A DNA stretch of 64,000 nucleotides from contig JAHHHO010000009.1 in NCBI GenBank assembly GCA_019359315.1, forward strand, positions 1 through 64,000, written 5' to 3'. This stretch comes from Myxacorys californica WJT36-NPBG1. GTDB taxonomy: Bacteria > Cyanobacteriota > Cyanobacteriia > Leptolyngbyales > Leptolyngbyaceae. How positions within the stretch are numbered: position 1 is the first letter of the stretch; the number at the start of each line of letters is the position of its first letter. Position numbers and translations under genes: made by a program. Below are positions 1 through 64,000 of the stretch, one piece after another. The notes beneath the pieces are model-generated. The model was given only the letters and a program-made list of their open reading frames with translations. It was not told the DNA's origin and did no database searches.

Positions 1-90
1 CACATCATTGCGCGCCCCAATGAGAACCTGGAGTATGTGCTGCCCATTCGCTACACCGAAGCAGTCACGCAGTTTAGATCTGGGATGTAA
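1..90 (+). CDS. C-terminal end of an unidentified protein (truncated by window edge)
   Basis: Frame 1 is open from the first base and stops at TAA 88-90, giving 29 C-terminal residues that end TEAVTQFRSGM. The stop lies five bases before a long perfect hairpin, which is the usual position of a 3' gene end and is the main reason for accepting this frame. Too little of the protein is visible to assign a family and I do not recognise it. The overlapping frame that starts at base 8 runs through the hairpin and is not considered real. Confidence 0.55.
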   Translation, partial: HIIARPNENLEYVLPIRYTEAVTQFRSGM

Positions 91-95
91 AACTC

Positions 96-148
96 CACTT
101 CAAGAAAAAGAGGGCAGCGCTAAGCGCTGCCCTCTTTTTCTTGAAGTG
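96..148. terminator. Perfect 26-bp stem hairpin terminator
   Basis: Left arm 96-121 and right arm 123-148 are exact reverse complements around a single central base. The stem has a GC-rich core (agggcagcgct) flanked by A-run and T-run arms, so it reads as a Rho-independent terminator in either direction. It closes the gene ending at 90. Confidence 0.85.
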
Positions 149-481
149 AGGTTGCTAGGGCCGAAGCTATACCCGACATTCCGCCCTTTCCACTAGCACA
201 TTAACTATTAACGACGAAGCAATCAGCCCCATAGCGTCTTCCCCAAACCTATTGAGAATGAAACGATTCGAAAGAGCATCGATGCTCTTTCGTTCAAGAG
301 AACTAATCAAGAGAACTAATAATGTCTGAAACCCTAGGATCGCGCATCACTAGAACTGACGCGATCGCCCTCCAAGTCCCCAACTTTGAGGGATTTCTAT
401 CTCTTGCTCCCCCAATTTAGAGAGTTGAGGCAACATTCCGACCAATTGCATCAGTCCTGTTGAAGTGGATGACGCTCAGAG
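149..481. other. Intergenic spacer with tandem duplication and palindrome
   Basis: No gene is seen. Between two convergent transcription units the spacer holds a 13-bp perfect tandem duplication (294-306 and 307-319, unit tcaagagaactaa) and a 24-bp perfect palindrome at 269-292 (annotated separately). The rest is unremarkable. Confidence 0.6.
269..292. terminator. 24-bp perfect palindrome, probable 3' stem-loop of the leftward operon
   Basis: Half-site CGAAAGAGCATC is followed immediately by its reverse complement with no loop. It lies about 190 bp past the stop of the leftward YqgF-fold gene. It may act as a weak terminator or cruciform. There is no T-run beyond the natural one in the arm. 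Confidence 0.35.
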
Positions 482-952
482 CTAATCCGTCAACCGTTGT
501 AAATAGCGCTCAATTAATAGAATCGCCACAATATCATCAATGCTGCGGGGTGGCGTCCGCATTCCTTCCGGGACAAGCCGGGTTAGACCCGTCGGTGGAT
601 ACATCTGCCAGTAGCGATCGCGCGCCTCCAGAGAACTATGCCGCTCATCGACCATGACCACCCGCAACGGCTCCCCCAATTCATCTCCTAATTTCCGCTT
701 CCACGCTTTGGAAGAGGTTTGATCCCCCATCACCAAGAGCGAAATCGGAAACCGTTGACGCAGCGATTTGATCGTGGCGATCGCACCTTCTGCCGTGACG
801 ACCTCGTGATAATACAGCCGCCGATCAACGCCCATCACCGCCAACCCGCACTTCTGCCGCCCCGGATCAAACCCCAAAATCACAGGTTGATCCAGCCCCG
901 TCTGTTCTCCCTTCTCCATCGCTTTCCAACTGTCCATGACTACACTGTCCAT
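482..952 (-). CDS. YqgF/RuvX-fold (RNase H-like) nuclease-family protein
   Basis: A 156-residue RNase H-fold protein of the YqgF/RuvX type, a family known for pre-16S rRNA processing and Holliday-junction resolvase-like folds. The acidic residues expected at the active site are visible: D29 in GFDPG, D102-E103 in VVMVDERH, and D139/D140 in RSIDDIVA. It is more divergent than the canonical RuvX and is probably the second cyanobacterial paralog type. It starts two bases after the DUF3084 gene ends, so it is the last gene of a leftward ntcA/DUF3084 group. A 15-bp tandem duplication (929-958) repeats the start region, giving Met codons at residues 1 and 6, and Met12 is also possible. The start is therefore uncertain. 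Function beyond nucleic-acid processing is inference. Confidence 0.7.
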   Translation of the reverse strand: MDSVVMDSWKAMEKGEQTGLDQPVILGFDPGRQKCGLAVMGVDRRLYYHEVVTAEGAIATIKSLRQRFPISLLVMGDQTSSKAWKRKLGDELGEPLRVVMVDERHSSLEARDRYWQMYPPTGLTRLVPEGMRTPPRSIDDIVAILLIERYLQRLTD

Positions 953-954
953 GA

Positions 955-2352
955 CTACGACGTTTTCAGTACCACTTGACCGTTTTGAATCACCACTAAT
1001 CCTATTTTGAGCGGTCCTACTGTGTACGTTACATCGGATGCCACTGCCCGGAGTTCTACCGGAGTCTGAAATTGGCGCAGTTGCTCTATAAAGCCTGATA
1101 ACGACTCTAGGTTTTCAATCTGAACGCTATCGTTGATTACGCCTGCCCGTTTCGCGCGGAAATTGGAGAAGGCGAGCAGTTGCTCGATGCTTTGCTGGAA
1201 CTGATCAGGCGTCAGCTTTGAGGGTTCAATGGACTTAGACGCCACCACATCCCCCTCTAAAAACACGACCCGATTTGGAACAGCACTGGCAAAGACAGAA
1301 ACAGGTCGCCGTTCGCCCCGGACATAGTTAGCGTCCGCCGCGATCCTCACCACGTAGTCTTGACCATCATTAATCGTTTTAATCAGACGCTCCACATCGG
1401 CGGTCTTAATCAGAACGATCTGCTCTTCCGTCGTGGAACCAGGTTGAATCAACTGCCACGCCGCTCGATTTGCTTCTTTTAGCAAGCGATCGACGGCGGC
1501 TTTGGCAGCAGCCGGATCAACTACGCGCAGCACGCCCGCCGATAGCACCTGGTTCCGCAGAATTGCCAAATATCCGCCGCGAATCAGTTGGGCTTCTTGC
1601 TCAGACTGCTGAACCGCTTCGGCTAAGAGCGCTTGTTGAGATGCCAGTTGTCGAAGTTGAATTTCGCGCTGGGCAATCACGCGATCGCGCTCAGCAATTT
1701 CGCGATCGCGCCTCTGAAGCTCGCTCGTCCGCTCCGCAATTTGGCTATCGCGCTCGGCAATTTGCGCTTTGACGGCATCGCGTTGAGCAATCAGAGTTTT
1801 TTGCTCGCCCTGCAACTGGTTAATCTCCGATCGCAGCGTTTCAGCCTGCGCAGAGACGGCATTGAGTTGACCGCGAATCACATCCCGCTGCGCCTCAGCC
1901 GTTCTGAGCTGCTCGTTGGTCTGTCTCTGCTTTTCAAGGGACTGCTTCAGAGATTCATTAATGCGATTGAGTTGCCCTTCCGCTTGTGTCCGCTGGGCGC
2001 GGGTGCGCTCAAGTTCATCCTCGACCTTACTCTTCTGTTGATTGGTAATTTTTAGATCATCTGAGTTTTGCCGTAAGGCTCGATTTTGCTCCCGGACTTT
2101 CTTTTGCAAGTCGTTGAAATCGAGCAGCATGTCACGAAACTGGCGGCTACTCGCAAACAAGATGCCAAACGTCGAGGCGGAAATTAACGTTCCGGTCAAG
2201 ATGGTCACGACTGTTGCCGTGCGCTTAGGCCGCAGATTAAACAAGCTAAGCCGCGCCTTTCCAACTTTGGTGCCGATGCGATCGCCAACGGTTGCGATCA
2301 GCCCGCCCAAAATCAAAACTGCAAAAATCAGAATTAGCCCTATGTCGGACAT
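955..2352 (-). CDS. DUF3084 domain membrane protein with long coiled coil
   Basis: A 465-residue protein. A hydrophobic segment at about residues 5-25 and a second at about 48-68 (flanked by KRT) anchor it in a membrane. A long, strongly heptad-like coiled coil follows at about 80-260, rich in Q, E and R with repeated IAERDRxIAER-type stretches. A globular C-terminal part completes the DUF3084 architecture, which is conserved across cyanobacteria but has no firm function. The coiled coil suggests a scaffolding or envelope-organising role (inference). It lies 122 bp downstream of ntcA in the same orientation and abuts the YqgF-fold gene, so co-transcription is plausible. Confidence 0.85.
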   Translation of the reverse strand: MSDIGLILIFAVLILGGLIATVGDRIGTKVGKARLSLFNLRPKRTATVVTILTGTLISASTFGILFASSRQFRDMLLDFNDLQKKVREQNRALRQNSDDLKITNQQKSKVEDELERTRAQRTQAEGQLNRINESLKQSLEKQRQTNEQLRTAEAQRDVIRGQLNAVSAQAETLRSEINQLQGEQKTLIAQRDAVKAQIAERDSQIAERTSELQRRDREIAERDRVIAQREIQLRQLASQQALLAEAVQQSEQEAQLIRGGYLAILRNQVLSAGVLRVVDPAAAKAAVDRLLKEANRAAWQLIQPGSTTEEQIVLIKTADVERLIKTINDGQDYVVRIAADANYVRGERRPVSVFASAVPNRVVFLEGDVVASKSIEPSKLTPDQFQQSIEQLLAFSNFRAKRAGVINDSVQIENLESLSGFIEQLRQFQTPVELRAVASDVTYTVGPLKIGLVVIQNGQVVLKTS

Positions 2353-2474
2353 TGATGCTCCAAAACGCTCGGCTTAGTTCACTCGACAAGCAGGACTCCG
2401 CATCTATTATGCCTGCGGAACGGATATGTCTGCTGCGAAGAAAATGTGTGATTTGGAGCGAGGGCAGAGAAAGT

Positions 2475-3146
2475 TTAAGTAAACTGCTGGCTTAACGTGA
2501 CCGGATTGTGAACGGTGATCTTTTTCTTGTGAATCGAGATCATGTTATCTTGCCGCAAATCTCCTAATAAGCGGGTGACGGTCACGCGAGTGGAGCCGAT
2601 CGCTTCTGCGATCGCTTGATGCGACAGTTTGAGATCAATCGTGATCCCTTCTTGAGACGGTACACCAAAATCGCGGCAGAGAATCAACAAAAAGCTGACC
2701 AACCGCGATCCCATATCTCGGTGTGCCAACGTTTCGATCATCATCTCGGTTTGTAGAATGCGAGATGACAGTCCTTTCAGCAGCATCATTGAGAGGTCTG
2801 GGTTGTCTTTCAGGGCTTTCTCGACCTGCTCGATGGGCACTGATAGCAACTCTGCTGGAGTGAACGCCACGGCATGATAGAAGCGATCGGCGCGTTGACC
2901 CGTAATCAGGGACAGCACCCCAAACACGCTGTTCTCTCTCAGCAGGGCCACTGTGATTTCCTCGCCTGCCTCGTACACGCGCGAGAGCTTGACGGCTCCT
3001 TTCTGCAAGAAGTAAACTCGCTCCGCCGGATCACCCGGAAAGAAAATAGTTTTGCCACGCTCAAATGTTTCTACAACGGGGGGGTATGCCCCTCCACCGA
3101 TTTGGCGAAATAACGATGCAAGCGGTCTCTCTTTGGTCACTATCAT
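2475..3146 (-). CDS. ntcA: Global nitrogen regulator NtcA
   Basis: A 223-residue CRP/FNR-family transcription factor that senses 2-oxoglutarate and activates nitrogen-assimilation promoters at GTA-N8-TAC sites. Residues about 10-125 form the cyclic-nucleotide-binding-like effector domain ([20 protein letters not shown]). Residues 174-196 form the helix-turn-helix ([21 protein letters not shown]), with the NtcA-type recognition helix [10 protein letters not shown]. The length matches the family exactly. A candidate NtcA box lies about 180 bp upstream (3325-3340), consistent with the known autoregulation of ntcA. DUF3084 and YqgF-fold genes follow in the same orientation. Confidence 0.97.
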
Positions 3147-3324
3147 TTCTTCCCTTTATCGTCACTCAGACGTTCTTTTAGCAACTATTAGACTCACAGG
3201 TGAGCAAAATTTTCTATTAAAACCCCTTTAGAAAATTGTTCTATTGAGGCGAAGCATTGTAAGCGAAGTCTTTGTAGACAATTGATGACTTTAGAACACT
3301 TAAACTGACTGCAAACGCAGGTTT

Positions 3325-3340
3325 TGTGCCTCGTTATACA
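3325..3340 (-). promoter_or_regulatory. Candidate NtcA binding site (autoregulation)
   Basis: On the minus strand the site reads TGTATAACGAGGCACA, i.e. TGT-N10-ACA and GTA-N8-CAC. It differs by one base from the GTA-N8-TAC consensus. It is upstream of ntcA in the correct direction. The -10 element 22 bases downstream is weak (TTTAAG), so this is a candidate only. Confidence 0.45.
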
Positions 3341-3533
3341 TTTCTGCTTATATTTTAAGAATTTTAGAAAATCTCTGTTATTTCCTCAACAAAAGATTGA
3401 CTCGTATTGAACGCTGTTTGAGGAGATTAGTCAATCATTTTGACCGCATGCTAGCGCAAAGCGGACTGGAGAGAGGGAGTCCTGATCTGCACCTGGCAGT
3501 GAAGAGGTAGATTTCGGTTTGGATAAGTTCCAG

Positions 3534-3577
3534 AAGTATGTGCGATCGCACGTTGAAGCGATGCGATCGCACATACT
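3534..3577 (-). terminator. Hairpin built from two HIP1 octamers
   Basis: Arms of about 18 bp (gaagtatgtgcgatcgca and its reverse complement) flank a 9-10-base loop, just past the stop of the leftward gene at 3588. Each arm contains a HIP1 GCGATCGC. This is a likely transcription end or mRNA 3' stem (coordinates within a base or two). Confidence 0.55.
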
Positions 3578-3587
3578 TCCACTCTAA

Positions 3588-4019
3588 TCATTCAACGGCT
3601 GCTTTTGCACTAGCTCCATTTTTCGCAGCAGGCAGCTTGGTCTTCATCTCACTGACACTGGTCGGAACGGTAGGAACGTTGCGTGATGAAGTTCTCTGCC
3701 CCTTCGCTCGTTGCTTTCCTCCTGCCATCCGATATTCTCGGCTGTCTTCGCCATAGCGAGCAACCACATTCGTCATCAACCGCTTGGACAGGTCCTGTAA
3801 AGATTGCTCCATCAGTTCAACTTCTCGTTGAGCATCGTCTACTTGCGACAGCAGGATGTTGTAGGTAGCAAGTTTCTGACGCATTTGATCAATCAGGTCG
3901 GCATAAGCTTGCACAGTCACTCCGTTACCAAAGTCAAGAAAGCGATCGATGGACTGCAACGATTCCATTTGCCGCTCTGAGTTTGACAAGGTAGATGAGT
4001 TTCGTTTGGGTCGAGACAT
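3588..4019 (-). CDS. Small hypothetical protein with predicted coiled coil
   Basis: 143 residues when started at the ATG at 4019 (MSRPKRN), which is preferred over an upstream in-frame ATG at 4070 because the extra 17 residues look non-conserved. The middle (about residues 30-85) is helical with a probable coiled coil (DLIDQMRQKLATYNILLSQ). The tail is basic and low-complexity, rich in K, A, S and T. I do not recognise a family. A short Ser/Thr/Lys tail after a helical region fits a DNA- or protein-binding accessory protein, but that is speculation. It is followed by the HIP1 hairpin at 3534-3577. Confidence 0.55.
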   Translation of the reverse strand: MSRPKRNSSTLSNSERQMESLQSIDRFLDFGNGVTVQAYADLIDQMRQKLATYNILLSQVDDAQREVELMEQSLQDLSKRLMTNVVARYGEDSREYRMAGGKQRAKGQRTSSRNVPTVPTSVSEMKTKLPAAKNGASAKAAVE

Positions 4020-4637
4020 CTCTTTTTTCTGAGTAAAGAATGCTCTCACCGTAACGACGGACAAACTCACTGTTCACCGTGAATGTAAGGAAATTTTAGC
4101 GATCGTTGGTAGTGCAAAGGCAGGGTCAACCGTGAATTCCCAAAGTATTTTTCAGCCCCACGGGACGTTTGGGGCAAAAGTCGCGAGGTTTGAGCCAAAC
4201 GGAGCTTGATCCATAGATGACCTCCAGGGGTTTAACAAAAAGGTCGCGACTTAATCAATCAACCTAGCTCCGTTGATAGATTAGCTCCAGAGGTTTGAGA
4301 AAAAGGTCGCGACAATCATGATGGATCTAGCTCCGTTGATAGATAACCTCCAGAGGTTTAACAAAAAGGTCGCGACCTTATCTATAAATGAAAAGCGGTT
4401 TGAGAAAAGGTAAGGCGTCTCTTTTGGTTTTTTGGGTGGGAGCGATCGTAGTTCCATCTCTGCATTAGTCCAATCACTTCAATAAGAATCTGAGTTTGCA
4501 AGAAACGGACTTTTCTTAGGAGAAAACACTCAGCATTAGCTCCTGCATCTCCAGTCGAAGGATATTATGCAGAAGTGGTGTCGGGATAAGTACCTCAAAA
4601 TAGGGTCTTAGGCAGAAATTTTCAGTCTAAATAGTAG
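4020..4637. other. Non-coding left flank of the cassette island
   Basis: 618 bp without a credible gene. It contains the 63-bp tandem repeat array (about 4188-4376). To its right is AT-rich sequence that leads into the first cassette boundary at 4637/4638. No integron integrase or attI could be recognised here. Confidence 0.6.
4188..4376. repeat. 63-bp tandem repeat, three copies plus degenerate flanks
   Basis: Three copies end with the same block aaaaaggtcgcgac at 4250, 4313 and 4376, an exact 63-bp period. Each copy carries a variant of ctccgttgatagat, then ctccagaggttt, then the palindromic core GTCGCGAC. Degenerate partial units occur before (about 4175-4187) and after (about 4396-4415). 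Stops occur in the frames I checked, so it appears non-coding. It could be a protein-binding array or a slippage product. Confidence 0.85.
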
Positions 4638-4733
4638 TTAGCTTGTTTATGTCATAGGTGGTGAGGGTAGTTTAGAGATATCTGTTGATGTTGAATGTTT
4701 TCAATTCTTCAACTGGTATGTGAGAAACAAGGC

Positions 4734-5429
4734 ATGGACACAAAGAGGCTATTGGAACTATACGGTTCTGGAGAACGCGATTTTCACGGTATCGCTATAG
4801 ATAAGGCAGATTTGAGTGGGCAGATTTTAAAGAAAGCAATTCTTGATCGAGCTAAGCTATATTTTGCTGATATGGCGGGTGTGAATTTAAGAGCTGCAAG
4901 TCTCAAAGTGGCTAGTCTGAATTATGCAAATTTAAGCAATGCCAATTTGCGAGGAGCAAATCTACAAGGGGCAGATTTGAGAAGAGCGAATTTAAGTGGA
5001 GCTAACTTCAAGGGAGCCGACTTGCGAAGAACATATTTAGGACAAGCTAATTTGAGAGGAGCAAATCTAGAAAACGCAAATTTGAGTGAAGCTGATATTT
5101 GGGATGTTGACCTCACTGGTGCAAACCTGTTTGAAACAAAACTGAAGAAAGTCCATTTCAGAAATGCTTGTCTTTTCCAAGGCGCTAACGTTGAAAAAGC
5201 AAGGTTGGGAGAAGCTTGGGGGCTTTCAGAGGCGGAGAAGCAGGATTTAATTGCACGAGGAGCTATCATCGAGTCTTTAAAGGTGACAATACTTTCGGAT
5301 GCCGAAATTATCAAGATGTGGCTCAGTGAACAACGTATAGATGCGATTAGAGAATATCGACGCTCACACAATGTAGGCTTGCACGAAGCATTTGATACTT
5401 TACAGAAGCTTGCAACAAATCATCAATAA
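4734..5429 (+). CDS. Pentapeptide-repeat protein (first integron-type cassette)
   Basis: 231 residues from the ATG at 4734 (MDTKRLLELYGSGERDF). This is the usual opening of cyanobacterial pentapeptide proteins, so an upstream ATG at 4695 is rejected. Residues about 20-155 are A(D/N)LXX repeats (ANLSNANLRGANLQGADLRR) that should fold as a right-handed quadrilateral beta-helix. About 75 non-repeat residues end the protein (IIKMWLSEQRIDAIREYRRS). Pentapeptide proteins include DNA-gyrase-protecting mimics, but no specific target can be read here. The gene is visibly more AT-rich than its neighbours and lies between the cassette boundary at 4637/4638 and the attC-like site at 5457-5543, so it is probably an acquired cassette. 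Confidence 0.88.
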   Translation: MDTKRLLELYGSGERDFHGIAIDKADLSGQILKKAILDRAKLYFADMAGVNLRAASLKVASLNYANLSNANLRGANLQGADLRRANLSGANFKGADLRRTYLGQANLRGANLENANLSEADIWDVDLTGANLFETKLKKVHFRNACLFQGANVEKARLGEAWGLSEAEKQDLIARGAIIESLKVTILSDAEIIKMWLSEQRIDAIREYRRSHNVGLHEAFDTLQKLATNHQ

Positions 5430-5456
5430 AGTAGAGTGTGCTGGTGTGGCGACACA

Positions 5457-5543
5457 AGCTAACAATCTCAATGCACTGGAACAATGTCAATTGATCGGTA
5501 AGTTGCAAAGGTTATCTGTGTCCGGTGATTGCGAACGTTAGGC
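5457..5543 (+). repeat. attC-like integron recombination site 1
   Basis: R'' AGCTAAC (5457-5463) and R' GTTAGGC (5537-5543) flank inner arms caatGcactgga and tccggtgattg. The arms pair with a single unpaired G in the left arm, the extrahelical base typical of attC. Five-base unpaired spacers separate the R and L boxes on both sides. Predicted cleavage is between G5537 and T5538. The reverse complement of R'' is GTTAGCT, exactly the sequence at the proposed left end of this cassette (4637-4643), as the cassette rule requires. Confidence 0.75.
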
Positions 5544-5634
5544 AGCTTCTCGTTCTATGTAGGGACAGTAATCAGAAGGTTGCCTGTAGAGTGACTTCAG
5601 TCCAAAATATACTTAAAATCACTTCTTACTGCCA

Positions 5635-6540
5635 ATGTCAGACAGCCGGATTCATCTCGTTAACAGTCAAACTGGAGATGTCTTTCCGGCTGCTCCTGAT
5701 GGAAGTGTGTTATTTTCCAGCGTGAATGCAGGTTGGCAGGGAATCACGGTTGAATTTCACCGAATTTCATCATTTGAACTACCCGAACACTATATCGATG
5801 GACATCGTTTGGCGGTCAACATTGGTCAACCTGTTCACTACGAATGGAAAGAGGGCAGGCATTGGCGACAAACGACTTTGAATCCAGGTGATTTTTGCTT
5901 ACAGACACACGGCGATATCAACTTTCCTCGATGGTGGGGAAACTTTGAATTTTTGGCGATCGCCCTTGACTCTCAATTTGTTCGCCAAGCGTTTCAAGAT
6001 ACGGGTGCCTCAGAAAACATTGGTTTTCTAACCCGTCGAGGTGAAGCTGATACAACAATTGCTGATTTTACTCATCGCTTTAAAGCAGAATTAGCTTCTG
6101 GAAGCTACTGTGGCACGCTTTACGGTGAATCGCTTGCGGTCGCCTTTGCCCTTCATCTGATTGAGCATCACAGCAGCTGCCCTCAAAAACTGCGTAAAGC
6201 TTCTGGAAAGCTTTCGTCACAGCAGCTAAAGCAGATTATTGAATACGTTCATGAACATCTAAGCGAGGAGTTGAGTCTCGTTGACTTAGCCAAACAAATG
6301 AACCTGAGCGCATTTCACTTTGCGCGTCTGTTCAAAAATTCGTTGGGACTTTCCCCACATCAATATCTATTGCAAAACCGAGTCGAGCGTGCCAAGAAGC
6401 TGATTGCGATTGCGGGTAAACCCGATTTAACCGATATTGGGTTGCAGGTAGGCTTCTACGACCAAGCGCATTTTACCAAAGCCTTTAAGCGAGTCGTCGG
6501 CATTCCACCTAAAAGCTTCCTCAAGCAGGTCGCAAGCTAA
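5635..6540 (+). CDS. AraC-family transcriptional regulator
   Basis: 301 residues. The N-terminal about 180 residues are a variable sensing domain. The C-terminal about 100 residues carry two helix-turn-helix motifs: LSLVDLAKQMNLSAFHFARLFKNSLGLSPHQYL, then DLTDIGLQVGFYDQAHFTKAFKRVVGIPPKSF. Both parts match the AraC/XylS signature. It sits 70 bp upstream of, and in the same direction as, a Tat-exported short-chain dehydrogenase. Both are enclosed by attC-like sites 1 and 2, so regulator and enzyme appear to travel as one cassette. Regulation of the downstream SDR gene is inferred from this linkage. The effector is unknown. Confidence 0.92.
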   Translation: MSDSRIHLVNSQTGDVFPAAPDGSVLFSSVNAGWQGITVEFHRISSFELPEHYIDGHRLAVNIGQPVHYEWKEGRHWRQTTLNPGDFCLQTHGDINFPRWWGNFEFLAIALDSQFVRQAFQDTGASENIGFLTRRGEADTTIADFTHRFKAELASGSYCGTLYGESLAVAFALHLIEHHSSCPQKLRKASGKLSSQQLKQIIEYVHEHLSEELSLVDLAKQMNLSAFHFARLFKNSLGLSPHQYLLQNRVERAKKLIAIAGKPDLTDIGLQVGFYDQAHFTKAFKRVVGIPPKSFLKQVAS

Positions 6541-6610
6541 GCAAGATTTTACAATTTTTCGACACGGCTGTTTCGATAAGCTGTTCTCAGAGTTTAGGAG
6601 AAGCGAACTA

Positions 6611-7603
6611 ATGAAGAAGCTAAATCGTTCACGTCGTGGATTAATCAAAGGTGCTGCCTTGGCTGCAACTGGAATGACACTAGGAGCAGGACTATCCCCT
6701 TTACGAACCCAACAAGCAACAGCACAGGCTCCCGCTCAGCCTGATGCACAGCCTCAGCCCTCCAGCACACTTCCTTTGTCTGGAAAGGTCGCATTCGTTA
6801 CTGGAGCGGCACGAGGGATTGGACGGGCAATTTCAGAAGTTTTCGCAATGAATGGTGCCGATGTTGCCATGTTGGATATTGCCGAGCCTTCTCGTTTGAA
6901 CTCTTCACAGGGTTATCGTGTTGCCAACAGAGATGAGTTCAATGCAGCCGTTGCTTCTGTCAAGCAATACGGCACAAAGGTTCTGCTAATTCAGGTGGAT
7001 GTTCGCGATCTAGCAGCAATGCAATCTGCGGCAGAACGCACGAACCGCGAATTGGGTGGCATTGATATTGTCGTTGCCAATGCAGGTTATGTGGCATGGC
7101 ACAGCTTTGAGGATGGCACCCCTCAACTCTGGCACGATGTATTCGATGTCAATGTTCACGGGGTTTTCAATACAGCAAAAGCTGCCATTCCGTTTCTCAA
7201 GCAGCGGGGTGGTGGACGCATCATCAATATGGCATCTGTGGGGGGCAGGGCTGGATTTGCTGGAAACGGTGCTTATACATCGACGAAGTGGGCTGTGATT
7301 GGGATGACTAAGCAAGCCGCTCAAGAGTTGGGGCAATACAACATCACAGTGAACGCGATCGCGCCAGGTGCAGTCAACACGGCAATGTATCGTAGCGAGG
7401 GACAGATGCGATCAATGGGTGTTTCCACTCCAGCGCAACAGGACGCGCTAATTAATCCAGTGAGTCCACTGGGCAATGCTGGAGCGATTGAGCCAGAGGA
7501 TATTGCCCAAACAGCACTTTTCCTGGCAAGCAATGCAGCAAAAACAATTTCAGGAACGACGATCGATAATGCACTGGGCTTCAATGCGAGCTATACAGCG
7601 TGA
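6611..7603 (+). CDS. Tat-exported short-chain dehydrogenase/reductase
   Basis: 330 residues. An N-terminal twin-arginine signal (SRRGLIKGAALAATG, RR at 8-9) is followed by a Q/P/A-rich linker to about residue 55. A classical SDR domain comes next: cofactor motif TGAARGIG at 64-71, NAG at 157-159, catalytic S209, Y222 and K226. An insert around residues 93-118 (EPSRLNSSQGYRVANRDEF) resembles the extended SDRs that bind their cofactor tightly, such as those associated with mycofactocin. This would suit an enzyme outside the cytoplasm, because Tat exports folded cofactor-loaded proteins. The substrate is unknown. It follows the AraC regulator within cassette 2. Confidence 0.88.
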   Translation: MKKLNRSRRGLIKGAALAATGMTLGAGLSPLRTQQATAQAPAQPDAQPQPSSTLPLSGKVAFVTGAARGIGRAISEVFAMNGADVAMLDIAEPSRLNSSQGYRVANRDEFNAAVASVKQYGTKVLLIQVDVRDLAAMQSAAERTNRELGGIDIVVANAGYVAWHSFEDGTPQLWHDVFDVNVHGVFNTAKAAIPFLKQRGGGRIINMASVGGRAGFAGNGAYTSTKWAVIGMTKQAAQELGQYNITVNAIAPGAVNTAMYRSEGQMRSMGVSTPAQQDALINPVSPLGNAGAIEPEDIAQTALFLASNAAKTISGTTIDNALGFNASYTA

Positions 7604-7908
7604 GCCTCGTTTCTTGGATGTCGAGTATATTTAGTAGCTACTGCCTAACAATTGCGTTGCAGCGGCGGACGAAAGATTTTGGTCTAAATCTAAATATAGA
7701 AGCTACTACCTCCGCTGAACGCAGCCGTTATGCCGCAAGTTCTTGGTAGGGTGAGCAGCAAAAGCATACTTGTGAGCGTTCAATGCTCCTGTAGCTGGCG
7801 TTCAAGTTCATCGCAAATTGCTAGGTCTATCAGAACAGTCTTTGAAGTTCCTTGGTCTTAATTAAGGTGGGTTCAAACGAAGAATAATCCGTAGCATGAA
7901 GGCTTTGT
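7604..7908. other. Cassette junction spacer
   Basis: 305 bp between the dehydrogenase and the DUF6883 gene. It holds attC-like site 2 (7643-7733) and the 5' region of cassette 3. No other gene is seen. Confidence 0.6.
7643..7733 (+). repeat. attC-like integron recombination site 2
   Basis: R'' GCCTAAC (7643-7649) and R' GTTATGC (7727-7733). The inner arms cgttGcagcgg and ccgctgaacg are complementary apart from one extra G in the left arm, at the same position as in sites 1 and 3. Predicted cleavage follows G7727. The reverse complement of R'' is GTTAGGC, which is exactly the sequence at the start of this cassette (5537-5543). Confidence 0.8.
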
Positions 7909-8241
7909 ATGCCGATTCCGAATGCAGAGAATGCAGTTGTTGACATTCGTAAACTACGCGACTACTGCCTTAATCTGGAACACGATGACGGCAAGCACAA
8001 AGCTCGGCTATTCTTCTCGATTCTTGGGATGACGGCTGATAATGCTGAGGAATTACGTCAAATTCTCCTTGAGGTCGCCAAAGTTCAGGAAGCCCAGTTG
8101 GGAAAACGGGATAAGTTTGGACAACGGTACACCCTAGACTTCATAATCGAATGGCAAAATAGAAGCGCAACCCTTCGGAGTGGCTGGATCATTGAGCATG
8201 GCTCAGAGTTTCCAAAATTAACGACCTGTTATCCTCTGTAA
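7909..8241 (+). CDS. DUF6883-type protein
   Basis: 110 residues beginning MPIPNAENAVVDIRKLRDYCLN and containing HKARLFFSILGMTADNAEELRQILLEVA. This pattern (IPNA, then a KL-DYLL-like helix, HKARVF, and a helix ending in an acidic L-rich stretch) matches the family I know as DUF6883. The biochemical function is not established. It is followed 18 bases later by a DUF4926 gene, and the two form cassette 3 between attC-like sites 2 and 3. Small paired genes in cassettes are often toxin-antitoxin or immunity pairs. That role is inference only. Confidence 0.75.
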   Translation: MPIPNAENAVVDIRKLRDYCLNLEHDDGKHKARLFFSILGMTADNAEELRQILLEVAKVQEAQLGKRDKFGQRYTLDFIIEWQNRSATLRSGWIIEHGSEFPKLTTCYPL

Positions 8242-8259
8242 TCAACAGAGGTAATAAGC

Positions 8260-8508
8260 ATGATGAATAATACAGTTAAGTTGCTAGATGTTGTTGCCCT
8301 GATCGTTGACCTTCCTCAATACAATTTGTGGTGTGGACAGGTTGGAACGGTCGTTGAGACACTAGCGGAAGGTGCCGCATTTGAAGTTGAATTCAGCGAT
8401 CGTAATGGACGTACTTATGAGTCTTTAGGATTGCGTCCAGAGCAAATCATAGTTCTACACTTTGAGCCAATATCGCCTAATGAAAAAACTGACATGATAA
8501 CAGCGTAA
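8260..8508 (+). CDS. DUF4926-type small protein
   Basis: 82 residues with an SH3-like beta-barrel pattern: VKLLDVVALIVDLPQYNLWCGQVGTVVETLAEGAAFEVEFSDRNGRTYESLGLRPEQI. This matches the DUF4926 family. The ribosome-binding sequence agaggt precedes tandem ATG codons at 8260 and 8263, and the first is used here. It is translated from the same short mRNA as the DUF6883 gene and is the second gene of cassette 3. It may be a partner or antidote of the DUF6883 protein, but nothing in the sequence proves this. Confidence 0.75.
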   Translation: MMNNTVKLLDVVALIVDLPQYNLWCGQVGTVVETLAEGAAFEVEFSDRNGRTYESLGLRPEQIIVLHFEPISPNEKTDMITA

Positions 8509-8511
8509 GCA

Positions 8512-8598
8512 GCACAACAATCCAAATGCAGCAGACTAACGAAAACTTCTGGTGCTGAGTTCAAGGTTATCTGCCGTCGCTGATTTGCGCCGTTGTCT
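8512..8598 (+). repeat. attC-like integron recombination site 3
   Basis: R'' GCACAAC (8512-8518) and R' GTTGTCT (8592-8598). The inner arms aaatGcagc and gctgattt are complementary with one extra G in the left arm, as in the other two sites. Predicted cleavage follows G8592. The reverse complement of R'' (GTTGTGC) differs from the cassette start (GTTATGC) by one base. Confidence 0.7.
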
Positions 8599-8730
8599 TG
8601 CCTACGTTACAGGTAGTGGCAGTAGTTTGAAAATTATCTATCAGAATTCAAATTTAAGTTGCGTTTAGAAGTGTTAGTAAGGCAACGATTTGAAGGGTAT
8701 GGTTTCTTGTTCGGGAACAGGAACAACCCG

Positions 8731-8805
8731 GTTCGGGAGAGCCGAACTACAAAAATTGACTTACCCGTTAATGTGAAATTAAATCATCAATTGATGATTT
8801 TAATT
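8731..8805 (+). promoter_or_regulatory. Promoter region of the small heat-shock gene with two inverted repeats
   Basis: A sigma70-like promoter is visible: TTGACT (8756-8761), a 17-bp spacer, then TTAAAT (8779-8784). Upstream is an inverted repeat GTTCGG (8731-8736) / CCGAAC (8742-8747). Overlapping the -10 and predicted start is a longer palindrome at 8777-8805 with core AAATCATCAATTGATGATTT. The second repeat is placed like a repressor operator, or it could fold as a 5' UTR hairpin. It is not a CIRCE element. Confidence 0.5.
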
Positions 8806-8839
8806 GAACAAAACAACGATGACTTCAGAGGTGAATTGT

Positions 8840-9277
8840 ATGGCTCTCATTCAATGGCAACCTTTCCAAGAAATCGAAAGCTTACAACGCGACATGAACC
8901 GTTTATTCGATCGCTTAGTTACCACGGATGGAGAAAGCAATCGTCCCGCCTTCATCCCCGCAGCAGAAATTGAGGAAACGTCTGATGCAATTCAGTTAAG
9001 CCTGGAAGTTCCAGGAATGGATGCAAAGGATATTGATGTACAAGTTTCCGCTGAAGCAGTTTCGATTAGCGGCGATCGCAAAGAAGAAACTAAGACTGAA
9101 GAGAAAGGAATGACCCGCACAGAATTTCACTACGGTCGATTCCAGCGTGTAATTCCTCTACCCACCCGCATCGAGAATACAAACGTCAAAGCTGATTACA
9201 AGGACGGCATTTTGAAACTCACACTTCCCAAAGCTGAGGAAGAGAAAAACAAAATCGTCAAGGTAAACCTCAGCTAG
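8840..9277 (+). CDS. Small heat-shock protein (Hsp20/alpha-crystallin)
   Basis: 145 residues from the ATG at 8840 (MALIQWQPFQEIESLQRDMNRLFDRL). A good ribosome-binding site, agagg, lies eight bases upstream. The more upstream in-frame ATGs lack one. The N-terminal arm ends near residue 40. The alpha-crystallin domain spans about 43-135 (FIPAAEIEETSDAIQLSLEVPGM ... YGRFQRVIPLP), and the C-terminal anchor motif is present in degenerate form (NKIVKV). It is an ATP-independent holdase that also stabilises thylakoid membranes in cyanobacteria. It lies just outside the last attC-like site and is followed by a strong terminator. Confidence 0.95.
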   Translation: MALIQWQPFQEIESLQRDMNRLFDRLVTTDGESNRPAFIPAAEIEETSDAIQLSLEVPGMDAKDIDVQVSAEAVSISGDRKEETKTEEKGMTRTEFHYGRFQRVIPLPTRIENTNVKADYKDGILKLTLPKAEEEKNKIVKVNLS

Positions 9278-9286
9278 TTCTCACAA

Positions 9287-9321
9287 ATGCTTAGTCCTGG
9301 CTAATAGTCAGGACTAAGCAT
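9287..9321 (+). terminator. Terminator of the small heat-shock gene
   Basis: Perfect 13-bp stem (atgcttagtcctg and its reverse complement) with a 9-base loop, followed by a T-rich run (atttttta). Confidence 0.85.
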
Positions 9322-9379
9322 TCATCATTTTTTACTCCTAACAACTTGCCTAGCTGAAGCACATAAAAATTGATTGAAA

Positions 9380-9829
9380 ATGGATTGGAGTTCTTGGTTC
9401 ACTAAGGATACAATTGTTCGCAATCTAGAAGGATTTCAAAACTTTATTGTTGTTTCACTTTGTATTGGCTTATTTTGCGCGATGCTGATTCGGCTGGGTG
9501 AGATGTATGTCTCTCTTCTGAACCCTCTGAACTTCAAGCTCATTACATCGGATATTTTATTTATTCTGATTTTGGTTGAATTGTTCCGGCTGTTGATTGT
9601 TTACCTCAAAGAGCAGCGCATTTCAGCCGGAACCGCTGTAGAGGTTTCCCTTGTCTCAGCATTGCGTGAGGTTATTTTACAAGGTGTGCTAGAAATTCCA
9701 CTCGGTCAATTGCTGGGTATATGCGCGTTCCTCAGCGTTCTGGGCGGGTTATTGCTTCTACGAGTTTGGATGTTCCAGCGCTTGAATTCCCTAGATTCAA
9801 TTGACCTCCACGAATCTAGCAGGATGTGA
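9380..9829 (+). CDS. PsiE-family (phosphate-starvation-inducible type) membrane protein
   Basis: 149 residues from the ATG at 9380. An in-frame TTG six bases earlier is less likely. Four hydrophobic segments are visible, at about 18-40, 55-75, 95-112 and 115-132. The diagnostic PsiE-family stretch is SDILFILILVELFRLLIVYL, followed by SALREVILQG. The protein is in the plasma membrane and its activity is unknown. The name comes from the E. coli gene and does not itself prove phosphate control. It is monocistronic, with an imperfect stem-loop (9868-9909) downstream. Confidence 0.85.
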   Translation: MDWSSWFTKDTIVRNLEGFQNFIVVSLCIGLFCAMLIRLGEMYVSLLNPLNFKLITSDILFILILVELFRLLIVYLKEQRISAGTAVEVSLVSALREVILQGVLEIPLGQLLGICAFLSVLGGLLLLRVWMFQRLNSLDSIDLHESSRM

Positions 9830-10185
9830 AAGGTTGTAGTTCAAGAAGCCAGCAATGAGATGATCAATTGACCCTTTTGCTGACCCTACAACATCAGCAA
9901 CAGGGTCAATGTAGCGGAGCAGAAGAGTGAGAACCTTCTCATCGTTCAAGTTCTTATCGTTCAAGCTCTCTCATCGCCGCTCAACTGTGTCGTTAAGCCG
10001 CTTCGTTTTTGTTGGTGGGACAGAGTTGAGAAGCGAAAAGAGTGAATTCCGCGATCGCTTCAACCCTGCCAAACCCAGTTTCCTTCGAGTAATCGCTTCT
10101 ACCCAACCCGTCCCAGCGATCGCGCAATGTTTAACTGACTCATCCTTTCCTGCTATCCTCATAATTGCTCTCCACTCAGACTGTC
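9830..10185. other. Spacer upstream of fabI
   Basis: 356 bp. Apart from the stem-loop at 9868-9909 it has no feature I can support. Open frames here lack ribosome-binding sites and resemble no family. Confidence 0.5.
9868..9909. terminator. Imperfect stem-loop after the PsiE-family gene
   Basis: TTGACCC (9868-9874) pairs with GGGTCAA (9903-9909). GCTGA and TCAGC pair inside. There is no T-run, so it is a possible 3' structure rather than a clear terminator. Confidence 0.4.
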
Positions 10186-10983
10186 ATGCTAGACCTGACC
10201 GGAAAAAATGCCCTCGTCACCGGAATTGCAAACAATCGCTCGATCGCGTGGGGGATTGCCCAACAGTTGCACAAAGCAGGGGCAAATCTTGGCATTACCT
10301 ATTTGCCCGATGAGAAAGGCAAAATGGAAAAAAAGGTCGCAGAACTTGTAGAACCGCTCCAACCAAGCCTATTTCTGCCGCTCAACGTACAAGATGAAGC
10401 GCAAGTGCAGTCAACCTTCAAGACGGTAGGCGATAAATGGGGCAAGTTAGATATCTTGATTCACTGTCTTGCGTTTGCCAGTCGAGACGATTTGACAGGC
10501 GACTTTAGCGGCACAAGTCGCGCCGGATTCACAACAGCATTAGATATCAGCGCCTATTCCTTGATTCAAATGGCAGGCGCAGCGAAATCGTTGATGACAG
10601 ACGGCGGCAGCATTGTCACGCTCACGTATTTAGGCGGCGTCAAAGTCATTCCAAACTACAACGTAATGGGAATTGCAAAAGCGGCGTTGGAGATGAATGT
10701 CCGTTATCTCGCATCTGAGCTAGGTCCAAACAATATTCGCGTGAACGCCATCTCAGCCGGCCCGATTCGGACATTGGCATCATCAGCGGTGGGTGGCATT
10801 CTAGACATGATTCATCACGTCGAAGCCGTTGCACCGTTGCGCCGGACTGTGACCCAAACCGAAGTTGGAAATACGGCGGCATTCCTCTGTAGCGACCTAT
10901 CGAGCGGCATTACCGGACAAGTTGTGTACGTCGATGCTGGATACGAAATTATGGGGATGAGCGGAGCGAAAGCGGACGCATAA
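10186..10983 (+). CDS. fabI: Enoyl-[acyl-carrier-protein] reductase (NADH) FabI
   Basis: 265 residues from the ATG at 10186 (MLDLTGKNALVTGIANNRSIAWGIA). Upstream in-frame codons extend into non-conserved sequence. It catalyses the last reduction of each fatty-acid elongation cycle, trans-2-enoyl-ACP to acyl-ACP. Evidence: the FabI-type cofactor motif GIANNRSIAWG, the internal HCLAFA segment, and the catalytic Tyr-x6-Lys pair in YNVMGIAK. SAGPIRTLASSAVG forms the substrate lid. Its length agrees with the family. It is cytosolic, and it is the sole gene of its transcription unit here. Confidence 0.97.
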   Translation: MLDLTGKNALVTGIANNRSIAWGIAQQLHKAGANLGITYLPDEKGKMEKKVAELVEPLQPSLFLPLNVQDEAQVQSTFKTVGDKWGKLDILIHCLAFASRDDLTGDFSGTSRAGFTTALDISAYSLIQMAGAAKSLMTDGGSIVTLTYLGGVKVIPNYNVMGIAKAALEMNVRYLASELGPNNIRVNAISAGPIRTLASSAVGGILDMIHHVEAVAPLRRTVTQTEVGNTAAFLCSDLSSGITGQVVYVDAGYEIMGMSGAKADA

Positions 10984-11286
10984 TATCTCCTCAAACTGTC
11001 CGGTCTCCTAGCTGTGATCCTAGCACTTGACTAAAATCGCGTTAATTTCGAGGGATGACCGTGGCATTGAGAAAAAGTGCGATCGGCGCAGAGCATCGCT
11101 CTACAGCAATCGCTAACATTCTCAAGTTTCGTGTTTCAATCCCAATTTGTTGCTGGGACAACTTCGCCCAGCAACTGTGATACGCCTGCGTCAAGGGAAG
11201 AAGCGTCAAGGTGTGAATCATTGGGGCGATCTTGCTCTGATTTGCACCCCTTCGTTGCCGACTTCAATTTAGACTCGCATCCCAAT
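10984..11286. other. Spacer between convergent fabI and the diguanylate cyclase gene
   Basis: Holds an 8-bp perfect stem-loop at 11150-11174 (ttgctggg and its reverse complement, 9-base loop), a possible bidirectional end. Nothing else was recognised. Confidence 0.5.
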
Positions 11287-12888
11287 CTACACACATCTCA
11301 CACAGTTCCGTCCATCCGCTTTCGCCAGATATAGGGCGTGATCAACCACTTGCACGAGAGACTCCCTGGTTCCACCATTGTCGGGGAATAAGCCTACGCC
11401 CAGCGAAAGTGTAGTGCAGATTGTTGCAGATCCAAACTTCATCCGCATCGCTTGAAAGGATAGCCGAATCTGTTCAGCACGCTGGTAAGCGTCCTTCATC
11501 GCCACTGTAGGCAGGGCCAATACAAATTCTTCACCGCCATAGCGACACGCGATATCACCCTGTTGACTGTGATGGCGAAGCAACTTGCCAAACTCTTGTA
11601 GGACAAGATCGCCACCCTGATGCCCATAGGTATCATTGATTTGCTTGAAAAAATCAATGTCCATCAGGATAACAGCGACGCTGTAAGATTCCCGAGCGGC
11701 TCGTGTCAACTCTTGAGAGAGCATCTCCTCAAAATAACGTCGATTAAATAAGCCCGTAAGCCCATCGCGGATTGCCTGTTCACGCAGCTGAGTTTGCAAT
11801 TTTTGGATCTCGCGTAGTTGTTCTTGCAACCGTTCGTTGACCTGCCGCAGATCGAATTCGCTTTGGTGCTGTTGGGTAACATCACGCAAGACAAGCAGCC
11901 GCCCAGTTGACCGTTTACGGCGATCGCGTAAGGGTGTAATTCGTAACTCCACATAGCAAGACGCGACCGCGTCAATCCACAACTCTGTCTTCACTACTTC
12001 AGGCGCATAGAGAAGCTGAACGATATCTTGCCATCTTGAGAATACCTGCCTGAGCGGTTGACCAATGCAGCGTGCTGTTGTCCCAATGAGGCGCTGTGCT
12101 GCTGGATTAATGTCAACAATGCGATTTTGCAAATCTAGAACGAGAACACCATCAGACATGCTCTCGATCAAGGTGTCTCGTGCCACAGGCACAAGGTCAA
12201 ACAGGCGAAAGCGAAAGAGCGTCACAAAATAAATGGTTCCTGCTAGCAAAAAACTCATGGGGGTGATGTTCAAACCAGGAGGCGTAAGATCTAGCATATA
12301 TAAAGTAGCTCCTAGCATCGGGACGATCGCCCCTGCCAACACCATGCTAGACTGCTGCCGATGGAGAAGCGACGGACGCAGAGCCGCGTTAACGAGTAGC
12401 AGTGAACCTGCGAGTGTATAAACGTAAACGCATGTCATCACCCAGTAGAACCCTAGACCGTGCTGGTAAATAACTTGGTTGGTGCTATGGGAGCAGGGCA
12501 AAACTCCGATCCAAACTAACCGATGCTGTTCATTGGTTCCAACTAACCCCACATTAAAAATGGGAAGTATGCACAGCAATACGATGTTTTTGGAGGTTAA
12601 CCACTGCCTTCGGTGCGTGAAATGTATAGCAAAGATCAGGAAAAGCGTAATTACACTACCAGAGGCAACGTACTCTAACTTCGACCAAAAGATTTTGTGA
12701 GGTAGGGCGATTGCAGCAGCCTCTAGGGCAGCAACAATGGCATAGCTAGCAATGGACAGCATCAACAGAATGAACGGTATACTGGCAGAACATGCGGTAC
12801 GCCTTCGCCAAGCTAAGATCGCAACCGCAGCAGCGATCAACGCCGTGAGGATGAGGATGGCAAAATAGGGATTATTCTGAAAAAGCAT
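11287..12888 (-). CDS. 7TM-PAS-GGDEF diguanylate cyclase
   Basis: 533 residues. Seven hydrophobic segments occupy about 8-228, the histidine-kinase N-terminal 7TM type of sensor. A PAS domain follows at about 235-340 (ESMSDGVLVLDLQNRIVDINPAA), then a short coiled coil (346-372) and a GGDEF domain (about 373-533). Active-site GGEEF is at 451-455 with the metal-binding DIDFFK at 410-415, so it should make cyclic di-GMP. The inhibitory RxxD site expected just upstream reads QQGD (442-445), so product inhibition at that site is probably lost. It is membrane-bound and the signal is unknown. Confidence 0.93.
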   Translation of the reverse strand: MLFQNNPYFAILILTALIAAAVAILAWRRRTACSASIPFILLMLSIASYAIVAALEAAAIALPHKIFWSKLEYVASGSVITLFLIFAIHFTHRRQWLTSKNIVLLCILPIFNVGLVGTNEQHRLVWIGVLPCSHSTNQVIYQHGLGFYWVMTCVYVYTLAGSLLLVNAALRPSLLHRQQSSMVLAGAIVPMLGATLYMLDLTPPGLNITPMSFLLAGTIYFVTLFRFRLFDLVPVARDTLIESMSDGVLVLDLQNRIVDINPAAQRLIGTTARCIGQPLRQVFSRWQDIVQLLYAPEVVKTELWIDAVASCYVELRITPLRDRRKRSTGRLLVLRDVTQQHQSEFDLRQVNERLQEQLREIQKLQTQLREQAIRDGLTGLFNRRYFEEMLSQELTRAARESYSVAVILMDIDFFKQINDTYGHQGGDLVLQEFGKLLRHHSQQGDIACRYGGEEFVLALPTVAMKDAYQRAEQIRLSFQAMRMKFGSATICTTLSLGVGLFPDNGGTRESLVQVVDHALYLAKADGRNCVRCV

Positions 12889-13377
12889 GGTGCTGCTAAA
12901 TTCTAGGGATGCCTCTAACGTTGAGATTTGATATTAAGGTTCGGATGATTGGGATTGTTAGAAAACAAGGCAAAAAACTCTTAGAAGCGTTACGCAGTAG
13001 CCATTTTGGGCGATTTCTGTTGAAGCCGTTGTGATTCTTATTTATCAAGGATTTCAACCATTTTTCCCATTGTTGATCTGATAATTCTATTATTTATCGT
13101 TCTAGAGCAAATTTCGCGTCCTCTCTTGGCAAAACCTGCGCTCTTCTGCTCGCTGAGGTCTCTCCTCAAAAAGTTACGACGTGTAGGCTAATCCTTCTAA
13201 AACAGTTCAATTTAATTACTCGCAGATTGCTCACCAAAACAAAGTAGTTCACATTCTGGACTTAGCGTGGTGTACGTGCTGTCATCGGTTAGAATTCTTC
13301 TTTCTTTGATTGGACTCAGCCTAACTCTCGCCATTGCACAGATAATAGAAAGTGCCGTTCTAGATGAGTGCCCCTTT
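12889..13377. other. Divergent spacer between the cyclase gene and hisB
   Basis: 489 bp of AT-rich sequence that should contain the two promoters. No distinctive motif, RNA or open frame was recognised. In-frame codons upstream of hisB from 13267 encode a hydrophobic but non-conserved stretch and are not included in the gene. Confidence 0.5.
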
Positions 13378-14010
13378 ATGCAAACCAGTGATCGTCCCCA
13401 GACTTCTCCCGCCTTTACCGTTGCTCGAACCGCTTCTGTCAGTCGTAAAACGGGTGAAACCGATGTTCATGTCAGCGTCAATTTAGACGGGACAGGCCGC
13501 TGTACGGCAAACACTGGAGTCCCATTTCTCGATCACATGCTGCACCAGATTTCGTCTCACGGCTTGATCGATTTGGAGGTGCAGGCAACGGGCGATATTG
13601 AAATTGATGATCACCACACCAATGAAGATGTGGGCATCACACTGGGCATGGCGTTGGCAAAAGCGGTGGGCGATCGCAAGGGCATTGTCCGCTTTGGTCA
13701 CTTCGTCGCGCCGCTCGATGAATCGTTGGTTCAAGTCGCACTCGATTTTTCAGGGCGTCCTCATTTGAGCTATGGGTTAGAGATTCCAACACAGCGTGTG
13801 GGAACGTATGACACGCAATTAGTTCGTGAATTTTTTGTAGCAATTGTAAATCATTCGCAAATGACGCTGCATCTTCGGCAACTTGACGGCATCAATTCGC
13901 ATCATATTATTGAGGCGACGTTTAAGGCATTCGCGCGATCGCTGCGAATGGCAACGGAAATTGATCTGCGTCGCGCTCATGAAATACCCAGTTCAAAAGG
14001 TGTGTTGTAG
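13378..14010 (+). CDS. hisB: Imidazoleglycerol-phosphate dehydratase HisB
   Basis: 210 residues from the ATG at 13378 (MQTSDRPQ). A longer in-frame start is rejected because its first 37 residues are foreign to the family. It carries out the sixth step of histidine synthesis, dehydrating imidazoleglycerol phosphate to imidazole-acetol phosphate with a di-manganese centre. The metal-binding motifs are HHTNEDVG ([11 protein letters not shown]) and its internal repeat [22 protein letters not shown] and GRPHLSY are also family hallmarks. It is the monofunctional form, as usual in cyanobacteria, and lies outside a his operon. The next gene overlaps its stop by one base. Confidence 0.97.
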
Positions 14011-14681
14011 TGCGTCGATTTCTTCTAATAGCGGCTCTGTTGGTGAGTGCTCCTGCGATCGCGTGGGTGTGTGATCTCTCTCCTGTTGCCGCTCAATCCA
14101 CTTGGAAACGAGTCCTATTTCAAAAAGAAGGCTTTTCGGTAATCGTGCCTGAAATGCCGAAAAGTCGCAAAGAGAAGGGGCTTTCGCTCTACGAAGTTGT
14201 CCGGGACAAAGAACAGATGAGATATGCCGTGGGTTATCTTGATCTCGCGATCGCTCCGGGCAATGATCCTAAATTAATCAATGAGGTTTATGAAGGCGTT
14301 AGAAAAGGCGCAGAAAGAGATAAAGGAGATTTGGTTGCCTATCGCACGATTGAGCGAAATGGATTTCCGGGTCGAGAAATGACGTTTTTCTTGCCGGATG
14401 GCTTTGCGGCTCGGTGGCGAGTCTATGTCGTTAATAAACGAGCTTACTTTCTCAGCGCCACAACTACACGAAAGAATTTACAGACCGATTTGGCAAAAAG
14501 TGTAGCAGTTTTTCTCGATTCGTTTCGACTCAATGCAAAGCGTCCTACGCCTCAAAAGCTACCCCGTCAAAGCGTTCCTATCTTGCCCTCGCCAAGTCCA
14601 ACCCCTTCTCCTACCGTAACGCCGTCTTCAAGTCCAACCCCTTCTCCTACGGCGACCCCCTCTCCCCAAGGCGGACGCTAG
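14010..14681 (+). CDS. Secreted hypothetical protein with Pro/Ser/Thr repeat tail
   Basis: 223 residues starting at GTG 14010, whose first base is the last base of the hisB stop, so translational coupling is likely. A signal peptide (MRRFLLIAALLVSAPAIAWV, cleavage probably after AAQ near residue 29) precedes a globular domain to about residue 175 (FSVIVPEMPKSRKEKG, FPGREMTFFLPDGFAARWRVYV). A low-complexity SPTPSPT tail encoded by a DNA direct repeat ends the protein. The domain resembles small periplasmic proteins of unknown role in cyanobacteria. No catalytic motif is visible. Its operon with hisB appears positional rather than functional. Confidence 0.8.
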   Translation: MRRFLLIAALLVSAPAIAWVCDLSPVAAQSTWKRVLFQKEGFSVIVPEMPKSRKEKGLSLYEVVRDKEQMRYAVGYLDLAIAPGNDPKLINEVYEGVRKGAERDKGDLVAYRTIERNGFPGREMTFFLPDGFAARWRVYVVNKRAYFLSATTTRKNLQTDLAKSVAVFLDSFRLNAKRPTPQKLPRQSVPILPSPSPTPSPTVTPSSSPTPSPTATPSPQGGR

Positions 14682-14708
14682 ACAAGCACGGTGTCTATCC
14701 AACGGTGT

Positions 14709-15170
14709 CTATCCAAGCGCCTGTATTAACTTTTGGGCAGTCTGACCGATTGCCGTCAATTCTACCTGCCGTCCTGTCTCTTGATACGTGAGGCGGATCT
14801 CCAGGTAATCGTGGGGTTTGTAGGGTAAGCGTTCTGCCCATTCGATCGCCACGATGCCGGGTTCGACTTCAAGCCCTTCCCAATAGAGTTCTGGGTAGAG
14901 AGTGGCAGTTTGCGATCGCTCCAGTCGATACAGGTCAAAGTGATAGAGCGGCACGCGCCCATCCAAGTATTCGTTAATCAGCGTAAAGGTTGGACTTTCG
15001 ATCGAGTCTTGGATGCCTAAGCCTGAGCCAAGCCCTTGAACTAGCGTAGTTTTACCGCTTCCCAAGTCGCCTTCTAGGAGCAACACAGTTCCTGCTGGGA
15101 GCGATCGCCCCAGTTGAATTCCTAAGTAACGGGTTGCTTCTGCATTGGGTAACGTCAAAACGTCCTTCAT
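14709..15170 (-). CDS. tsaE: tRNA threonylcarbamoyladenosine biosynthesis ATPase TsaE
   Basis: 153 residues. A P-loop ATPase needed, with TsaD and TsaB, to install t6A at position 37 of ANN-decoding tRNAs. The Walker A GDLGSGKTT is at 34-42, followed by SPTFTLINEY and YHFDLYRL, both TsaE hallmarks, and then a Walker-B-like IVAIEWAERL. Length is typical. It lies ten bases downstream of the YvcK-like gene in the same direction. The tsaD partner is elsewhere in this window (51,394-52,443). A 14-bp tandem duplication (14689-14716) overlaps its stop codon. Confidence 0.95.
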   Translation of the reverse strand: MKDVLTLPNAEATRYLGIQLGRSLPAGTVLLLEGDLGSGKTTLVQGLGSGLGIQDSIESPTFTLINEYLDGRVPLYHFDLYRLERSQTATLYPELYWEGLEVEPGIVAIEWAERLPYKPHDYLEIRLTYQETGRQVELTAIGQTAQKLIQALG

Positions 15171-15180
15171 AAAGTTCTAA

Positions 15181-16551
15181 TCAGAAGTGACTGGCGCGAC
15201 TAAACCACTTCAACAACACCTTTGCCAAGCGTTGCGAATCGTGGCGGACATATCCGGTTTCTGGATCTTCCATCATGATATTGGCACGAATTGCCCGTCG
15301 CCCTAATTGCATCACGGCTTCCGTATCAAATTCTACAGGATAAGATTTTTCCTGAGCGTAGCGCAGCAAGGCTTTAGCAGAGGGCGGATACTTTTGGACC
15401 AACACCGCATCAAACAGACGCCGACCGCATACGCGATCAATCGCGCGAATATGATCGGCAACCGTGTAATCGTCTGTTTCTCCCGGCTGAGTCATGATGT
15501 TACAGACATAGATACAGGGGACTTCCCGTGCAGCGATCGCATCAGCAATATCGGGCACTAACAGATTGGGAATCACGCTCGTGTAGAGGCTTCCAGGACC
15601 CACGATAATATAGTCTGCATCCGCGATCGCCGAGACCGCTTTTGGTACAGCCGGAGGGTTTTCAGGAATGCAGCCAATGTGAACAATCTTTCCGCCTGCT
15701 TCGGTAATATTCGACTCGCCTTCGATCCGGCGTCCGTCAGAAAGTTCTGCCCACAGCCGGACATCGCTCAGCGTAGCAGGTAGCACTTGACCTTGTACCG
15801 CTAACACTTTAGAACTCGCCGCGATCGCTTGCTCAAAATCTCCGGTTATCTCGCTGAGAACCGTGAGAAACAAGTTTCCGAAACTGTGGCCAACCAGTCC
15901 GTCTCCCGCTTTAAATCGATATTGAAATAATTCGGTTAACAGTTTTTCTTCATCGGCAAGCGCCGCGATACAGTTGCGAATATCGCCCGGAGGCAACACG
16001 CCAATCTCTCGACGCAACCGACCCGAAGAGCCGCCATCATCTGCCACCGTGACGATCGCCGTGATGTTGGCACTCGCTTTTTTCAAGCCCCGTAGCAACG
16101 TTGATAGCCCGGTTCCCCCTCCGATCGCAACGATCTTCGCCCCCCGATTGAGCCGACGGTGATGTAGCAGCACATCAATCAGTTCTTCGTCGCGCTCAGG
16201 CATCAGCACTTCGGTAATTGACCCAAAGGTGCGAGTCTGACCCCAAAGAATCAGCAGAATGCCAAGCAGTAGTACAAGAGGGCCGCTGATATAGCTGGGA
16301 ACGACCCGAGTAATCGTTTCTAAGACATCGCTGGCAAACTGGGTGATGTAAAACACGGGCGTGAGCTTCACCCAAATCGCTGCACCGAGAGAAACGAGTA
16401 AAACTCCTCCCGCACTAATTAGCATCCAGCGTTTGACCGCCAGCCCTGGAGCCAACCACTTAAACCATTGTCCGACCCAACTTGAGGTAAAAGAGTGAGA
16501 CTCGTGGCGGAGCGCTCGGACAGCTTGTTTGATGAAACGATTTGTCGTCAT
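15181..16551 (-). CDS. YvcK/CofD-like protein (gluconeogenesis factor family), membrane-anchored
   Basis: 456 residues. Two hydrophobic segments (about 40-62 and 85-110) precede a CofD-like domain beginning [16 protein letters not shown] (about residue 141). Further family motifs are [27 protein letters not shown] and [15 protein letters not shown]. YvcK proteins bind UDP-sugars and tune carbon flow between glycolysis and cell-wall synthesis in Gram-positive bacteria. The cyanobacterial form with N-terminal membrane helices is common but uncharacterised. A role in sensing cell-envelope precursors is inference. tsaE follows directly, probably in one operon. Confidence 0.9.
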
Positions 16552-17079
16552 GTGGATCGACCTACGGACGATGAATATAGGGGCTGAATACGTGCAGGAT
16601 AACCTAAGTTGTGCATTCTAATGGCTGAATCTGTCTCAAGGACGTTAGGGTGTGCCTCTAACTAAAGTGAATGACTCCCTAAGGCTCTTCAAAGGTTCTC
16701 TAACCGAACTGGAACTTTGCTCAAGCGGCATTAGTCACGCTCTAGTTACAAGTGAGAACGTTGGCGCACGACGCGAGGAATGAGGGATGGAAGAATGACA
16801 ATGATGAGAGATGAAAGTATGACTATACTGACTTCATCCCTCTTTGCAAAAGGTTGCCGCAGGCATTCCCTTTTCAATCCTATCCATCTAAATCTGACAG
16901 ACTACCCTCTCAATAAACCCTTCATCAATCGCAAGCAGATCCTTCATCAATCGCAAGACAATTTAGGCCAATCCTTCAGCAGACCGCTACCCTGGTAAAT
17001 AGCTACTTTGATAAATAGAGGGTGCAATCTCGCTCTAACATCGCAAAATAGCGTTAGATAATCTGTGTGCTAGACGGGA
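16552..17079. other. Divergent spacer upstream of the lipid-transport ATPase gene
   Basis: 528 bp. It contains a 17-bp exact direct repeat ccttcatcaatcgcaag (16919-16935 and 16941-16957, 22-bp period). A 72-codon open frame here lacks a ribosome-binding site and [10 protein letters not shown], so I do not call a gene. Confidence 0.5.
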
Positions 17080-17862
17080 ATGGCTGAGCCGTTGATTGAA
17101 TTAAGAGGAATCCGAAAGCAGTTTGGAGGAAATCTTGTCCTCGATCAGGCTGATGTGACCGTTTATCGAGGGGAGGCGCTAGCAATCATCGGACCGTCAG
17201 GAACCGGAAAGTCAACGGTACTGCGCCTAATCGCTGGATTGATTGCTCCTGATGAAGGAGAAATTTTTGTCGATGGAAAGCGGCGTAAGGGGTTGATTGA
17301 AGATGAACCCGATTCGATCCATGTTGGCATGGTGTTTCAGCAAGCCGCGCTGTTTGACTCGCTCACCGTTGGCGAAAACGTAGGATTTTTGCTGCACCAG
17401 CATTCTCGATTGTCTAGACGACAGATTCGGGAGCTAGTAGACCACCGTTTAGAAATGGTGGGTTTGGCAGGAATTCGCGATCGCTACCCCGCAGAACTGT
17501 CTGGTGGCATGAGGAAGCGCGTCAGTTTTGCCCGGGCGGTGATGGCAAACCCCAATAAGCCGGACGACGCGCCGGACGTGCTACTCTACGATGAGCCAAC
17601 CGCCGGACTCGACCCGATCGCATCTACCGTGATTGAAGATCTGGTTCGTCATCTCCAGAATAGCCAGCAAGGATGCCAGAGTTATGTCATGGTCACGCAC
17701 CAAGAGAGTACCATTCGTCGCACTGCCGATCGCGTCTTGTTTCTCCATCGTGGCAAGGTGCAGTGGGAGGGCAAAACCCACGAACTTGACACGACAGATA
17801 GTCCTCTGATTCGGCAGTTTTTTAGCGGTAGTGTAGAAGGACCTATTCAAGTGCTTGGGTAA
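17080..17862 (+). CDS. ABC transporter ATPase, Mla/Mce lipid-transport type
   Basis: 260 residues. A complete ABC ATPase: Walker A GPSGTGKST (38-46), Q-loop FQQAALFDSLTVGENV, signature LSGGMRKRV, Walker B VLLYDEPTAGLD and switch His in VMVTHQ. The SGGMRKRV signature and the linked MlaD/Mce gene five bases downstream identify the lipid-trafficking (MlaF, TGD3-like) subfamily. It would energise phospholipid or glycolipid movement between plasma and outer membranes or to thylakoids. The partner permease (MlaE-like) gene is not adjacent and not in this window. Confidence 0.92.
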   Translation: MAEPLIELRGIRKQFGGNLVLDQADVTVYRGEALAIIGPSGTGKSTVLRLIAGLIAPDEGEIFVDGKRRKGLIEDEPDSIHVGMVFQQAALFDSLTVGENVGFLLHQHSRLSRRQIRELVDHRLEMVGLAGIRDRYPAELSGGMRKRVSFARAVMANPNKPDDAPDVLLYDEPTAGLDPIASTVIEDLVRHLQNSQQGCQSYVMVTHQESTIRRTADRVLFLHRGKVQWEGKTHELDTTDSPLIRQFFSGSVEGPIQVLG

Positions 17863-17867
17863 GAGGT

Positions 17868-19145
17868 ATGGCGTTGCGATCGCGAACCGTTCGAGAAGGA
17901 TCAGTCGGCTTGTTGCTGCTTGTCGGAGCCGCTTTGTTTGGCGGTCTGGTGCTGTGGATCAAAGGACTCAACCCCGCCAACCGCAGCTTTACGATCGTGG
18001 CTGATTTTGCGGTGATCAATGGAGTCCAAGACGGAACGGCCGTGCGCTACCGGGGCGTAAATGTCGGCAAGATTAAAAGCACAGCTCCAGGAGCCAATGG
18101 CGTCGAGGTGCAAATTGAGGTGTCGCCCGCCGATTTGCTGATTCCCAAGGATTCTGAGGTGACGGTGAATCAGACGGGCTTGCTGGGTGAAACGGTGGTG
18201 GACATCGTTCCGCGCCAATTGCTATCAGAAGGCGCGATTAGCTCTGCACGCAGCTCCAAAGGAAACGCGGGTGAACCCCTCGACCCAGACTGCAACCGGG
18301 ATGTCATTTTGTGCGACGGTTCGCGCGTCAAAGGGCGCTTGGGCATCAGCACCGATGAGCTGATTCGAGCGACAATTCAGTTTGCCGATGCTTACAGCAG
18401 TCCGCAATTTACAGGCAACATCACAACCTTAACGAAAAATAGCAGTGAGGCAGCCGCTCAGATTGCCATTCTTAGCAAAGAAGTTACGGGGCTAGTGAAA
18501 TCTGCTAGACAGGAAGTCGGTACATTCTCAACAACGGCGCGATCGTTCTCAACGACCGCAGACTCGATCACGACAGCAGCAAATCAAGTGACGCTGACAG
18601 TTGGGCAAGTGAATGAGTTAGTGACCGCCAATCGAGCAACGCTGGTTTCAACGTTGGATAACCTCAATGCAACGAGTACCCAATTGCGCGGTAGCGTTGC
18701 GAGTTTGAGCCCAATTTTCAATCAGGTTCAACGAGGGCAACTGATTCAAAATTTAGAGACTCTTTCTGCAAATGCGGTTCAAGCGTCTGCTAATTTTCGA
18801 GATGTGTCAACCAGTTTGAACAATCCTGAAAGCATTACATTACTGCGGCAAACGCTTGATTCTGCGAGAGAGACGTTTCAGAACACGCAAAAAATTACGG
18901 CCGATTTAGATGAATTAACGGGCGATCCGGCGCTTCGTAATAACTTGAGAAACTTAATCAATGGTCTAAGTGGGCTGGTGTCTTCGACCGATCAGCTTGA
19001 GAAACAGGCTCAGGTCGCTCAAATTCTGACGGTTCCCTCGCCCACTGCAAAGCTGCGTCCGTTCACCAAAGAAAACACTCAGCTTTCGGCGGAGTTTATG
19101 CCAAATTTTCAGTTTGATCCTAGTCCAGCCCCAACTCAGCCTTAA
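17868..19145 (+). CDS. MlaD/Mce-domain lipid-transport substrate-binding protein
   Basis: 425 residues. One N-terminal membrane anchor (about 13-33, GLLLLVGAALFGGLVLWI) is followed by an MCE domain at about 38-115 (VADFAVINGVQDGTAVRYRGVNVGKI). A long helical and low-complexity region follows (about 160-380, many S, T, N and A residues with coiled-coil character), with a proline-rich end. The protein would face the periplasm and form a hexameric lipid channel with the neighbouring ATPase. The ribosome-binding site aagaggt is adjacent to the ATG. The 5-base spacing to the ATPase gene implies an operon. The CadD-like gene follows two bases later. Confidence 0.9.
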   Translation: MALRSRTVREGSVGLLLLVGAALFGGLVLWIKGLNPANRSFTIVADFAVINGVQDGTAVRYRGVNVGKIKSTAPGANGVEVQIEVSPADLLIPKDSEVTVNQTGLLGETVVDIVPRQLLSEGAISSARSSKGNAGEPLDPDCNRDVILCDGSRVKGRLGISTDELIRATIQFADAYSSPQFTGNITTLTKNSSEAAAQIAILSKEVTGLVKSARQEVGTFSTTARSFSTTADSITTAANQVTLTVGQVNELVTANRATLVSTLDNLNATSTQLRGSVASLSPIFNQVQRGQLIQNLETLSANAVQASANFRDVSTSLNNPESITLLRQTLDSARETFQNTQKITADLDELTGDPALRNNLRNLINGLSGLVSSTDQLEKQAQVAQILTVPSPTAKLRPFTKENTQLSAEFMPNFQFDPSPAPTQP

Positions 19146-19147
19146 AT

Positions 19148-19804
19148 ATGCCTTGGTTTGTCTCAGCCACTTTGACGAGTGCGATGGCTGTAGCAGCTTA
19201 CGCCGCGATCGCATTCGTCGCGACAAATATCGATGATTTAGTGATCCTGATGCTGTTTTTTGCTCAGGTCAATCCGCAATTCAAAAAGCATCATATTTAT
19301 GCTGGTCAATATTTAGGATTCACAGCATTAGTTTTATGCAGCTTACCAGGTTTTTTTGGCGGATTAGTTGTTTCTAAACCCTTAATTGGGTTGCTTGGAT
19401 TTGTGCCAATAGTGTTTGGAATTCGGAATTTAATCACTTCAGAGGATCGTGATGAAGTTCAAGCAACGAGCGTGTCACGTAGAGGAATTTTCAAACTCAT
19501 CAATCCTCAAATTTTTAACGTTGCTGCCGTTAGGTTTGCTAATGGTGGAGATAATATCGGAATTTATATTCCACTCTTTGCAAGTAGTACTTTGACTAAT
19601 TTGGTGATTGTTTTAAGCGTATTCTTTCTACTCGTTGGGGTCTGGTGCATCATCTCAGATGGGTTAGCAGGACATCCAACTGTCGCGCCGATTCTCAGCC
19701 GCTATAGCCACATCTTTGTACCCGTAGTTCTGATCGGTTTAGGCATCTATATTTTGATTGAGAACCAATCGTGGACGCTGATTTGGCGTTCAGGCGTTGG
19801 CTAA
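19148..19804 (+). CDS. CadD-family cadmium/cation resistance transporter
   Basis: 218 residues with about five to six hydrophobic segments. It contains the CadD-like FVATNIDDLVILMLFFAQV near the N-terminus, HHIYAGQYLGFTALV, and a central NGGDNIGIYIPLFA repeat of the first motif. The paired acidic motifs (NIDDL and GGDNIG) are typical of CadD and related cation exporters. It begins two bases after the MlaD-type gene, but codon and base composition are more AT-rich, so a shared function is doubtful. Its stop overlaps by four bases the stop of the convergent DUF3288 gene. The ATG at 19184 is an alternative start. Confidence 0.8.
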   Translation: MPWFVSATLTSAMAVAAYAAIAFVATNIDDLVILMLFFAQVNPQFKKHHIYAGQYLGFTALVLCSLPGFFGGLVVSKPLIGLLGFVPIVFGIRNLITSEDRDEVQATSVSRRGIFKLINPQIFNVAAVRFANGGDNIGIYIPLFASSTLTNLVIVLSVFFLLVGVWCIISDGLAGHPTVAPILSRYSHIFVPVVLIGLGIYILIENQSWTLIWRSGVG

Positions 19805-20088
19805 CTCCAATCGTCTCGCTTTGCACCACGACCTTTGTACACCTGCGATGTTTCATGAATCTGGCGTGTCCGCTCATATAGCGCATCTTCGGTCAGCTTC
19901 CACTGCTTTAGAACCCGATCTAAATCCGTTTGAATGTCTCTAGCGCCTGGAAAGCCGTTGTAGCGAATCTTCAGACGGGCCAATTCAGCCAGATTGTAAT
20001 CGGTCGGTTCGCCGCTAAGCAGGGCATCGACAATTTGGCGATCGCCGTTCCACAACGGATGCTGCTGGTCTTTTTGCTCTTGCGCCAT
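19801..20088 (-). CDS. DUF3288 family protein
   Basis: 95 residues matching the cyanobacterial DUF3288 family: KDQQHPLWNGDRQIVDALLSGEPTDYNLAELARLKIRYNGFPGARDIQTDL. Small, soluble and highly conserved in cyanobacteria and some plastid lineages; function unknown. No catalytic motif is obvious. It is monocistronic, and its last four bases overlap the end of the convergent transporter gene. Confidence 0.9.
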   Translation of the reverse strand: MAQEQKDQQHPLWNGDRQIVDALLSGEPTDYNLAELARLKIRYNGFPGARDIQTDLDRVLKQWKLTEDALYERTRQIHETSQVYKGRGAKRDDWS

Positions 20089-20311
20089 AGAACTCGCCTC
20101 AAAACACCGTGACAGTATAGTACGCCAAGCATGGAATTGAAAATGAAAAGTCTATGTGGGTAAACAGGCGGAATTATGGGCTGTTTTTCCTAACATAAAG
20201 CACACTCTAATTGCCGCCCAAGACCCCAGGCAAAAGCTAGGCGAATCAGCGAAGCGTAGAGCGCAACTCAAAAGGAACCGCTCCACTCACTCGCATCATG
20301 ACTATTCAAAC

Positions 20312-20902
20312 CTAAGCGTTGGCTGCTGTATCACTAGGTTGTTCGGCTGCTTGTTGTTCGGTTGCTTGTTGTTCGGCTGCTTGAGCTACACCCAAGCGGA
20401 TTTCTGAGCAGAACGATGCCATGCTGAAGCCGCCAAACCGCTTTAAGATGCTGTGACGCAAGCGCACGTTGGGACTTTCAAACCAAAGGCGTTCTTTTGA
20501 GTACATACTTTCGTACTCAGTCACGAGCGTCAGTTCATTACTGTCGTTGATGTGATAGCTTCCTGCGACTGGAGCTTTCTCGGCATAGCCCATTTCTCTC
20601 AGCAGCTTCCCTTCTTGCGGATTTTCAGGATCTGCGATCGGCACAAGCACCGTTGAGCCATCGTGTTTTTCCTTATCCCAATCCATTGTGCCGTCCCAGG
20701 TCACTCGCGCTCCACACGAAGCCGTAGCAGGGTCAACATTATGCTGTTCACACAGTTGGATTACGGCAGGGTCAGCCTTGTCGAGCAATTCGATTTGAAT
20801 ATTCGATTTTCCAGCCTCTTGTTGCTTAAACGCTAGATGATGGCTGGTTCGCATCGATGACCATTTCCCTGCGCTCTGTTGAAAAAACTCGACAATATCC
20901 AT
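20312..20902 (-). CDS. cpcS: CpcS/CpeS-type phycobiliprotein chromophore lyase
   Basis: 196 residues from the ATG at 20902 ([23 protein letters not shown]); an ATG two codons earlier also exists. CpcS-type lyases attach phycocyanobilin to Cys-84-type sites of phycobiliproteins. Evidence: the opening EFFQxSAGKWxSxRTxHHL, the lipocalin-like beta pattern, and [32 protein letters not shown]. The C-terminus carries a Q/A/E-rich tail ([15 protein letters not shown]) encoded by about three 18-bp DNA repeats at 20337-20385, probably length-variable and not needed for catalysis. Whether it serves phycocyanin, allophycocyanin or both cannot be told from sequence. Confidence 0.9.
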
Positions 20903-20993
20903 GAACAATCCTATGGTGGCGACTTGATATAGTAACCACCATTTTAGAAGAATTAGGAAAGGGATGAATGATCCTTTCTTGCCTTTATTTATC

Positions 20994-21132
20994 TAGGCAG
21001 GGCTGTTTTATTGTCATTAGAAGATATCTAGAAGCCCTAATCTCTCGTTTGTGAGATTCAAAACATTCAAGAACGCCGAACGAGAGAATCCAGCGTCCAG
21101 ATTTCTGTTTCCGACAATAAAACGACCCTACC
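20994..21132. mobile_element. 139-bp MITE-like element
   Basis: Imperfect terminal inverted repeats of 20 bp (ggcagggctgttttattgtc at 20996-21015; its complement with three changes at 21113-21132) bound a short non-coding body with a second inner inverted repeat (ctctcgtt / aacgagag). The element is flanked by the same 7-mer ATTTATC on both sides (20987-20993 and 21133-21139), as expected for a target duplication. No transposase is encoded. The 7-mer is AT-rich, so chance is possible. Confidence 0.5.
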
Positions 21133-21146
21133 ATTTATCCACAGGA

Positions 21147-23027
21147 TCAAAGCTGTTCGACCGTAGCTCTCAGTCCTTGATTCGTCAGCGTTTGTAGAAG
21201 TTCATGGGCTTTGATGCGATCGCTAAAAACTCCTGCTTGCAGCACACTTTGTCCGCTGCGAAAGACAGGAAACGAGCCTGGAACCGCAGATTGGATTTGA
21301 GCCTGTTCACCCTCGCTGCGGGCTTGCACTACAACTCGATAGCGCAGTCCAAACGCCAGATCTTGCCTCACTGGAGCAGCAGATCGGTTGGGAGAGACGG
21401 GTGCGCCGCGCCAAACCTTAACCGATGTTCCTGCCGTTCGACCGACAGGAATTGACGCTTTGGGCACACGTAAGGTGCCTGATGCCGAGACCGCGCTACG
21501 AGAAGTAGGGCGAGCAACCCTAGAGGACATCGCCTGCGATCCTGTAGAGCTTGGCAGAGCCAATCGACGAGATGACGACGTTTTTGTATTGCGTACTGCC
21601 CTAATCCGCTCAGGAGGAGGAACCGGAATATTAATGGCACCGTCCGAGCCACGACGAGCGATTGGCTCTGCCAAGCTCCGAGGGAGCGCGCTATTTAGTT
21701 GGAAAGCAGATCGGTTGGAAGCAGTACTAAAATTCGAGGGAGCCAGAACCGGAATCTCAATCCGCGCCACTTGAGATTTTGGCTGCTTGGAGAGCGGTAC
21801 TCGTCTGCTGCGCGATGAAGAGACCGCAGAGCGTGACTTCTTAGAAATCGGCGCGACAACAGTTGTGCCCTTAAAGGATGCGGAAGGCTGAGCGGGCACC
21901 GACACTAAGGAGCGGCTGGGCGAAAATGAAGCGGGCACGACTGTCGGTAGGGACGGACTATAGCGCTGAGCAGATGCGACGCTAACCGGAGCATCTGCCA
22001 CGGTAGACGTATTCGAGAAATCTAATCGTCCGATCGTCTTACTTCCCGTAATTTGATTGCCAAAGGCTGGAATTTTTTGAATGCTTTTCTGAGTGTTGAG
22101 ATCAAACTGTCCGTTATCCGTAAAGGTATTGTTGCCAGGGTCGGCGGACGTGCCTAAGTTTGGTCGAGACTGCGCGATCGCGACCATGCCATCCCGGGCA
22201 TTGCCATCCACGATATTGTTTCGCAGAATCGGTTGCGCTTTCCCTTGAATCACAATGCCGTCTTTGTTCTGCGTGATGCGGTTGCCAACAATTCGAGGGG
22301 CCGCGCTTTGTGCAATGTTGATGCCAAACCCGGTTTGCTCAAAAATGTTGTCGTGCAGTTCTGGGCGCGAGGTTCCGTAAACCGTGACGCCGTTTGCACC
22401 ATTTTGATAGAAATAGTTGTTGCGAAGAATTGGGGCACTGCTCCCGACTACAGATGCCCCATCATGACCATTTCTAGTAAACGTGTTGTCACTGATCACA
22501 GGACTCGTGGATTCCGTCCACAGCCCGTAGCCTTGAGCGTCGGGGTTAGAAACAGTAACGCCCGTTAAGCCTGACTGATTTGCACCGACAATGGTGACAC
22601 TTTGCCGTGCAAAGGTACGGCTCAAAAAGATACCACCGCCTTGAATGACAACAGTTTGTCCGCGATCGCGAGGCTCTCCTTTAATCGTTGTCCCCGGCCT
22701 CATTTGCAGTGGAAATGCTTCACCTGTTTGCGCACTATACGTCCCTGGAGCTAACAGAATGATCGTATTTGGTTGAACGATTTGCAGGGCACGAGTAATA
22801 GTTTTTAGCGGCGATCGCACGTTACCCTCAGCAGTATCAATTCCAGTGTTTGAATTGACAAACAAGTAATTGTATTGAGGGGACGAACCGGAGGCTTGAG
22901 CGAGCTGAATCGGTTGTGCGATCGATTGAGCCATGGCGTGGGATGCACCGCCAAATAGCATAATTCCAAAGACACCCAGCGTTAATACAACACTGGAAGA
23001 CGGCTTTTCAGGTGATATTTTACTCAC
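21147..23027 (-). CDS. Secreted DUF1565 parallel beta-helix protein with C-terminal SPOR-like domain
   Basis: 626 residues from GTG 23027, chosen because aggag sits seven bases upstream; the frame is open 24 codons further but without a ribosome-binding site. A signal peptide (to about AMAQS) leads to a DUF1565 right-handed beta-helix at about 60-330, with repeats such as NTFTRNGHDGASVVGSSAPILRNNYFYQNGANGV and DNIFEQTG. A long Ser/Arg/Pro-rich linker follows, then a SPOR-like end (about 550-626, VFRSGQSVLQAGVFSDRIKAHELLQTL). SPOR domains bind denuded peptidoglycan. It is probably a surface or periplasmic protein, with polysaccharide binding as inference. The CTGAATTC-like sequence upstream is not a known operator. 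Confidence 0.85.
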   Translation of the reverse strand: MSKISPEKPSSSVVLTLGVFGIMLFGGASHAMAQSIAQPIQLAQASGSSPQYNYLFVNSNTGIDTAEGNVRSPLKTITRALQIVQPNTIILLAPGTYSAQTGEAFPLQMRPGTTIKGEPRDRGQTVVIQGGGIFLSRTFARQSVTIVGANQSGLTGVTVSNPDAQGYGLWTESTSPVISDNTFTRNGHDGASVVGSSAPILRNNYFYQNGANGVTVYGTSRPELHDNIFEQTGFGINIAQSAAPRIVGNRITQNKDGIVIQGKAQPILRNNIVDGNARDGMVAIAQSRPNLGTSADPGNNTFTDNGQFDLNTQKSIQKIPAFGNQITGSKTIGRLDFSNTSTVADAPVSVASAQRYSPSLPTVVPASFSPSRSLVSVPAQPSASFKGTTVVAPISKKSRSAVSSSRSRRVPLSKQPKSQVARIEIPVLAPSNFSTASNRSAFQLNSALPRSLAEPIARRGSDGAINIPVPPPERIRAVRNTKTSSSRRLALPSSTGSQAMSSRVARPTSRSAVSASGTLRVPKASIPVGRTAGTSVKVWRGAPVSPNRSAAPVRQDLAFGLRYRVVVQARSEGEQAQIQSAVPGSFPVFRSGQSVLQAGVFSDRIKAHELLQTLTNQGLRATVEQL

Positions 23028-23345
23028 AATCTTTCTCCTATACACGGCAGTAGGATGACTTTGACTAGAAACAAAGACTAGAAACAAAAACGACCGCAAA
23101 AGTACTGATAGAATTCAGCCTTTGATGAATGAAGAGAGCGACTTCCTCATACGGTTATCCGTCGGGCATAAGAGCGAAAATACCGCAACGGAAGTTCATA
23201 GTAATTGAGTTTTTAAATACCGCTTCATTTTTGACCAAGGAGTTAGCTGAATTCAGTATTAACCCTTAAGTTATAAAGAATGTCACAATTCAAAATGCCC
23301 GACTCCCTCTCGCTGCTAGGATGAAACATTAATCGGTTTGCGCCA

Positions 23346-24446
23346 ATGGACAAAACAGAGCCCGTTCTCCCATCTATGCAACCTGCTTTATACCGAATTT
23401 TGGATGCCAATCTTGATCGCGCCCGTGAAGGATTGCGGGTGATAGAAGAATGGTGTCGGTTTGGCCTGAACCACTCTCACTTCACCAATCAGTGCAAACA
23501 CTTACGACAAGAACTCGCCACTTGGCATCACAGCGATCTGCGATCGGCGCGCAACACCCCAGACGATCCGGGTACAGAATTAACGCATCCCAACGAAGCC
23601 ACGCGAGGCACAATTGAGCAAGTCTTGCAGGCTAATTTTTGCCGCGTCGAAGAAGCGCTGCGGGTGTTAGAAGAATACGGCAAAGTCTACAGCCAAGATA
23701 TGGCTGCATCGCTCAAACAAATGCGCTATCAGGTTTACACGCTTGAAAGCCAACTGATGGCACAGCATCGGCATCAAAAGCTGCGTCAGTCTCTGCTGTA
23801 TTTGGTCACGTCGCCTTCTGAAACGCTGTTTGCAACGGTGGAGTCGGCGTTGCAGGGAGGACTCAGCCTTGTTCAATATCGCGACAAAGACTCAGATGAT
23901 TTGACGCGACTGAGTAATGCTCGGACATTGCGGCGGCTGTGCCACGAGTACGGAGCGCTATTTATTGTTAACGATCGCATCGATTTAGCCCTAGCTGTCG
24001 ATGCCGATGGCGTTCACCTCGGACAAGACGATTTGCCGATAGAATTAGCCCGTCAGATGCTAGGGTCTCAGCGGCTAATCGGACGTTCCACACACAGTGC
24101 CGATGATCTTTACCGCGCTGTTCAAGAAGGCGCAGACTATGTTGGCGTCGGTCCCGTCTATGAAACGCCAACCAAGGCAGGCAGACCCGCCGCCGGACTC
24201 GAGTATGTGCGGCATGCAACAGAAGAGTGTCCAATTCCTTGGTTTGCGATCGGGGGCATTGACGCCAATAATGTCCACGAGGTTCTATCTGCTGGGGCGC
24301 AACGCATTTCTGTTGTCCGGGCGATTATGGCAGCAGAGCAACCGACGCTAGCAGTGCAATATTTCATGGCGCAACTCGAGCAAAAACGTCGGTTTCAAAC
24401 ACCCAACTTTGTAAAGCAAAATTCAATAACTGATCCGTGGACGTAG
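23346..24446 (+). CDS. thiE: Thiamine-phosphate synthase ThiE (cyanobacterial long form)
   Basis: 366 residues. The C-terminal about 200 residues are the TIM-barrel thiamine-phosphate synthase: SLVQYRDKDSDD, LFIVNDRIDLALAVDADGVHLGQDDLP, IGRSTHSADD, YVGVGPVYETPTKAG and PWFAIGGIDANN. It joins HMP pyrophosphate and carboxy-thiazole phosphate. The N-terminal about 145 residues (LYRILDANLDRAREGLRVIEEWCRF) are the extra helical domain usual in cyanobacterial ThiE. thiS follows 32 bases later in the same direction. No TPP riboswitch could be recognised in the 245-bp leader. Confidence 0.95.
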   Translation: MDKTEPVLPSMQPALYRILDANLDRAREGLRVIEEWCRFGLNHSHFTNQCKHLRQELATWHHSDLRSARNTPDDPGTELTHPNEATRGTIEQVLQANFCRVEEALRVLEEYGKVYSQDMAASLKQMRYQVYTLESQLMAQHRHQKLRQSLLYLVTSPSETLFATVESALQGGLSLVQYRDKDSDDLTRLSNARTLRRLCHEYGALFIVNDRIDLALAVDADGVHLGQDDLPIELARQMLGSQRLIGRSTHSADDLYRAVQEGADYVGVGPVYETPTKAGRPAAGLEYVRHATEECPIPWFAIGGIDANNVHEVLSAGAQRISVVRAIMAAEQPTLAVQYFMAQLEQKRRFQTPNFVKQNSITDPWT

Positions 24447-24478
24447 AGAGAAGAAAAGTAGTGAGGGAGAACCAGCGC

Positions 24479-24691
24479 ATGTCTGAGCAAATCACACTTC
24501 AGGTGAATGGTGAATCTAAAACCTGTGAGCCAAATCTGCATCTGCCAAATTTTCTGGAGCAACTCGGCTTAAACCCTCGACTTGTCGCCGTAGAATACAA
24601 CGGCGAAATCTTGCATCGGCAGTACTGGGATACAACCGAAATCAAGGAGCGCGATCGCTTAGAAATCGTGACGATCGTCGGCGGTGGTTAG
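24479..24691 (+). CDS. thiS: Sulfur carrier protein ThiS
   Basis: 70 residues from the ATG at 24479; the frame is open 14 codons upstream into the thiE end, but the ATG has a better family fit and a gaggga ribosome-binding sequence. Ubiquitin-like fold: MSEQITLQVNGESKTCEPNLHLPNFLEQLGLNPRLVAVEYNGEIL. It ends in the glycines (VGGG) that are adenylated and thiocarboxylated to deliver sulfur for thiazole formation. It acts with ThiG/ThiF-type enzymes encoded elsewhere and completes a short thiE-thiS operon. Confidence 0.95.
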   Translation: MSEQITLQVNGESKTCEPNLHLPNFLEQLGLNPRLVAVEYNGEILHRQYWDTTEIKERDRLEIVTIVGGG

Positions 24692-24877
24692 CACGCTCAT
24701 GTCCACCTCTTTTAGTACGGTAATCTCCCCTCAAACCTACTACTTAAGGCATTTTCAACCCCTATAGAAGGCGATACAGTAGAGGAGTAGAAAAGCTTAA
24801 AACACTGTAACAAGGTATAAAGCTTAACGTTTAGAACAACAAGCATTTTGTCTAGGCGAGCTAAATGGGACTACGCT

Positions 24878-25837
24878 ATGAAAACACCAAAATCTTTCTT
24901 TAAATCACTCATCCGCCCCCTAATTGCGCTGGGGTTGGTTCTAACGCTGACACTCGGTCATGCTGATGGTGCGCTTGCGGCGGGGACGGGTGGTCGCATC
25001 GGTGGAGGCTCTTTTAGAGCGCCTAGCCGTACCTTCACGCCTAGTCGAGGCAGCTATCCTGGCGGTGGATACCCTGGTGGTGGCAGCTACTATCCCGGTG
25101 GCGGCGGTGGGTTCTTCCCCTTCCTCTACTTCCCGTTCTTCGGCGGCGGTGGCAGCCTATTCACCCTGTTTATCTTCATCTCGATCGCAGGCTTTCTGCT
25201 GCAAAGCTTCCGACGGGCGACAGAAGGCAGCGATTTAGACTACACGACCAATCCATCTGTTTCGGTTGCGAAAGTCCAAGTTGGCTTGTTAGCTCAAGCT
25301 CGGAGTTTGCAAACAGACCTCGATCGCATCGCTCAACGTGCCGATACTGACTCCTCCGAAGGGCTGGCACAAGTGTTGCAAGAGACGACTCTTTCGCTAC
25401 TGCGTCACCCCCAATACTGGGTGTATGGCGCATCGGAAGCTCATCAAGCTCGGTTAGAAGCAGCCGGTGCAGAATTCAATCGTCTAGCTTTGTCTGAGCG
25501 GAGCAAGTTTACGGCAGAAACTCTGTCTAACGTGAATGACCAACTGAAGCAAGCCTCTCAAGAGAGCAGCGCGTTGACAGTGGCTGAGCGAGGCGGTGCG
25601 TTAGCTGAAGCACCGGGTGAGTATATTGTCGTCACCCTGTTAGTCGGCACTCAGGGCAAGTTACAGCTTCCCACGATTAATAGCTCTGATGACCTGAAGC
25701 GTGCCCTGAGCCAGTTGGGTAGTGTCTCTGGCGATCAGCTTCTAGCTCTTGAAGTGCTATGGACGCCGCAAGCTGAAGGGGATGTGTTGACCCGCGATGA
25801 TGTGTTGGCAGAATATCCTAATTTGAAGCTTGTCTAA
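24878..25837 (+). CDS. DUF1517 membrane protein with Gly-rich segment
   Basis: 319 residues from the ATG at 24878 (MKTPKSFFKSL). A signal or anchor segment at about 10-40 is followed by a Gly/Tyr/Pro-rich stretch (about 45-95, PGGGYPGGGSYYPGGGG) and a hydrophobic segment at about 100-120 (LFTLFIFISIAGFLLQSF). A conserved C-terminal domain follows (VSVAKVQVGLLAQARSLQTDLDRIAQ ... EYIVVTLLVGTQGKLQLP), the DUF1517 pattern found in cyanobacteria and chloroplasts. The function is unknown; thylakoid or plasma membrane location is inferred. A strong terminator follows. Confidence 0.9.
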   Translation: MKTPKSFFKSLIRPLIALGLVLTLTLGHADGALAAGTGGRIGGGSFRAPSRTFTPSRGSYPGGGYPGGGSYYPGGGGGFFPFLYFPFFGGGGSLFTLFIFISIAGFLLQSFRRATEGSDLDYTTNPSVSVAKVQVGLLAQARSLQTDLDRIAQRADTDSSEGLAQVLQETTLSLLRHPQYWVYGASEAHQARLEAAGAEFNRLALSERSKFTAETLSNVNDQLKQASQESSALTVAERGGALAEAPGEYIVVTLLVGTQGKLQLPTINSSDDLKRALSQLGSVSGDQLLALEVLWTPQAEGDVLTRDDVLAEYPNLKLV

Positions 25838-25855
25838 GTCTAAATTCTGCTTTTG

Positions 25856-25895
25856 ATTGGGCTGGATGTACAACATACATCCAGCCCAATTTTTT
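25856..25895 (+). terminator. Strong terminator after the DUF1517 gene
   Basis: Perfect 14-bp stem (attgggctggatgt at 25856-25869 and its complement at 25877-25890) with a 7-base loop and a run of Ts directly after. It also lies just before the end of the convergent gene at 25911. Confidence 0.92.
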
Positions 25896-25910
25896 GTCCT
25901 AGCTTCCTGG

Positions 25911-26387
25911 CTACCAGTCTTCGTCTGAGCCAAAAGAGAACTGATTTTCAGACGAGAATCCGGGTGACTTCCAAACAGTCATTTCTTTGTCAGGACAAGT
26001 TTCTACACCTTCGCCAATGCCATAGGGATGCATTCCGCACACCAACAGGGTATCGCCATACACCTGTCCGTGGAAGTGACGACAGCCCACGCACCCTAAA
26101 TGCTGTTTGAGCAATGGATCGACGGTTTGAAATACGGGTTGAGTGGCTTCCCCGACCATACTTTCGATGCCGAAGTAGGCTTCTAGAACGGGGCTAACCA
26201 ACTCTGTTACGTATTGCTCAATTTCGTCAGTAAAAACGTTATTAAGTTGTGTTGAGACTTCTTCAGAAAGAACGATAAATGTCTCTGCAACTTCCGTCAT
26301 ATCTTGAGCCACTTCAGCGAAAAAATCTCCGATGTGTCCTGCCATCGTGTCTAGCATTTCAGACCAGTCTTTTTGCCATTCATTCAT
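25911..26387 (-). CDS. Conserved hypothetical protein with Cys/His motif
   Basis: 158 residues from the ATG at 26387 (MNEWQKDWSEMLDTMAGHIG); an in-frame ATG nine codons earlier is possible. The N-terminal half is amphipathic helix (AEVAQDMTEVAETFIVLSEEV). The C-terminal half carries CVGCRHFHG ... LLVCGMHPYGIGEGVETCPD: four cysteines and two to three histidines spaced like a small metal or Fe-S site. I recognise the pattern as a cyanobacterial conserved protein without a named family. Redox or metal binding is inference from the residues. Confidence 0.75.
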   Translation of the reverse strand: MNEWQKDWSEMLDTMAGHIGDFFAEVAQDMTEVAETFIVLSEEVSTQLNNVFTDEIEQYVTELVSPVLEAYFGIESMVGEATQPVFQTVDPLLKQHLGCVGCRHFHGQVYGDTLLVCGMHPYGIGEGVETCPDKEMTVWKSPGFSSENQFSFGSDEDW

Positions 26388-26647
26388 AACGACTTTGCCG
26401 GGTTTATAACTCAAGTAAAATCAGTATCTCGCCGTTTGAGTGAAGCGTGAACGACTTGAAATCTCTACACCGAGAGAGTTTAGGGCGAGATGATGTCTGC
26501 CATCATACCTCGAATTAAAGTCCATCGTCGTAACAGAATATTTCTTCAATAACTGAGCAAAACCTAATCAAAATGCTGCTCACGTTAGAGGTTAATTGAA
26601 GAAGTTTTTTTTAGAGTAAATGTAGAATTTTTGTGGAGTTGGTTTCT

Positions 26648-26833
26648 ATGAATAACGCGATCGCATCTTTCATTCTGATCGTTTTACTTTGCACTCTGAT
26701 CTTTTCCCCATTTGCGGCGTTAGCGATGCTAATGCTCGTCATGTTCACCGCAGCACTCATTAGCCTCGTGTCTACCCTCACTCAAGCTGTTTTGGGCCAT
26801 GACTCTAGCACGCCGCAAACCGATAAAAAATAG
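26648..26833 (+). CDS. Small membrane protein, hypothetical
   Basis: 61 residues from the ATG at 26648 (MNNAIASFILIVLLCTLIF), with ggag nine bases upstream. Two adjoining hydrophobic segments (about 5-25 and 27-50) are followed by a short polar tail ending QTDKK. No family was recognised. The clear ribosome-binding site and the charged tail after the membrane part support a real gene. Confidence 0.55.
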   Translation: MNNAIASFILIVLLCTLIFSPFAALAMLMLVMFTAALISLVSTLTQAVLGHDSSTPQTDKK

Positions 26834-27038
26834 GTTTGTTTCTCAATGCGAAGATCAAGTCACTCCAATCGAGCTTAACATCGTGCTTAACGTAGTAAAG
26901 TAACTTCAAGTCGGGCACTTCAGTTCTCAAGTTTGCTTTAGGGTTGCAGTGAATTTGTTGCCCGACAGATGTTTCTATCGCTTTAGAAGCCGATACAATA
27001 TAGAGCTTTACTCATTTTTCTGAGCCTGAGTGAAATCC

Positions 27039-27851
27039 ATGAAGTCTTACTTTGCCGCCGCCATTCAAATGAACAGTCTGCCAGATTTGCAAAAGAATCT
27101 GGTTCAGGCAGAAGAATTGATCGATGTTGCCGTCCGACGAGGGGCAGAACTCGTGACGCTGCCGGAGAACTTTTCGTTTCTCGGTGATGAAGTGGCGAAA
27201 ATGGCCCAAGCCGACGCGATCGCGCAGGAAAGCGAGAAATTTCTCAAAACCGTCGCACAACGCTTTCAGATCACGATTTTAGGCGGCGGGTTTCCGGTTC
27301 CGGTCGGCAATGGTAAGGTTTACAATACGGCGCTGTTGGTTGGCCCGAACGGTCAAGAACTAGCCCGCTACGAGAAAGTTCACTTGTTTGATGTGAATGT
27401 GCCCGATGGCAACACCTATCGTGAATCAGAAACGGTTTTAGCTGGAATGCGGGTTCCACCGATTTACCCGTCTAAAGAATTGGGCAGTTTGGGGCTGTCG
27501 GTCTGCTATGACGTGCGGTTCCCAGAACTTTACCGTCAGATGTCTCAGTTAGGGGCAGAAGTGCTGTTTGTTCCCGCTGCGTTTACGGCATACACGGGCA
27601 AAGACCACTGGCAAGTGTTGCTACAAGCTAGAGCGATCGAGAATACCTGCTATGTGATTGCTCCCGCTCAGACGGGTCGCCACAATGCCGTACGGCAGTC
27701 TCACGGACACGCAATGATTATTGACCCTTGGGGCATGATTTTGGCAGATGCGGGAGAAGAGGTGGGGGTTGCGATCGCCGAAATTAGGCCAACTCGCCTT
27801 GAGCAAGTCCGGCGGCAGATGCCCTCATTGCAGCATCGCGTGTTTGTCTAG
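27039..27851 (+). CDS. Carbon-nitrogen hydrolase (Nit1/Nit2-like amidase)
   Basis: 270 residues from the ATG at 27039; a GTG three codons earlier is possible. A nitrilase-superfamily enzyme with the Glu-Lys-Cys triad visible: E in LVTLPENFSF, K in RYEKVHLFDV and C in LSVCYDVRFPELYR. HLFDVNVPDG and the RAIENTCYVIAPAQTG region place it with deaminated-glutathione amidase (Nit1) and omega-amidase-type proteins, which repair side products of transaminases. The exact substrate cannot be fixed. It is soluble and monocistronic. Confidence 0.92.
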   Translation: MKSYFAAAIQMNSLPDLQKNLVQAEELIDVAVRRGAELVTLPENFSFLGDEVAKMAQADAIAQESEKFLKTVAQRFQITILGGGFPVPVGNGKVYNTALLVGPNGQELARYEKVHLFDVNVPDGNTYRESETVLAGMRVPPIYPSKELGSLGLSVCYDVRFPELYRQMSQLGAEVLFVPAAFTAYTGKDHWQVLLQARAIENTCYVIAPAQTGRHNAVRQSHGHAMIIDPWGMILADAGEEVGVAIAEIRPTRLEQVRRQMPSLQHRVFV

Positions 27852-27939
27852 TCAGACTTCCTGTAGGGATGGAGAAATGTGGGCATTGAGAAATGTTACA
27901 GAGTCTGTACCATGGGAATCAGTGTTACTGCTTTGACTG

Positions 27940-29376
27940 ATGAATAATTTCTCGTCACTATTCTCCACTCCAGTTCAAATCCTGTCGCCAATTGTCGCGA
28001 ATGCCGAGCCAGAAAGTGGTTCCCTTGTTTTGGCAGGCGTGTTGCTGAGCCTAATCGTGGTTTACCTAGCTAGCAAAATTGGCGGCGAAATTTGCGCACG
28101 TATCGAGCTACCGGCGGTTCTAGGGGAGCTTCTAGGGGGCGTTTTGGTTGGCGTTTCTGCGCTGCACTTACTCGTCTTTCCAAGCGTTGATCTAACAGCG
28201 AGTCAGTCGATGGTAATGCAGCTATTGCAACTAACGGCTCATCTTGACCCAGCCGCGCTCACCAAAACCTTTGAGGTGCAGAGCGAAGTCCTCTCGACCT
28301 TGGCAGAAATGGGTGTGATCATTCTGCTGTTTGAGATTGGGTTAGAGTCTGATCTTAAAGAACTGATTCGAGTCGGACCGCAAGCCGCGATCGTGGCGGT
28401 CGTGGGAGTAGCAGTTCCGTTTGCGTTAGGCACAGCCGGTCTAATGCTGATATTCGGCGTTTCATCAGTTCCAGCCATTTTTGCAGGGGCAGCACTGACC
28501 GCCACCAGCATCGGCATTACAGCCAGGGTGCTGGCAGAAATTCAGCGTCTCAATTCTAAAGAAGGACAAATTATCATCGGGGCAGCCGTCTTAGACGACG
28601 TGTTGGGCATCATTGTACTTGCCGTGGTCGCGAGTTTGGCAAAGACCGGACAAGTCGAAATTGGGAACGTTATTTATTTGATTGTGAGCGCTGGCGTCTT
28701 TCTGATCGGCAGCCTCTGGCTCGGACTCCTGCTCAATCCATTTCTGGTATCGCTTGTAAACGAATTGAGAACGCGGGGACAGCTGTTGATCACTGCCCTG
28801 GTTCTGACCTTTGTTTTAGCGGATGTTGCGGTTGTAATCCAGCTAGAAGCCATCTTAGGGGCATTTGCGGCGGGGTTGATTTTGGCAGAAACCGAGAAGC
28901 GCACCGAGCTGCAAGAACAAGTTGCGCCTATCTCAGATATGCTTGTGCCCATTTTCTTTGTCGTGGTTGGCGCACGCACCGATTTGAGCGTCCTCAATCC
29001 ATTTGTGCCCAGCAATCGCGAAGGATTGATTATGGCTGCCTTCTTGGTCGCGGTTGCGATCGCGGGTAAAGTTGTCACCGGATTTACTATTTTTGGACAA
29101 CCAGAGCTAAATCGACTCGCGATCGGGGTTGGGATGATTCCTAGGGGCGAGGTGGGCTTAGTGTTTGCCTCAGTTGGTGCAACGACTGGAACATTACCCG
29201 AAGCCCTGCAAGCCGCCGTGATTGTGATGGTGATTTTGACTACGTTTCTAGCGCCACCCCTATTACGGGTTGTCTTTACTAACGGTGACTCTGTAGGACA
29301 AGAGGACGACCTTGCCATTCAAGGAGTTGCCCCCTCTGAAGTTCTAGAACCAGGCATTGTTCAACAGGATGACTAG
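27940..29376 (+). CDS. Cation:proton antiporter, CPA2 family
   Basis: 478 residues with about 12 hydrophobic segments. Typical monovalent-cation/proton antiporter-2 sequence: IELPAVLGELLGGVLVGVSAL, IILLFEIGLESDLKEL, FAGAALTATSIGITARVLAE, AAVLDDVLGIIVLAVVASLAK and MIPRGEVGLVFASVGATTG. The conserved Asp pair in LDDVLG forms the ion-binding site. It is related to cyanobacterial NhaS-type exchangers. There is no C-terminal KTN/RCK domain, only a short acidic tail. It exchanges Na+ or K+ for H+ in plasma or thylakoid membrane. Which cation is not decidable here. Confidence 0.93.
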   Translation: MNNFSSLFSTPVQILSPIVANAEPESGSLVLAGVLLSLIVVYLASKIGGEICARIELPAVLGELLGGVLVGVSALHLLVFPSVDLTASQSMVMQLLQLTAHLDPAALTKTFEVQSEVLSTLAEMGVIILLFEIGLESDLKELIRVGPQAAIVAVVGVAVPFALGTAGLMLIFGVSSVPAIFAGAALTATSIGITARVLAEIQRLNSKEGQIIIGAAVLDDVLGIIVLAVVASLAKTGQVEIGNVIYLIVSAGVFLIGSLWLGLLLNPFLVSLVNELRTRGQLLITALVLTFVLADVAVVIQLEAILGAFAAGLILAETEKRTELQEQVAPISDMLVPIFFVVVGARTDLSVLNPFVPSNREGLIMAAFLVAVAIAGKVVTGFTIFGQPELNRLAIGVGMIPRGEVGLVFASVGATTGTLPEALQAAVIVMVILTTFLAPPLLRVVFTNGDSVGQEDDLAIQGVAPSEVLEPGIVQQDD

Positions 29377-29389
29377 GTACAATGCACAT

Positions 29390-29458
29390 CCCAGAGCGCT
29401 CAGCAGCTGAACAAAGTAGCGCTGCGCCACATCAGCTCTTCCAAAGTTGCGCTCTGGG
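29390..29458. terminator. Nested stem-loop downstream of the antiporter gene
   Basis: cccagagcgc (29390-29399) pairs exactly with gcgctctggg (29449-29458). Inner agctga/tcagct segments can also pair. No T-run follows, so this is an mRNA 3' structure or an uncharacterised RNA element. Confidence 0.45.
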
Positions 29459-29707
29459 CCAATCTCATCTTTATAATTTCTTTGCAATTAGAACCATGAA
29501 CTCCAGAAAATAGTTTGATTCTTAAGCATCTATATTAAAATGCTGTAGCCAAATCGCTCACTGCCGTACCCATCGGTAGAAACACTCTCAGGCTCTCAAC
29601 GTGTCTCAATTAGCCATAAATTCTTATGCCAGCAGTCATTGAAGCGCTTGTCCAGCCTTTGCGCAACTTCAGCGTTCATCTTTACGTCTGCACCGTTCGA
29701 GAGCTTA

Positions 29708-29733
29708 AAATTCTGCTTAGCTAAGCAGAATTT
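29708..29733. repeat. 26-bp perfect palindrome
   Basis: aaattctgcttag followed directly by its exact reverse complement, with no loop. It is not at a gene border that it obviously terminates. Possible dimeric-protein site or remnant of an inverted duplication. Confidence 0.6.
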
Positions 29734-30055
29734 CCAGAATAGGGTGCAGTTGCGGTGAATATTGGGAAGGTTATTTTTGAATGACCAATCTGATCTCAAG
29801 TTTTGGTTCACGGCTGCCCTAAATCGTTAGCTTCGATAGATCAGAGCTTGTCTATCAGAGGACACAGCAACTATTAATCGTGTGTGTGAGAAGACTAAAT
29901 AGGGAAAATGCGGCGCTTTAACTGAGGCAATCATTCATCATTTCGCCTCGCTATTTCTAGCTAAGACTCTGCACCAAATGTAGCAATTGAAAGCGTGGGT
30001 TTGAGTATTTGCAGGTTCAAAGCAGGGCGACGCGATGCACACAAGGAGAACGACA

Positions 30056-31939
30056 TTGAAACGCGATCAGGTCAACAATCAACGAAACTGGAGAGGGCTA
30101 AATTCTTATTTATATTCTTTATTACCCCTTGTTTTCTTTTTCCTAACCTCGCCTGCCGAGGCAGCGAGACTACAATCTTGGCGGTTTGATGCGGCTCAAA
30201 ATCGCCTCGACTTTACAACCGATGACGGGGTACAGCCCAGAGCACAACTGATTGCAGATCCGACGCGGCTAATTATCGATCTGCCCGGAACGACTTTGGG
30301 GCGTCCTGCTGTCACCCAGTCCTATGGAGGGGCGGTTCGCTCTGTGCGGGTAGGACAATTTGAGCGAGGAACGACTCGGATCGTGATGGAACTTGCTCCG
30401 GGCTATACACTTGACCCGGCGCAAGTAAAATTTCGCGGAACAACGGCTCAGCAGTGGTCGGTGCAAGTCCCAACACCTCAATTTGCGGGTACTAATTCGG
30501 AAATAACGCAACTGCCGTCATCAGCAATCAGTCGTCCTCCTCTCAGGAGTCTCCCTCCAAGCAGCAATCGACCCCTGATCAGTCGCGGAGGCATTCAGAT
30601 TCAAAGCATTCAGGCAACCCAAGACGGTTTCTTTTTGCGGACAACAGAAGGGCAAGCGCAGATCCGATCGCTGAGAAGCGGCGATCGCCGCCAGATGTAT
30701 ATTGATATTTACGGAGCAACACTCTCTTCCAGCGCTTATCCTCGCGATTTATCGGTAAACCAGAATGGAGTGAGCCGATTGCAGGTGTCGCAGTTTCAAG
30801 CCTCGCCGCCTGTGGTCAGGGTGGCATTGTCTTTATCTCCCGATAGCCCCAATTGGGAAGCTTCGATGAGCGGCACGGGCAGTACAGGCGGTATTGTTGT
30901 TCTGCCTCAAACGTCTGGGTCTAGCTCCATTCCCACGGCTGAATTGCCGCGAAAGGAACCGCAGAGCCAGTTGCCTGGATCACAAGCTCAGTCGGGAACT
31001 GCCAAAATTCAGTCGGTGGAATACGACGCAGCTGCCAGCCAGCTTCTGATTCGAGCCGATCAGCCCATTACCTACACATCAGGATGGGATAGAGCCAGTG
31101 GAGCGTATCGAATTACGGTTCCATCGGCGAGACTAGACAGCAACATTCGAGGGCCTCAACTACCCAGCAACAGTCCCCTGCTGCAAGTCCGGATTCGCCA
31201 AGAAGACACGAACGTGGCGATTTTGATGACGCCTGCCTCTGGTGTTCAAGTCGGAACTCCCAATCAGCCCAGTCGGCAACTCGTGTCGCTCTCGCTCCGT
31301 CGAAGCGCTTTATTGTCTCCCCCAAATCCGACTCTGGGTTCCTCTATTCCTGTTCCTCCGGCCACCCGTCCAAATCCGGTTCAGCCCCGCACCCGAACGC
31401 CGAGTGGTCGTTTGGTGGTGGTGATTGATCCAGGACATGGAGGACCTGATCCGGGCGCGGTCGGCATTGGCAACATTTACGAGAAAAATGTTGTTTTAGA
31501 TATCAGCCGTCAAGTAGCGGCGCTGCTAGAGCAGCAGGGCATTCAAGCGATTCTGACTCGCCCCGACGATCGAGATTTAGATTTAGAGCCGCGAGTGGCG
31601 ATCGCACAACGCGCCAATGCAACCGTTTTTGTCAGCATTCATGCCAATGCGATCAGTATGAGTCGCCCCGATATTAATGGCTTAGAAACGTACTACTTCT
31701 CGTCTGGCGCAGGTCTGGCACAGTCGATTCACAGCAGCATTTTGCAGGCGACCGGAACGCGCGATCGCGGCGTCCGCAAAGCGCGATTCTACGTGATTCG
31801 GAAAACCTCAATGCCGTCTGTCTTAGTTGAGACAGGCTTTGTAACGGGGGCAGAAGATGCGCCCAAGTTAGCCACGCCGGGTTATCGACAGCAGTTAGCT
31901 CAAGCGATCGCCCGGGGTATTATTCAATACTTGCGTTAA
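30056..31939 (+). CDS. N-acetylmuramoyl-L-alanine amidase with AMIN domains
   Basis: 627 residues from TTG 30056, chosen because aaggag lies seven bases upstream; the ATG at 30035 in the same frame has no ribosome-binding site. Signal peptide at about 15-37 (LLPLVFFFLTSPAEAA), then AMIN domains at about 40-135, 180-265 and 310-400 (beta-rich, bind envelope components). A Pro/Ser linker leads to the Amidase_3 catalytic domain (about 445-627). Zinc ligands: H in VVIDPGHGGPDPGA, E in YEKNVVLD, H in VSIHANA; catalytic E in LVETGF. It cleaves stem peptides from septal peptidoglycan for daughter-cell separation (AmiC type). murI follows in the same direction. Confidence 0.95.
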   Translation: MKRDQVNNQRNWRGLNSYLYSLLPLVFFFLTSPAEAARLQSWRFDAAQNRLDFTTDDGVQPRAQLIADPTRLIIDLPGTTLGRPAVTQSYGGAVRSVRVGQFERGTTRIVMELAPGYTLDPAQVKFRGTTAQQWSVQVPTPQFAGTNSEITQLPSSAISRPPLRSLPPSSNRPLISRGGIQIQSIQATQDGFFLRTTEGQAQIRSLRSGDRRQMYIDIYGATLSSSAYPRDLSVNQNGVSRLQVSQFQASPPVVRVALSLSPDSPNWEASMSGTGSTGGIVVLPQTSGSSSIPTAELPRKEPQSQLPGSQAQSGTAKIQSVEYDAAASQLLIRADQPITYTSGWDRASGAYRITVPSARLDSNIRGPQLPSNSPLLQVRIRQEDTNVAILMTPASGVQVGTPNQPSRQLVSLSLRRSALLSPPNPTLGSSIPVPPATRPNPVQPRTRTPSGRLVVVIDPGHGGPDPGAVGIGNIYEKNVVLDISRQVAALLEQQGIQAILTRPDDRDLDLEPRVAIAQRANATVFVSIHANAISMSRPDINGLETYYFSSGAGLAQSIHSSILQATGTRDRGVRKARFYVIRKTSMPSVLVETGFVTGAEDAPKLATPGYRQQLAQAIARGIIQYLR

Positions 31940-32033
31940 CACAACCAGACTTGAGCCTTTAGGGAATTGCGCCTAGGCTTAGAATTTCGTATGGTGTGAA
32001 TTATTTTGTGGTGTGGAGTTCAAACTTTAGAAT

Positions 32034-32909
32034 ATGAAGAATCAAACATCTGATGCGGTTAGACGAGCAGAGTCAATGCTCCATGCCTCATCGCAAAGCT
32101 CCGATCTGATTGGGGTGTTTGATAGTGGAGTGGGCGGCTTAACAGTGTTGCGCGAACTCTATCGCCAACTGCCAAACGAATCGATTTTATATTTCGGAGA
32201 TACAGCGCGATTGCCCTATGGGACGCGATCGCGCTTAGAAATTGAACAATTTGTGCGGGAGATCTTGGTGTGGATGACGGCACATCGCGTCAAGATGGTG
32301 ATCATGGCGTGCAATACGAGTTCGGCTTTAGCGATCGAGACGGTTCGCCAAGAATTTCCGGGATTGCCTATTTTGGGTGTTATTTTGCCCGGTGCGCGGG
32401 CGGCAGTTCAGAAGGGCAAGCGGATTGGGGTGATTTCGACTCCGGCTACGGCTCAAAGTGATGCCTACCGTCAGGCTATTTTAGAAGTCGATGCGACGGC
32501 CCAAGTTTGGCAAGTCGGCTGTCCCGAATTTGTCCCTCTAATCGAACAAGGTCGAATTAATGACCTATATACTTACCAAGTTGTCGAGCAGTATTTGCAG
32601 CCGTTACTAGAGCAGGAAATTGATACCTTAGTGTATGGCTGTACTCACTATCCGCACTTGGCTCCTGTAATTCGGTCGATTGTACCCAAGTCAGTGCAGT
32701 TGATTGATCCGGCATCTCATGTGGTTTTAGCAGCGGCTCAAGAGTTAGATGTGTTGGGTCTGCGCCATACTCGCCCACCAAAGCCGACTCGATTTTATGT
32801 GAGCGGCGATCCTCATCCGTTTGTTCAGATTTCTCGTCAATGGTTAGGCTGTACGCCTTGTGTTGAGCAAGTGCGGTTGTCAGAGGTGGCAGAGCAGGTA
32901 GCAAGTTAA
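32034..32909 (+). CDS. murI: Glutamate racemase MurI
   Basis: 291 residues. It supplies D-glutamate for peptidoglycan precursors. Family motifs: VFDSGVGGLTVLREL, YFGDTARLPYGTRS, the first catalytic Cys in MACNTSSALA (C93) and the second in YGCTHYPHLAP (C203). The N-terminus is about 20 residues longer than usual; the ATG at codon 15 is an alternative. Placement behind the amidase gene makes a small cell-wall pair. An inverted repeat (32951-32975) lies downstream. Confidence 0.96.
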   Translation: MKNQTSDAVRRAESMLHASSQSSDLIGVFDSGVGGLTVLRELYRQLPNESILYFGDTARLPYGTRSRLEIEQFVREILVWMTAHRVKMVIMACNTSSALAIETVRQEFPGLPILGVILPGARAAVQKGKRIGVISTPATAQSDAYRQAILEVDATAQVWQVGCPEFVPLIEQGRINDLYTYQVVEQYLQPLLEQEIDTLVYGCTHYPHLAPVIRSIVPKSVQLIDPASHVVLAAAQELDVLGLRHTRPPKPTRFYVSGDPHPFVQISRQWLGCTPCVEQVRLSEVAEQVAS

Positions 32910-32950
32910 ACAGGAAGCGCCTTCGCTGCAAAGCATGTACGGAAGGCTAT

Positions 32951-32975
32951 AAGCAGCTAGGTTAACTAGCTGCTT
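32951..32975. terminator. Stem-loop after murI
   Basis: aagcagctag and ctagctgctt form a perfect 10-bp stem with a 5-base loop. Only a weak T-rich tail follows. It lies between convergent genes and may serve both. Confidence 0.6.
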
Positions 32976-33033
32976 TAGATCAAGTCACGGTGTATAAAAT
33001 TGAAACAGTTCCTCTAACAGGATGTAGAGCCTA

Positions 33034-33939
33034 CTATCGGCTGCTAGTTGGTCTGGTGACAGGAATGTTAGGTAAGTAAACCGTTTCGCCATTCAATAGA
33101 GCATACACGCTCTTGTTGGGATAAGCTTTCTTGTTCCATTGCAAGTTCGCGATCGCTTGCTCCCGATTCCAATTTGGCTCAAACCCGACGCGCATTCCAC
33201 CCCAAAATAACTCGTAGCCAACTTTCTGACCGTTGAGAATTCCCTCAACTCGTTTGTTGGGATAAGCTTTTTTGTTCTGTTGCAGGTTTGCGATCGCTTG
33301 CTCCCGGCTCCAGCTTGGCTCAAATCCAACTCTCACGCCATCCCAAAACAATTCATAGCCAATCTTTTGACCGTCAAAATAGCCTTCGACTTTTCGATTA
33401 GGATATGTTTTCTTCGCTAACTCTAAATGAGTGACTGAATCTTGGCGCGACCAATTCGGCGATCTTGCAACTAGCTCACCATCCAAATAATACTCATATC
33501 CCTTCGCACCCAGATGGCGATCGTCTGACAACATGGTGCGATTTGGAAAATTCAACGTAATCGCTTCTCTTTGGCAATTGCCTGCATTACAAACTTGAGC
33601 AACCCCCTGTAATTGTGGCGGTCTTGAGAAAGGAGTAACACATCCTTCTACCCGAAGATGACCCTTGGCAGTGTCCATTGCACCAAACACCGGACAGCCA
33701 CCTTCGACCGGAAGGACAACTTTTTGACTGGTGAGTGACCCTGACTGAGTGTAAAGAGAATAGTCACTCGTATTTGCCTCAACACAGACATTGATGCCCA
33801 TTGCAGGAACGCATTGAACGAAGTTAGAGTCTGCGTGTGCAGCCCGTGCTCCTACAAGTGTAAACATAGGAATGCTAATGTTTAAGAGTGCGAAAACTGC
33901 TAGAGATTTCCGAGATTTGAAGAATTGAATTGCAGACAT
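33034..33939 (-). CDS. Secreted protein with three ~47-residue repeats (promoter-module gene 1)
   Basis: 301 residues with a signal peptide (about 10-37, cleaved near AAHADS). Residues about 40-135 are a Cys-containing domain. Three imperfect repeats follow: each begins GYExxxDGxxVxxxPxWSR, continues QAIANLQxNKKAYPNKxVEG and ends with a GQK step. I recognise no family; repeat units two and three are nearly identical also in DNA, a sign of recent duplication. aaggag precedes the ATG. It is the first of three neighbouring leftward genes that share an 81-bp promoter module (34028-34108 here). Ligand binding outside the cell is inference. Confidence 0.75.
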   Translation of the reverse strand: MSAIQFFKSRKSLAVFALLNISIPMFTLVGARAAHADSNFVQCVPAMGINVCVEANTSDYSLYTQSGSLTSQKVVLPVEGGCPVFGAMDTAKGHLRVEGCVTPFSRPPQLQGVAQVCNAGNCQREAITLNFPNRTMLSDDRHLGAKGYEYYLDGELVARSPNWSRQDSVTHLELAKKTYPNRKVEGYFDGQKIGYELFWDGVRVGFEPSWSREQAIANLQQNKKAYPNKRVEGILNGQKVGYELFWGGMRVGFEPNWNREQAIANLQWNKKAYPNKSVYALLNGETVYLPNIPVTRPTSSR

Positions 33940-34027
33940 GATTGAAGCTCCTTCGTGAGGTTGGTATCTGTAATAAAAGATTTTTCTGAGATGTTGTCTG
34001 GTTTGTTAATTGATGAGCAACCGTTTC

Positions 34028-34108
34028 TCTCAGAACACTTTCAATTTACTGGCTTATCTGATGCGGGTCGATAACTATAAATTAAGGAAAGTTAAGGAGC
34101 GCGTTAGG
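34028..34108 (-). promoter_or_regulatory. Shared promoter module A
   Basis: Minus strand, in order: CCTAAC, six bases, CTTAACTT-TC-CTTAATTT (34079-34096), 30 bases, -10 element TAAATT (34043-34048), then GTGTTCTGAGA (34028-34038) at the predicted start. The same elements recur with identical spacing upstream of the next two genes. The direct repeats resemble those bound by PhoB/OmpR-type response regulators. Confidence 0.75.
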
Positions 34109-34174
34109 TAAGTTTGCTAGAAAAATTAGGATGAATTAGCAAGTTTTGAACGACCATTAGGTTCAGAATTAATG

Positions 34175-34200
34175 AAAAAAGCCCCTACCGGAGTAGGAGC
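34175..34200 (-). terminator. Terminator of the gene at 34266
   Basis: On the minus strand gctcctac, four-base loop, gtaggggc (one mismatch), then six Ts. It is nearly identical to the terminator at 35024-35049. Confidence 0.85.
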
Positions 34201-34265
34201 GATCGCAAGTTTTAGTAAGCAAAAACAGCATTAATGTGATTGCATGTCTTCTTAGAGGAAATCTA

Positions 34266-34805
34266 TTAATCGAGAAAATCTAGTAGCCCAGGTTTGCCTT
34301 TACGCTCTACTGGGCAAATATAGGTACTCAGAAGCCTATGGTCATAGCTCCAGGAGTTCACTAAATAGGGAGGATTTTGCGAACCGTACTTTTGGCTGGG
34401 GTTGAAGTTTTTATTTTTCTCGACTGTCCAATAGCCTCCAGCTTGAAGTTTCGCTTCTATGCTGCTACCTCCGATTGCACTGTACTTCTCGACACCACAA
34501 TCTACCGACTCCGCGTAATTGAATCTTGGTTTAATAACCACGCGAATTGAAGCAACATCTAGCATGCGATCGCGCTTCTTACTAGGATTGCAATCTTTGG
34601 TCTGCCAATTGCAGCAGCCATTATCGCCAGCCTTAATGGTTTTAGACATCCCCTTCCATTCTGCTTGTTGAAAGTAGATTTGCTTATCAGTTGCATTATA
34701 GATACAGAATGCATCAGCACGATTTGCGGTTGCTCCAATTCCAAACATTCCGAACAGTGTAGTGATAGCAGAAACAGACAAAATAGACACGATCGCAGCT
34801 TTCAT
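34266..34805 (-). CDS. Secreted Cys-containing hypothetical protein (promoter-module gene 2)
   Basis: 179 residues with a signal peptide (about 3-32, cleaved near ADAF). The mature part has six cysteines (FCIYNATDK, GCCNWQTKDC, VDCGVEK, YICPVERK), enough for disulfides. The pattern CIYNATDKQIYFQQAEWKGMSKTIKAGDNGCCNW suggests a small beta-sandwich of the kind seen in secreted cyanobacterial and fungal-like proteins, but I recognise no named family. The ribosome-binding sequence is aggaatgag. Promoter module B lies 73-153 bases upstream. The transcript ends at the hairpin 34175-34200. Confidence 0.7.
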   Translation of the reverse strand: MKAAIVSILSVSAITTLFGMFGIGATANRADAFCIYNATDKQIYFQQAEWKGMSKTIKAGDNGCCNWQTKDCNPSKKRDRMLDVASIRVVIKPRFNYAESVDCGVEKYSAIGGSSIEAKLQAGGYWTVEKNKNFNPSQKYGSQNPPYLVNSWSYDHRLLSTYICPVERKGKPGLLDFLD

Positions 34806-34877
34806 GATTAGCTCATTCCTATTTAGATGACAAGATTTTGATTGGATGTCCTGTTAATTTGGCTCAGTCATTTCGTT

Positions 34878-34958
34878 TCTCAGAACACTATTAATGTATT
34901 AGTTTTTCTGCAATGCCACCATAACTATAAGTTGAGAAAAGTTATGGAGCTTGTTAAG
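34878..34958 (-). promoter_or_regulatory. Shared promoter module B
   Basis: Minus strand: CTTAAC, six bases, CATAACTT-TT-CTCAACTT (34929-34946), 30 bases, -10 TACATT (34893-34898), then GTGTTCTGAGA (34878-34888). The layout is the same as module A, base for base in spacing. Confidence 0.75.
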
Positions 34959-35023
34959 ATAAGCTCGCTATAAGAGTTAAGGTGAATCGTAAACTTTATC
35001 AATCAAACTGATAGCAACACAGC

Positions 35024-35049
35024 AAAAAAGCTCCTACCGGAGTAGGAGC
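35024..35049 (-). terminator. Terminator of the peptidoglycan-binding gene
   Basis: On the minus strand a perfect 8-bp stem gctcctac/gtaggagc with a four-base loop, followed by six Ts. Confidence 0.9.
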
Positions 35050-35092
35050 GATCGTGAATTCTTCAGCTTTATAAAACAAGAATTTGAGCTAT

Positions 35093-35503
35093 TTAATGCG
35101 TGACCCCTTGCGGTTTTGACACTGCCAATAGCTTTTGGCGAACTGGAAGCACTGCAAAGCCATCGGGAACAAATCCATAACGTCGTTGAAACTCCTTAAT
35201 AGCTGAGATCGTACGGGGTCCATAAAACGGCTGATTTTTTGGTAGGTTAGCTCCCACGACTTGGTTCAGTTCTGCCTGAAGTACTCGCATTTGTCGCTCT
35301 GCCATCGCCATCGTTTTTGCACCCGCAATACCGTCTACTTGAAGATTGAAATATTTTTGAAAGTCTTCGATCGCATCACGGGTAACTCGATCAATCAGTG
35401 GGTTGTTGTCAGTTGATATGGGATCGGTCAGTTCACCTTCTGGAACGTAGCCAAACCCTAAACCGTTAAGAATGCTGCGGAATTGTGCGTTAGTGTAAGC
35501 CAT
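35093..35503 (-). CDS. Peptidoglycan-binding (PG_binding_1) domain protein (promoter-module gene 3)
   Basis: 136 residues without a signal peptide. Two segments follow the PG_binding_1 pattern: residues about 5-65 (FRSILNGLGFG ... VTRDAIEDFQKYFNLQVDGIAGAKTMAMAE) and about 85-130 (FYGPRTISAIKEFQRRYGFVPDGFAVLPVRQKL). Such domains bind cell-wall glycan or peptide. Absence of a signal peptide is odd for a wall-binding protein and may mean alternative export. aaggag precedes the ATG. Promoter module C is 205-285 bases upstream. Confidence 0.85.
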   Translation of the reverse strand: MAYTNAQFRSILNGLGFGYVPEGELTDPISTDNNPLIDRVTRDAIEDFQKYFNLQVDGIAGAKTMAMAERQMRVLQAELNQVVGANLPKNQPFYGPRTISAIKEFQRRYGFVPDGFAVLPVRQKLLAVSKPQGVTH

Positions 35504-35822
35504 AATTGATGCTCCTTGTGAGTAATAAGTGTGAGTCAGTCAGAGTGAGTCAGTCAGATGGATGAGCAGCACGACAACACAAAGCTGAGGACGATTTGCC
35601 CTTGTTATTGAGCATTAATGGATGTATCAAAATGCTCTTTATTAAGTGTTGTCGAAAGCTTTCAGTGTGGAGTCGGGTTTAGTTGACTGGGTTTGAAACC
35701 CTGTCTTTTTCAGGACACTATCACTCTATTGCGGATCTCAAGGAGCGTCGATGAGGATAAGTTGAGGAAAGTTATGGAGGTTTTTAAGGTCGCATTGAAT
35801 GGATGGAAGTTATGGAATTCAT
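35504..35822. other. Leader of promoter-module gene 3
   Basis: 319 bp with a long probable 5' UTR (about 210 bases) and promoter module C. It contains a gtgagtcagtcag repeat near 35540 (agtcagtcagagtgagtcagtcag). No gene is seen. Confidence 0.65.
35708..35788 (-). promoter_or_regulatory. Shared promoter module C
   Basis: Minus strand: CTTAAA, six bases, CATAACTT-TC-CTCAACTT (35759-35776), 30 bases, -10 TAGAGT (35723-35728), then GTGTCCTGAAA (35708-35718). The spacing is identical to modules A and B, and the start-site motif has two substitutions. Confidence 0.72.
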
Positions 35823-38800
35823 TTAGGATTCGATCGCGCCCATGCCGACCAGGGCAGACTTCTGAGCAATCGTAATCCCCGTAACACGAGTGATATTTGT
35901 TCCGGTATAAGGCTTAGTTGGAGCTAAGGTTTTTAAGCAGTGACCCGTTTGAGTATCCCAAATCGTGATCGTTCCACTCTGGCTACCACTGGCAATTGCC
36001 GCACAATTTGGGTCAGGATGAAACGCGATCGCAGTCCGTACCGTTTGCGTCAACATGGGCAACGTTTTTAGACACGCTCCTGTCTCCATCTGCCAAAGCT
36101 TTATGGTTTGATCTAAGCTACCACTGGCAAGGGTTTCACCATCGGGACTAAAGGCAACCGACCAAACGCTATTCTGATGCTCCTCCAGAATATTAAGGCA
36201 CTGTCCTGTTGTGGTTGACCAGAGCCGCACAGTTTCATCACCACTTCCACTGACTAACACTTCACCATCCTGATGAAAGGCAATCGATTGAACCCGTCCG
36301 GTATGTCCTTGTAAGGTATGAAGACAGGCTCCAGTCTGCATTGACCAAAGCCGAATGGTTTGATCCTCGCTACTGCTAGCGAGCAGCGTTCCATCGGGAC
36401 TAAATGCCACTGCCCACACCCAACTCGTATGACCCTGCAACGTTTGAAGACACACTCCTGTATCGACTGCCCAGATGCGGATAGTCTGATCATCACTACC
36501 ACTGGCGAGAAATTGACCATCGGGACTAAAGACTACCGATTGAACCCAGTTTACATGTCCTTCAAGTAATCGACACTGCCCTGTTGTAAGATCCCATAGT
36601 CGAATCGTGCGATCGACACTCCCACTCGCAAGTAACTGTCCATTTGGATGAAACGCAACGGACGTAACCCAGCTGCGATGTCCTTGAAACGTGTTCAAGC
36701 ACGTCCCTGTAGAGGTGTCCCAAAGCCTTACGGTTTGGTCAGTACTGCCACTCACAAGCTGTTGCCCATCTGCTTTAAACGCAATCGAAAAAATAGAGTT
36801 TGTATAGCCGCTCAGGGTTTTTAGACATTGGCTCGTAGGTAAATTCCAAAGCTTTACCGATTGATCGGTGCTGCCCGAGGCTAGAGTTTTGCCGTCTCGA
36901 TTAAGGGAGAGTGAAAAAATAGCGTTTGTGTGTCCTCGCAAGCTGCTCAGACAGTCTCCTGTGGCTAAATCCCAGACTCGGATGGTGCGATCGTCGCTGG
37001 CGCTAATGAGACGGTTAGAGGCAGGATCAAATGCAATTGAACGAACGCGATCGCGATGCCCCTGCAAGGTTTTCGAACACGCTCCAGTTTTACAGTTCCA
37101 GAGATTGATGGTGTGATCGGCGCTGCCACTGGCGATAGTCGTGTCATCCAAAAAGGCAATTGACCAGATGCGATCGCGATGTCCTTCGCAGATCTGCTGG
37201 CAATCTTTGGTGTGCATCGACCAGAGGCGCAGGCTGCGATCGTCACTTCCACTCGCTAACGTCTGACCATCACGGCTAAAGGCAACAGAAAGTACCCGTC
37301 CGGTATGTCCTGGTAGAAGTTGAGAGTTACCCGTGCTGATATCCCAAAGCCTGACGGTTGACTCATCGCCACCGCTTGCTAATGTCTTGCCGTCGCTACA
37401 AAACGCGACTGACCACACAGAACCCGTATGCCCTTCTAGAACGCTTAGGCAGTGACCCGTGTGCAGATCCCATAAGCGAATGGTTTTATCGCTACTACAG
37501 CTTGCTAACGTTTGACCGTCCGGGCTGAATGCGATCGCCCAAATCCACCCGACATGACCGCTACAGTTCAACAACAGCGTCCCGTTTGCAACATCCCACA
37601 ACCGCAATCCACCTTCTGCATCTCCGGTCGCCAGCAGCGCTCCGTCTGGGCTAAAGGCAACACTAAAGATAATGCCTAATGTGTCAGTAAAAATAGAGTG
37701 AGATAAATCGGAATCCGAAAGATCAACATCATGAAGTTCTACATTTTTTAGATAAGCCTGCCAAATTTTTAGATTAGAACAGTCTAAATTCTCTAAACGG
37801 GAAGTCAATTGACAGAGTAAATTCAAAAGGTTTCCACCCGCATATCCGGTTTCAAGCGATGATTTTCCTTGTAGCGTTTTCAAGCTCTGGGTAAAAAGCG
37901 TTTTAAGATCAATTTGACCTGCCAGATCTGCCTCTAACCGCCTGAGGATGGGAGCCAGAATCAAGCGAATTTGGGTATCTCGAATGTAGTCCTTTGCCTG
38001 CGACGTTAGCAAAGCGTGGCGTTTCACAAGACAAGCTTGCGAAGCAAGACCGGATTTGAGTTCTTGACACACGTGATCGATCAAGCGATCGCTGACATAC
38101 TCCAACATGAGCGGCAACAGTGAGAATCGAGCGGCGGTTCGCTCGACGAGCGATCGCTGCTCCAACAGTTGGAGAATTTCCATCAATGCTTGAGGCACAA
38201 TCGGCGGGAAAATGTCCGATCGCAAGTCTGAAAACGTTGCCGACTCTCGATAGATCGCCAACCAATACATCACCGTTTTTTCAGCCTCCGATAGCCGCTC
38301 AAACTGCTGTTCAATCAGCGATCGGATGGTACCGAAGACAAAGGTATCTTGCTGTAGAAAATCAGAAATGCTGCCATCAAATAAATTCTGAATTGTGGTC
38401 GCAATTATTTTTAAGGCTAAAGGATTGCCAGAATAGCCCTCAATCAATCGGTTCCACTCCTTGTCTGTCCCTCGAAACGCCCCTTTTAACTGAAGTAACG
38501 CCTGTCCGTCGCGCGGTTGCAACCCGCTGAGATAAAAGCAGCGCACAGGTAACGTTGCGCCTTCTAGAACGCTAATGTCTTGAGGTTTCTCCCGGCTCGT
38601 TAACACTAGAGTGCTTTGATGCAGGGTTTCTCCAATTTGCCGAAAGAGTTCACCATATCCTTCGTATCCACTCAATTCTGAATTGTCGCTGCAATTGTGG
38701 TGAGGGCTAGCAGTCGCTCCCGGATCTGGCAAAACGGTTTCAACGTTGTCGAGAATCAGAAGACAGCGCTGCGATCGCAGTTGGGTCAACAGTTGGGCCA

Positions 38801-39455
38801 ACTGCCGCGACAACTTTCCCGCAACGGGTTCCGCATCAGCAACCTCTACGTCAGATAGAACGTGCAACCAATCCGCTAACAGGTCTACGAGCGGCGGCGC
38901 ATTGCGGAGCGATCGCCAGATCACCCGCTCAAACTGCGGCTGCAATTGCTGCGCCAACTTCATCGTCAGCGATGTTTTTCCCATTCCACCCATGCTCAGT
39001 ATCGCGACCAATCGACACCGCTCATCGAGAATCCACTGCTGGAGTTGACTTAATTCTGCCTCACGCCCATAGAAAAAACTGATATCAATTTGTTCTCCCC
39101 AATCTTGACGGGAAGAGCGCTGGATGGGTTGAATCGGCACTTCAACCAGACCTAGAGCTTGAGCCGGCTCTTGAAGCGTTGCCGCCGCTTGAAAGCGCCG
39201 TTCGATCGCGGCTCGAAAGCTCGTTTTGTTAACTTTCTCATCCAAAACAGAAGATAAAAGCCGCCATAGTTTAGGACCAATATCATGCTTCAAATAGGTC
39301 GGCGAATAACCGTAGGTATCCGCGATTTTGTCATAGCTTTGCCGTTGCCAAGACCACGACTCGCGCAGCATCGCTTGCTGAAGATCGCTTAAATGCGTCC
39401 CTACTTTCGCAAACACTAGCTGGTCGGTAAAGGCAAGAGCTTGTTCAAGATCCAT
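35823..39455 (-). CDS. STAND NTPase: HTH-like N-terminus, NB-ARC, 14 WD40 repeats
   Basis: 1,210 residues. The N-terminal about 95 residues form the helix-turn-helix-like module common in cyanobacterial STAND proteins (YDKIADTYGYSPTYLKHDIGPKLW). An NB-ARC ATPase follows (about 130-450) with Walker A SMGGMGKTSL and Walker B CLLILDNVE. Then a winged-helix and linker region, and from about residue 605 fourteen WD40 repeats ending GH and W/D (SPDGxxLASGSxDxTIRLWD), i.e. two seven-bladed propellers. STAND proteins oligomerise on ligand recognition by the propeller and serve signalling or defence. No fused effector enzyme is visible, so it is probably regulatory. It is downstream of promoter module C's gene but in its own unit. 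Confidence 0.93.
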   Translation of the reverse strand: MDLEQALAFTDQLVFAKVGTHLSDLQQAMLRESWSWQRQSYDKIADTYGYSPTYLKHDIGPKLWRLLSSVLDEKVNKTSFRAAIERRFQAAATLQEPAQALGLVEVPIQPIQRSSRQDWGEQIDISFFYGREAELSQLQQWILDERCRLVAILSMGGMGKTSLTMKLAQQLQPQFERVIWRSLRNAPPLVDLLADWLHVLSDVEVADAEPVAGKLSRQLAQLLTQLRSQRCLLILDNVETVLPDPGATASPHHNCSDNSELSGYEGYGELFRQIGETLHQSTLVLTSREKPQDISVLEGATLPVRCFYLSGLQPRDGQALLQLKGAFRGTDKEWNRLIEGYSGNPLALKIIATTIQNLFDGSISDFLQQDTFVFGTIRSLIEQQFERLSEAEKTVMYWLAIYRESATFSDLRSDIFPPIVPQALMEILQLLEQRSLVERTAARFSLLPLMLEYVSDRLIDHVCQELKSGLASQACLVKRHALLTSQAKDYIRDTQIRLILAPILRRLEADLAGQIDLKTLFTQSLKTLQGKSSLETGYAGGNLLNLLCQLTSRLENLDCSNLKIWQAYLKNVELHDVDLSDSDLSHSIFTDTLGIIFSVAFSPDGALLATGDAEGGLRLWDVANGTLLLNCSGHVGWIWAIAFSPDGQTLASCSSDKTIRLWDLHTGHCLSVLEGHTGSVWSVAFCSDGKTLASGGDESTVRLWDISTGNSQLLPGHTGRVLSVAFSRDGQTLASGSDDRSLRLWSMHTKDCQQICEGHRDRIWSIAFLDDTTIASGSADHTINLWNCKTGACSKTLQGHRDRVRSIAFDPASNRLISASDDRTIRVWDLATGDCLSSLRGHTNAIFSLSLNRDGKTLASGSTDQSVKLWNLPTSQCLKTLSGYTNSIFSIAFKADGQQLVSGSTDQTVRLWDTSTGTCLNTFQGHRSWVTSVAFHPNGQLLASGSVDRTIRLWDLTTGQCRLLEGHVNWVQSVVFSPDGQFLASGSDDQTIRIWAVDTGVCLQTLQGHTSWVWAVAFSPDGTLLASSSEDQTIRLWSMQTGACLHTLQGHTGRVQSIAFHQDGEVLVSGSGDETVRLWSTTTGQCLNILEEHQNSVWSVAFSPDGETLASGSLDQTIKLWQMETGACLKTLPMLTQTVRTAIAFHPDPNCAAIASGSQSGTITIWDTQTGHCLKTLAPTKPYTGTNITRVTGITIAQKSALVGMGAIES

Positions 39456-39731
39456 GATTCAAAAATGCAGAAATAACTAAACTTAGAGCCTTCGATCCGT
39501 GGGTCTAGAGCGCGAAAGTGTCATGAGTACCAGAGGTGCAATTCTTCAAGAAAACGGTTCGCAAAGTCTTTTTATCATACTCATGGTAAAACCTTAAACT
39601 TTCCGATCTAATCTTCGGTTTTAACAGGAATTCTGTAACAATTAAGACAACTATGTGTCCTCACAGTTCCGTCTGTATTGCGCTCTGCGCTAATCGCTAA
39701 CTCTTTCCCTTCTGGGTTAATTAATTTTGCT

Positions 39732-41564
39732 ATGGATCGATTAATTGCTCAAGGTTGGAAACGGCTGCGTCAACTTCTCTTAAAGAGAATCATTCTAGTG
39801 TTGACGCTGATGTTCTGTATCGGGGTTGGGGTTGCGCTATCGAACATGTCGCGTCTCTCATCGAGCCTGATTGAAGCGCAAGCGACTCAAAATGCAGTTT
39901 TGTACACGCAGTCGTTTAATGAAGCGATTAATCTCTACAGTGATGCGGCGGTCGATCGCGCCAAAGCGATCAAAGGAGTTGACGTCACGCATACGTACTT
40001 GACTAAGCAAGGAGCCATTCCGCTGCCATCGACCTTTGCGATCGAGCTTGGCAAGCGCGTCACCGACAAGAACAATGAGTTAGCCTTTCGGCTGTATAGC
40101 GATTTTCCGTTTCCGTCCCGCAAAGCCCAAGGTGGGGCTAAAGATGCGTTCGAGCGGGATGCGATCGACTTTCTCAAAAAAAATCCGAGGCAGCAATTTA
40201 CTCGTCTCGAGCGTCACGGCGATCATACCTCGTTGCGATATGCCGAAGCCAGTTTAATGAAACCGACCTGCGTTGCTTGCCATAATACCCATCCTGACAG
40301 CCCTAAAAAAGATTGGGAGGTCGGCAATATAGGCGGCGTGTGGGAAGTGACTCAATCGTTAGATAGTTTGGTAAATAAGACCAACCGAAATCTGACGGAG
40401 ACGTTTTTTACCTTAGGCGGAATCTCGGTTTTAGGACTGTCAGGCATTACGTTAGTGATTGGAAAACAGCGTCAGACTACCCGAGAGTTAGAAGGGCGAG
40501 TCAGAGAACGAACGGCAGATTTAGCGCAGGCGAATGTTGATTTAGAAAAAAGAAATGGTTTAATTCGTCAAGTGTTTGGACGCTACTTAAGCGATAGCAT
40601 CGTTGCCAATTTGCTTGAAACTCCTGAAGGCTTAAAACTGGGCGGCGATCGCCGCAACATCACGATTCTCACCTCTGATTTGCGCGGCTTTACTGCGTTA
40701 TCTGAACGGCTCTCCCCAGAACAAGTGATTCAGATTCTCAATCTCTATCTAGAACACATGGCAGATGTAATCAATCATTACGAGGGAACGATTGATGAGT
40801 TTATGGGCGACGGCATCTTGGTGTTATTTGGCGCACCAATTGCCAAAGAAAATGATGCCCTAAGAGCGATCGCGTGTGCCTGTGCTATGCAGCTAGCCAT
40901 GGGAGCGGTGAATGAAAAACTAAAACCCTTTGACGTTCCGCATTTAGAAATGGGAATTGGAATTCACACGGGAGAAGTCGTCGTTGGAAATATTGGATCA
41001 GAAAAACGAACGAAATACGGCATTGTCGGCAGTCCAGTTAATCTAGCCTATCGCATCGAATCGTACACTCAGGGAGGCCAAATTCTCGTTTCTCAGCAAA
41101 CGTTAACTGAAGCAGGCTCAAACGTTAGAATTAACAAACGATTGAATGTTCAGCCGAAAGGATTTAAGCAAGCGATCGCAGTTTACGACATAGCTGGAAT
41201 TGCCGGATTCTACAATTTATACCTGCCAAAAGAAGAGGAAACATTTGTTCAATTACCCGAAGGCATTCCGCTTCAGTTTGCCCTGGTAGAGGGAAAACAC
41301 GTTGGAGACAGGCTCTTTTATGGAAAACTCATTCGACTGTCACAAAAAGGAGCCGAATTGCACGTTAATCGTTCGGAGCTACAGCCATTATTCTCTGAAT
41401 CAACCACTCTTAAACTCAACATATTAGCCCCAGAGAGGAGTGAAGATTTCTATGCTAAAGTTTCACAAAAGGCAGCAGATACTGACAGTCTTTACATCTG
41501 TTTTACAGCAATTACGCCAAACCTTCAGAAGTACTTTGAGGGCTTGTTCAGTCAATTTTTATAG
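39732..41564 (+). CDS. Membrane sensor with CxxCH DUF3365/Tll0287-like domain and class III nucleotide cyclase
   Basis: 610 residues from the ATG at 39732 (MDRLIAQGWKRLRQLL). Membrane segments lie at about 20-40 and 228-248. Between them is a DUF3365/Tll0287-like domain with the c-type heme motif CVACH and HTHPDSPKKDWEVGNIGG. A short helix and coiled coil lead to a class III adenylate/guanylate cyclase (about 300-485) with LTSDLRGFTALSERL and FMGDGILVLFGAP metal-binding aspartates and NIGSEKRTKYGIVGSPVNLA. A C-terminal about 90 residues (GDRLFYGKLIRLSQKGAELHV) looks PilZ-like. It is likely a redox- or ligand-sensing cAMP synthase. Heme attachment is inference. Confidence 0.9.
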   Translation: MDRLIAQGWKRLRQLLLKRIILVLTLMFCIGVGVALSNMSRLSSSLIEAQATQNAVLYTQSFNEAINLYSDAAVDRAKAIKGVDVTHTYLTKQGAIPLPSTFAIELGKRVTDKNNELAFRLYSDFPFPSRKAQGGAKDAFERDAIDFLKKNPRQQFTRLERHGDHTSLRYAEASLMKPTCVACHNTHPDSPKKDWEVGNIGGVWEVTQSLDSLVNKTNRNLTETFFTLGGISVLGLSGITLVIGKQRQTTRELEGRVRERTADLAQANVDLEKRNGLIRQVFGRYLSDSIVANLLETPEGLKLGGDRRNITILTSDLRGFTALSERLSPEQVIQILNLYLEHMADVINHYEGTIDEFMGDGILVLFGAPIAKENDALRAIACACAMQLAMGAVNEKLKPFDVPHLEMGIGIHTGEVVVGNIGSEKRTKYGIVGSPVNLAYRIESYTQGGQILVSQQTLTEAGSNVRINKRLNVQPKGFKQAIAVYDIAGIAGFYNLYLPKEEETFVQLPEGIPLQFALVEGKHVGDRLFYGKLIRLSQKGAELHVNRSELQPLFSESTTLKLNILAPERSEDFYAKVSQKAADTDSLYICFTAITPNLQKYFEGLFSQFL

Positions 41565-41585
41565 ACAATTTTTTATAGACAAATC

Positions 41586-41625
41586 TTTAGTAACGCCTGA
41601 ATTTGCCTGACGAGGCGTTGCTAAA
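41586..41625 (+). terminator. Terminator after the cyclase gene
   Basis: tttagtaacgcct (41586-41598) pairs with aggcgttgctaaa (41613-41625) across a 14-base loop, a 13-bp stem. A 13-bp tandem duplication (tttttatagacaa, 41556 and 41570) precedes it, overlapping the stop codon. Confidence 0.75.
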
Positions 41626-41652
41626 ATAGCAAACTGCAAATTACGGTCTACC

Positions 41653-43458
41653 ATGATTCATTTCAATCGGTTTCGATCGGCTAAAGCTCGCAAAGCCGGA
41701 TTTGTAGGGCTTTCGCTGCTCACGTGTGTGGCATGTGTGTTGATCTATTCTGTCCGTCGTCCTGCGATCGCAACCTCGCCTTGGATCAAGCGCAGCAATG
41801 AATACGCAGCGTTGCTCTCACAGGCAGAAACAGCAAAAGCATGTCGCGGAGAGTTTGCTGTCAGCGAAGAATTGTTAACGCTCAATCCAAGCTTTGTGGA
41901 ATGCCAACAGCAACGCATTCGTCAAACGGTACAGACACTAGAAGAGAAATTAGCTCAAGAGAAAGATCAGAATCTGCGAGTGGATTTGGCAATTCTAATT
42001 GAGGCAGGACAGCGAGAGCTACGATCGCAGCTTCTTGATCAGAAATACAATCTCCCCTATGTCAACCTTAGCCAAGCGATTTCAAACAGTTTTAGAGATG
42101 CATTTCGAGAGTCGAGTTCATCTAAAACGAAACAGATGGCGCTAACGCAACTGAAACAGTATGCAGGAGAAGCAGCCGGAACGCCATCGCTAATCGCACG
42201 AGCAGAGCAACGCATCCGCGATCGATTGAACCAATCAGAAACCTATTTTCCAGAGAAATCTCAACTCGAATCTGACTTAAAGAGCGCAGCAACACATCTC
42301 GACAAGCTTCAGAAACTTTTTGAACAACAGAAAATATCAGACTATCAAACCACTTACGCCAAACTTAAATCTCAGCTACTAGAGTATGACACCTTTATTC
42401 GGCGCGAAGTCTTACCCAAAGCTAGGACTGATTTTCGTCTCCCCGCCGAAATTTATGCATTTAAGCTTCAAGAAAAAGGCATTGACATTCCGGTTAACGA
42501 TTTGATTAGTCAAGCTCGCTCCAGCTTTAAACAAGTCCAGGCGCAAATGGAAGCGATCGCGCCGCAGGTCGCTCGGCAAAAACAACTCAAGGCAACTGGG
42601 TATCGAGAAGTGATTGGAGCGCTAAAGCAGAACCAGCTTTCTGCTGAGGACGCGCTGCGGCATTACCAGCAGCGCGAGAAGGATATCGAAGCGATCATTC
42701 GCCGTGAACACCTCGTCACCTTGCCAAAGCGATCGCTGAACATTCGCCTTGCCACCGCTCAAGAAAATGCGTCCTTCCCGGTTCCGCAATACTATCCCGG
42801 CAGATCGAGAAAAAGCGAACAGGGCGGCACGTTCATTCTGCCCGTGCTGCAACCTAAAAAACAGTCGCGTCCTTACGATGATTTCACTCATCCCGCTGTC
42901 GCTTGGACACTGACTGCCCACGAAGGCCGACCCGGACACGATTTACAATTTACAACGATTCAAGATCGAGGCTTGTCAAAAGCGCGTACCGAGTTTGCCT
43001 ACAATACTGCCAATCACGAAGGATGGGCCACGTATGCCGAGGAAATCATACAGCCCTACATGCCGATCGAAGGGCGGTTTATTTCCCTTCAGTTTCAATT
43101 GCTCCGGGCGGCTCGCGCCTTTTTAGAGCCAGAACTTCAGCTAAATCGAATCACCACCGCAGAGGCAGTTCGAGTCCTGACCGAGGACGCCGGATTTTCA
43201 CCATTCTTTGCCGATCAAGAAATCAAGCGCTACACCGCTCGATTACCGGGTCATGCGCCTGGATATTTCTATGGCTACCAGCGATTTATGCAGCTGCGAT
43301 CGCAGGTCGAGACGGCGCTCGGATCTCGGTTTAATCCTCAAGAATTTCACGATTTCATTTTGTCTCAGGGGTTTCTATCTCAACAGATGCTGCAAGAGGC
43401 GGTCTCCCAAAAGTTCACTGTCAATCGAAATACTCCTGAATTCAGAAGCAAACCTTAA
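41653..43458 (+). CDS. DUF885 family protein (metallopeptidase-like), membrane-anchored or secreted
   Basis: 601 residues with an N-terminal hydrophobic segment (about 18-36, FVGLSLLTCVACVLIYSV). The C-terminal half carries the DUF885 signature TAHEGRPGHDLQF (an HExxPGH zinc-type motif) and NHEGWATYAEEI, followed by the conserved LPGHAPGYFYGYQRFMQLR. The family is related to gluzincin-like peptidases acting on short peptides. The central region is helical (EKDQNLRVDLAILIEAGQRELR). An extracytoplasmic peptidase is the likely role. Substrate unknown. Confidence 0.9.
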   Translation: MIHFNRFRSAKARKAGFVGLSLLTCVACVLIYSVRRPAIATSPWIKRSNEYAALLSQAETAKACRGEFAVSEELLTLNPSFVECQQQRIRQTVQTLEEKLAQEKDQNLRVDLAILIEAGQRELRSQLLDQKYNLPYVNLSQAISNSFRDAFRESSSSKTKQMALTQLKQYAGEAAGTPSLIARAEQRIRDRLNQSETYFPEKSQLESDLKSAATHLDKLQKLFEQQKISDYQTTYAKLKSQLLEYDTFIRREVLPKARTDFRLPAEIYAFKLQEKGIDIPVNDLISQARSSFKQVQAQMEAIAPQVARQKQLKATGYREVIGALKQNQLSAEDALRHYQQREKDIEAIIRREHLVTLPKRSLNIRLATAQENASFPVPQYYPGRSRKSEQGGTFILPVLQPKKQSRPYDDFTHPAVAWTLTAHEGRPGHDLQFTTIQDRGLSKARTEFAYNTANHEGWATYAEEIIQPYMPIEGRFISLQFQLLRAARAFLEPELQLNRITTAEAVRVLTEDAGFSPFFADQEIKRYTARLPGHAPGYFYGYQRFMQLRSQVETALGSRFNPQEFHDFILSQGFLSQQMLQEAVSQKFTVNRNTPEFRSKP

Positions 43459-43714
43459 GAAACGTATCGTCTCCGCCCTTAGCAAGATGAGAAATCTACC
43501 TCTTCATTGCACTATTGGGATAAATCCCTATCTCTAGACAGACGTTCTGAGATAATAGAAATATCTAAAGGTAGATCGACCTTAGATGCCAATCACCGTA
43601 GAATTTTCTGATGAGTTAAAAGGGGCTTCGGAAAAATTTGATATCTACATCCGGCAGATAATGGTTTATAAAAAAAACGCTCTACTGTTCCATAACAATG
43701 TTTGAGGCTTGGCA

Positions 43715-44428
43715 ATGAGTACAATCCGAGTAATTCTAATTGAAGACCATGACCTTACGCGGGTTGGCATCCGTGCGGCACTACAACAACGGGAAGGCTT
43801 TGAAGTCGTTGGAGATGCCAGAGATGCTAAGTCCGGCTTAAAGCTCCTGCGAACGGCACAGCCTGACATTGCGATCGTGGACGTAGGGCTGCCCGATATG
43901 ACCGGAATTGAACTGACCAACGAGTTTAAGCAATTGCAAGCCGAAGGAGAATCGCCGCACACGAAGATCCTGATCATGACGCTCCAAGACAGTGAAGATA
44001 CTGTACTTGCTGCGTTTGCGGCTGGAGCTGATTCCTACTGCATGAAGGATGCCAGCATCGACAAGCTCGCTCAAGCGCTCACCGTTACCTCCGAAGGCAA
44101 CGCTTGGATTGACCCTGCGATCGCGCGCATCGTGCTGCACCAAACTCAGAAATCTTACGTTTCCTCGGCTCAAACCGTCGAACCTACAACGATCGCCATT
44201 AATCGAATCACCGACGAAGATTTCATTCCTGCCTATCCTTTAACTGAGCGAGAGCTAGAAGTGCTTAAGCTAATCGTCGATGGATGCAGCAATGCTCAAA
44301 TCGCTGAACAGCTCTACATCACGGTTGGTACGGTTAAGACTCACGTGAGAAACATTTTGAATAAGCTGTGTGCAGACGATCGTACACAGGTTGCAGTTCG
44401 TGCTCTGCGCACAGGGTTGATTCAGTAA
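43715..44428 (+). CDS. NarL/FixJ-type response regulator
   Basis: 237 residues from the ATG at 43715 (MSTIRVILIEDHDLTRVG). Receiver domain at about 1-130: acidic pocket EDHD, phosphoacceptor Asp in IAIVDVGLPDM, Thr in LIMTLQDSE and Lys in YCMKDAS. After a linker of about 45 residues comes a LuxR-type HTH (about 170-237, LTERELEVLKLIVDGCSNAQIAEQLYITVGTVKTHVRNIL). It acts as a phosphorylation-controlled DNA-binding regulator. No kinase gene is adjacent. A 39-codon frame just upstream (43586-43705) might be a leader peptide but is unsupported. Confidence 0.95.
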   Translation: MSTIRVILIEDHDLTRVGIRAALQQREGFEVVGDARDAKSGLKLLRTAQPDIAIVDVGLPDMTGIELTNEFKQLQAEGESPHTKILIMTLQDSEDTVLAAFAAGADSYCMKDASIDKLAQALTVTSEGNAWIDPAIARIVLHQTQKSYVSSAQTVEPTTIAINRITDEDFIPAYPLTERELEVLKLIVDGCSNAQIAEQLYITVGTVKTHVRNILNKLCADDRTQVAVRALRTGLIQ

Positions 44429-44441
44429 TTTGTCATTCAAG

Positions 44442-44498
44442 CCATTGGGTCACACATTCCATTGGGTCACACATTGGACGCGAATTGGATCACAGATT
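44442..44498. repeat. 17-bp perfect tandem duplication plus degenerate third copy
   Basis: ccattgggtcacacatt at 44442-44458 is repeated exactly at 44459-44475. A degenerate copy (aattggatcacagatt) follows at 44483-44498. Located right after the response-regulator gene. Confidence 0.85.
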
Positions 44499-44525
44499 AC
44501 CCGCTCGTCTCCGCACCGCTAGCTG

Positions 44526-44565
44526 ATTCCCACGCCTCCATTACATTACAAGGAGGTGTGGGAAT
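44526..44565. terminator. Hairpin downstream of the response-regulator gene
   Basis: attcccacgcctcc pairs with ggaggtgtgggaat (14 bp with one G-U) around a 12-base loop. It is in the 3' region of the regulator gene and 118 bp before the next gene. Confidence 0.65.
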
Positions 44566-44682
44566 TGTGCTTTGTGAGGAAATTTGTAGAGAGGAGATTT
44601 GAAAGAGACAAGCTACAATGCTTCAGACAGCCGATGCGGTTCCTTTGGAGTTGCCGCAATTGCACTAAAATAGCTGAGCATC

Positions 44683-45609
44683 ATGCCTGAGCAGCCTTTC
44701 ATCACACTCCTCAACCATCCCGGACAGCTTTGGGAACGGGCGATCGCTCAGACACAATTCGCGATCGCGTCCGGCGCGCTCCACTCGCTTCCCACCGAAC
44801 GCGGATTCCTTCACGATGGGGGTGTCCAATTTTTGGTGAGGATTCTCGGCAATTTGATCCGCAAAGACGAAGCCACCCAAAAGCAGATCAACGCAGAATT
44901 GGCAACAGGTAAAGATTTCAACCCGTTCTTACCGTATGAAGCCGATTTATTTGTGGTTGATGTTTCGTCTACCCACGTCTGTTTGCTCAATAAATTCAAC
45001 GTGGCTGATCATCACTTACTAATCATTACTCGCGCGTTCGAGGAGCAAGAATCGCTCCTGACCTTCAACGATTTTGAAGCTCTATGGGCCTGTTTAGCCG
45101 AATTCGATGGACTAGGATTTTATAACGCTGGCAAAGTTGCCGGGGCTAGTCAGCGTCACAAACATTTGCAACTCGTTCCATTTCCGCTAGTTCCAGAAAG
45201 CCGACTGCCGATCGCACCACTGCTCACATCCGCTTCAACAAATCTTCCGAACAATGTTTCGGGGTTACCCTTTGTTCACGCTTTTATAAACCTTGATCCG
45301 AGTTGGGCACAAGACCCATCTCAAGCGGCGGAACAGACGTTGACTTGCTACAACGCTCTGCTGAGATCGCTTGGATTACAAGTAGGAGACGGTAGAACAC
45401 CAACCTTGCAATCTGGGGCGTATAACCTACTGATGACCCGGGAATGGATGCTAGTTGTGCCGCGATCGCAGGAAAGCACGCACAACATTTCGGTGAACTC
45501 ACTCGGCTTTGCAGGCGCATTGTTAGTACGGAGCGAAGCAGAACTAAAGCTTTTAACCGAAATACGTCCAATGAATCTTTTAAGGCAAGTTGCTTTTCCT
45601 TTAGATTGA
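44683..45609 (+). CDS. Ap4A phosphorylase / ATP adenylyltransferase
   Basis: 308 residues of the ATP-adenylyltransferase type (Apa family, HIT superfamily). It phosphorolyses diadenosine tetraphosphate to ADP and ATP. Evidence: the N-terminal domain with FNPFLPYEADLFVVDVSSTHVCLLNKFNV, NVADHHLLIITRAFEEQ, and the active-site stretch VAGASQRHKHLQLVPFPL in place of the classic HIT triad. The C-terminal half matches YNLLMTREWMLVVPRSQ. A short spacer separates it from PPK2, with which it shares nucleotide-phosphate metabolism. Confidence 0.92.
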   Translation: MPEQPFITLLNHPGQLWERAIAQTQFAIASGALHSLPTERGFLHDGGVQFLVRILGNLIRKDEATQKQINAELATGKDFNPFLPYEADLFVVDVSSTHVCLLNKFNVADHHLLIITRAFEEQESLLTFNDFEALWACLAEFDGLGFYNAGKVAGASQRHKHLQLVPFPLVPESRLPIAPLLTSASTNLPNNVSGLPFVHAFINLDPSWAQDPSQAAEQTLTCYNALLRSLGLQVGDGRTPTLQSGAYNLLMTREWMLVVPRSQESTHNISVNSLGFAGALLVRSEAELKLLTEIRPMNLLRQVAFPLD

Positions 45610-45633
45610 ACAAATCAATGTCAGGATTAAGCC

Positions 45634-46497
45634 ATGAAGCACGAACCGTTTATTGCGACGCCTAATTCGACAATCAAGCTAAAGAATTTCGATCCAAAAT
45701 ACAGCGGCTCTCTCGATAAGAAAACTGCACAACTTGAGCTACAAGCTGGGGTTGAGAGACTGGCAGCCTATCAAAATGTTCTGTATGCTCAAAACTCTTA
45801 CGCGCTTCTGATTATTTTTCAAGCCATGGATGCGGCTGGAAAAGACAGCACAATCAAACACGTCATGTCGGGTGTTAATCCTCAAGGCTGTCAGGTGTAT
45901 AGCTTCAAAAAACCTTCTGACGAAGAACTTGACCATGATTACTTGTGGCGATCGGCGCGAGCCTTGCCAGAACGGGGTCGAATTGGAATTTTTAACCGAT
46001 CGTACTACGAAGAAGTGCTGGTCGTGCGCGTCCATCCAGAGTTATTAGCCCTCCAAAAGCTACCGCCCGCCCTGAATCACAAAAAGATCTGGGATCAGCG
46101 ATTTGAGGAGATCAACAACTTCGAGAAGTATTTGGTGAATAACGGAATTATTGTTCTCAAATTTTTTCTGCATGTTTCAAAAGAAGAGCAGAAAAAGCGC
46201 TTCCTCGATCGAATTAATCAACCGGAGAAAAATTGGAAGTTTTCCGCATCCGACGCCAAAGAACGAGCAGCTTGGGATGAGTACATGAGCGCCTACGAAG
46301 CGGTTTTTAGCCACACCAGCACGCCGTGGTCGCCGTGGTATATTATTCCGGCAGATCAGAAGTGGTTTACGCGATTAGCCGTTTCCGACATTATCTGTAG
46401 CAAATTAAAATCGTTGAATTTAACCTATCCAACGATGACTCAACAGCATCAGCAAGACCTTTTAGAAGCAAAGAAAGTCCTTGAACAGGAGCCGTGA
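45634..46497 (+). CDS. ppk2: Polyphosphate kinase 2 family protein
   Basis: 287 residues. PPK2-family P-loop kinase moving phosphate between polyphosphate and nucleotides: Walker A-like [25 protein letters not shown], the lid and Walker B region [19 protein letters not shown], and [20 protein letters not shown] single PPK2 domain of normal length. Whether it phosphorylates AMP, ADP or GDP is not readable. It begins 24 bases after the Ap4A phosphorylase gene with ribosome-binding aggatt, so the two are probably co-transcribed. Confidence 0.94.
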
Positions 46498-46587
46498 TTG
46501 CTCTAATGGTTTAGCGCTTGGGGAGGCGTTTTCTCTGAATTTGAAAAATCGAGATCTGAGAAATTGCCCTTAACAGAAACCATTGGG

Positions 46588-47238
46588 CTATTTCCGCGCT
46601 TTCTGAATTTCTTCGCGAATAGTCAACAAATCAATATAGCTATCCGCGACATGGATGAGATGATCGCTGGCCATCGATCGCAGCGCAAATACCTCCACCC
46701 GCGACCCGACATAACTCACTGCATTTACCGCATACGACAGATCTCCGTCACCACTAATGACCACTTCAGTGTCACAATCTGGAGCCATTCGCACCATATC
46801 GACCGCGATTTCAACATTCATACTGCTCGCCCGTTTTACACCCGCCGGGTTAAGCACCACATCTTTTGTGATGACCCGATAGCCGTTGCGACGCATCCAG
46901 GTCAAAAAGGATTGCTGTCTCAAGTTACTCGGATCAACTCCTGTGTAGAAGAACGCAGAGACTAGCTGATTATCCTGACGAAAATAGCGCAGTAGCTTTG
47001 CATAATCAATCTCAATTCCCATCTGAGATGCCGCATAAAACAAGTTAGCGCCATCGATAAACATCACCACTCGACCGCGGCTCCCTTCGGGATGCTCTAA
47101 CGAATTGTCAGTCTCCAAATTCAGTTTGCTAGACTGCTCAGGAAACGGTAAGGGTAACTGCTGTTGAGGGGAATGTGTCGGTTCAAGGTGAAGCGTAGCC
47201 TCCTCCCCACCGGGGTTTTCTTGAATTAACTGAACCAT
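46588..47238 (-). CDS. LabA-like NYN-domain protein 1
   Basis: 216 residues from the ATG at 47238 (MVQLIQENPGG); the longer open frame upstream lacks a ribosome-binding site. A Pro/Gln/Ser-rich N-terminal about 60 residues precedes a NYN/PIN-like domain: RVVMFIDGANLFYAASQMGIEIDYAKLLRYF, VDPSNLRQQSFLTWMRRNGYRVITKDV, VEIAVDMVRMAPDCDTEVVISGDGDLSYAVN. Asp residues in FIDGAN, EIAVDM and SGDGD fit a metal-dependent nuclease. LabA in Synechococcus affects circadian output. Divergent to a paralog at 48350. Confidence 0.93.
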   Translation of the reverse strand: MVQLIQENPGGEEATLHLEPTHSPQQQLPLPFPEQSSKLNLETDNSLEHPEGSRGRVVMFIDGANLFYAASQMGIEIDYAKLLRYFRQDNQLVSAFFYTGVDPSNLRQQSFLTWMRRNGYRVITKDVVLNPAGVKRASSMNVEIAVDMVRMAPDCDTEVVISGDGDLSYAVNAVSYVGSRVEVFALRSMASDHLIHVADSYIDLLTIREEIQKARK

Positions 47239-48349
47239 GAATAGAATTCTTAAGCTAAAACACTTATGTAATGTGGATGCAATGTGGGGTGACAGACCCA
47301 TGCATTGACCTTAAAAGTGTTGGTTTGACTGGAGTTTATTACAAGGATCTGTGGCTTTCTGATGGAGATAGAAGAGCTTATCTTCGTATTGCTCCTGTCA
47401 GCATCACCCGCAATTCAGAATTCTGCTATTTTTTATCAAAAAGCTCAAGGAGATCGGTTGCTTCGTAACAAACCTTTGAGCTTAAGCGTATCCCTACACA
47501 AGCAACACGCATCTGCTAACCCTCGCATTACCCACCACTAAAGCTCTCTACCAACACAACTCTAAGTGTAAGTGTCGAGGAACAGTGCGTTTTCTCACTC
47601 TGTAGTTTAGGAGGGCGTTCCCTAACTCTGTGAACTGTCCAATCAGAATTTGTAGATTTTTCTTCGAGATAAAAGACAGCGCGATCGCCGCGAGGCGCGA
47701 CCCTGACAGAATCGCATAACTCAGCCAAATCGCGGTTAACGTTTTGTCCAGAGGGCCGCTCGGTGCGACCACATCGAACCCCTCAATCCATTGAGCAAAA
47801 AGTGCTGGAGCCCCTCTCAATCTAGGTTAGAGCCTCTCTATAATGTAAATTAATGCGGTAGATTTTGACAATCTTAAAGCATCATAAAGAATTTCTGTTA
47901 TTTTAACAAGGTTTAACTTTGCTTCGTAGACTTTAACCTTAAGTTGTAAGCCTTATAAATTTAGGTTCGACTGATGGTGTGTCTGACGAAATGACTCGAG
48001 CTTTTTTCCGTTCACTTGAGCTAGAGTTACGAAAATGTGTTTTTCGTGCAGAAGCTGTGAACGAATATCACAGTTTATATCGTTAGTTACACTGCGCTCT
48101 TTAACTTCGGAAAAGCAGGGTAAACCTGATAAGGAATACTAAGGTTTCCTAACAAAACACACATCGGGTATAGCCACTCTAGCAAGGTCACTCTAGTAAA
48201 TTGCACTTTCACATTATTTTGGCTTAGCTCAGAAGCCGTCTCCCTACTTTATTTGCGTGTGGTATCCTCCGTAGAAGGTCTGGTGATTGAGCGGATGGTA
48301 ATGCTAACCCTAGAACACAGATTATAAAAATCAAATTTCGCGGAGTCGG
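47239..48349. other. 1.1-kb spacer between the divergent LabA-like genes
   Basis: No confident gene. A leftward 90-codon frame at 47548-47820 has gene-like codon choice but only a TTG start and no family; it may be a remnant. Near 47901-47946 there are repeated TTTAAC-type motifs (ttttaacaag, gtttaacttt, ctttaacctt), about 400 bp before the second gene. The rest is AT-rich. Confidence 0.5.
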
Positions 48350-48979
48350 ATGATTATGCAACTCGTTCCTCGTCCTCATCGCAATCAGTCTTCTCCACAG
48401 CGGTTAGATCATGATCAAGAGGTTCAGCACCCAACGGTTAAGACGGTGCGATCGCTAACTGAAACCGACGATCGCGTGATTATTTTTATTGATGGCTCTA
48501 ATCTGTTCTATGCCGCGATGCAGCTTGGTTTAGAGATCGATTATGCCAAGTTGCTGTGCTGTCTCACAGGTCAGCGACGATTGCTGCGAGCCTACTTCTA
48601 CACGGGCGTCGATCGGCAAAATGAAAAGCAGCAAGGCTTTTTGCTTTGGATGCGGCGGAATGGTTACCGGGTTGTGACCAAGGATTTAGTTCAGTATCCC
48701 GACGGGTCTAAACATGCCAATCTCGATGTTGAAATTGCGATCGATATGGTGATGTTGGCAAAGCACTGTGATACTGCTGTTTTGTTAAGTGGAGATGGCG
48801 ACCTCGCTTATGTTGTCAACAATGTTGCGTACCAAGGCACGCGGGTTGAAGTTGTTAGCCTTCCTGCCATGACCAATGACGGACTGATCGATGTTGCCGA
48901 TCGCTTTATTGATCTATCCGCCATTCAATCTCAAATTCAGCGATCTGAACCTGGAAGCCAAGCTCGACCCGTTTTATAG
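48350..48979 (+). CDS. LabA-like NYN-domain protein 2
   Basis: 209 residues, paralogous to the gene at 46588 over the NYN domain: RVIIFIDGSNLFYAAMQLGLEIDYAKLLCCL, GVDRQNEKQQGFLLWMRRNGYRVVTKDL, LDVEIAIDMVMLAKHCDTAVLLSGDGDLAYVVN. The same putative catalytic aspartates are kept. The N-terminal tail differs. ggag is close to tandem ATGs at 48350 and 48356, so the start is uncertain by two codons. The cyanobacterial LabA/LalA pair is a precedent for two copies. Adjacency suggests a local duplication. Confidence 0.93.
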   Translation: MIMQLVPRPHRNQSSPQRLDHDQEVQHPTVKTVRSLTETDDRVIIFIDGSNLFYAAMQLGLEIDYAKLLCCLTGQRRLLRAYFYTGVDRQNEKQQGFLLWMRRNGYRVVTKDLVQYPDGSKHANLDVEIAIDMVMLAKHCDTAVLLSGDGDLAYVVNNVAYQGTRVEVVSLPAMTNDGLIDVADRFIDLSAIQSQIQRSEPGSQARPVL

Positions 48980-49097
48980 CAGCGACTCCAATCAGTTTGA
49001 AAGAAGTAGTTTGAAAGAATCACGGCAATATTAGGGCTTTTAAGCCATTTCCCTTTGATTGACATAGGATTGCTATAGATTTTTTACGCTAGAGTCT

Positions 49098-50168
49098 ATG
49101 TCCATTAAAAAGATTATTTCGATCGGAATGCTAATTTTTGTCCCGATTTCTATCGTGGCAGAAACGCAGCATTGGGGAACCATGACGGTCTTCATTACCT
49201 CTGCTTTGGCGATCGTGCCCTTAGCAATTTGGTTAAGTACTGCTACCGAAGAAGTTGCGATCGTCACAGGTCCCTCGATCGGTGGGTTGCTCAATGCTGT
49301 ATTTGGCAATGCAACCGAACTGATCATTGCGCTGGTCGCACTTAGAGCCGGATTGATTGATATTGTCAAAGCGAGCATCACCGGAACGATTATCAGTAAC
49401 TTGCTGCTGGCAATGGGGCTTTCGATGTTTCTGGGTGGACTCAAGTATAAAGAGCAAGACTTTAAGCCGATTGTGGCACGTGTGAACGGCTCATCCATGA
49501 CCCTCGCCGTGATTGCTATTTTGCTGCCAACGCTTGCGTTCTACACCTCTGGCAACATCGAAACTCCGGCGATTGAGAAGCTCTCGATCGCGGTAGCTAT
49601 CGTGTTAATTGCAGTGTATGGCATGACGCTGCTCTTTTCGTTGAAGACTCATAATTATCTCTATGAAGTCAGTTTATCTGAGCTAGAAGGCGAGGGAGAG
49701 GGCGCACACAAACCGAACCTATGGCTCTGGCTGGGAATTCTGGTAGCGGCGACTGTTGCGGTTGCTTACGAATCAGAAATTTTCGTCGGCGTGGTGGAAG
49801 AAGCAACAAAAGGGTTGGGATTAACGCCGCTCTTTACCGGGGTGATCTTGTTGCCGTTGGTTGGTGGTGCAGCAGAATATGTGACCGCAGTCGGGGTGGC
49901 GGTTAAAAACAACATGGATTTGTCGGTCTCAGTGGCGATGGGATCGAGTTTGTTAGTGGCGCTGTTGATGGCTCCCGTACTGGTACTGGTTGGACAGGCG
50001 ATCGGGCAACCGATGGATCTCAGTTTCAATCTGTTCGAGGTCGTTGCGGTTACAGTAGCCGTGGTTGTCGCGAATCTGATTAGTTTAGATGGTCGCTCAA
50101 ACTGGCTAGAAGGAGCGTTGCTGTTGGCGACTTACGCGATTCTCGGGGCAGCCTTCTATTTCCAATAG
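49098..50168 (+). CDS. Calcium/proton exchanger (CAX family)
   Basis: 356 residues with about 11 hydrophobic segments. The CAX repeats are both present: GGLLNAVFGNATELIIALVALRAGL and its second copy GGAAEYVTAVGVAVKNNMDLSVSVAMGSSL. Between them is an acidic loop (SELEGEGEGAHKP). The Asn/Glu residues in GNATE and GGAAEY coordinate Ca2+. It exports Ca2+ (or Mn2+) in exchange for protons, supporting salt and pH tolerance in cyanobacteria. Monocistronic. Confidence 0.95.
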   Translation: MSIKKIISIGMLIFVPISIVAETQHWGTMTVFITSALAIVPLAIWLSTATEEVAIVTGPSIGGLLNAVFGNATELIIALVALRAGLIDIVKASITGTIISNLLLAMGLSMFLGGLKYKEQDFKPIVARVNGSSMTLAVIAILLPTLAFYTSGNIETPAIEKLSIAVAIVLIAVYGMTLLFSLKTHNYLYEVSLSELEGEGEGAHKPNLWLWLGILVAATVAVAYESEIFVGVVEEATKGLGLTPLFTGVILLPLVGGAAEYVTAVGVAVKNNMDLSVSVAMGSSLLVALLMAPVLVLVGQAIGQPMDLSFNLFEVVAVTVAVVVANLISLDGRSNWLEGALLLATYAILGAAFYFQ

Positions 50169-50181
50169 TGTCAGTAGTCAG

Positions 50182-51360
50182 TTACGACGAGGCATTCAAA
50201 GCTTCAAATTGCTGCCAGCAGAGGTAGAGCGATCGCGGCAAATGGAAACATCCCTTCCATTTGCCGCCTTTAAGATTTAACAGCACTTCTCCTCGCCGAT
50301 CGAGATAGCCAAACCATTCGCCATACTCAGGATCAGCAAAATGAGACCATGCATACTCATGAAGCTTGGTGTACCAGTCCCAACATGCGGCGCGACCCGT
50401 CAAGCAATACCCCATCGAGAGCGCAACGAGCGATTCTAGGTGAACCCACCACAGTTTTTGATCCCATTCCAATTGCTGGGTTGGATGCCCCTTGGCGTCC
50501 ATAAAGTAATAGAGACCGCCGTATTTCGCATCCCAAGCAAAATCAAGAATGCTTAATACAACATCTATAGCTTGGTTAACGGCTTTAGAATCACCTCGAC
50601 GATTGGCAATATCCATAATGAACCACATAGCTTCGATGCCGTGACCTGGATTAATTAATCGTCCTTCAAAAGAATCAAACCGTGATCCATCAGGTGCAAC
50701 GTTTTCGTACATGAGCATGGAACGGCAATCAAGAAAGTCAGTCATCACTTCCTCAACCGTTGCACTCAAGACTTGCTCAAGCGTTTCGCTTGGCAACAGC
50801 CACTCCATTTCAAGGGTCAAATTCGCTAAAATCATTGGCACAGCTAATGATCTTATTGGGCGAGTGCCCGGATAGATTTTGTTGTAGTGACCTTTAGGAT
50901 TGTCTTTACGGCGTAAAACATTGTTATAGGCTTGCAGCGCAACTTCTTTCGGCCACTCCTCGCCAGAGGCAAGAGCATATTTACTAAACGCCATCGCCGC
51001 GAAGCAGTCAGAGAAAATATTGTAGGGCTGCACAAGTGGGTTTCCAGATCGATCGAGGGAAAAATACCAGTTTCCCTCTGCATCTCTGCCATGCTGCGCC
51101 AGAAAGTTAGCCCCGTTTGCCGCAATTTTAAGCCAGTCTTCTCGTGGCTCCAGCTGTTGATATAGGGTTGAAAATGTCCAGACTTGGCGGTTTTGCAGCC
51201 AGATAAATTTATCCGTATCGTACACATTGCCCTTGCGATCGAGGCAGGTAAAATAACCGCCTTGCTCCCAATCCACTGAATGCGTTTCCCAAAATGGCAA
51301 GACATCGTTGAGGAGCGCATTTTTGTAAAGTTTTGCTAGTGCTTCAAAGTCCTGCTCCAC
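50182..51360 (-). CDS. AGE-family epimerase/isomerase
   Basis: 392 residues starting at GTG 51360, preferred over GTG 51381 because aggaagga lies just before it and the protein then begins [24 protein letters not shown] as in homologs. An (alpha/alpha)6 barrel of the N-acylglucosamine 2-epimerase family: catalytic His candidates in [15 protein letters not shown] and WWVHLESL, with RxNxxWYF-like motif GNWYFSLDR. It may interconvert GlcNAc and ManNAc or act on unmodified sugars; the exact substrate is undetermined. It lies 33 bases downstream of tsaD in the same direction. Confidence 0.9.
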
Positions 51361-51393
51361 GAATTCCTTCCTCTTGATCACACAGCAATAGCA

Positions 51394-52443
51394 TCATATC
51401 GCCTTGTCATAAAGCGTCATTACCTCTTTAAGCGATAAGCGTGACTGTGCCCCCAGCGTCAGCGATGAGGTATGCCCGCGCTCCAAATGCTCAGCCGCCG
51501 CACACGCAATCATCGCCGCATTATCCGTACAGAATTGCATCGGTGGAAATAGAACCCGCAAATTGTGTTTCTCAGCCGCCGCTTGCAAATGTTGACGTAA
51601 TCCCCGATTGGCTGCCACTCCGCCGCCAATGGCGATCGCATCCAACCCATAATCTCGCGCACATGCGATCGCTCGTTTCGTGAGCGATTTTGCGACCGTT
51701 GCTTGAAAACTCGCCGCCAGATCTGCGATCGGTAATGGCTCTCCGTTCTGCTGGAGTTTTTGAGTCAGTCGCAGAACTGCTGTTTTCAATCCACTAAAAC
51801 TGGAGTCGTAGGGATGATAGCCGCCTTCGGGTAGCGAAATTTGGCCTTCGGGCAGCGGAAATGCTCTTGGGTTTCCCTCGCTTGCCAGTCGATCGATGAT
51901 TGGCCCTCCTGGGTAGCCCAAATTCAACAGCCGCGACACTTTGTCAAAGGCTTCTCCTGCCGCATCATCGCGCGTTTGACCTAGCACCTCATAGTGTCCG
52001 CAATCTTTGACATAAATTAAACTCGTATGTCCACCAGACACTAGCAGGCACAGAAACGGAGGCTGTAAGGTTGGATCACTTAGATAAGAAGCGTAAATGT
52101 GTCCCTCTAGGTGATGAACGCCAATAAACGGCTTTTGATGTAGCATTGCCAGGGTTTTGGCGGCGGTCAACCCAACCAGTAGCGCCCCAACTAATCCTGG
52201 AGCGCAGGTTCCGGCAATGCCGTCAATGTCAGACCAACCGAGATTAGCCGCTTCAAGAGCTTGCGCGATCGCGCCATTGACAATTTCGACATGCTGACGC
52301 GATGCCACTTCTGGCACAACCCCACCGTATTTCTGATGGATTGCGATCTGTGACGAGACGATACTGCTCAGAACGTGACGATTCTTTACGATCGCCACCG
52401 CCGTTTCGTCACAACTTGTTTCAATTGCTAAAACCGTTGCCAT
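51394..52443 (-). CDS. tsaD: tRNA N6-adenosine threonylcarbamoyltransferase TsaD
   Basis: 349 residues. Universal Kae1/TsaD protein that transfers the threonylcarbamoyl group to A37 of ANN-decoding tRNAs. Evidence: opening [17 protein letters not shown], the metal-binding HHLEGH (H-x3-H) in [24 protein letters not shown] and [16 protein letters not shown]. Length is normal. Divergent to psaF, an arrangement common in cyanobacteria. The partner tsaE is at 14709-15170. Confidence 0.97.
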
Positions 52444-52636
52444 TTGCTGATACGTTTTTGAAGGTATAGGCTACCGTAGCGTGGCTAAACCCTGCGTGGT
52501 GTAGCTAAAACTTGGATTAGGTAACGCTAATAAAAGTTTATCGCGCTACTCAGTTTCGTCTATTTTTGGATTGCAGAAAGCTCAACGCTTTTTGCACTAA
52601 TAAACTACGCAATTTGTAAAAAAGGGAAACAATTCC

Positions 52637-53140
52637 ATGCAACGATTGTTTGCTCTAGTTCTCGTTTTCTCCTTGTGGTTCGGCTTTGCCGCTCCACAGC
52701 CAGCCCAGGCTTACAACTTAGTCCCCTGTAACGAAAGTACGGCCTTTGCTCAACGTGCTAGAGACTCGGTGAACCAGAACGCTGCGCGACGCTACGAGAT
52801 GTACTCTCGCTCAAACTTGCTGTGCGGCAAAGACGACGGGCTGCCTCACTTGATTGTAGATGGCAATCTTGCTCACTTGGGTGAATTCACGATCCCAGGC
52901 ATTCTGTTTCTGCTGATCACCGGTTGGATTGGTTGGGCGGGTCGCTCTTACATCCAAGCGGTAAAGAAGAGCGGCAACCCAGAGGAGCAAGAGATCATTA
53001 TCAACGTGCCTTTGGCAATCAAATGCCTGTTGAGTGCTCTCCTATGGCCTCTTCTAGCCGTCAAGGAATTGACGACAGGTGAACTTGTTGTGGGTAATAT
53101 CACGAACCCAGACACTGGCATTCCTGTGTCTCCGCGCTAG
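52637..53140 (+). CDS. psaF: Photosystem I subunit III PsaF
   Basis: 167 residues. The luminal and transmembrane plastocyanin/cytochrome c6-docking subunit of PSI. A signal peptide (about 1-25, cleaved after AQA) is followed by NLVPCNESTAFAQRARDSVNQNAARRYEMYSRSNLLCGKDDGLPHLIVDGNLAHLGEF, a membrane span (IPGILFLLITGWIGWAGRSYI) and the stromal end. The two cysteines C32 and about C63 form the known disulfide. psaJ follows 215 bases later. Divergent tsaD shares the 193-bp promoter spacer. Confidence 0.98.
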   Translation: MQRLFALVLVFSLWFGFAAPQPAQAYNLVPCNESTAFAQRARDSVNQNAARRYEMYSRSNLLCGKDDGLPHLIVDGNLAHLGEFTIPGILFLLITGWIGWAGRSYIQAVKKSGNPEEQEIIINVPLAIKCLLSALLWPLLAVKELTTGELVVGNITNPDTGIPVSPR

Positions 53141-53150
53141 AGAGACGGCA

Positions 53151-53204
53151 TGAGGGAAGAAGGATGAATCAATTGTTCTTCAGTTCTTTGTCCTTTCTCC
53201 CTCA
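53151..53204 (+). terminator. Stem-loop between psaF and psaJ
   Basis: tgagggaagaagga (53151-53164) pairs with tcctttctccctca (53191-53204) except for one mismatch. It is a likely partial terminator or processing site that would let psaF and psaJ accumulate differently. Confidence 0.6.
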
Positions 53205-53355
53205 AACTTAGTCCAACTACCCACCAAGCGCGTCTATTGCTCCTTCGATGAGCGCTCAAGGGACATCGGTAGAATCCCTTCTCGCCGAGAAAGGCTTGAG
53301 TCATCTCAAGCAACGCTGTTTTACCCTAAAAACATTGAATTTACGGAGTCTAACT

Positions 53356-53481
53356 ATGGCTGGTTTGCCTCGTTATCTTTCAAGCGCACCTGTACTGGCA
53401 GTGGTTTCAATTAGCGTCGCGTTTACGGCGTTTATGCTGATCAACTGGGTTTCACCAGATTTGCTCTTCTTAGCTGAATAG
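53356..53481 (+). CDS. psaJ: Photosystem I subunit IX PsaJ
   Basis: 41 residues from the ATG at 53356: MAGLPRYLSSAPVLAVVSISVAFTAFMLINWVSPDLLFLAE. One transmembrane helix. The length and the ending (NWVSPDLLF) are those of PsaJ, which stabilises PsaF. A longer in-frame open stretch from 53248 is rejected because the known protein is about 40 residues. Confidence 0.95.
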   Translation: MAGLPRYLSSAPVLAVVSISVAFTAFMLINWVSPDLLFLAE

Positions 53482-53564
53482 AAAAAATTGGGCGATAGGA
53501 GAGGCTTCAATTGCTGTCTGAAGCTTGTACGCTATAACGTATCCCTCCTATCGCTCACTGGACT

Positions 53565-54179
53565 ATGCTCGATTCGGAACTCGAAATTCGTCGCCTGCTA
53601 GACGTTATGCCTGCTTCTGGGCGGATGTTAACCAAACTAGTGAGCAAGCCAGAGCAACGAGCGCTAATCGATGCTCCATTCCCGATGCCTTGGAGTAGCG
53701 ATCGCGTCGTTTACATTAATTTTGATTTGTGGAGTCGTCTCTCCCGCCCGCAACGAGATCTGCTGATTCTCCGCACTGTCAGTTGGCTCTCTAGCGTGAC
53801 ATGGTTTCAGCCCAATCTTTCGCTAGGGCTAGCAGGGGCAGGAGTTGTGGGACTGGGGTTTGAGCTATTACAGCAAGACATTGTAGGCATCGCCGCAACG
53901 AGTGCCCTCGGCGCGATCGCACTCAGCCAAGTTTGGCGCACCAATCGCAGTTCTCGGATTGAACTCGAAGCAGATGAGAAAGCGCTACAAATTGCCCAAC
54001 GTCGAGGCTATACCGAGACGGACGCGGCTGGATTTTTACTATCAGCGATCGAATCAGTGGCTCAAAACGAAGGGCGATCGCTGACGTTTATTGAAGTATT
54101 GAGATGTCAGGCATTGCGCGCGATCGCAGGTCTCTCCCCCATGAGTGTGCCGCAATCGATTCGACAACAAGATTTCTAG
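53565..54179 (+). CDS. DUF3318 membrane protein
   Basis: 204 residues. Cyanobacterial DUF3318 pattern: LDSELEIRRLLDVMPASGRMLTKLV, VVYINFDLWSRLSRPQRDLLILRTVSWLSS, two central hydrophobic segments (about 85-125, LSLGLAGAGVVGLGFELL) and a soluble end with IELEADEKALQIAQRRGYTE. The NFDLW-RDLLILR and ELEADEKAL segments recall M48-like peptidase-associated folds, but no HExxH is present. Function unknown. The stop overlaps the stop of the convergent gene for penicillin-binding protein 2 by four bases. Confidence 0.88.
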   Translation: MLDSELEIRRLLDVMPASGRMLTKLVSKPEQRALIDAPFPMPWSSDRVVYINFDLWSRLSRPQRDLLILRTVSWLSSVTWFQPNLSLGLAGAGVVGLGFELLQQDIVGIAATSALGAIALSQVWRTNRSSRIELEADEKALQIAQRRGYTETDAAGFLLSAIESVAQNEGRSLTFIEVLRCQALRAIAGLSPMSVPQSIRQQDF

Positions 54180-55981
54180 CGCTTCCCGACAGATTTTTCC
54201 GACGGATTCGATTTGAAGTAGGCTTCTAGCACTTGACGTACCATCGGAGCCGTGACTGAGCCACCGCTGCCACCGGAAAACTCGCCCATTGCAACGACCA
54301 CAATTTCAGGCTTGTCGTACGGGGCAAACGCTCCAAACCACGTATGAGAGCCTTGTCCTAAGTCTTCAGCTGTACCGCTTTTACCCGCCACCGGAGGCAA
54401 ACTCGACACATTTAACGCCTGTCCGGTTCCGGTGCTGATCACGCCTCTTAGGCCTTCTCGCAGAATCCGAATGGTATCAGGATTAAGATTGAGCGGCTCG
54501 CGCCAGTTCTGAGCCGATTCGTTGTCTTTGAGCAAATGAGGCTTGACCCGATATCCACCGTTGGCAGCGATCGCAAACATGGCTGCTACTTGTAACGGCG
54601 ACGCCTCAACATAGCCTTGTCCAATCGTCATATTCACCGTGTCGCCGACAAACCACTCTTGCTTCACCTCTTTCTGCTTCCAAGCCGCATCAGGCACAAG
54701 ACCAGGAGATTCTTCAGCGGCCAGTTCAACACCCGTTTTTTGCCCAAATCCGTAACGATGCGTCCACTCAATCAAGGGTTTCTCCCCCATTCCCATGCCG
54801 ATTTGGTAGAAGAACGTGTCGCTGCTCCAGGTCAGCGCACCGACAAAGCCTTGAGGACCAAATCCCGCATGGTTCCACTCACCGAAATCAATTCCACCCA
54901 CTTTGAGAGAAGGATAGGTGTTGAGAACCGTATCAGGCGAGAATTTGCCCGATTCTAATGCCGCCGTTGTGGTGACGATTTTGAACGTACTCGCAGGTGG
55001 ATAGCTCTGCAATGCCCGATTGAGAAAGGGATGGTCTTGGCTCTGGAGTTGCTTCCACGTCTCGTCGGACATCCGCGTGGTAAAAAGATTAGGATCAAAT
55101 CCAGGACGGCTCACCATCGTCAGAATTGCCCCAGTATGCGGATCAAGCGCGACGATCGCACCTTCACGATCTCCAAGTGCCGCTTCCGCCGCTTTTTGCA
55201 GATCCAGATCGAGCGTCACTGTGACATCTTTGCCCGCATGGGTTTCTTTCTCTCCCAAAATTTTCAAGACATCTCCAGCACCATCGACTTCAACCTGCTG
55301 ACCGCCCCACTCGCCGCGCAGTTGCTTCTCAAATGCCGCCTCAATCCCCATCTGCCCAATCACATCTCCCAGTCGATAGCCTTCGCCCTGGTGACGCTGC
55401 AACTCCTGATCGCTCAGTTCGCCCGTGTAGCCGATTACATGCGCTCCCAAATCGCCGTTTGGGTAGTCTCGTACCGCCTCAGCATCGACTTCTACCCCTG
55501 CTAATTCGCTGCGGTACTCTTCTAACGCCGTCACTTTCTGGGGACTGATTCCCCGGGCAATTCGCACCATGTATGGAAAACTGTAGCCTTCTTGTTGCAA
55601 TCGCCGCTCAATATCTTGCACCGGAATATTCAGAATGTGCGATAAGCGCTGCAACGTCTTGGGCCAATCTACTTTCTTCTGTGCCAATGGCTGGAGGTAC
55701 ACTGAATGAGACAATCGGCTCCCCGCCAGAATTCTGCCCTTGCGATCGACAATTTTTCCGCGCTCTGGATGCTTGGGAATCAGTCGAATTCGGTTTGTTT
55801 CTGCCAGTTGACGATTGCGATCGCCCTCAACGAGCTGCAAATACGCCAGCCGCCCGCCCAAGCCAGCTAAAATCAGCCCAACTAGCAGCAGAAGCAGCAC
55901 CATTGATTGATTTTGGCGTCCTACGTTCCGACCCGTTTGTTTGGGGAGAGCGGGTGCAGAAGAAGAGTGAAGAAGGGCCAT
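54176..55981 (-). CDS. mrdA: Penicillin-binding protein 2 (transpeptidase)
   Basis: 601 residues. Monofunctional class B transpeptidase of the elongasome. Membrane anchor at about 28-50. PBP dimerisation domain about 60-240. Transpeptidase domain about 265-590 with the catalytic SxxK in PPASTFKIV (near residue 335), SSD in place of SxN in TWSSDTFFYQ, and KSGTAE in place of KTG. AEESPGLVPDAAWK and MTIGQGYVEASPLQVAAMFA are PBP2 hallmarks. It cross-links peptidoglycan during cell elongation with RodA/MreB. Convergent overlap with DUF3318. Confidence 0.95.
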   Translation of the reverse strand: MALLHSSSAPALPKQTGRNVGRQNQSMVLLLLLVGLILAGLGGRLAYLQLVEGDRNRQLAETNRIRLIPKHPERGKIVDRKGRILAGSRLSHSVYLQPLAQKKVDWPKTLQRLSHILNIPVQDIERRLQQEGYSFPYMVRIARGISPQKVTALEEYRSELAGVEVDAEAVRDYPNGDLGAHVIGYTGELSDQELQRHQGEGYRLGDVIGQMGIEAAFEKQLRGEWGGQQVEVDGAGDVLKILGEKETHAGKDVTVTLDLDLQKAAEAALGDREGAIVALDPHTGAILTMVSRPGFDPNLFTTRMSDETWKQLQSQDHPFLNRALQSYPPASTFKIVTTTAALESGKFSPDTVLNTYPSLKVGGIDFGEWNHAGFGPQGFVGALTWSSDTFFYQIGMGMGEKPLIEWTHRYGFGQKTGVELAAEESPGLVPDAAWKQKEVKQEWFVGDTVNMTIGQGYVEASPLQVAAMFAIAANGGYRVKPHLLKDNESAQNWREPLNLNPDTIRILREGLRGVISTGTGQALNVSSLPPVAGKSGTAEDLGQGSHTWFGAFAPYDKPEIVVVAMGEFSGGSGGSVTAPMVRQVLEAYFKSNPSEKSVGKR

Positions 55982-56417
55982 AAATAAACAGTTGAAGGGA
56001 CGCAGGCTCTCTAGGCAGTGCTACTTAGGAGTTGCAATATTAGGATTGCACTAGAGGACTTGCACTAGAGCGGCTTAGATTCCAAAGCTGTCACAACTTT
56101 GTCTAACAGTTGTCGTTTAACAGTTGTCCTCGAGTTCGGGTCTGGGAGTTTTAATACCTGCATGGGCAATCTAAAACCGGAGACCGTGAACGCGATCGAA
56201 TGCACCCAATTTAATTATTAAATCATTCTTTCAGATCAAATTTGCCATACGCGCCTTCAAGGCGCAGTTAGCCTAGAGTGCAGCTCCGCAGAAACCGTAG
56301 ATTCTACATCCTTCCCATCGCATAAAATAAATCAAATTGAGCGTCGAACCCCTTTATCTTTTGGTAGGGAATGCCGCGTTCATGATCCAGGGAGAATCAC
56401 CGCAAGGAACCGAAACT
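55982..56417. other. Spacer upstream of potA with short duplications
   Basis: 436 bp. Two short tandem duplications: ttgcactagag at 56046 and 56060 (14-bp period), and taacagttgtc at 56104 and 56118 (14-bp period). No other signal was recognised. In-frame codons from 56337 lack a ribosome-binding site. Confidence 0.5.
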
Positions 56418-57548
56418 ATGTCTCAAACGGCAACACACAAGCCGCTTTCAACAGGCGTCAATGTTGGATTTGATGTTGAACTGCGGAAAGTGTTTAAAGT
56501 TTATGGGGGTGAATCTGCGGTGCGAGGCGTTGATCTCAGCATTGGTCAAGGTGAGTTTTTTAGTATTCTTGGCCCGTCGGGTTGCGGCAAAACGACCACA
56601 TTGCGGCTGATTGCCGGATTTGAAACACCGACAGCAGGCGAGGTGGTGATTCGCGGTCAGTCTATGAATCATGTCCCGCCTTATCGGAGACCTGTAAATA
56701 CAGTGTTTCAAAACTATGCGCTGTTTGGTCATCTATCCGTGTGGGAAAACGTTGCGTTTGGGCTGCGAATTCAAAAATGTCCCCGCTCAGAGGTGCAAAG
56801 CCGTGTGCAGGATGCGCTGAAGCTGGTAAAGATGGAAGGCTTTGCCAAGCGATCGCCGTCCTCCCTTTCGGGTGGACAACAGCAGCGAGTTGCCCTTGCA
56901 CGAGCATTAGTGAATCGTCCGGCGGTCGTATTGCTCGATGAACCATTGGGCGCGTTGGATCTGAAGCTGCGCAAAGAAATGCAGGTCGAACTGTCGATGT
57001 TGCATCGAGAGTTAGGCGTAACCTTTGTGCTGGTGACGCACGATCAAGAAGAGGCGCTGTGCTTGTCCGATCGCATTGCGGTGATGAACGCGGGACAAGT
57101 CGAGCAAGTCGGCACACCCGATCAGATTTACGAGCGTCCTCAAACAGGATTTGTCGCCAGCTTTATTGGAGATACCAATTTGTTTCGCGGCAGAATTGAG
57201 GGCGCACATCCGACAATGCTCTGGATTCGCACCGAAAGTGGCTTGAAGATGACGGTACAACCTGCCCAGACAACCCCACCGCTCACGTCGGGACGAGTTG
57301 TGGTGAGTGTACGTCCTGAAAAAATTCAGGTCAGCCTCACGCCAGAAGAGCAGGGCAACTGCTTTGAGGGACGCCTGCGAGATGTGATGTACTTGGGAAC
57401 GCATGTGCATTACGTCGTTCAGTTGCTGTCTGGCGATCGCATCACGGTACGTCAACCTCACGCCTTGACCGTGCCAACGGCAGAAACCCCGATCTATCTA
57501 GTTTGGGACGCGGAAAGCTGTTTAGCGCTACCGGATAGTCAGGGGTGA
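56418..57548 (+). CDS. potA: Polyamine ABC transporter ATPase PotA
   Basis: 376 residues from the ATG at 56418 ([10 protein letters not shown]), where aagga sits nine bases upstream; earlier in-frame ATGs (56382, 56337) lack one. ABC ATPase: Walker [11 protein letters not shown]-loop [20 protein letters not shown], signature [16 protein letters not shown], Walker [16 protein letters not shown] and switch His in [12 protein letters not shown]-terminal TOBE domain follows (residues about 285-370). It energises spermidine/putrescine uptake with PotB, PotC and PotD. potD starts six bases after its stop. No permease genes follow. Confidence 0.93.
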
Positions 57549-57553
57549 AGGTT

Positions 57554-58666
57554 ATGTTAAGTCGAGTTCATTCTCATCGGTCTCGTCGTCGGTTTTTGAA
57601 GGGCGCGATCGCAGGAGCATCGGGATTTGCCCTGTCGAGTTGCGGTTGGACGTTAGCCAAAGTGCAAACCGAGGAGGTCGCTCAGAACCGTTCTAACGAA
57701 TTGCACATTTACACCTGGTCAAACTACATTGATCAAGAATTGGTCAACTCGTTTAGAGAAAAAACTGGAATCAACGTCATTTTCGACATTTTTGATTCTA
57801 ACGAAACAATGCTGGCAACGTTTCAAGCGGGCAAAGGCGGGATCTATAGCATTATTTATCCCTCTGATTACAAAGTTAGTCAGATGATCCAATTAGGATT
57901 ATTGAGCGAATTAGACCATTCTCGATTGGACGGGCTGACCAATCTTCTACCCCGGTTTCAGCACTCGGTTCACGATGTGGGCAACCGCTACAGCGTTCCG
58001 GTGAGTTGGGGAACGACAGGATTGGTGTATAACAGCGAGAAAATTCAAGAACCACCCACGGATTGGGATTATCTTTGGCAAAACAAAGAGAAGCTAACAC
58101 GGCGAATTACGCTAATGAATGATGTCCGGGAAGTCATGGGAGCAACGTTGCGATCGCTAGGATTTTCCTATAATTCCACCAATGCCGATGAGATTAAGAA
58201 AGCCTTTGAGCGACTGCAAGAATTGAAAGGCGCGATCGCCACCTTTACAACGGATGCATGGCGTGATCAAATCATTGCAGGCGATTTATTGATCTCGATG
58301 TGCTACTCTGCCGACGCTGTGAGCGTGATCAATCAAAACAAAAAGCTGAAATATGTGATTCCCAAGAGTGGAACATCGATCTGGAGCGATACGATGGTAA
58401 TTCCAAAAACGGCTCCTAACCGAGATGCGGCTTATGCATGGATGAGCTTCATGCTGCAATCGGATGTCGCCGCAAAAGTAACAGAGCGATTGTTTTTTGC
58501 CACGCCTAACCTAGCGGCGTTCCGCCGATTGCCCCAGTCGTTGCGATCGAATGTGAGTTTATTTCCGCCAGATGCTCAGATTAGCCGATCGGAATCGATC
58601 GCCCCTGTGGCAAAATCAACGCTCGAACTCTACGATCAATATTGGACCAGGCTAACCAGCAGTTGA
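57554..58666 (+). CDS. potD: Polyamine-binding periplasmic protein PotD-like (Tat signal)
   Basis: 370 residues from the ATG at 57554 (MLSRVHSHRSRRRFLKGA). A twin-arginine signal SRRRFLKG (near residues 10-17) and a possible lipobox LSSC are present. The mature part is a type-2 periplasmic binding protein of the PotD/PotF kind: LHIYTWSNYIDQELVNSFREKTGINVIFD, GKGGIYSIIYPSDYKVSQMIQ and VPVSWGTTGLVYNSEKI. It captures polyamines for uptake. It is coupled to potA. The transporter pair lacks adjacent permease genes. Confidence 0.92.
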   Translation: MLSRVHSHRSRRRFLKGAIAGASGFALSSCGWTLAKVQTEEVAQNRSNELHIYTWSNYIDQELVNSFREKTGINVIFDIFDSNETMLATFQAGKGGIYSIIYPSDYKVSQMIQLGLLSELDHSRLDGLTNLLPRFQHSVHDVGNRYSVPVSWGTTGLVYNSEKIQEPPTDWDYLWQNKEKLTRRITLMNDVREVMGATLRSLGFSYNSTNADEIKKAFERLQELKGAIATFTTDAWRDQIIAGDLLISMCYSADAVSVINQNKKLKYVIPKSGTSIWSDTMVIPKTAPNRDAAYAWMSFMLQSDVAAKVTERLFFATPNLAAFRRLPQSLRSNVSLFPPDAQISRSESIAPVAKSTLELYDQYWTRLTSS

Positions 58667-58676
58667 GACTTACTCA

Positions 58677-59162
58677 CTAGACGCCTATGGCTTGGCGGAT
58701 TTGAGCAACTATTTGTTCTACAGGTTGATCACTATGTAGCGCGATCGCGTCAGTTGGTTCTTCTAAGGTTTCAAGCTGACTGTGCAACATACTAGGTGGC
58801 ATAAAATGCCCCTGGCGGTGCTGCATGCGTTCTTGCAAAACCGCCTCCGACGCTTTGAGATAGACGATCTTCACCTGATCAGAATCTTGTTTTAGCTGCG
58901 ATCGATAACTGGCTTTTAAAGCAGAACACGCCAAAACAAAGTTTTTCTTGTCCTCAAGCCCATGCTGGATCAGCGATCGAATCGTTTCTAGCCAAGGCTT
59001 GCGATCGTCATCTGTCAGCGCAATGCCGTGACTCATTTTGTCAATATTCGCTTGGGGATGCAGCCCGTCTCCGTCGATAAAATCCCATTTCAAATCATCC
59101 GAAAGCCGATTACCGATGGTGGTTTTGCCGGAGCCAGAAACGCCCATAAGCAAAATAATCAC
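58677..59162 (-). CDS. gntK: Gluconokinase GntK
   Basis: 161 residues starting at GTG 59162, which overlaps the leuD stop in a GTGA; the open frame extends 30 codons further into leuD but these residues are not gluconokinase-like. P-loop kinase: Walker [49 protein letters not shown] and the lid region [22 protein letters not shown]. It phosphorylates gluconate into the oxidative pentose-phosphate route. Coupled to leuD only by translation overlap. Confidence 0.94.
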
Positions 59163-59761
59163 GAGGCAACACTCCAGTTCACATAAGGCAATCGAGCCGC
59201 CGTAGCGCGGATCTGATCTGCTCCAGCAACCAACTGACCACACGCATCCCACGTTCCCGCTATAAACATCTGACGTGGGCCTTCGCCGATTGAAACTGGA
59301 GCGGTGAAGTCGTCGCAGTGAACCTGCTTCAGTTCTAAATCAACCTTTATTTCGGCTTGAGGATTTGCGCTCAGCCGCTCCTGTAGCTGTTTTGTCACGC
59401 TTGGATCAGCAGTCACACAGGGGATTCCGAGCGCCACACAATTTCCAAAGAAGATTTCAGCAAAGCTTTCGCCGACGATCGCCCGGATGCCCCACTTCGC
59501 GATCGCTTGAGGGGCATGTTCGCGACTAGAACCACAGCCAAAGTTACCGTTGACAACGAGAACGGTTGCGCCTTGATATTGCGGCAAATCAAACGGATGC
59601 TGCCCGCTTTTTTGAGCGCGATCGTCGGCAAAGACTTGTTCGCCTAAGCCATCGAAGGTGACAGCCCGCAGAAACCGTGCCGGAATAATCCGATCGGTAT
59701 CAATATCATTTCCAACCAGTGGAATTCCCCGCCCTGTAACGGCTTTAACTTCGCTGACCAT
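59159..59761 (-). CDS. leuD: 3-isopropylmalate dehydratase small subunit LeuD
   Basis: 200 residues. The swivelling-domain subunit that works with LeuC in the leucine pathway (2- to 3-isopropylmalate). Motifs: [49 protein letters not shown] and CVTADPS. Length is typical. It has its own promoter region in the 566-bp spacer to the right. gntK begins within its stop codon. Confidence 0.97.
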
Positions 59762-60328
59762 ATGACAAACCTTTGAGTGCAGTCTATTAGTATAAAGCGA
59801 ACGCCGTTATAAGGTAATGGGTTTGCGATTCGCCTTAAGCTCGGAAGGATCGCTTGATTCCGGTCGTTGCATTAGACTGCACGCAACCTAAATCCACCAC
59901 CAAAATCTAGAAAAGTCAAAATGTGTATCCGAAATCAAGAAATACATAGGTGAAATCAAATAACACTTGTGCGAATTTAAAGAAACTTATGCAAAATCGA
60001 ATTCTATTCTTGTATATCGACAAACGCTTATTGAAAACCGAGAAGTGGAGATGTGAATTAAGAAAAACTCATGCAAAATCGAGTTCCGCTTTTGTAAATC
60101 ACTGAATGCTTATCAAAATCGCTTTTCTAGTAACGTTTCTCGAATAATCATGCATTTGAGCTAAGTCAACAACCGACTCCGTACATAGCCCCTTGAGTTT
60201 AGGATACTCGTTTGAACTATCACAACTATTGACTAGCTAACGATTTACCTGTTCTCCGAAGCTTTTACTGAACCATTAGGATTGAGTGTGGAGTAAGAAC
60301 TAAGAGCCTAGACCAAGGATAGTCATCT
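59762..60328. other. Divergent spacer with AT-rich repeats
   Basis: 567 bp between leuD and the kinase gene. It contains the two-copy repeat at 59973-60119 (separate entry). No RNA gene or open frame was recognised. Confidence 0.55.
59973..60119. repeat. Imperfect direct repeat of about 65 bp, 82-bp period
   Basis: Units at about 59973-60040 and 60055-60119 share atgcaaaatcga, ttcttgtatatc / tttgtaaatc and gcttat blocks (gaattt-aagaaac-ttatgcaaaatc against gaatta-agaaaaac-tcatgcaaaatc). Shorter related pieces (gaaatcaa) precede them. Non-coding. Confidence 0.7.
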
Positions 60329-61720
60329 ATGCTGCAAGTAGGGCAAGTTATCCACGATCGCTACCAACTCCAACAAAAGCTGGGTCAAAATGCAGGACGA
60401 CAAACTTGGTTAGCCGTAGATTTAGAGACGCAAGCGGAACCTGTGATTGTCAAACTGTTAGCGTTTGGCGATCAGGTGCAGTGGGATGACCTCAAACTGT
60501 TTGAGCGAGAAGCGCAAATTCTGAGACAGTTGGAGCATTCGCGCATTCCGAAGTATCGCGATTATTTTTCAATTGACGATCGCTTGCTGTGGTTTGGTTT
60601 AGTGTATGACTACATTCCAGGTACATCACTGAAGCAATTGATTGACAATGGTAAACGATTTTCTGAAGCCGATGTGAGAAAGATTGCGATCGCGGTTCTA
60701 AAAATTCTGCGCGATTTACATCATCTCAATCCGCCGATTCTCCATCGCGACATCAAACCTAGTAATCTGATTTTAGGAAAAGACGATCAGATTTACTTAG
60801 TCGATTTTGGAGCCGTACAAGATAAAGCGGCTAAAGAAGGCGTAACCTTTACTGTCGTTGGAACCTATGGCTATGCGCCGATGGAACAATTTGGAGGACG
60901 AGCCGTTCCGGCATCAGATCTCTATGCGTTGGGCGCAACGTTGGTTCATCTATTAACTGGAACGTCTCCAGCCGATTTACCTCAGCGTAACTTGCAGATT
61001 CAATTTCGTGATGCCGTTACCCTAAGTTCAGACTTTGCAACTTGGATCGACCATCTGATTCATCCCGCACCTGAAGCAAGACTCAAAAGTGCAGAGCAAG
61101 CGCTGCAAGTTTTAGCCCATCAAACCGAATTACTTCCTGCTGCCGCGATTAGCGCAGAGCGCAACTCCACAGGACTCGGCATCGAACGCCCTCGCAATAC
61201 AAAAGTCAAACTGATTAAATCTCGCGATTGCTTGGAAATCGTCATTCCTAAACATCGAAAAAATGATGCAATCGAATACGCCATTCCTAAAGCAAGTGGT
61301 ATCCGAGTCGTGATGTTCTGGCTCGGGATGACGGTTGTAGGAGGAGCTATAGCCATTCCTACAACCGTCATTGGTCTGTTATTGCGGGCTAGAGGACTGC
61401 AACCTCTTGTGTGGATAGTTTTGTGTTTGGGAGTCATCTTTTTTTTCCTTGTTGCTCCTTGGTTTCGTCAGACTCGAATTCGCTTTACGCGTCAACAATT
61501 TTTCATTGAAGAAGAGCATTTTTCCTCCACCACATCCCGGATTACCGGAACGACATCAGACATTCGAGAGGTGCGACGCGGCGATCGCTGCATTCAAATT
61601 ACGTCAGGTCCTTACCGGAATGGGTATCGCCAAGATCGCATCGGGTATGAGTTGACCGACTTTGAGCAAGTTTGGCTAGTTCAGGAGATCAGAAAATGGC
61701 TAAAACTTAAACAGGAATAG
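60329..61720 (+). CDS. Ser/Thr protein kinase with C-terminal membrane domain
   Basis: 463 residues. Eukaryotic-type kinase domain (about 10-270) with degenerate Gly loop LGQNAGRQTW, ATP-binding Lys in VIVKLLAFG, catalytic HRDIKPSNLIL and DFG in YLVDFGAVQDK, followed by GTYGYAPMEQFGG. After a linker come two hydrophobic segments (about 328-375) and a cytosolic PH-like end (TRQQFFIEEE ... DIREVRRGDRCIQI). It phosphorylates unknown targets. Common in cyanobacteria. The last 14 bases overlap the end of the convergent gene. Confidence 0.93.
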   Translation: MLQVGQVIHDRYQLQQKLGQNAGRQTWLAVDLETQAEPVIVKLLAFGDQVQWDDLKLFEREAQILRQLEHSRIPKYRDYFSIDDRLLWFGLVYDYIPGTSLKQLIDNGKRFSEADVRKIAIAVLKILRDLHHLNPPILHRDIKPSNLILGKDDQIYLVDFGAVQDKAAKEGVTFTVVGTYGYAPMEQFGGRAVPASDLYALGATLVHLLTGTSPADLPQRNLQIQFRDAVTLSSDFATWIDHLIHPAPEARLKSAEQALQVLAHQTELLPAAAISAERNSTGLGIERPRNTKVKLIKSRDCLEIVIPKHRKNDAIEYAIPKASGIRVVMFWLGMTVVGGAIAIPTTVIGLLLRARGLQPLVWIVLCLGVIFFFLVAPWFRQTRIRFTRQQFFIEEEHFSSTTSRITGTTSDIREVRRGDRCIQITSGPYRNGYRQDRIGYELTDFEQVWLVQEIRKWLKLKQE

Positions 61721-63848
61721 GATCGGAGTTAATTGGGATCGCTGCATTTACCAAAGTGGTCAGAACGCCTGTTTGCTCTTGTCCGCTCGTCGATAAGTCG
61801 CTGTAGCACAAGAATAATTTCTCCTCGGCTCTGCCCAACAAGTCCAGCATAATTCGACGCAAGCGCTGTTCGTTCATCGTTTGAGTATCTTCGACGCGCC
61901 AAGCTTGACCTGACCAATTCTGAAGAAAAATTGGAGCCGCAAACAGCGCATCGACCCCACTGAGCCAACGAGACGACCCTGCATCCAGCCAAAATTGCCA
62001 ACGGTGAGCGCGACGACTTGACCGATATTGAAACACGGTTGCTAAAGTGACAGCATTACTCGCAAGTCCAACCGGACGCACGGGAAACGGATTTGCCGTC
62101 ACCGTTCCGTTTCTCAACAGTTGAATGAAATTACGAACCGTCATTGAGGCTGGAGCGTCGCTAAAGTCGCTCCGGCGTAAGCGATCGTCTACTTCCCAAT
62201 AGTGCTGCGCGGTTTCTATCAACTCTCTTAGGGCGGCTAATTGATCAAACGGTAAGTGACTGCCACCTAGAAAAAATCGCTGAATCGCGCGATCGCACAT
62301 CACGACCGGATTTGCAATTAGTCTTTCTCGAAGCTGCTGACGCTGATCTTCAATCCATTTCACAATTCCCGCATAGGCATCGGCTGCCTGATACCCCAAT
62401 CGATCCCACCGGGAAAATGCCGTTGCAGGCATTAGATTTGGATGATCCGGGTGTGGCTCAAAGCAATAATCTGCTATCAATCCTGCTCGGACTGGATCAA
62501 TCAAAAATGAGGCAGTACCCACAGATGACGTAGACAAAGTTTCGTCGTTCCTCCAATCGGAGGTTGCTATTTTTTGGCTGAGGACGACTAACATTTCTGC
62601 GATCGCGTCTCGATCGACCAATCGACCCAAGCCAGGATAAATCAATGCGAGTAACGTCAACAGCGATCGGATAATCGGACTACTTGCGAGTGGACGCTGA
62701 TCGTTTAGCAACTCGACCGGAATTCCTTTTTTTCTCAAAATTTCAGTCAAGCCATAACGAGAGATCGGATCGATTCCCGGACCGATGATCGCAATCTCTC
62801 GCGGCTGAATTTGCCCCGATTGCACCGCTTTGACAATCACATCTCCGGTTTGACGAATCAATTGCGCTTGTGTCGTAGTTTGCACCGTTTGAATCGAATC
62901 GGGCAAACTCGCAAAGAAAACCGGATCGCTAACCAGTTCAACAATCGACTCGCCCAGATCGTCCATCAGCGATGACACAGACCGGGTTAGGGCAACTTCT
63001 TCGCAGCTAGACGCCAATTCCGCCATGTAGGTTGGATCGGCTCCTAAGCCCAGTCGCACGGCCCCATCTGGGTTAAACCCAAACGCGCAGGCTGTGCCAT
63101 TGTTTAGAAAGACCTCAAACAACTGCCGAGCGATCGCAGGAAATTCGTCTACGTCATCGGCAATGACGCCTTGAAAGCGATCGAGCAGATGCTTTTGATA
63201 AATCGGATTGGGCAACAAATAGCGCCAATACAACTCAGTAATCAAGCTATAGGTGAGCAATCCACGCCGCAAACACCAAAACCGCCACCGTTGCAGCATC
63301 TCACCAACCGTCGCGTAGGAAATCGAGAGTTCTGCTACCTGTCCTTCAATTCCTGGAACGCCTTGTTCTAGCAACATCGGAATTTCGTCTAGCGTAATGC
63401 CGCTCAATGATGCTAGTTGCATCAAGTCTAGAATGCGCCGCACAAGCCTAGCTTCGCTGTAGCTTGTGCGAGCAATTGCGCCATCCAGTTCAGCCCGCCA
63501 CAGCCGCGTGGCTAATTCCTGCTCATTCTCTGGTCGCAATCGAATCGGAAACGTCGCTTTTAGATCCAACGATCCAATTAGCAGTGACCAAAACAGCATG
63601 ACTTCATCCTCAAAAAAACCAAGTGGCGTTGTTGAGCGAAAGGGGCACTTGCCTTGGGTTGCGGCTGTTAGGCGATCGGCCAGATCCAATCGATTATCTC
63701 CGATCGCGGCTAACACCAAAACGCCGATCGCGCTCTGCGTTACGCCACGAGTCAACCCCGGACGCACCCAGTCGCAAAATTGATTGACCAAACGAGTCGT
63801 TTTGCCGCTCCGTGAAGCGCCTGTTACCCAAACAGAATTAGAACGCAC
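61707..63848 (-). CDS. AddB/UvrD-like P-loop protein (cyanobacterial recombination-helicase relative)
   Basis: 713 residues. Walker A GASRSGKTT at 10-18 opens the protein. A helicase-like core follows, with VIADDVDEFPAIARQLF as a Walker-B-like segment (near 230), AFGFNPDGAVRLGLG, REIAIIGPGIDPISRYGLTEIL and LASSPIIRSLLTLLALIYPGLGRL, in the order found in inactivated or AddB-like UvrD-fold subunits. No complete set of helicase motifs was identified and no C-terminal Fe-S nuclease is visible, so DNA-repair accessory function is inferred from fold resemblance. It ends convergently within the kinase gene's last 14 bases. Confidence 0.7.
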   Translation of the reverse strand: MRSNSVWVTGASRSGKTTRLVNQFCDWVRPGLTRGVTQSAIGVLVLAAIGDNRLDLADRLTAATQGKCPFRSTTPLGFFEDEVMLFWSLLIGSLDLKATFPIRLRPENEQELATRLWRAELDGAIARTSYSEARLVRRILDLMQLASLSGITLDEIPMLLEQGVPGIEGQVAELSISYATVGEMLQRWRFWCLRRGLLTYSLITELYWRYLLPNPIYQKHLLDRFQGVIADDVDEFPAIARQLFEVFLNNGTACAFGFNPDGAVRLGLGADPTYMAELASSCEEVALTRSVSSLMDDLGESIVELVSDPVFFASLPDSIQTVQTTTQAQLIRQTGDVIVKAVQSGQIQPREIAIIGPGIDPISRYGLTEILRKKGIPVELLNDQRPLASSPIIRSLLTLLALIYPGLGRLVDRDAIAEMLVVLSQKIATSDWRNDETLSTSSVGTASFLIDPVRAGLIADYCFEPHPDHPNLMPATAFSRWDRLGYQAADAYAGIVKWIEDQRQQLRERLIANPVVMCDRAIQRFFLGGSHLPFDQLAALRELIETAQHYWEVDDRLRRSDFSDAPASMTVRNFIQLLRNGTVTANPFPVRPVGLASNAVTLATVFQYRSSRRAHRWQFWLDAGSSRWLSGVDALFAAPIFLQNWSGQAWRVEDTQTMNEQRLRRIMLDLLGRAEEKLFLCYSDLSTSGQEQTGVLTTLVNAAIPINSDPIPV

Positions 63849-63979
63849 AAATCAGCCTCAGATGAATTTGCTACAATCCTTAGCACTCTAACGATGCGAT
63901 CTACCTGCACTGTCAAAGGCTAGGGACAAATGATTGCCTCTCTCTATATCCTAGATCTCGTTGCAGCAGCACGCTTAGA

Positions 63980-64000
63980 ATGAACTACATCCGCTTCACA
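63980..64000 (+). CDS. Possible start of a gene running past the window edge
   Basis: ATG at 63980 (MNYIRFT and open to the edge), overlapping in an ATGA with the end of a 17-codon frame from 63930. The divergent position to the AddB-like gene makes a gene start plausible, but seven codons are too few to identify it. Confidence 0.25.

Follow-up and report, generated by a model that had tools for sequence, protein, structure and literature searches.

Why should three neighbouring genes for unlike proteins be preceded by what looks like one and the same promoter? The genes lie on the minus strand of the window, the stretch of 64,000 nucleotides of Myxacorys californica WJT36-NPBG1 DNA (contig JAHHHO010000009.1) that was analysed as a whole, and the original prediction placed before each of them an 81-bp module with identical internal spacing. 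All three modules were found at the positions and with the spacing claimed (Table 1), and they share the layout CYTAAM, 6 nt, CWTAACTT, 2 nt, CTYAAYTT, 30 nt, TAnnnT, 4 nt, GTGTYCTGA. Alignment of the sites divides the 30-nt gap into 7 nt, a -35-like hexamer similar to TCGACC and a 17-nt spacer preceding TAnnnT; the hexamer is an element that the prediction did not contain, and because the gap resolves in this manner the module can be taken for a sigma70-type promoter. Direct repeats of the form CnTAACTT-2-CnTAACTT are located just upstream of the -35 position, a third half-site lies 12 bases further up, and the start region is conserved. With a predicted start 7 nt past the -10 element, arithmetic puts repeats B and C between about -60 and -43 and the beginning of half-site A at about -72. 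A plain consensus scan for sigma70 promoters did not report the module promoters. Below, G000 denotes the window's own genome (5.97 Mb), and the other G, L and C labels denote compared genomes, loci and contigs.

Table 1. Modules, genes and terminator-like sites of the window, and the further module sites of the same genome
Feature	Position	Strand	Description
Module 1	34028..34108	-	whole module
Module 1 half-site A	34103-34108	-	CCTAAC
Module 1 repeat B	34089-34096	-	CTTAACTT
Module 1 repeat C	34079-34086	-	CTTAATTT
Module 1 -35-like	34066-34071	-	TCGACC
Module 1 -10	34043-34048	-	TAAATT
Module 1 start region	34030-34038	-	GTGTTCTGA
Gene of module 1	33034..33939	-	301 aa, signal-peptide-like, repeats YPNKRVEG..GYELFW..
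Module 2	34878..34958	-	whole module
Module 2 half-site A	34953-34958	-	CTTAAC
Module 2 repeat B	34939-34946	-	CATAACTT
Module 2 repeat C	34929-34936	-	CTCAACTT
Module 2 -35 position	34916-34921	-	TGGTGG (poor)
Module 2 -10	34893-34898	-	TACATT
Module 2 start region	34880-34888	-	GTGTTCTGA
Gene of module 2	34266..34805	-	179 aa, signal-peptide-like, Cys-containing
Intrinsic-terminator-like site after module 2 gene	34175..34204	-	GCTCCTACTCCGGTAGGGGC-TTTTTT
Module 3	35708..35788	-	whole module
Module 3 half-site A	35783-35788	-	CTTAAA
Module 3 repeat B	35769-35776	-	CATAACTT
Module 3 repeat C	35759-35766	-	CTCAACTT
Module 3 -35-like	35746-35751	-	TCGACG
Module 3 -10	35723-35728	-	TAGAGT
Module 3 start region	35710-35718	-	GTGTCCTGA
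Gene of module 3	35093..35503	-	136-aa peptidoglycan-binding protein, PF01471, E 2.9e-18
Intrinsic-terminator-like site after module 3 gene	35024..35053	-	29/30 bases as at 34175-34204
C125 site			before paralog of peptidoglycan-binding gene
C78 site			before peptidoglycan-binding gene with signal peptide
C64 site			before paralog of the window's repeat protein

As predicted, the likeness concerns the promoters and not the products, the module standing upstream of differing types of protein. Neither the repeat protein behind module 1 nor the product of the module 2 gene matched a Pfam family above the cut-off or an NCBIfam model at E 0.01; by a crude rule, the peptidoglycan-binding protein behind module 3 lacks a signal peptide. 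Two of the transcripts were also said to end in near-identical terminators, and the two sites differ in 1 base of 30; their pattern matches twice in the window, against 0 expected, with no third place within 3 mismatches. The protein encoded at 35823-39455 has 1210 aa, 14 WD40 stretches and, from a reading of its sequence, an NTPase-like part; it ends 35 nt from module 3, on the upstream side.

The motif also recurs beyond chance elsewhere in the genome. Scanned with the repeat part only, at up to 3 mismatches and with the reversed pattern as control, the genome holds 9 places against 4 for the control; the mismatches number 0-1 in six of them and exactly 3 in the other three. The six good sites are the three window modules and three further copies, on contigs C125, C78 and C64. 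TAnnnT follows in all six, at 30 nt in five and at 31 nt in C125, a placement that was not imposed, as the -10 element was absent from the search pattern. A profile of the three window modules and the C125 site (R1) finds the C78 and C64 sites at E 3.5e-8 and 2.4e-7 and nothing better than E 0.6 beyond them; its matches on C113 and C51 (E 0.6 and 0.9) were treated as chance. The small envelope regulon of the original prediction is supported by the six sites and by an exported or envelope theme.

Of the 42 genomes of the family, three have matches at E <=0.01, namely the window's own with six sites, G029 with three promoters found by R1, each with the -10 element at 30 nt, and G025 with one weak site (L028; E 0.003 and 0.0015) that has no TAnnnT at 30 nt. 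The hexamer stands 17 nt before TAnnnT in eight of the nine first sites and 18 nt before it in C125. A profile search gave no match in G001, a genome of the same genus. In a sample of the class, with 11 candidates scored per genome, at least 19 of 388 genomes match at E 0.001; the best E is 4.4e-15 or lower in 11 of these, and 8 are weak (E 2e-6 to 7.5e-4). A degenerate pattern allowing a gap of 20 or 21 nt was then run over 84,980 species genomes and matched 50 places, against about 1 expected by chance as estimated from the information content of the pattern at equal base frequencies. By record title, 47 of the 50 are cyanobacterial, in 23 genomes besides the window's own (Nostoc, Anabaena, Rhizonema, Scytonema, Elainella, Pegethrix, Leptolyngbya, Moorena, Symploca and other bins), and every one of the 47 has the 20-nt gap, the pattern having left 21 nt open as well. 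The three others come from Runella, Poseidoniales and Streptomycetaceae, two of them with the 21-nt gap.

A gap-free alignment of 38 non-redundant sites, 30 from the species scan and 8 from the window's own genome and G029, shows conservation in columns that the pattern had left free: CTTAA at -14 to -10 (66-82%), TCC at -4 to -2 (84-100%) and an A within the -10 element (84%). The 17-nt spacer is mostly little conserved (0.01-0.52 bits in columns 30-41), its edge columns 29 and 42 reaching 0.63 and 0.81 bits. The start region, GTC/GTGTYCTGA and similar to GTGTTCTGA, is likewise conserved across genomes, with T at 92% in one column; the one explanation that we can offer is that it is possibly a preferred initial sequence. 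A model of the 38 sites gave 60 matches at E 0.01, 1 to 12 per genome, in 14 genomes that had been picked because each holds a site, and 3 of the 60 are weaker than E 1e-4. In model R3, the -10 element was included and the -35 hexamer was not imposed. Among the 30 best of its 33 matches, the three weakest having been dropped and about a dozen of the 30 being the same as sites of the species scan, TAnnnT is in place in 28 and missing in L250 and L251. The hexamer of the R3 sites also reads TTGATG, TTGACG or TTCACG; since these variants are nearer to TTGACA, we take the hexamer to be the -35 element.

Could an alternative sigma factor read the module by itself, with the TAACTT repeats belonging to its promoter? 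We hold this to be very unlikely. The fixed distance to the -10 element and the conserved start region would suit such a factor, but the -35 and -10 hexamers with their 17-nt spacer are sigma70-like, and sigma factors read DNA further downstream than the repeats, which span about -60 to -43. The J-Box of SigJ from Nostoc punctiforme resembles the module as a promoter motif widespread over cyanobacteria and differs from it in being an extended -10 element, GGGaAtacT, described without tandem repeats in the sections of the paper drawn on here (PMC6495340). It is not seen in the modules, and the column frequencies of the 38 sites show no GGG before the -10 element. A second, hormogonium motif is mentioned for clusters 10 and 11 in the same sections (PMC6495340). 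In the searchable text of open-access papers, which does not include the letters of this second motif, no description of the module motif was found.

We consider the modules likely to be activator-dependent sigma70-type promoters of one regulon. The order seen in their sequence is rigid: half-site CTTAAC, 6 nt, CnTAACTT, 2 nt, CnTAACTT, 7 nt, a -35-like hexamer, 17 nt, TAnA(G/T)T and, after it, the conserved start region. The layout suggests an activator of the OmpR/PhoB type. A dimer of such a winged-helix response regulator, perhaps with a third subunit, would sit on repeats B and C (about -60 to -43), and the regulator may bind the half-site near -72 as well. Seated beside a weak -35 element, the regulator would recruit RNA polymerase with a sigma70-type factor, and transcription would start near GTC/GTG, about 7 nt past the -10 element.

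Assignable targets of the modules are mostly exported, being RTX proteins and small proteins with signal peptides; PF00353 was found in all six RTX-looking targets scanned, and seven more look alike by eye. CHRD, DUF928 and cyanovirin-N domains occur among the other products, as do a caspase-nSTAND protein and a PLP enzyme; several module sites have no clear gene downstream. Once RTX targets and sites lacking a clear gene are set aside, and with manually chosen start codons, 19 of 27 targets are signal-peptide-like by the crude rule, against 45 of 207 neighbouring genes (Fisher p 8e-7), a count that does not represent 27 independent cases because several targets are homologous to each other. 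Eight targets fail the rule; the PLP enzyme and the caspase-nSTAND protein are among them, and so are both peptidoglycan-binding proteins that lack a leader. In Rhizonema, caspase-like proteins are encoded 327-426 nt downstream of modules (L061 by Pfam, L095 and L250 by likeness). We read these sites as a real regulon of exported proteins, and a promoter that recurs mostly before exported proteins points to a gene-control circuit for the cell surface. As the products are mostly exported, such a circuit would most likely tune the cell surface or the exoproteome in response to a signal from outside.

The module is also found on mobile DNA. Three DNA queries against plasmids matched one Nostoc plasmid and, over 30 bases, Sinorhizobium, and nothing else; the plasmid, from Nostoc sp. 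C057, carries a complete module before a gene for a hypothetical protein, and a caspase-family gene adjoins this module (locus L284). A single DNA query against phages gave no match, nor did a protein query with the repeat protein against plasmids. In the phage contig formed by C78, which encodes a portal protein, head protease, major head protein and terminase, the module stands among packaging genes before the peptidoglycan-binding gene with a signal peptide. Positions 1-12388 of the viral sequence IMGVR_UViG_3300035019_000006 (L096) are identical to this contig (L210 5582-17969) at 100% over 12,388 bases.

Such copies, together with the clustering of three modules in the window, two of them with near-identical terminators, and the paralogy of two target families of this genome, are what one would expect if the likeness of the modules came from recent copying of one intergenic segment, by duplication or as a mobile promoter element, and not from selection on a regulator site. 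We nevertheless regard copying as very unlikely. Across 23 genomes the 17-nt spacer has mostly diverged while the spaced motif columns are fixed, and a target can exist without the promoter: the repeat protein is present in 5 of 42 family genomes, its closest outside copy (G061:C9, L279) is an ortholog of 62% identity, and the 1.47 kb upstream of that gene contain no module. This ortholog argues that membership lies in the promoter and not in the gene, and the promoter was gained or lost independently of the gene. In the regulon that we propose, membership would therefore be set by the promoter, which would also stand before cargo genes of plasmids and phages.

Which regulator would read these promoters? 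Presence or absence of 13 OmpR-type regulators of the genome was compared in three relatives, and none fully matches the distribution of the module; nine of the 13 have reciprocal best hits (>=70% identity) in two genomes that gave no module match as well as in G029. A hybrid response regulator, L150 (G000:C67), had a partly fitting profile in the three genomes and was followed across the 42 family genomes, where it has close orthologs (66-69%) in G021, G058, G061 and G028, none of which gave a module match; it was rejected. In the 13th regulator, L142 (G000:C53:27002-27214), which falls outside this comparison, a TGA interrupts the frame at the Trp that other regulators show in the VWG motif; it is either a pseudogene or affected by a sequencing error. 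Neighbourhood did not support a candidate: over the 73 module loci, response-regulator domains occur in 13 open frames, at inconsistent positions. Repeat-like sequence was found upstream of two hybrid response-regulator genes, L028, which was selected and has no -10 element in place, and L155, which is weak. In a scan of 83 regulator loci, with L142 in the wrong frame, only L155 came near the background maximum (13.0 against 14.1), that background being drawn from the same loci. Autoregulation of hybrid response regulators is thus a lead only. On C67, the locus L262 (181-16020) contains a lanthipeptide-synthetase-like gene, two exporter-like genes and an HlyD-like gene; after these come a hybrid response regulator and a sensor-kinase-like gene, all of them named from reading the sequences and not from a family search; the G029 locus L263 has counterparts of the last two only.

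Tentatively, we go one step further and suggest a dedicated two-component circuit, mainly in filamentous cyanobacteria, in which the regulator would read CnTAACTT-2-CnTAACTT by a weak -35 element and switch on exported proteins. Its promoter would be portable, so that cargo of phages and plasmids could be plugged into the surface programme of the host, and the regulator may be a hybrid REC-wHTH protein with further signalling domains, some of these proteins having repeat-like upstream sequence. If true, this gives a base-precise promoter definition for a set of exported proteins whose control was not found described, the targets spanning 23 genomes of the species collection; it makes regulon and regulator directly testable and provides a handle on many small exported and RTX proteins of no known function.

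Two known systems of the OmpR family come into question as the identity of the modules. The original prediction likened the tandem 8-mers to sites for PhoB/OmpR-type regulators, of which the OmpR/PhoB-type geometry stands, but a canonical PhoB/SphR site does not. That the modules are Pho boxes, through which SphR (PhoB) activates genes under phosphate limitation, is in our estimate unlikely. In both elements, direct repeats that share a TTAA(C) core stand in tandem, with three half-sites in a row (PMC1906773, PMC11126600); the half-site CTTAAC is near the CTTAACCT-like repeats of the cyanobacterial Pho box, and variants such as TTTAACTT and CTTAATTT occur in the published Pho box table, as far as given in the part of that paper used here (PMC1906773). 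The linker, however, is 2 nt in the module against 3 nt in the same part of that source, where the second half of the repeat also reads CCT instead of the CTT of the module. Periods in the module are 10 bp in the core and 12 bp to the third half-site, not 11/11: averaged over the 38 sites, the next half-site matches best at 10 bp (7.4 of 8; 3.6 at 11 bp) and the upstream half-site at 12 bp (4.1 of 6; 1.8 at 11 bp). One pstS promoter of the window's own genome, L031, has an 11-bp pair, GTTTACCT-3-CTTAACCT, the 11-bp and 12-bp arrangements tying at 16 of 24 in its three-half-site count. At both own pstS loci above the family cut-off (L031 and L032) the module model is unmatched, its best score in 7,851 bases being 3 bits (E 0.75). 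No phosphate gene was found among 20 targets of relatives scanned with Pfam, 8 of which have no family at all, and this too argues against Pho boxes.

There is a very slim chance that RpaB or RpaA, the redox/light or clock regulators, act at the modules, which would then represent a diverged HLR1 element. RpaB is, to our knowledge, near universal in cyanobacteria, whereas the module was found in the few family and class genomes given above. The resemblance is one of layout: HLR1 of RpaB is a pair of direct 8-mers with a 2-nt gap, lying at about -45 to -60, upstream of a sigma70-type promoter, and the HLR1-like element of the atpT promoter shares its 8-2-8 arrangement and its start distance with the module, whose own placement rests on a start predicted from the -10 element (PMC9241938, in the part used here). 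In contrast, the HLR1 half-site is given there as (G/T)TTACA(T/A)(T/A) (PMC9241938) and that of the module, over 38 sites, is CnTAACTT, and the module is further distinguished from HLR1 by an extra half-site 12 bp upstream and by targets that are mostly exported proteins.
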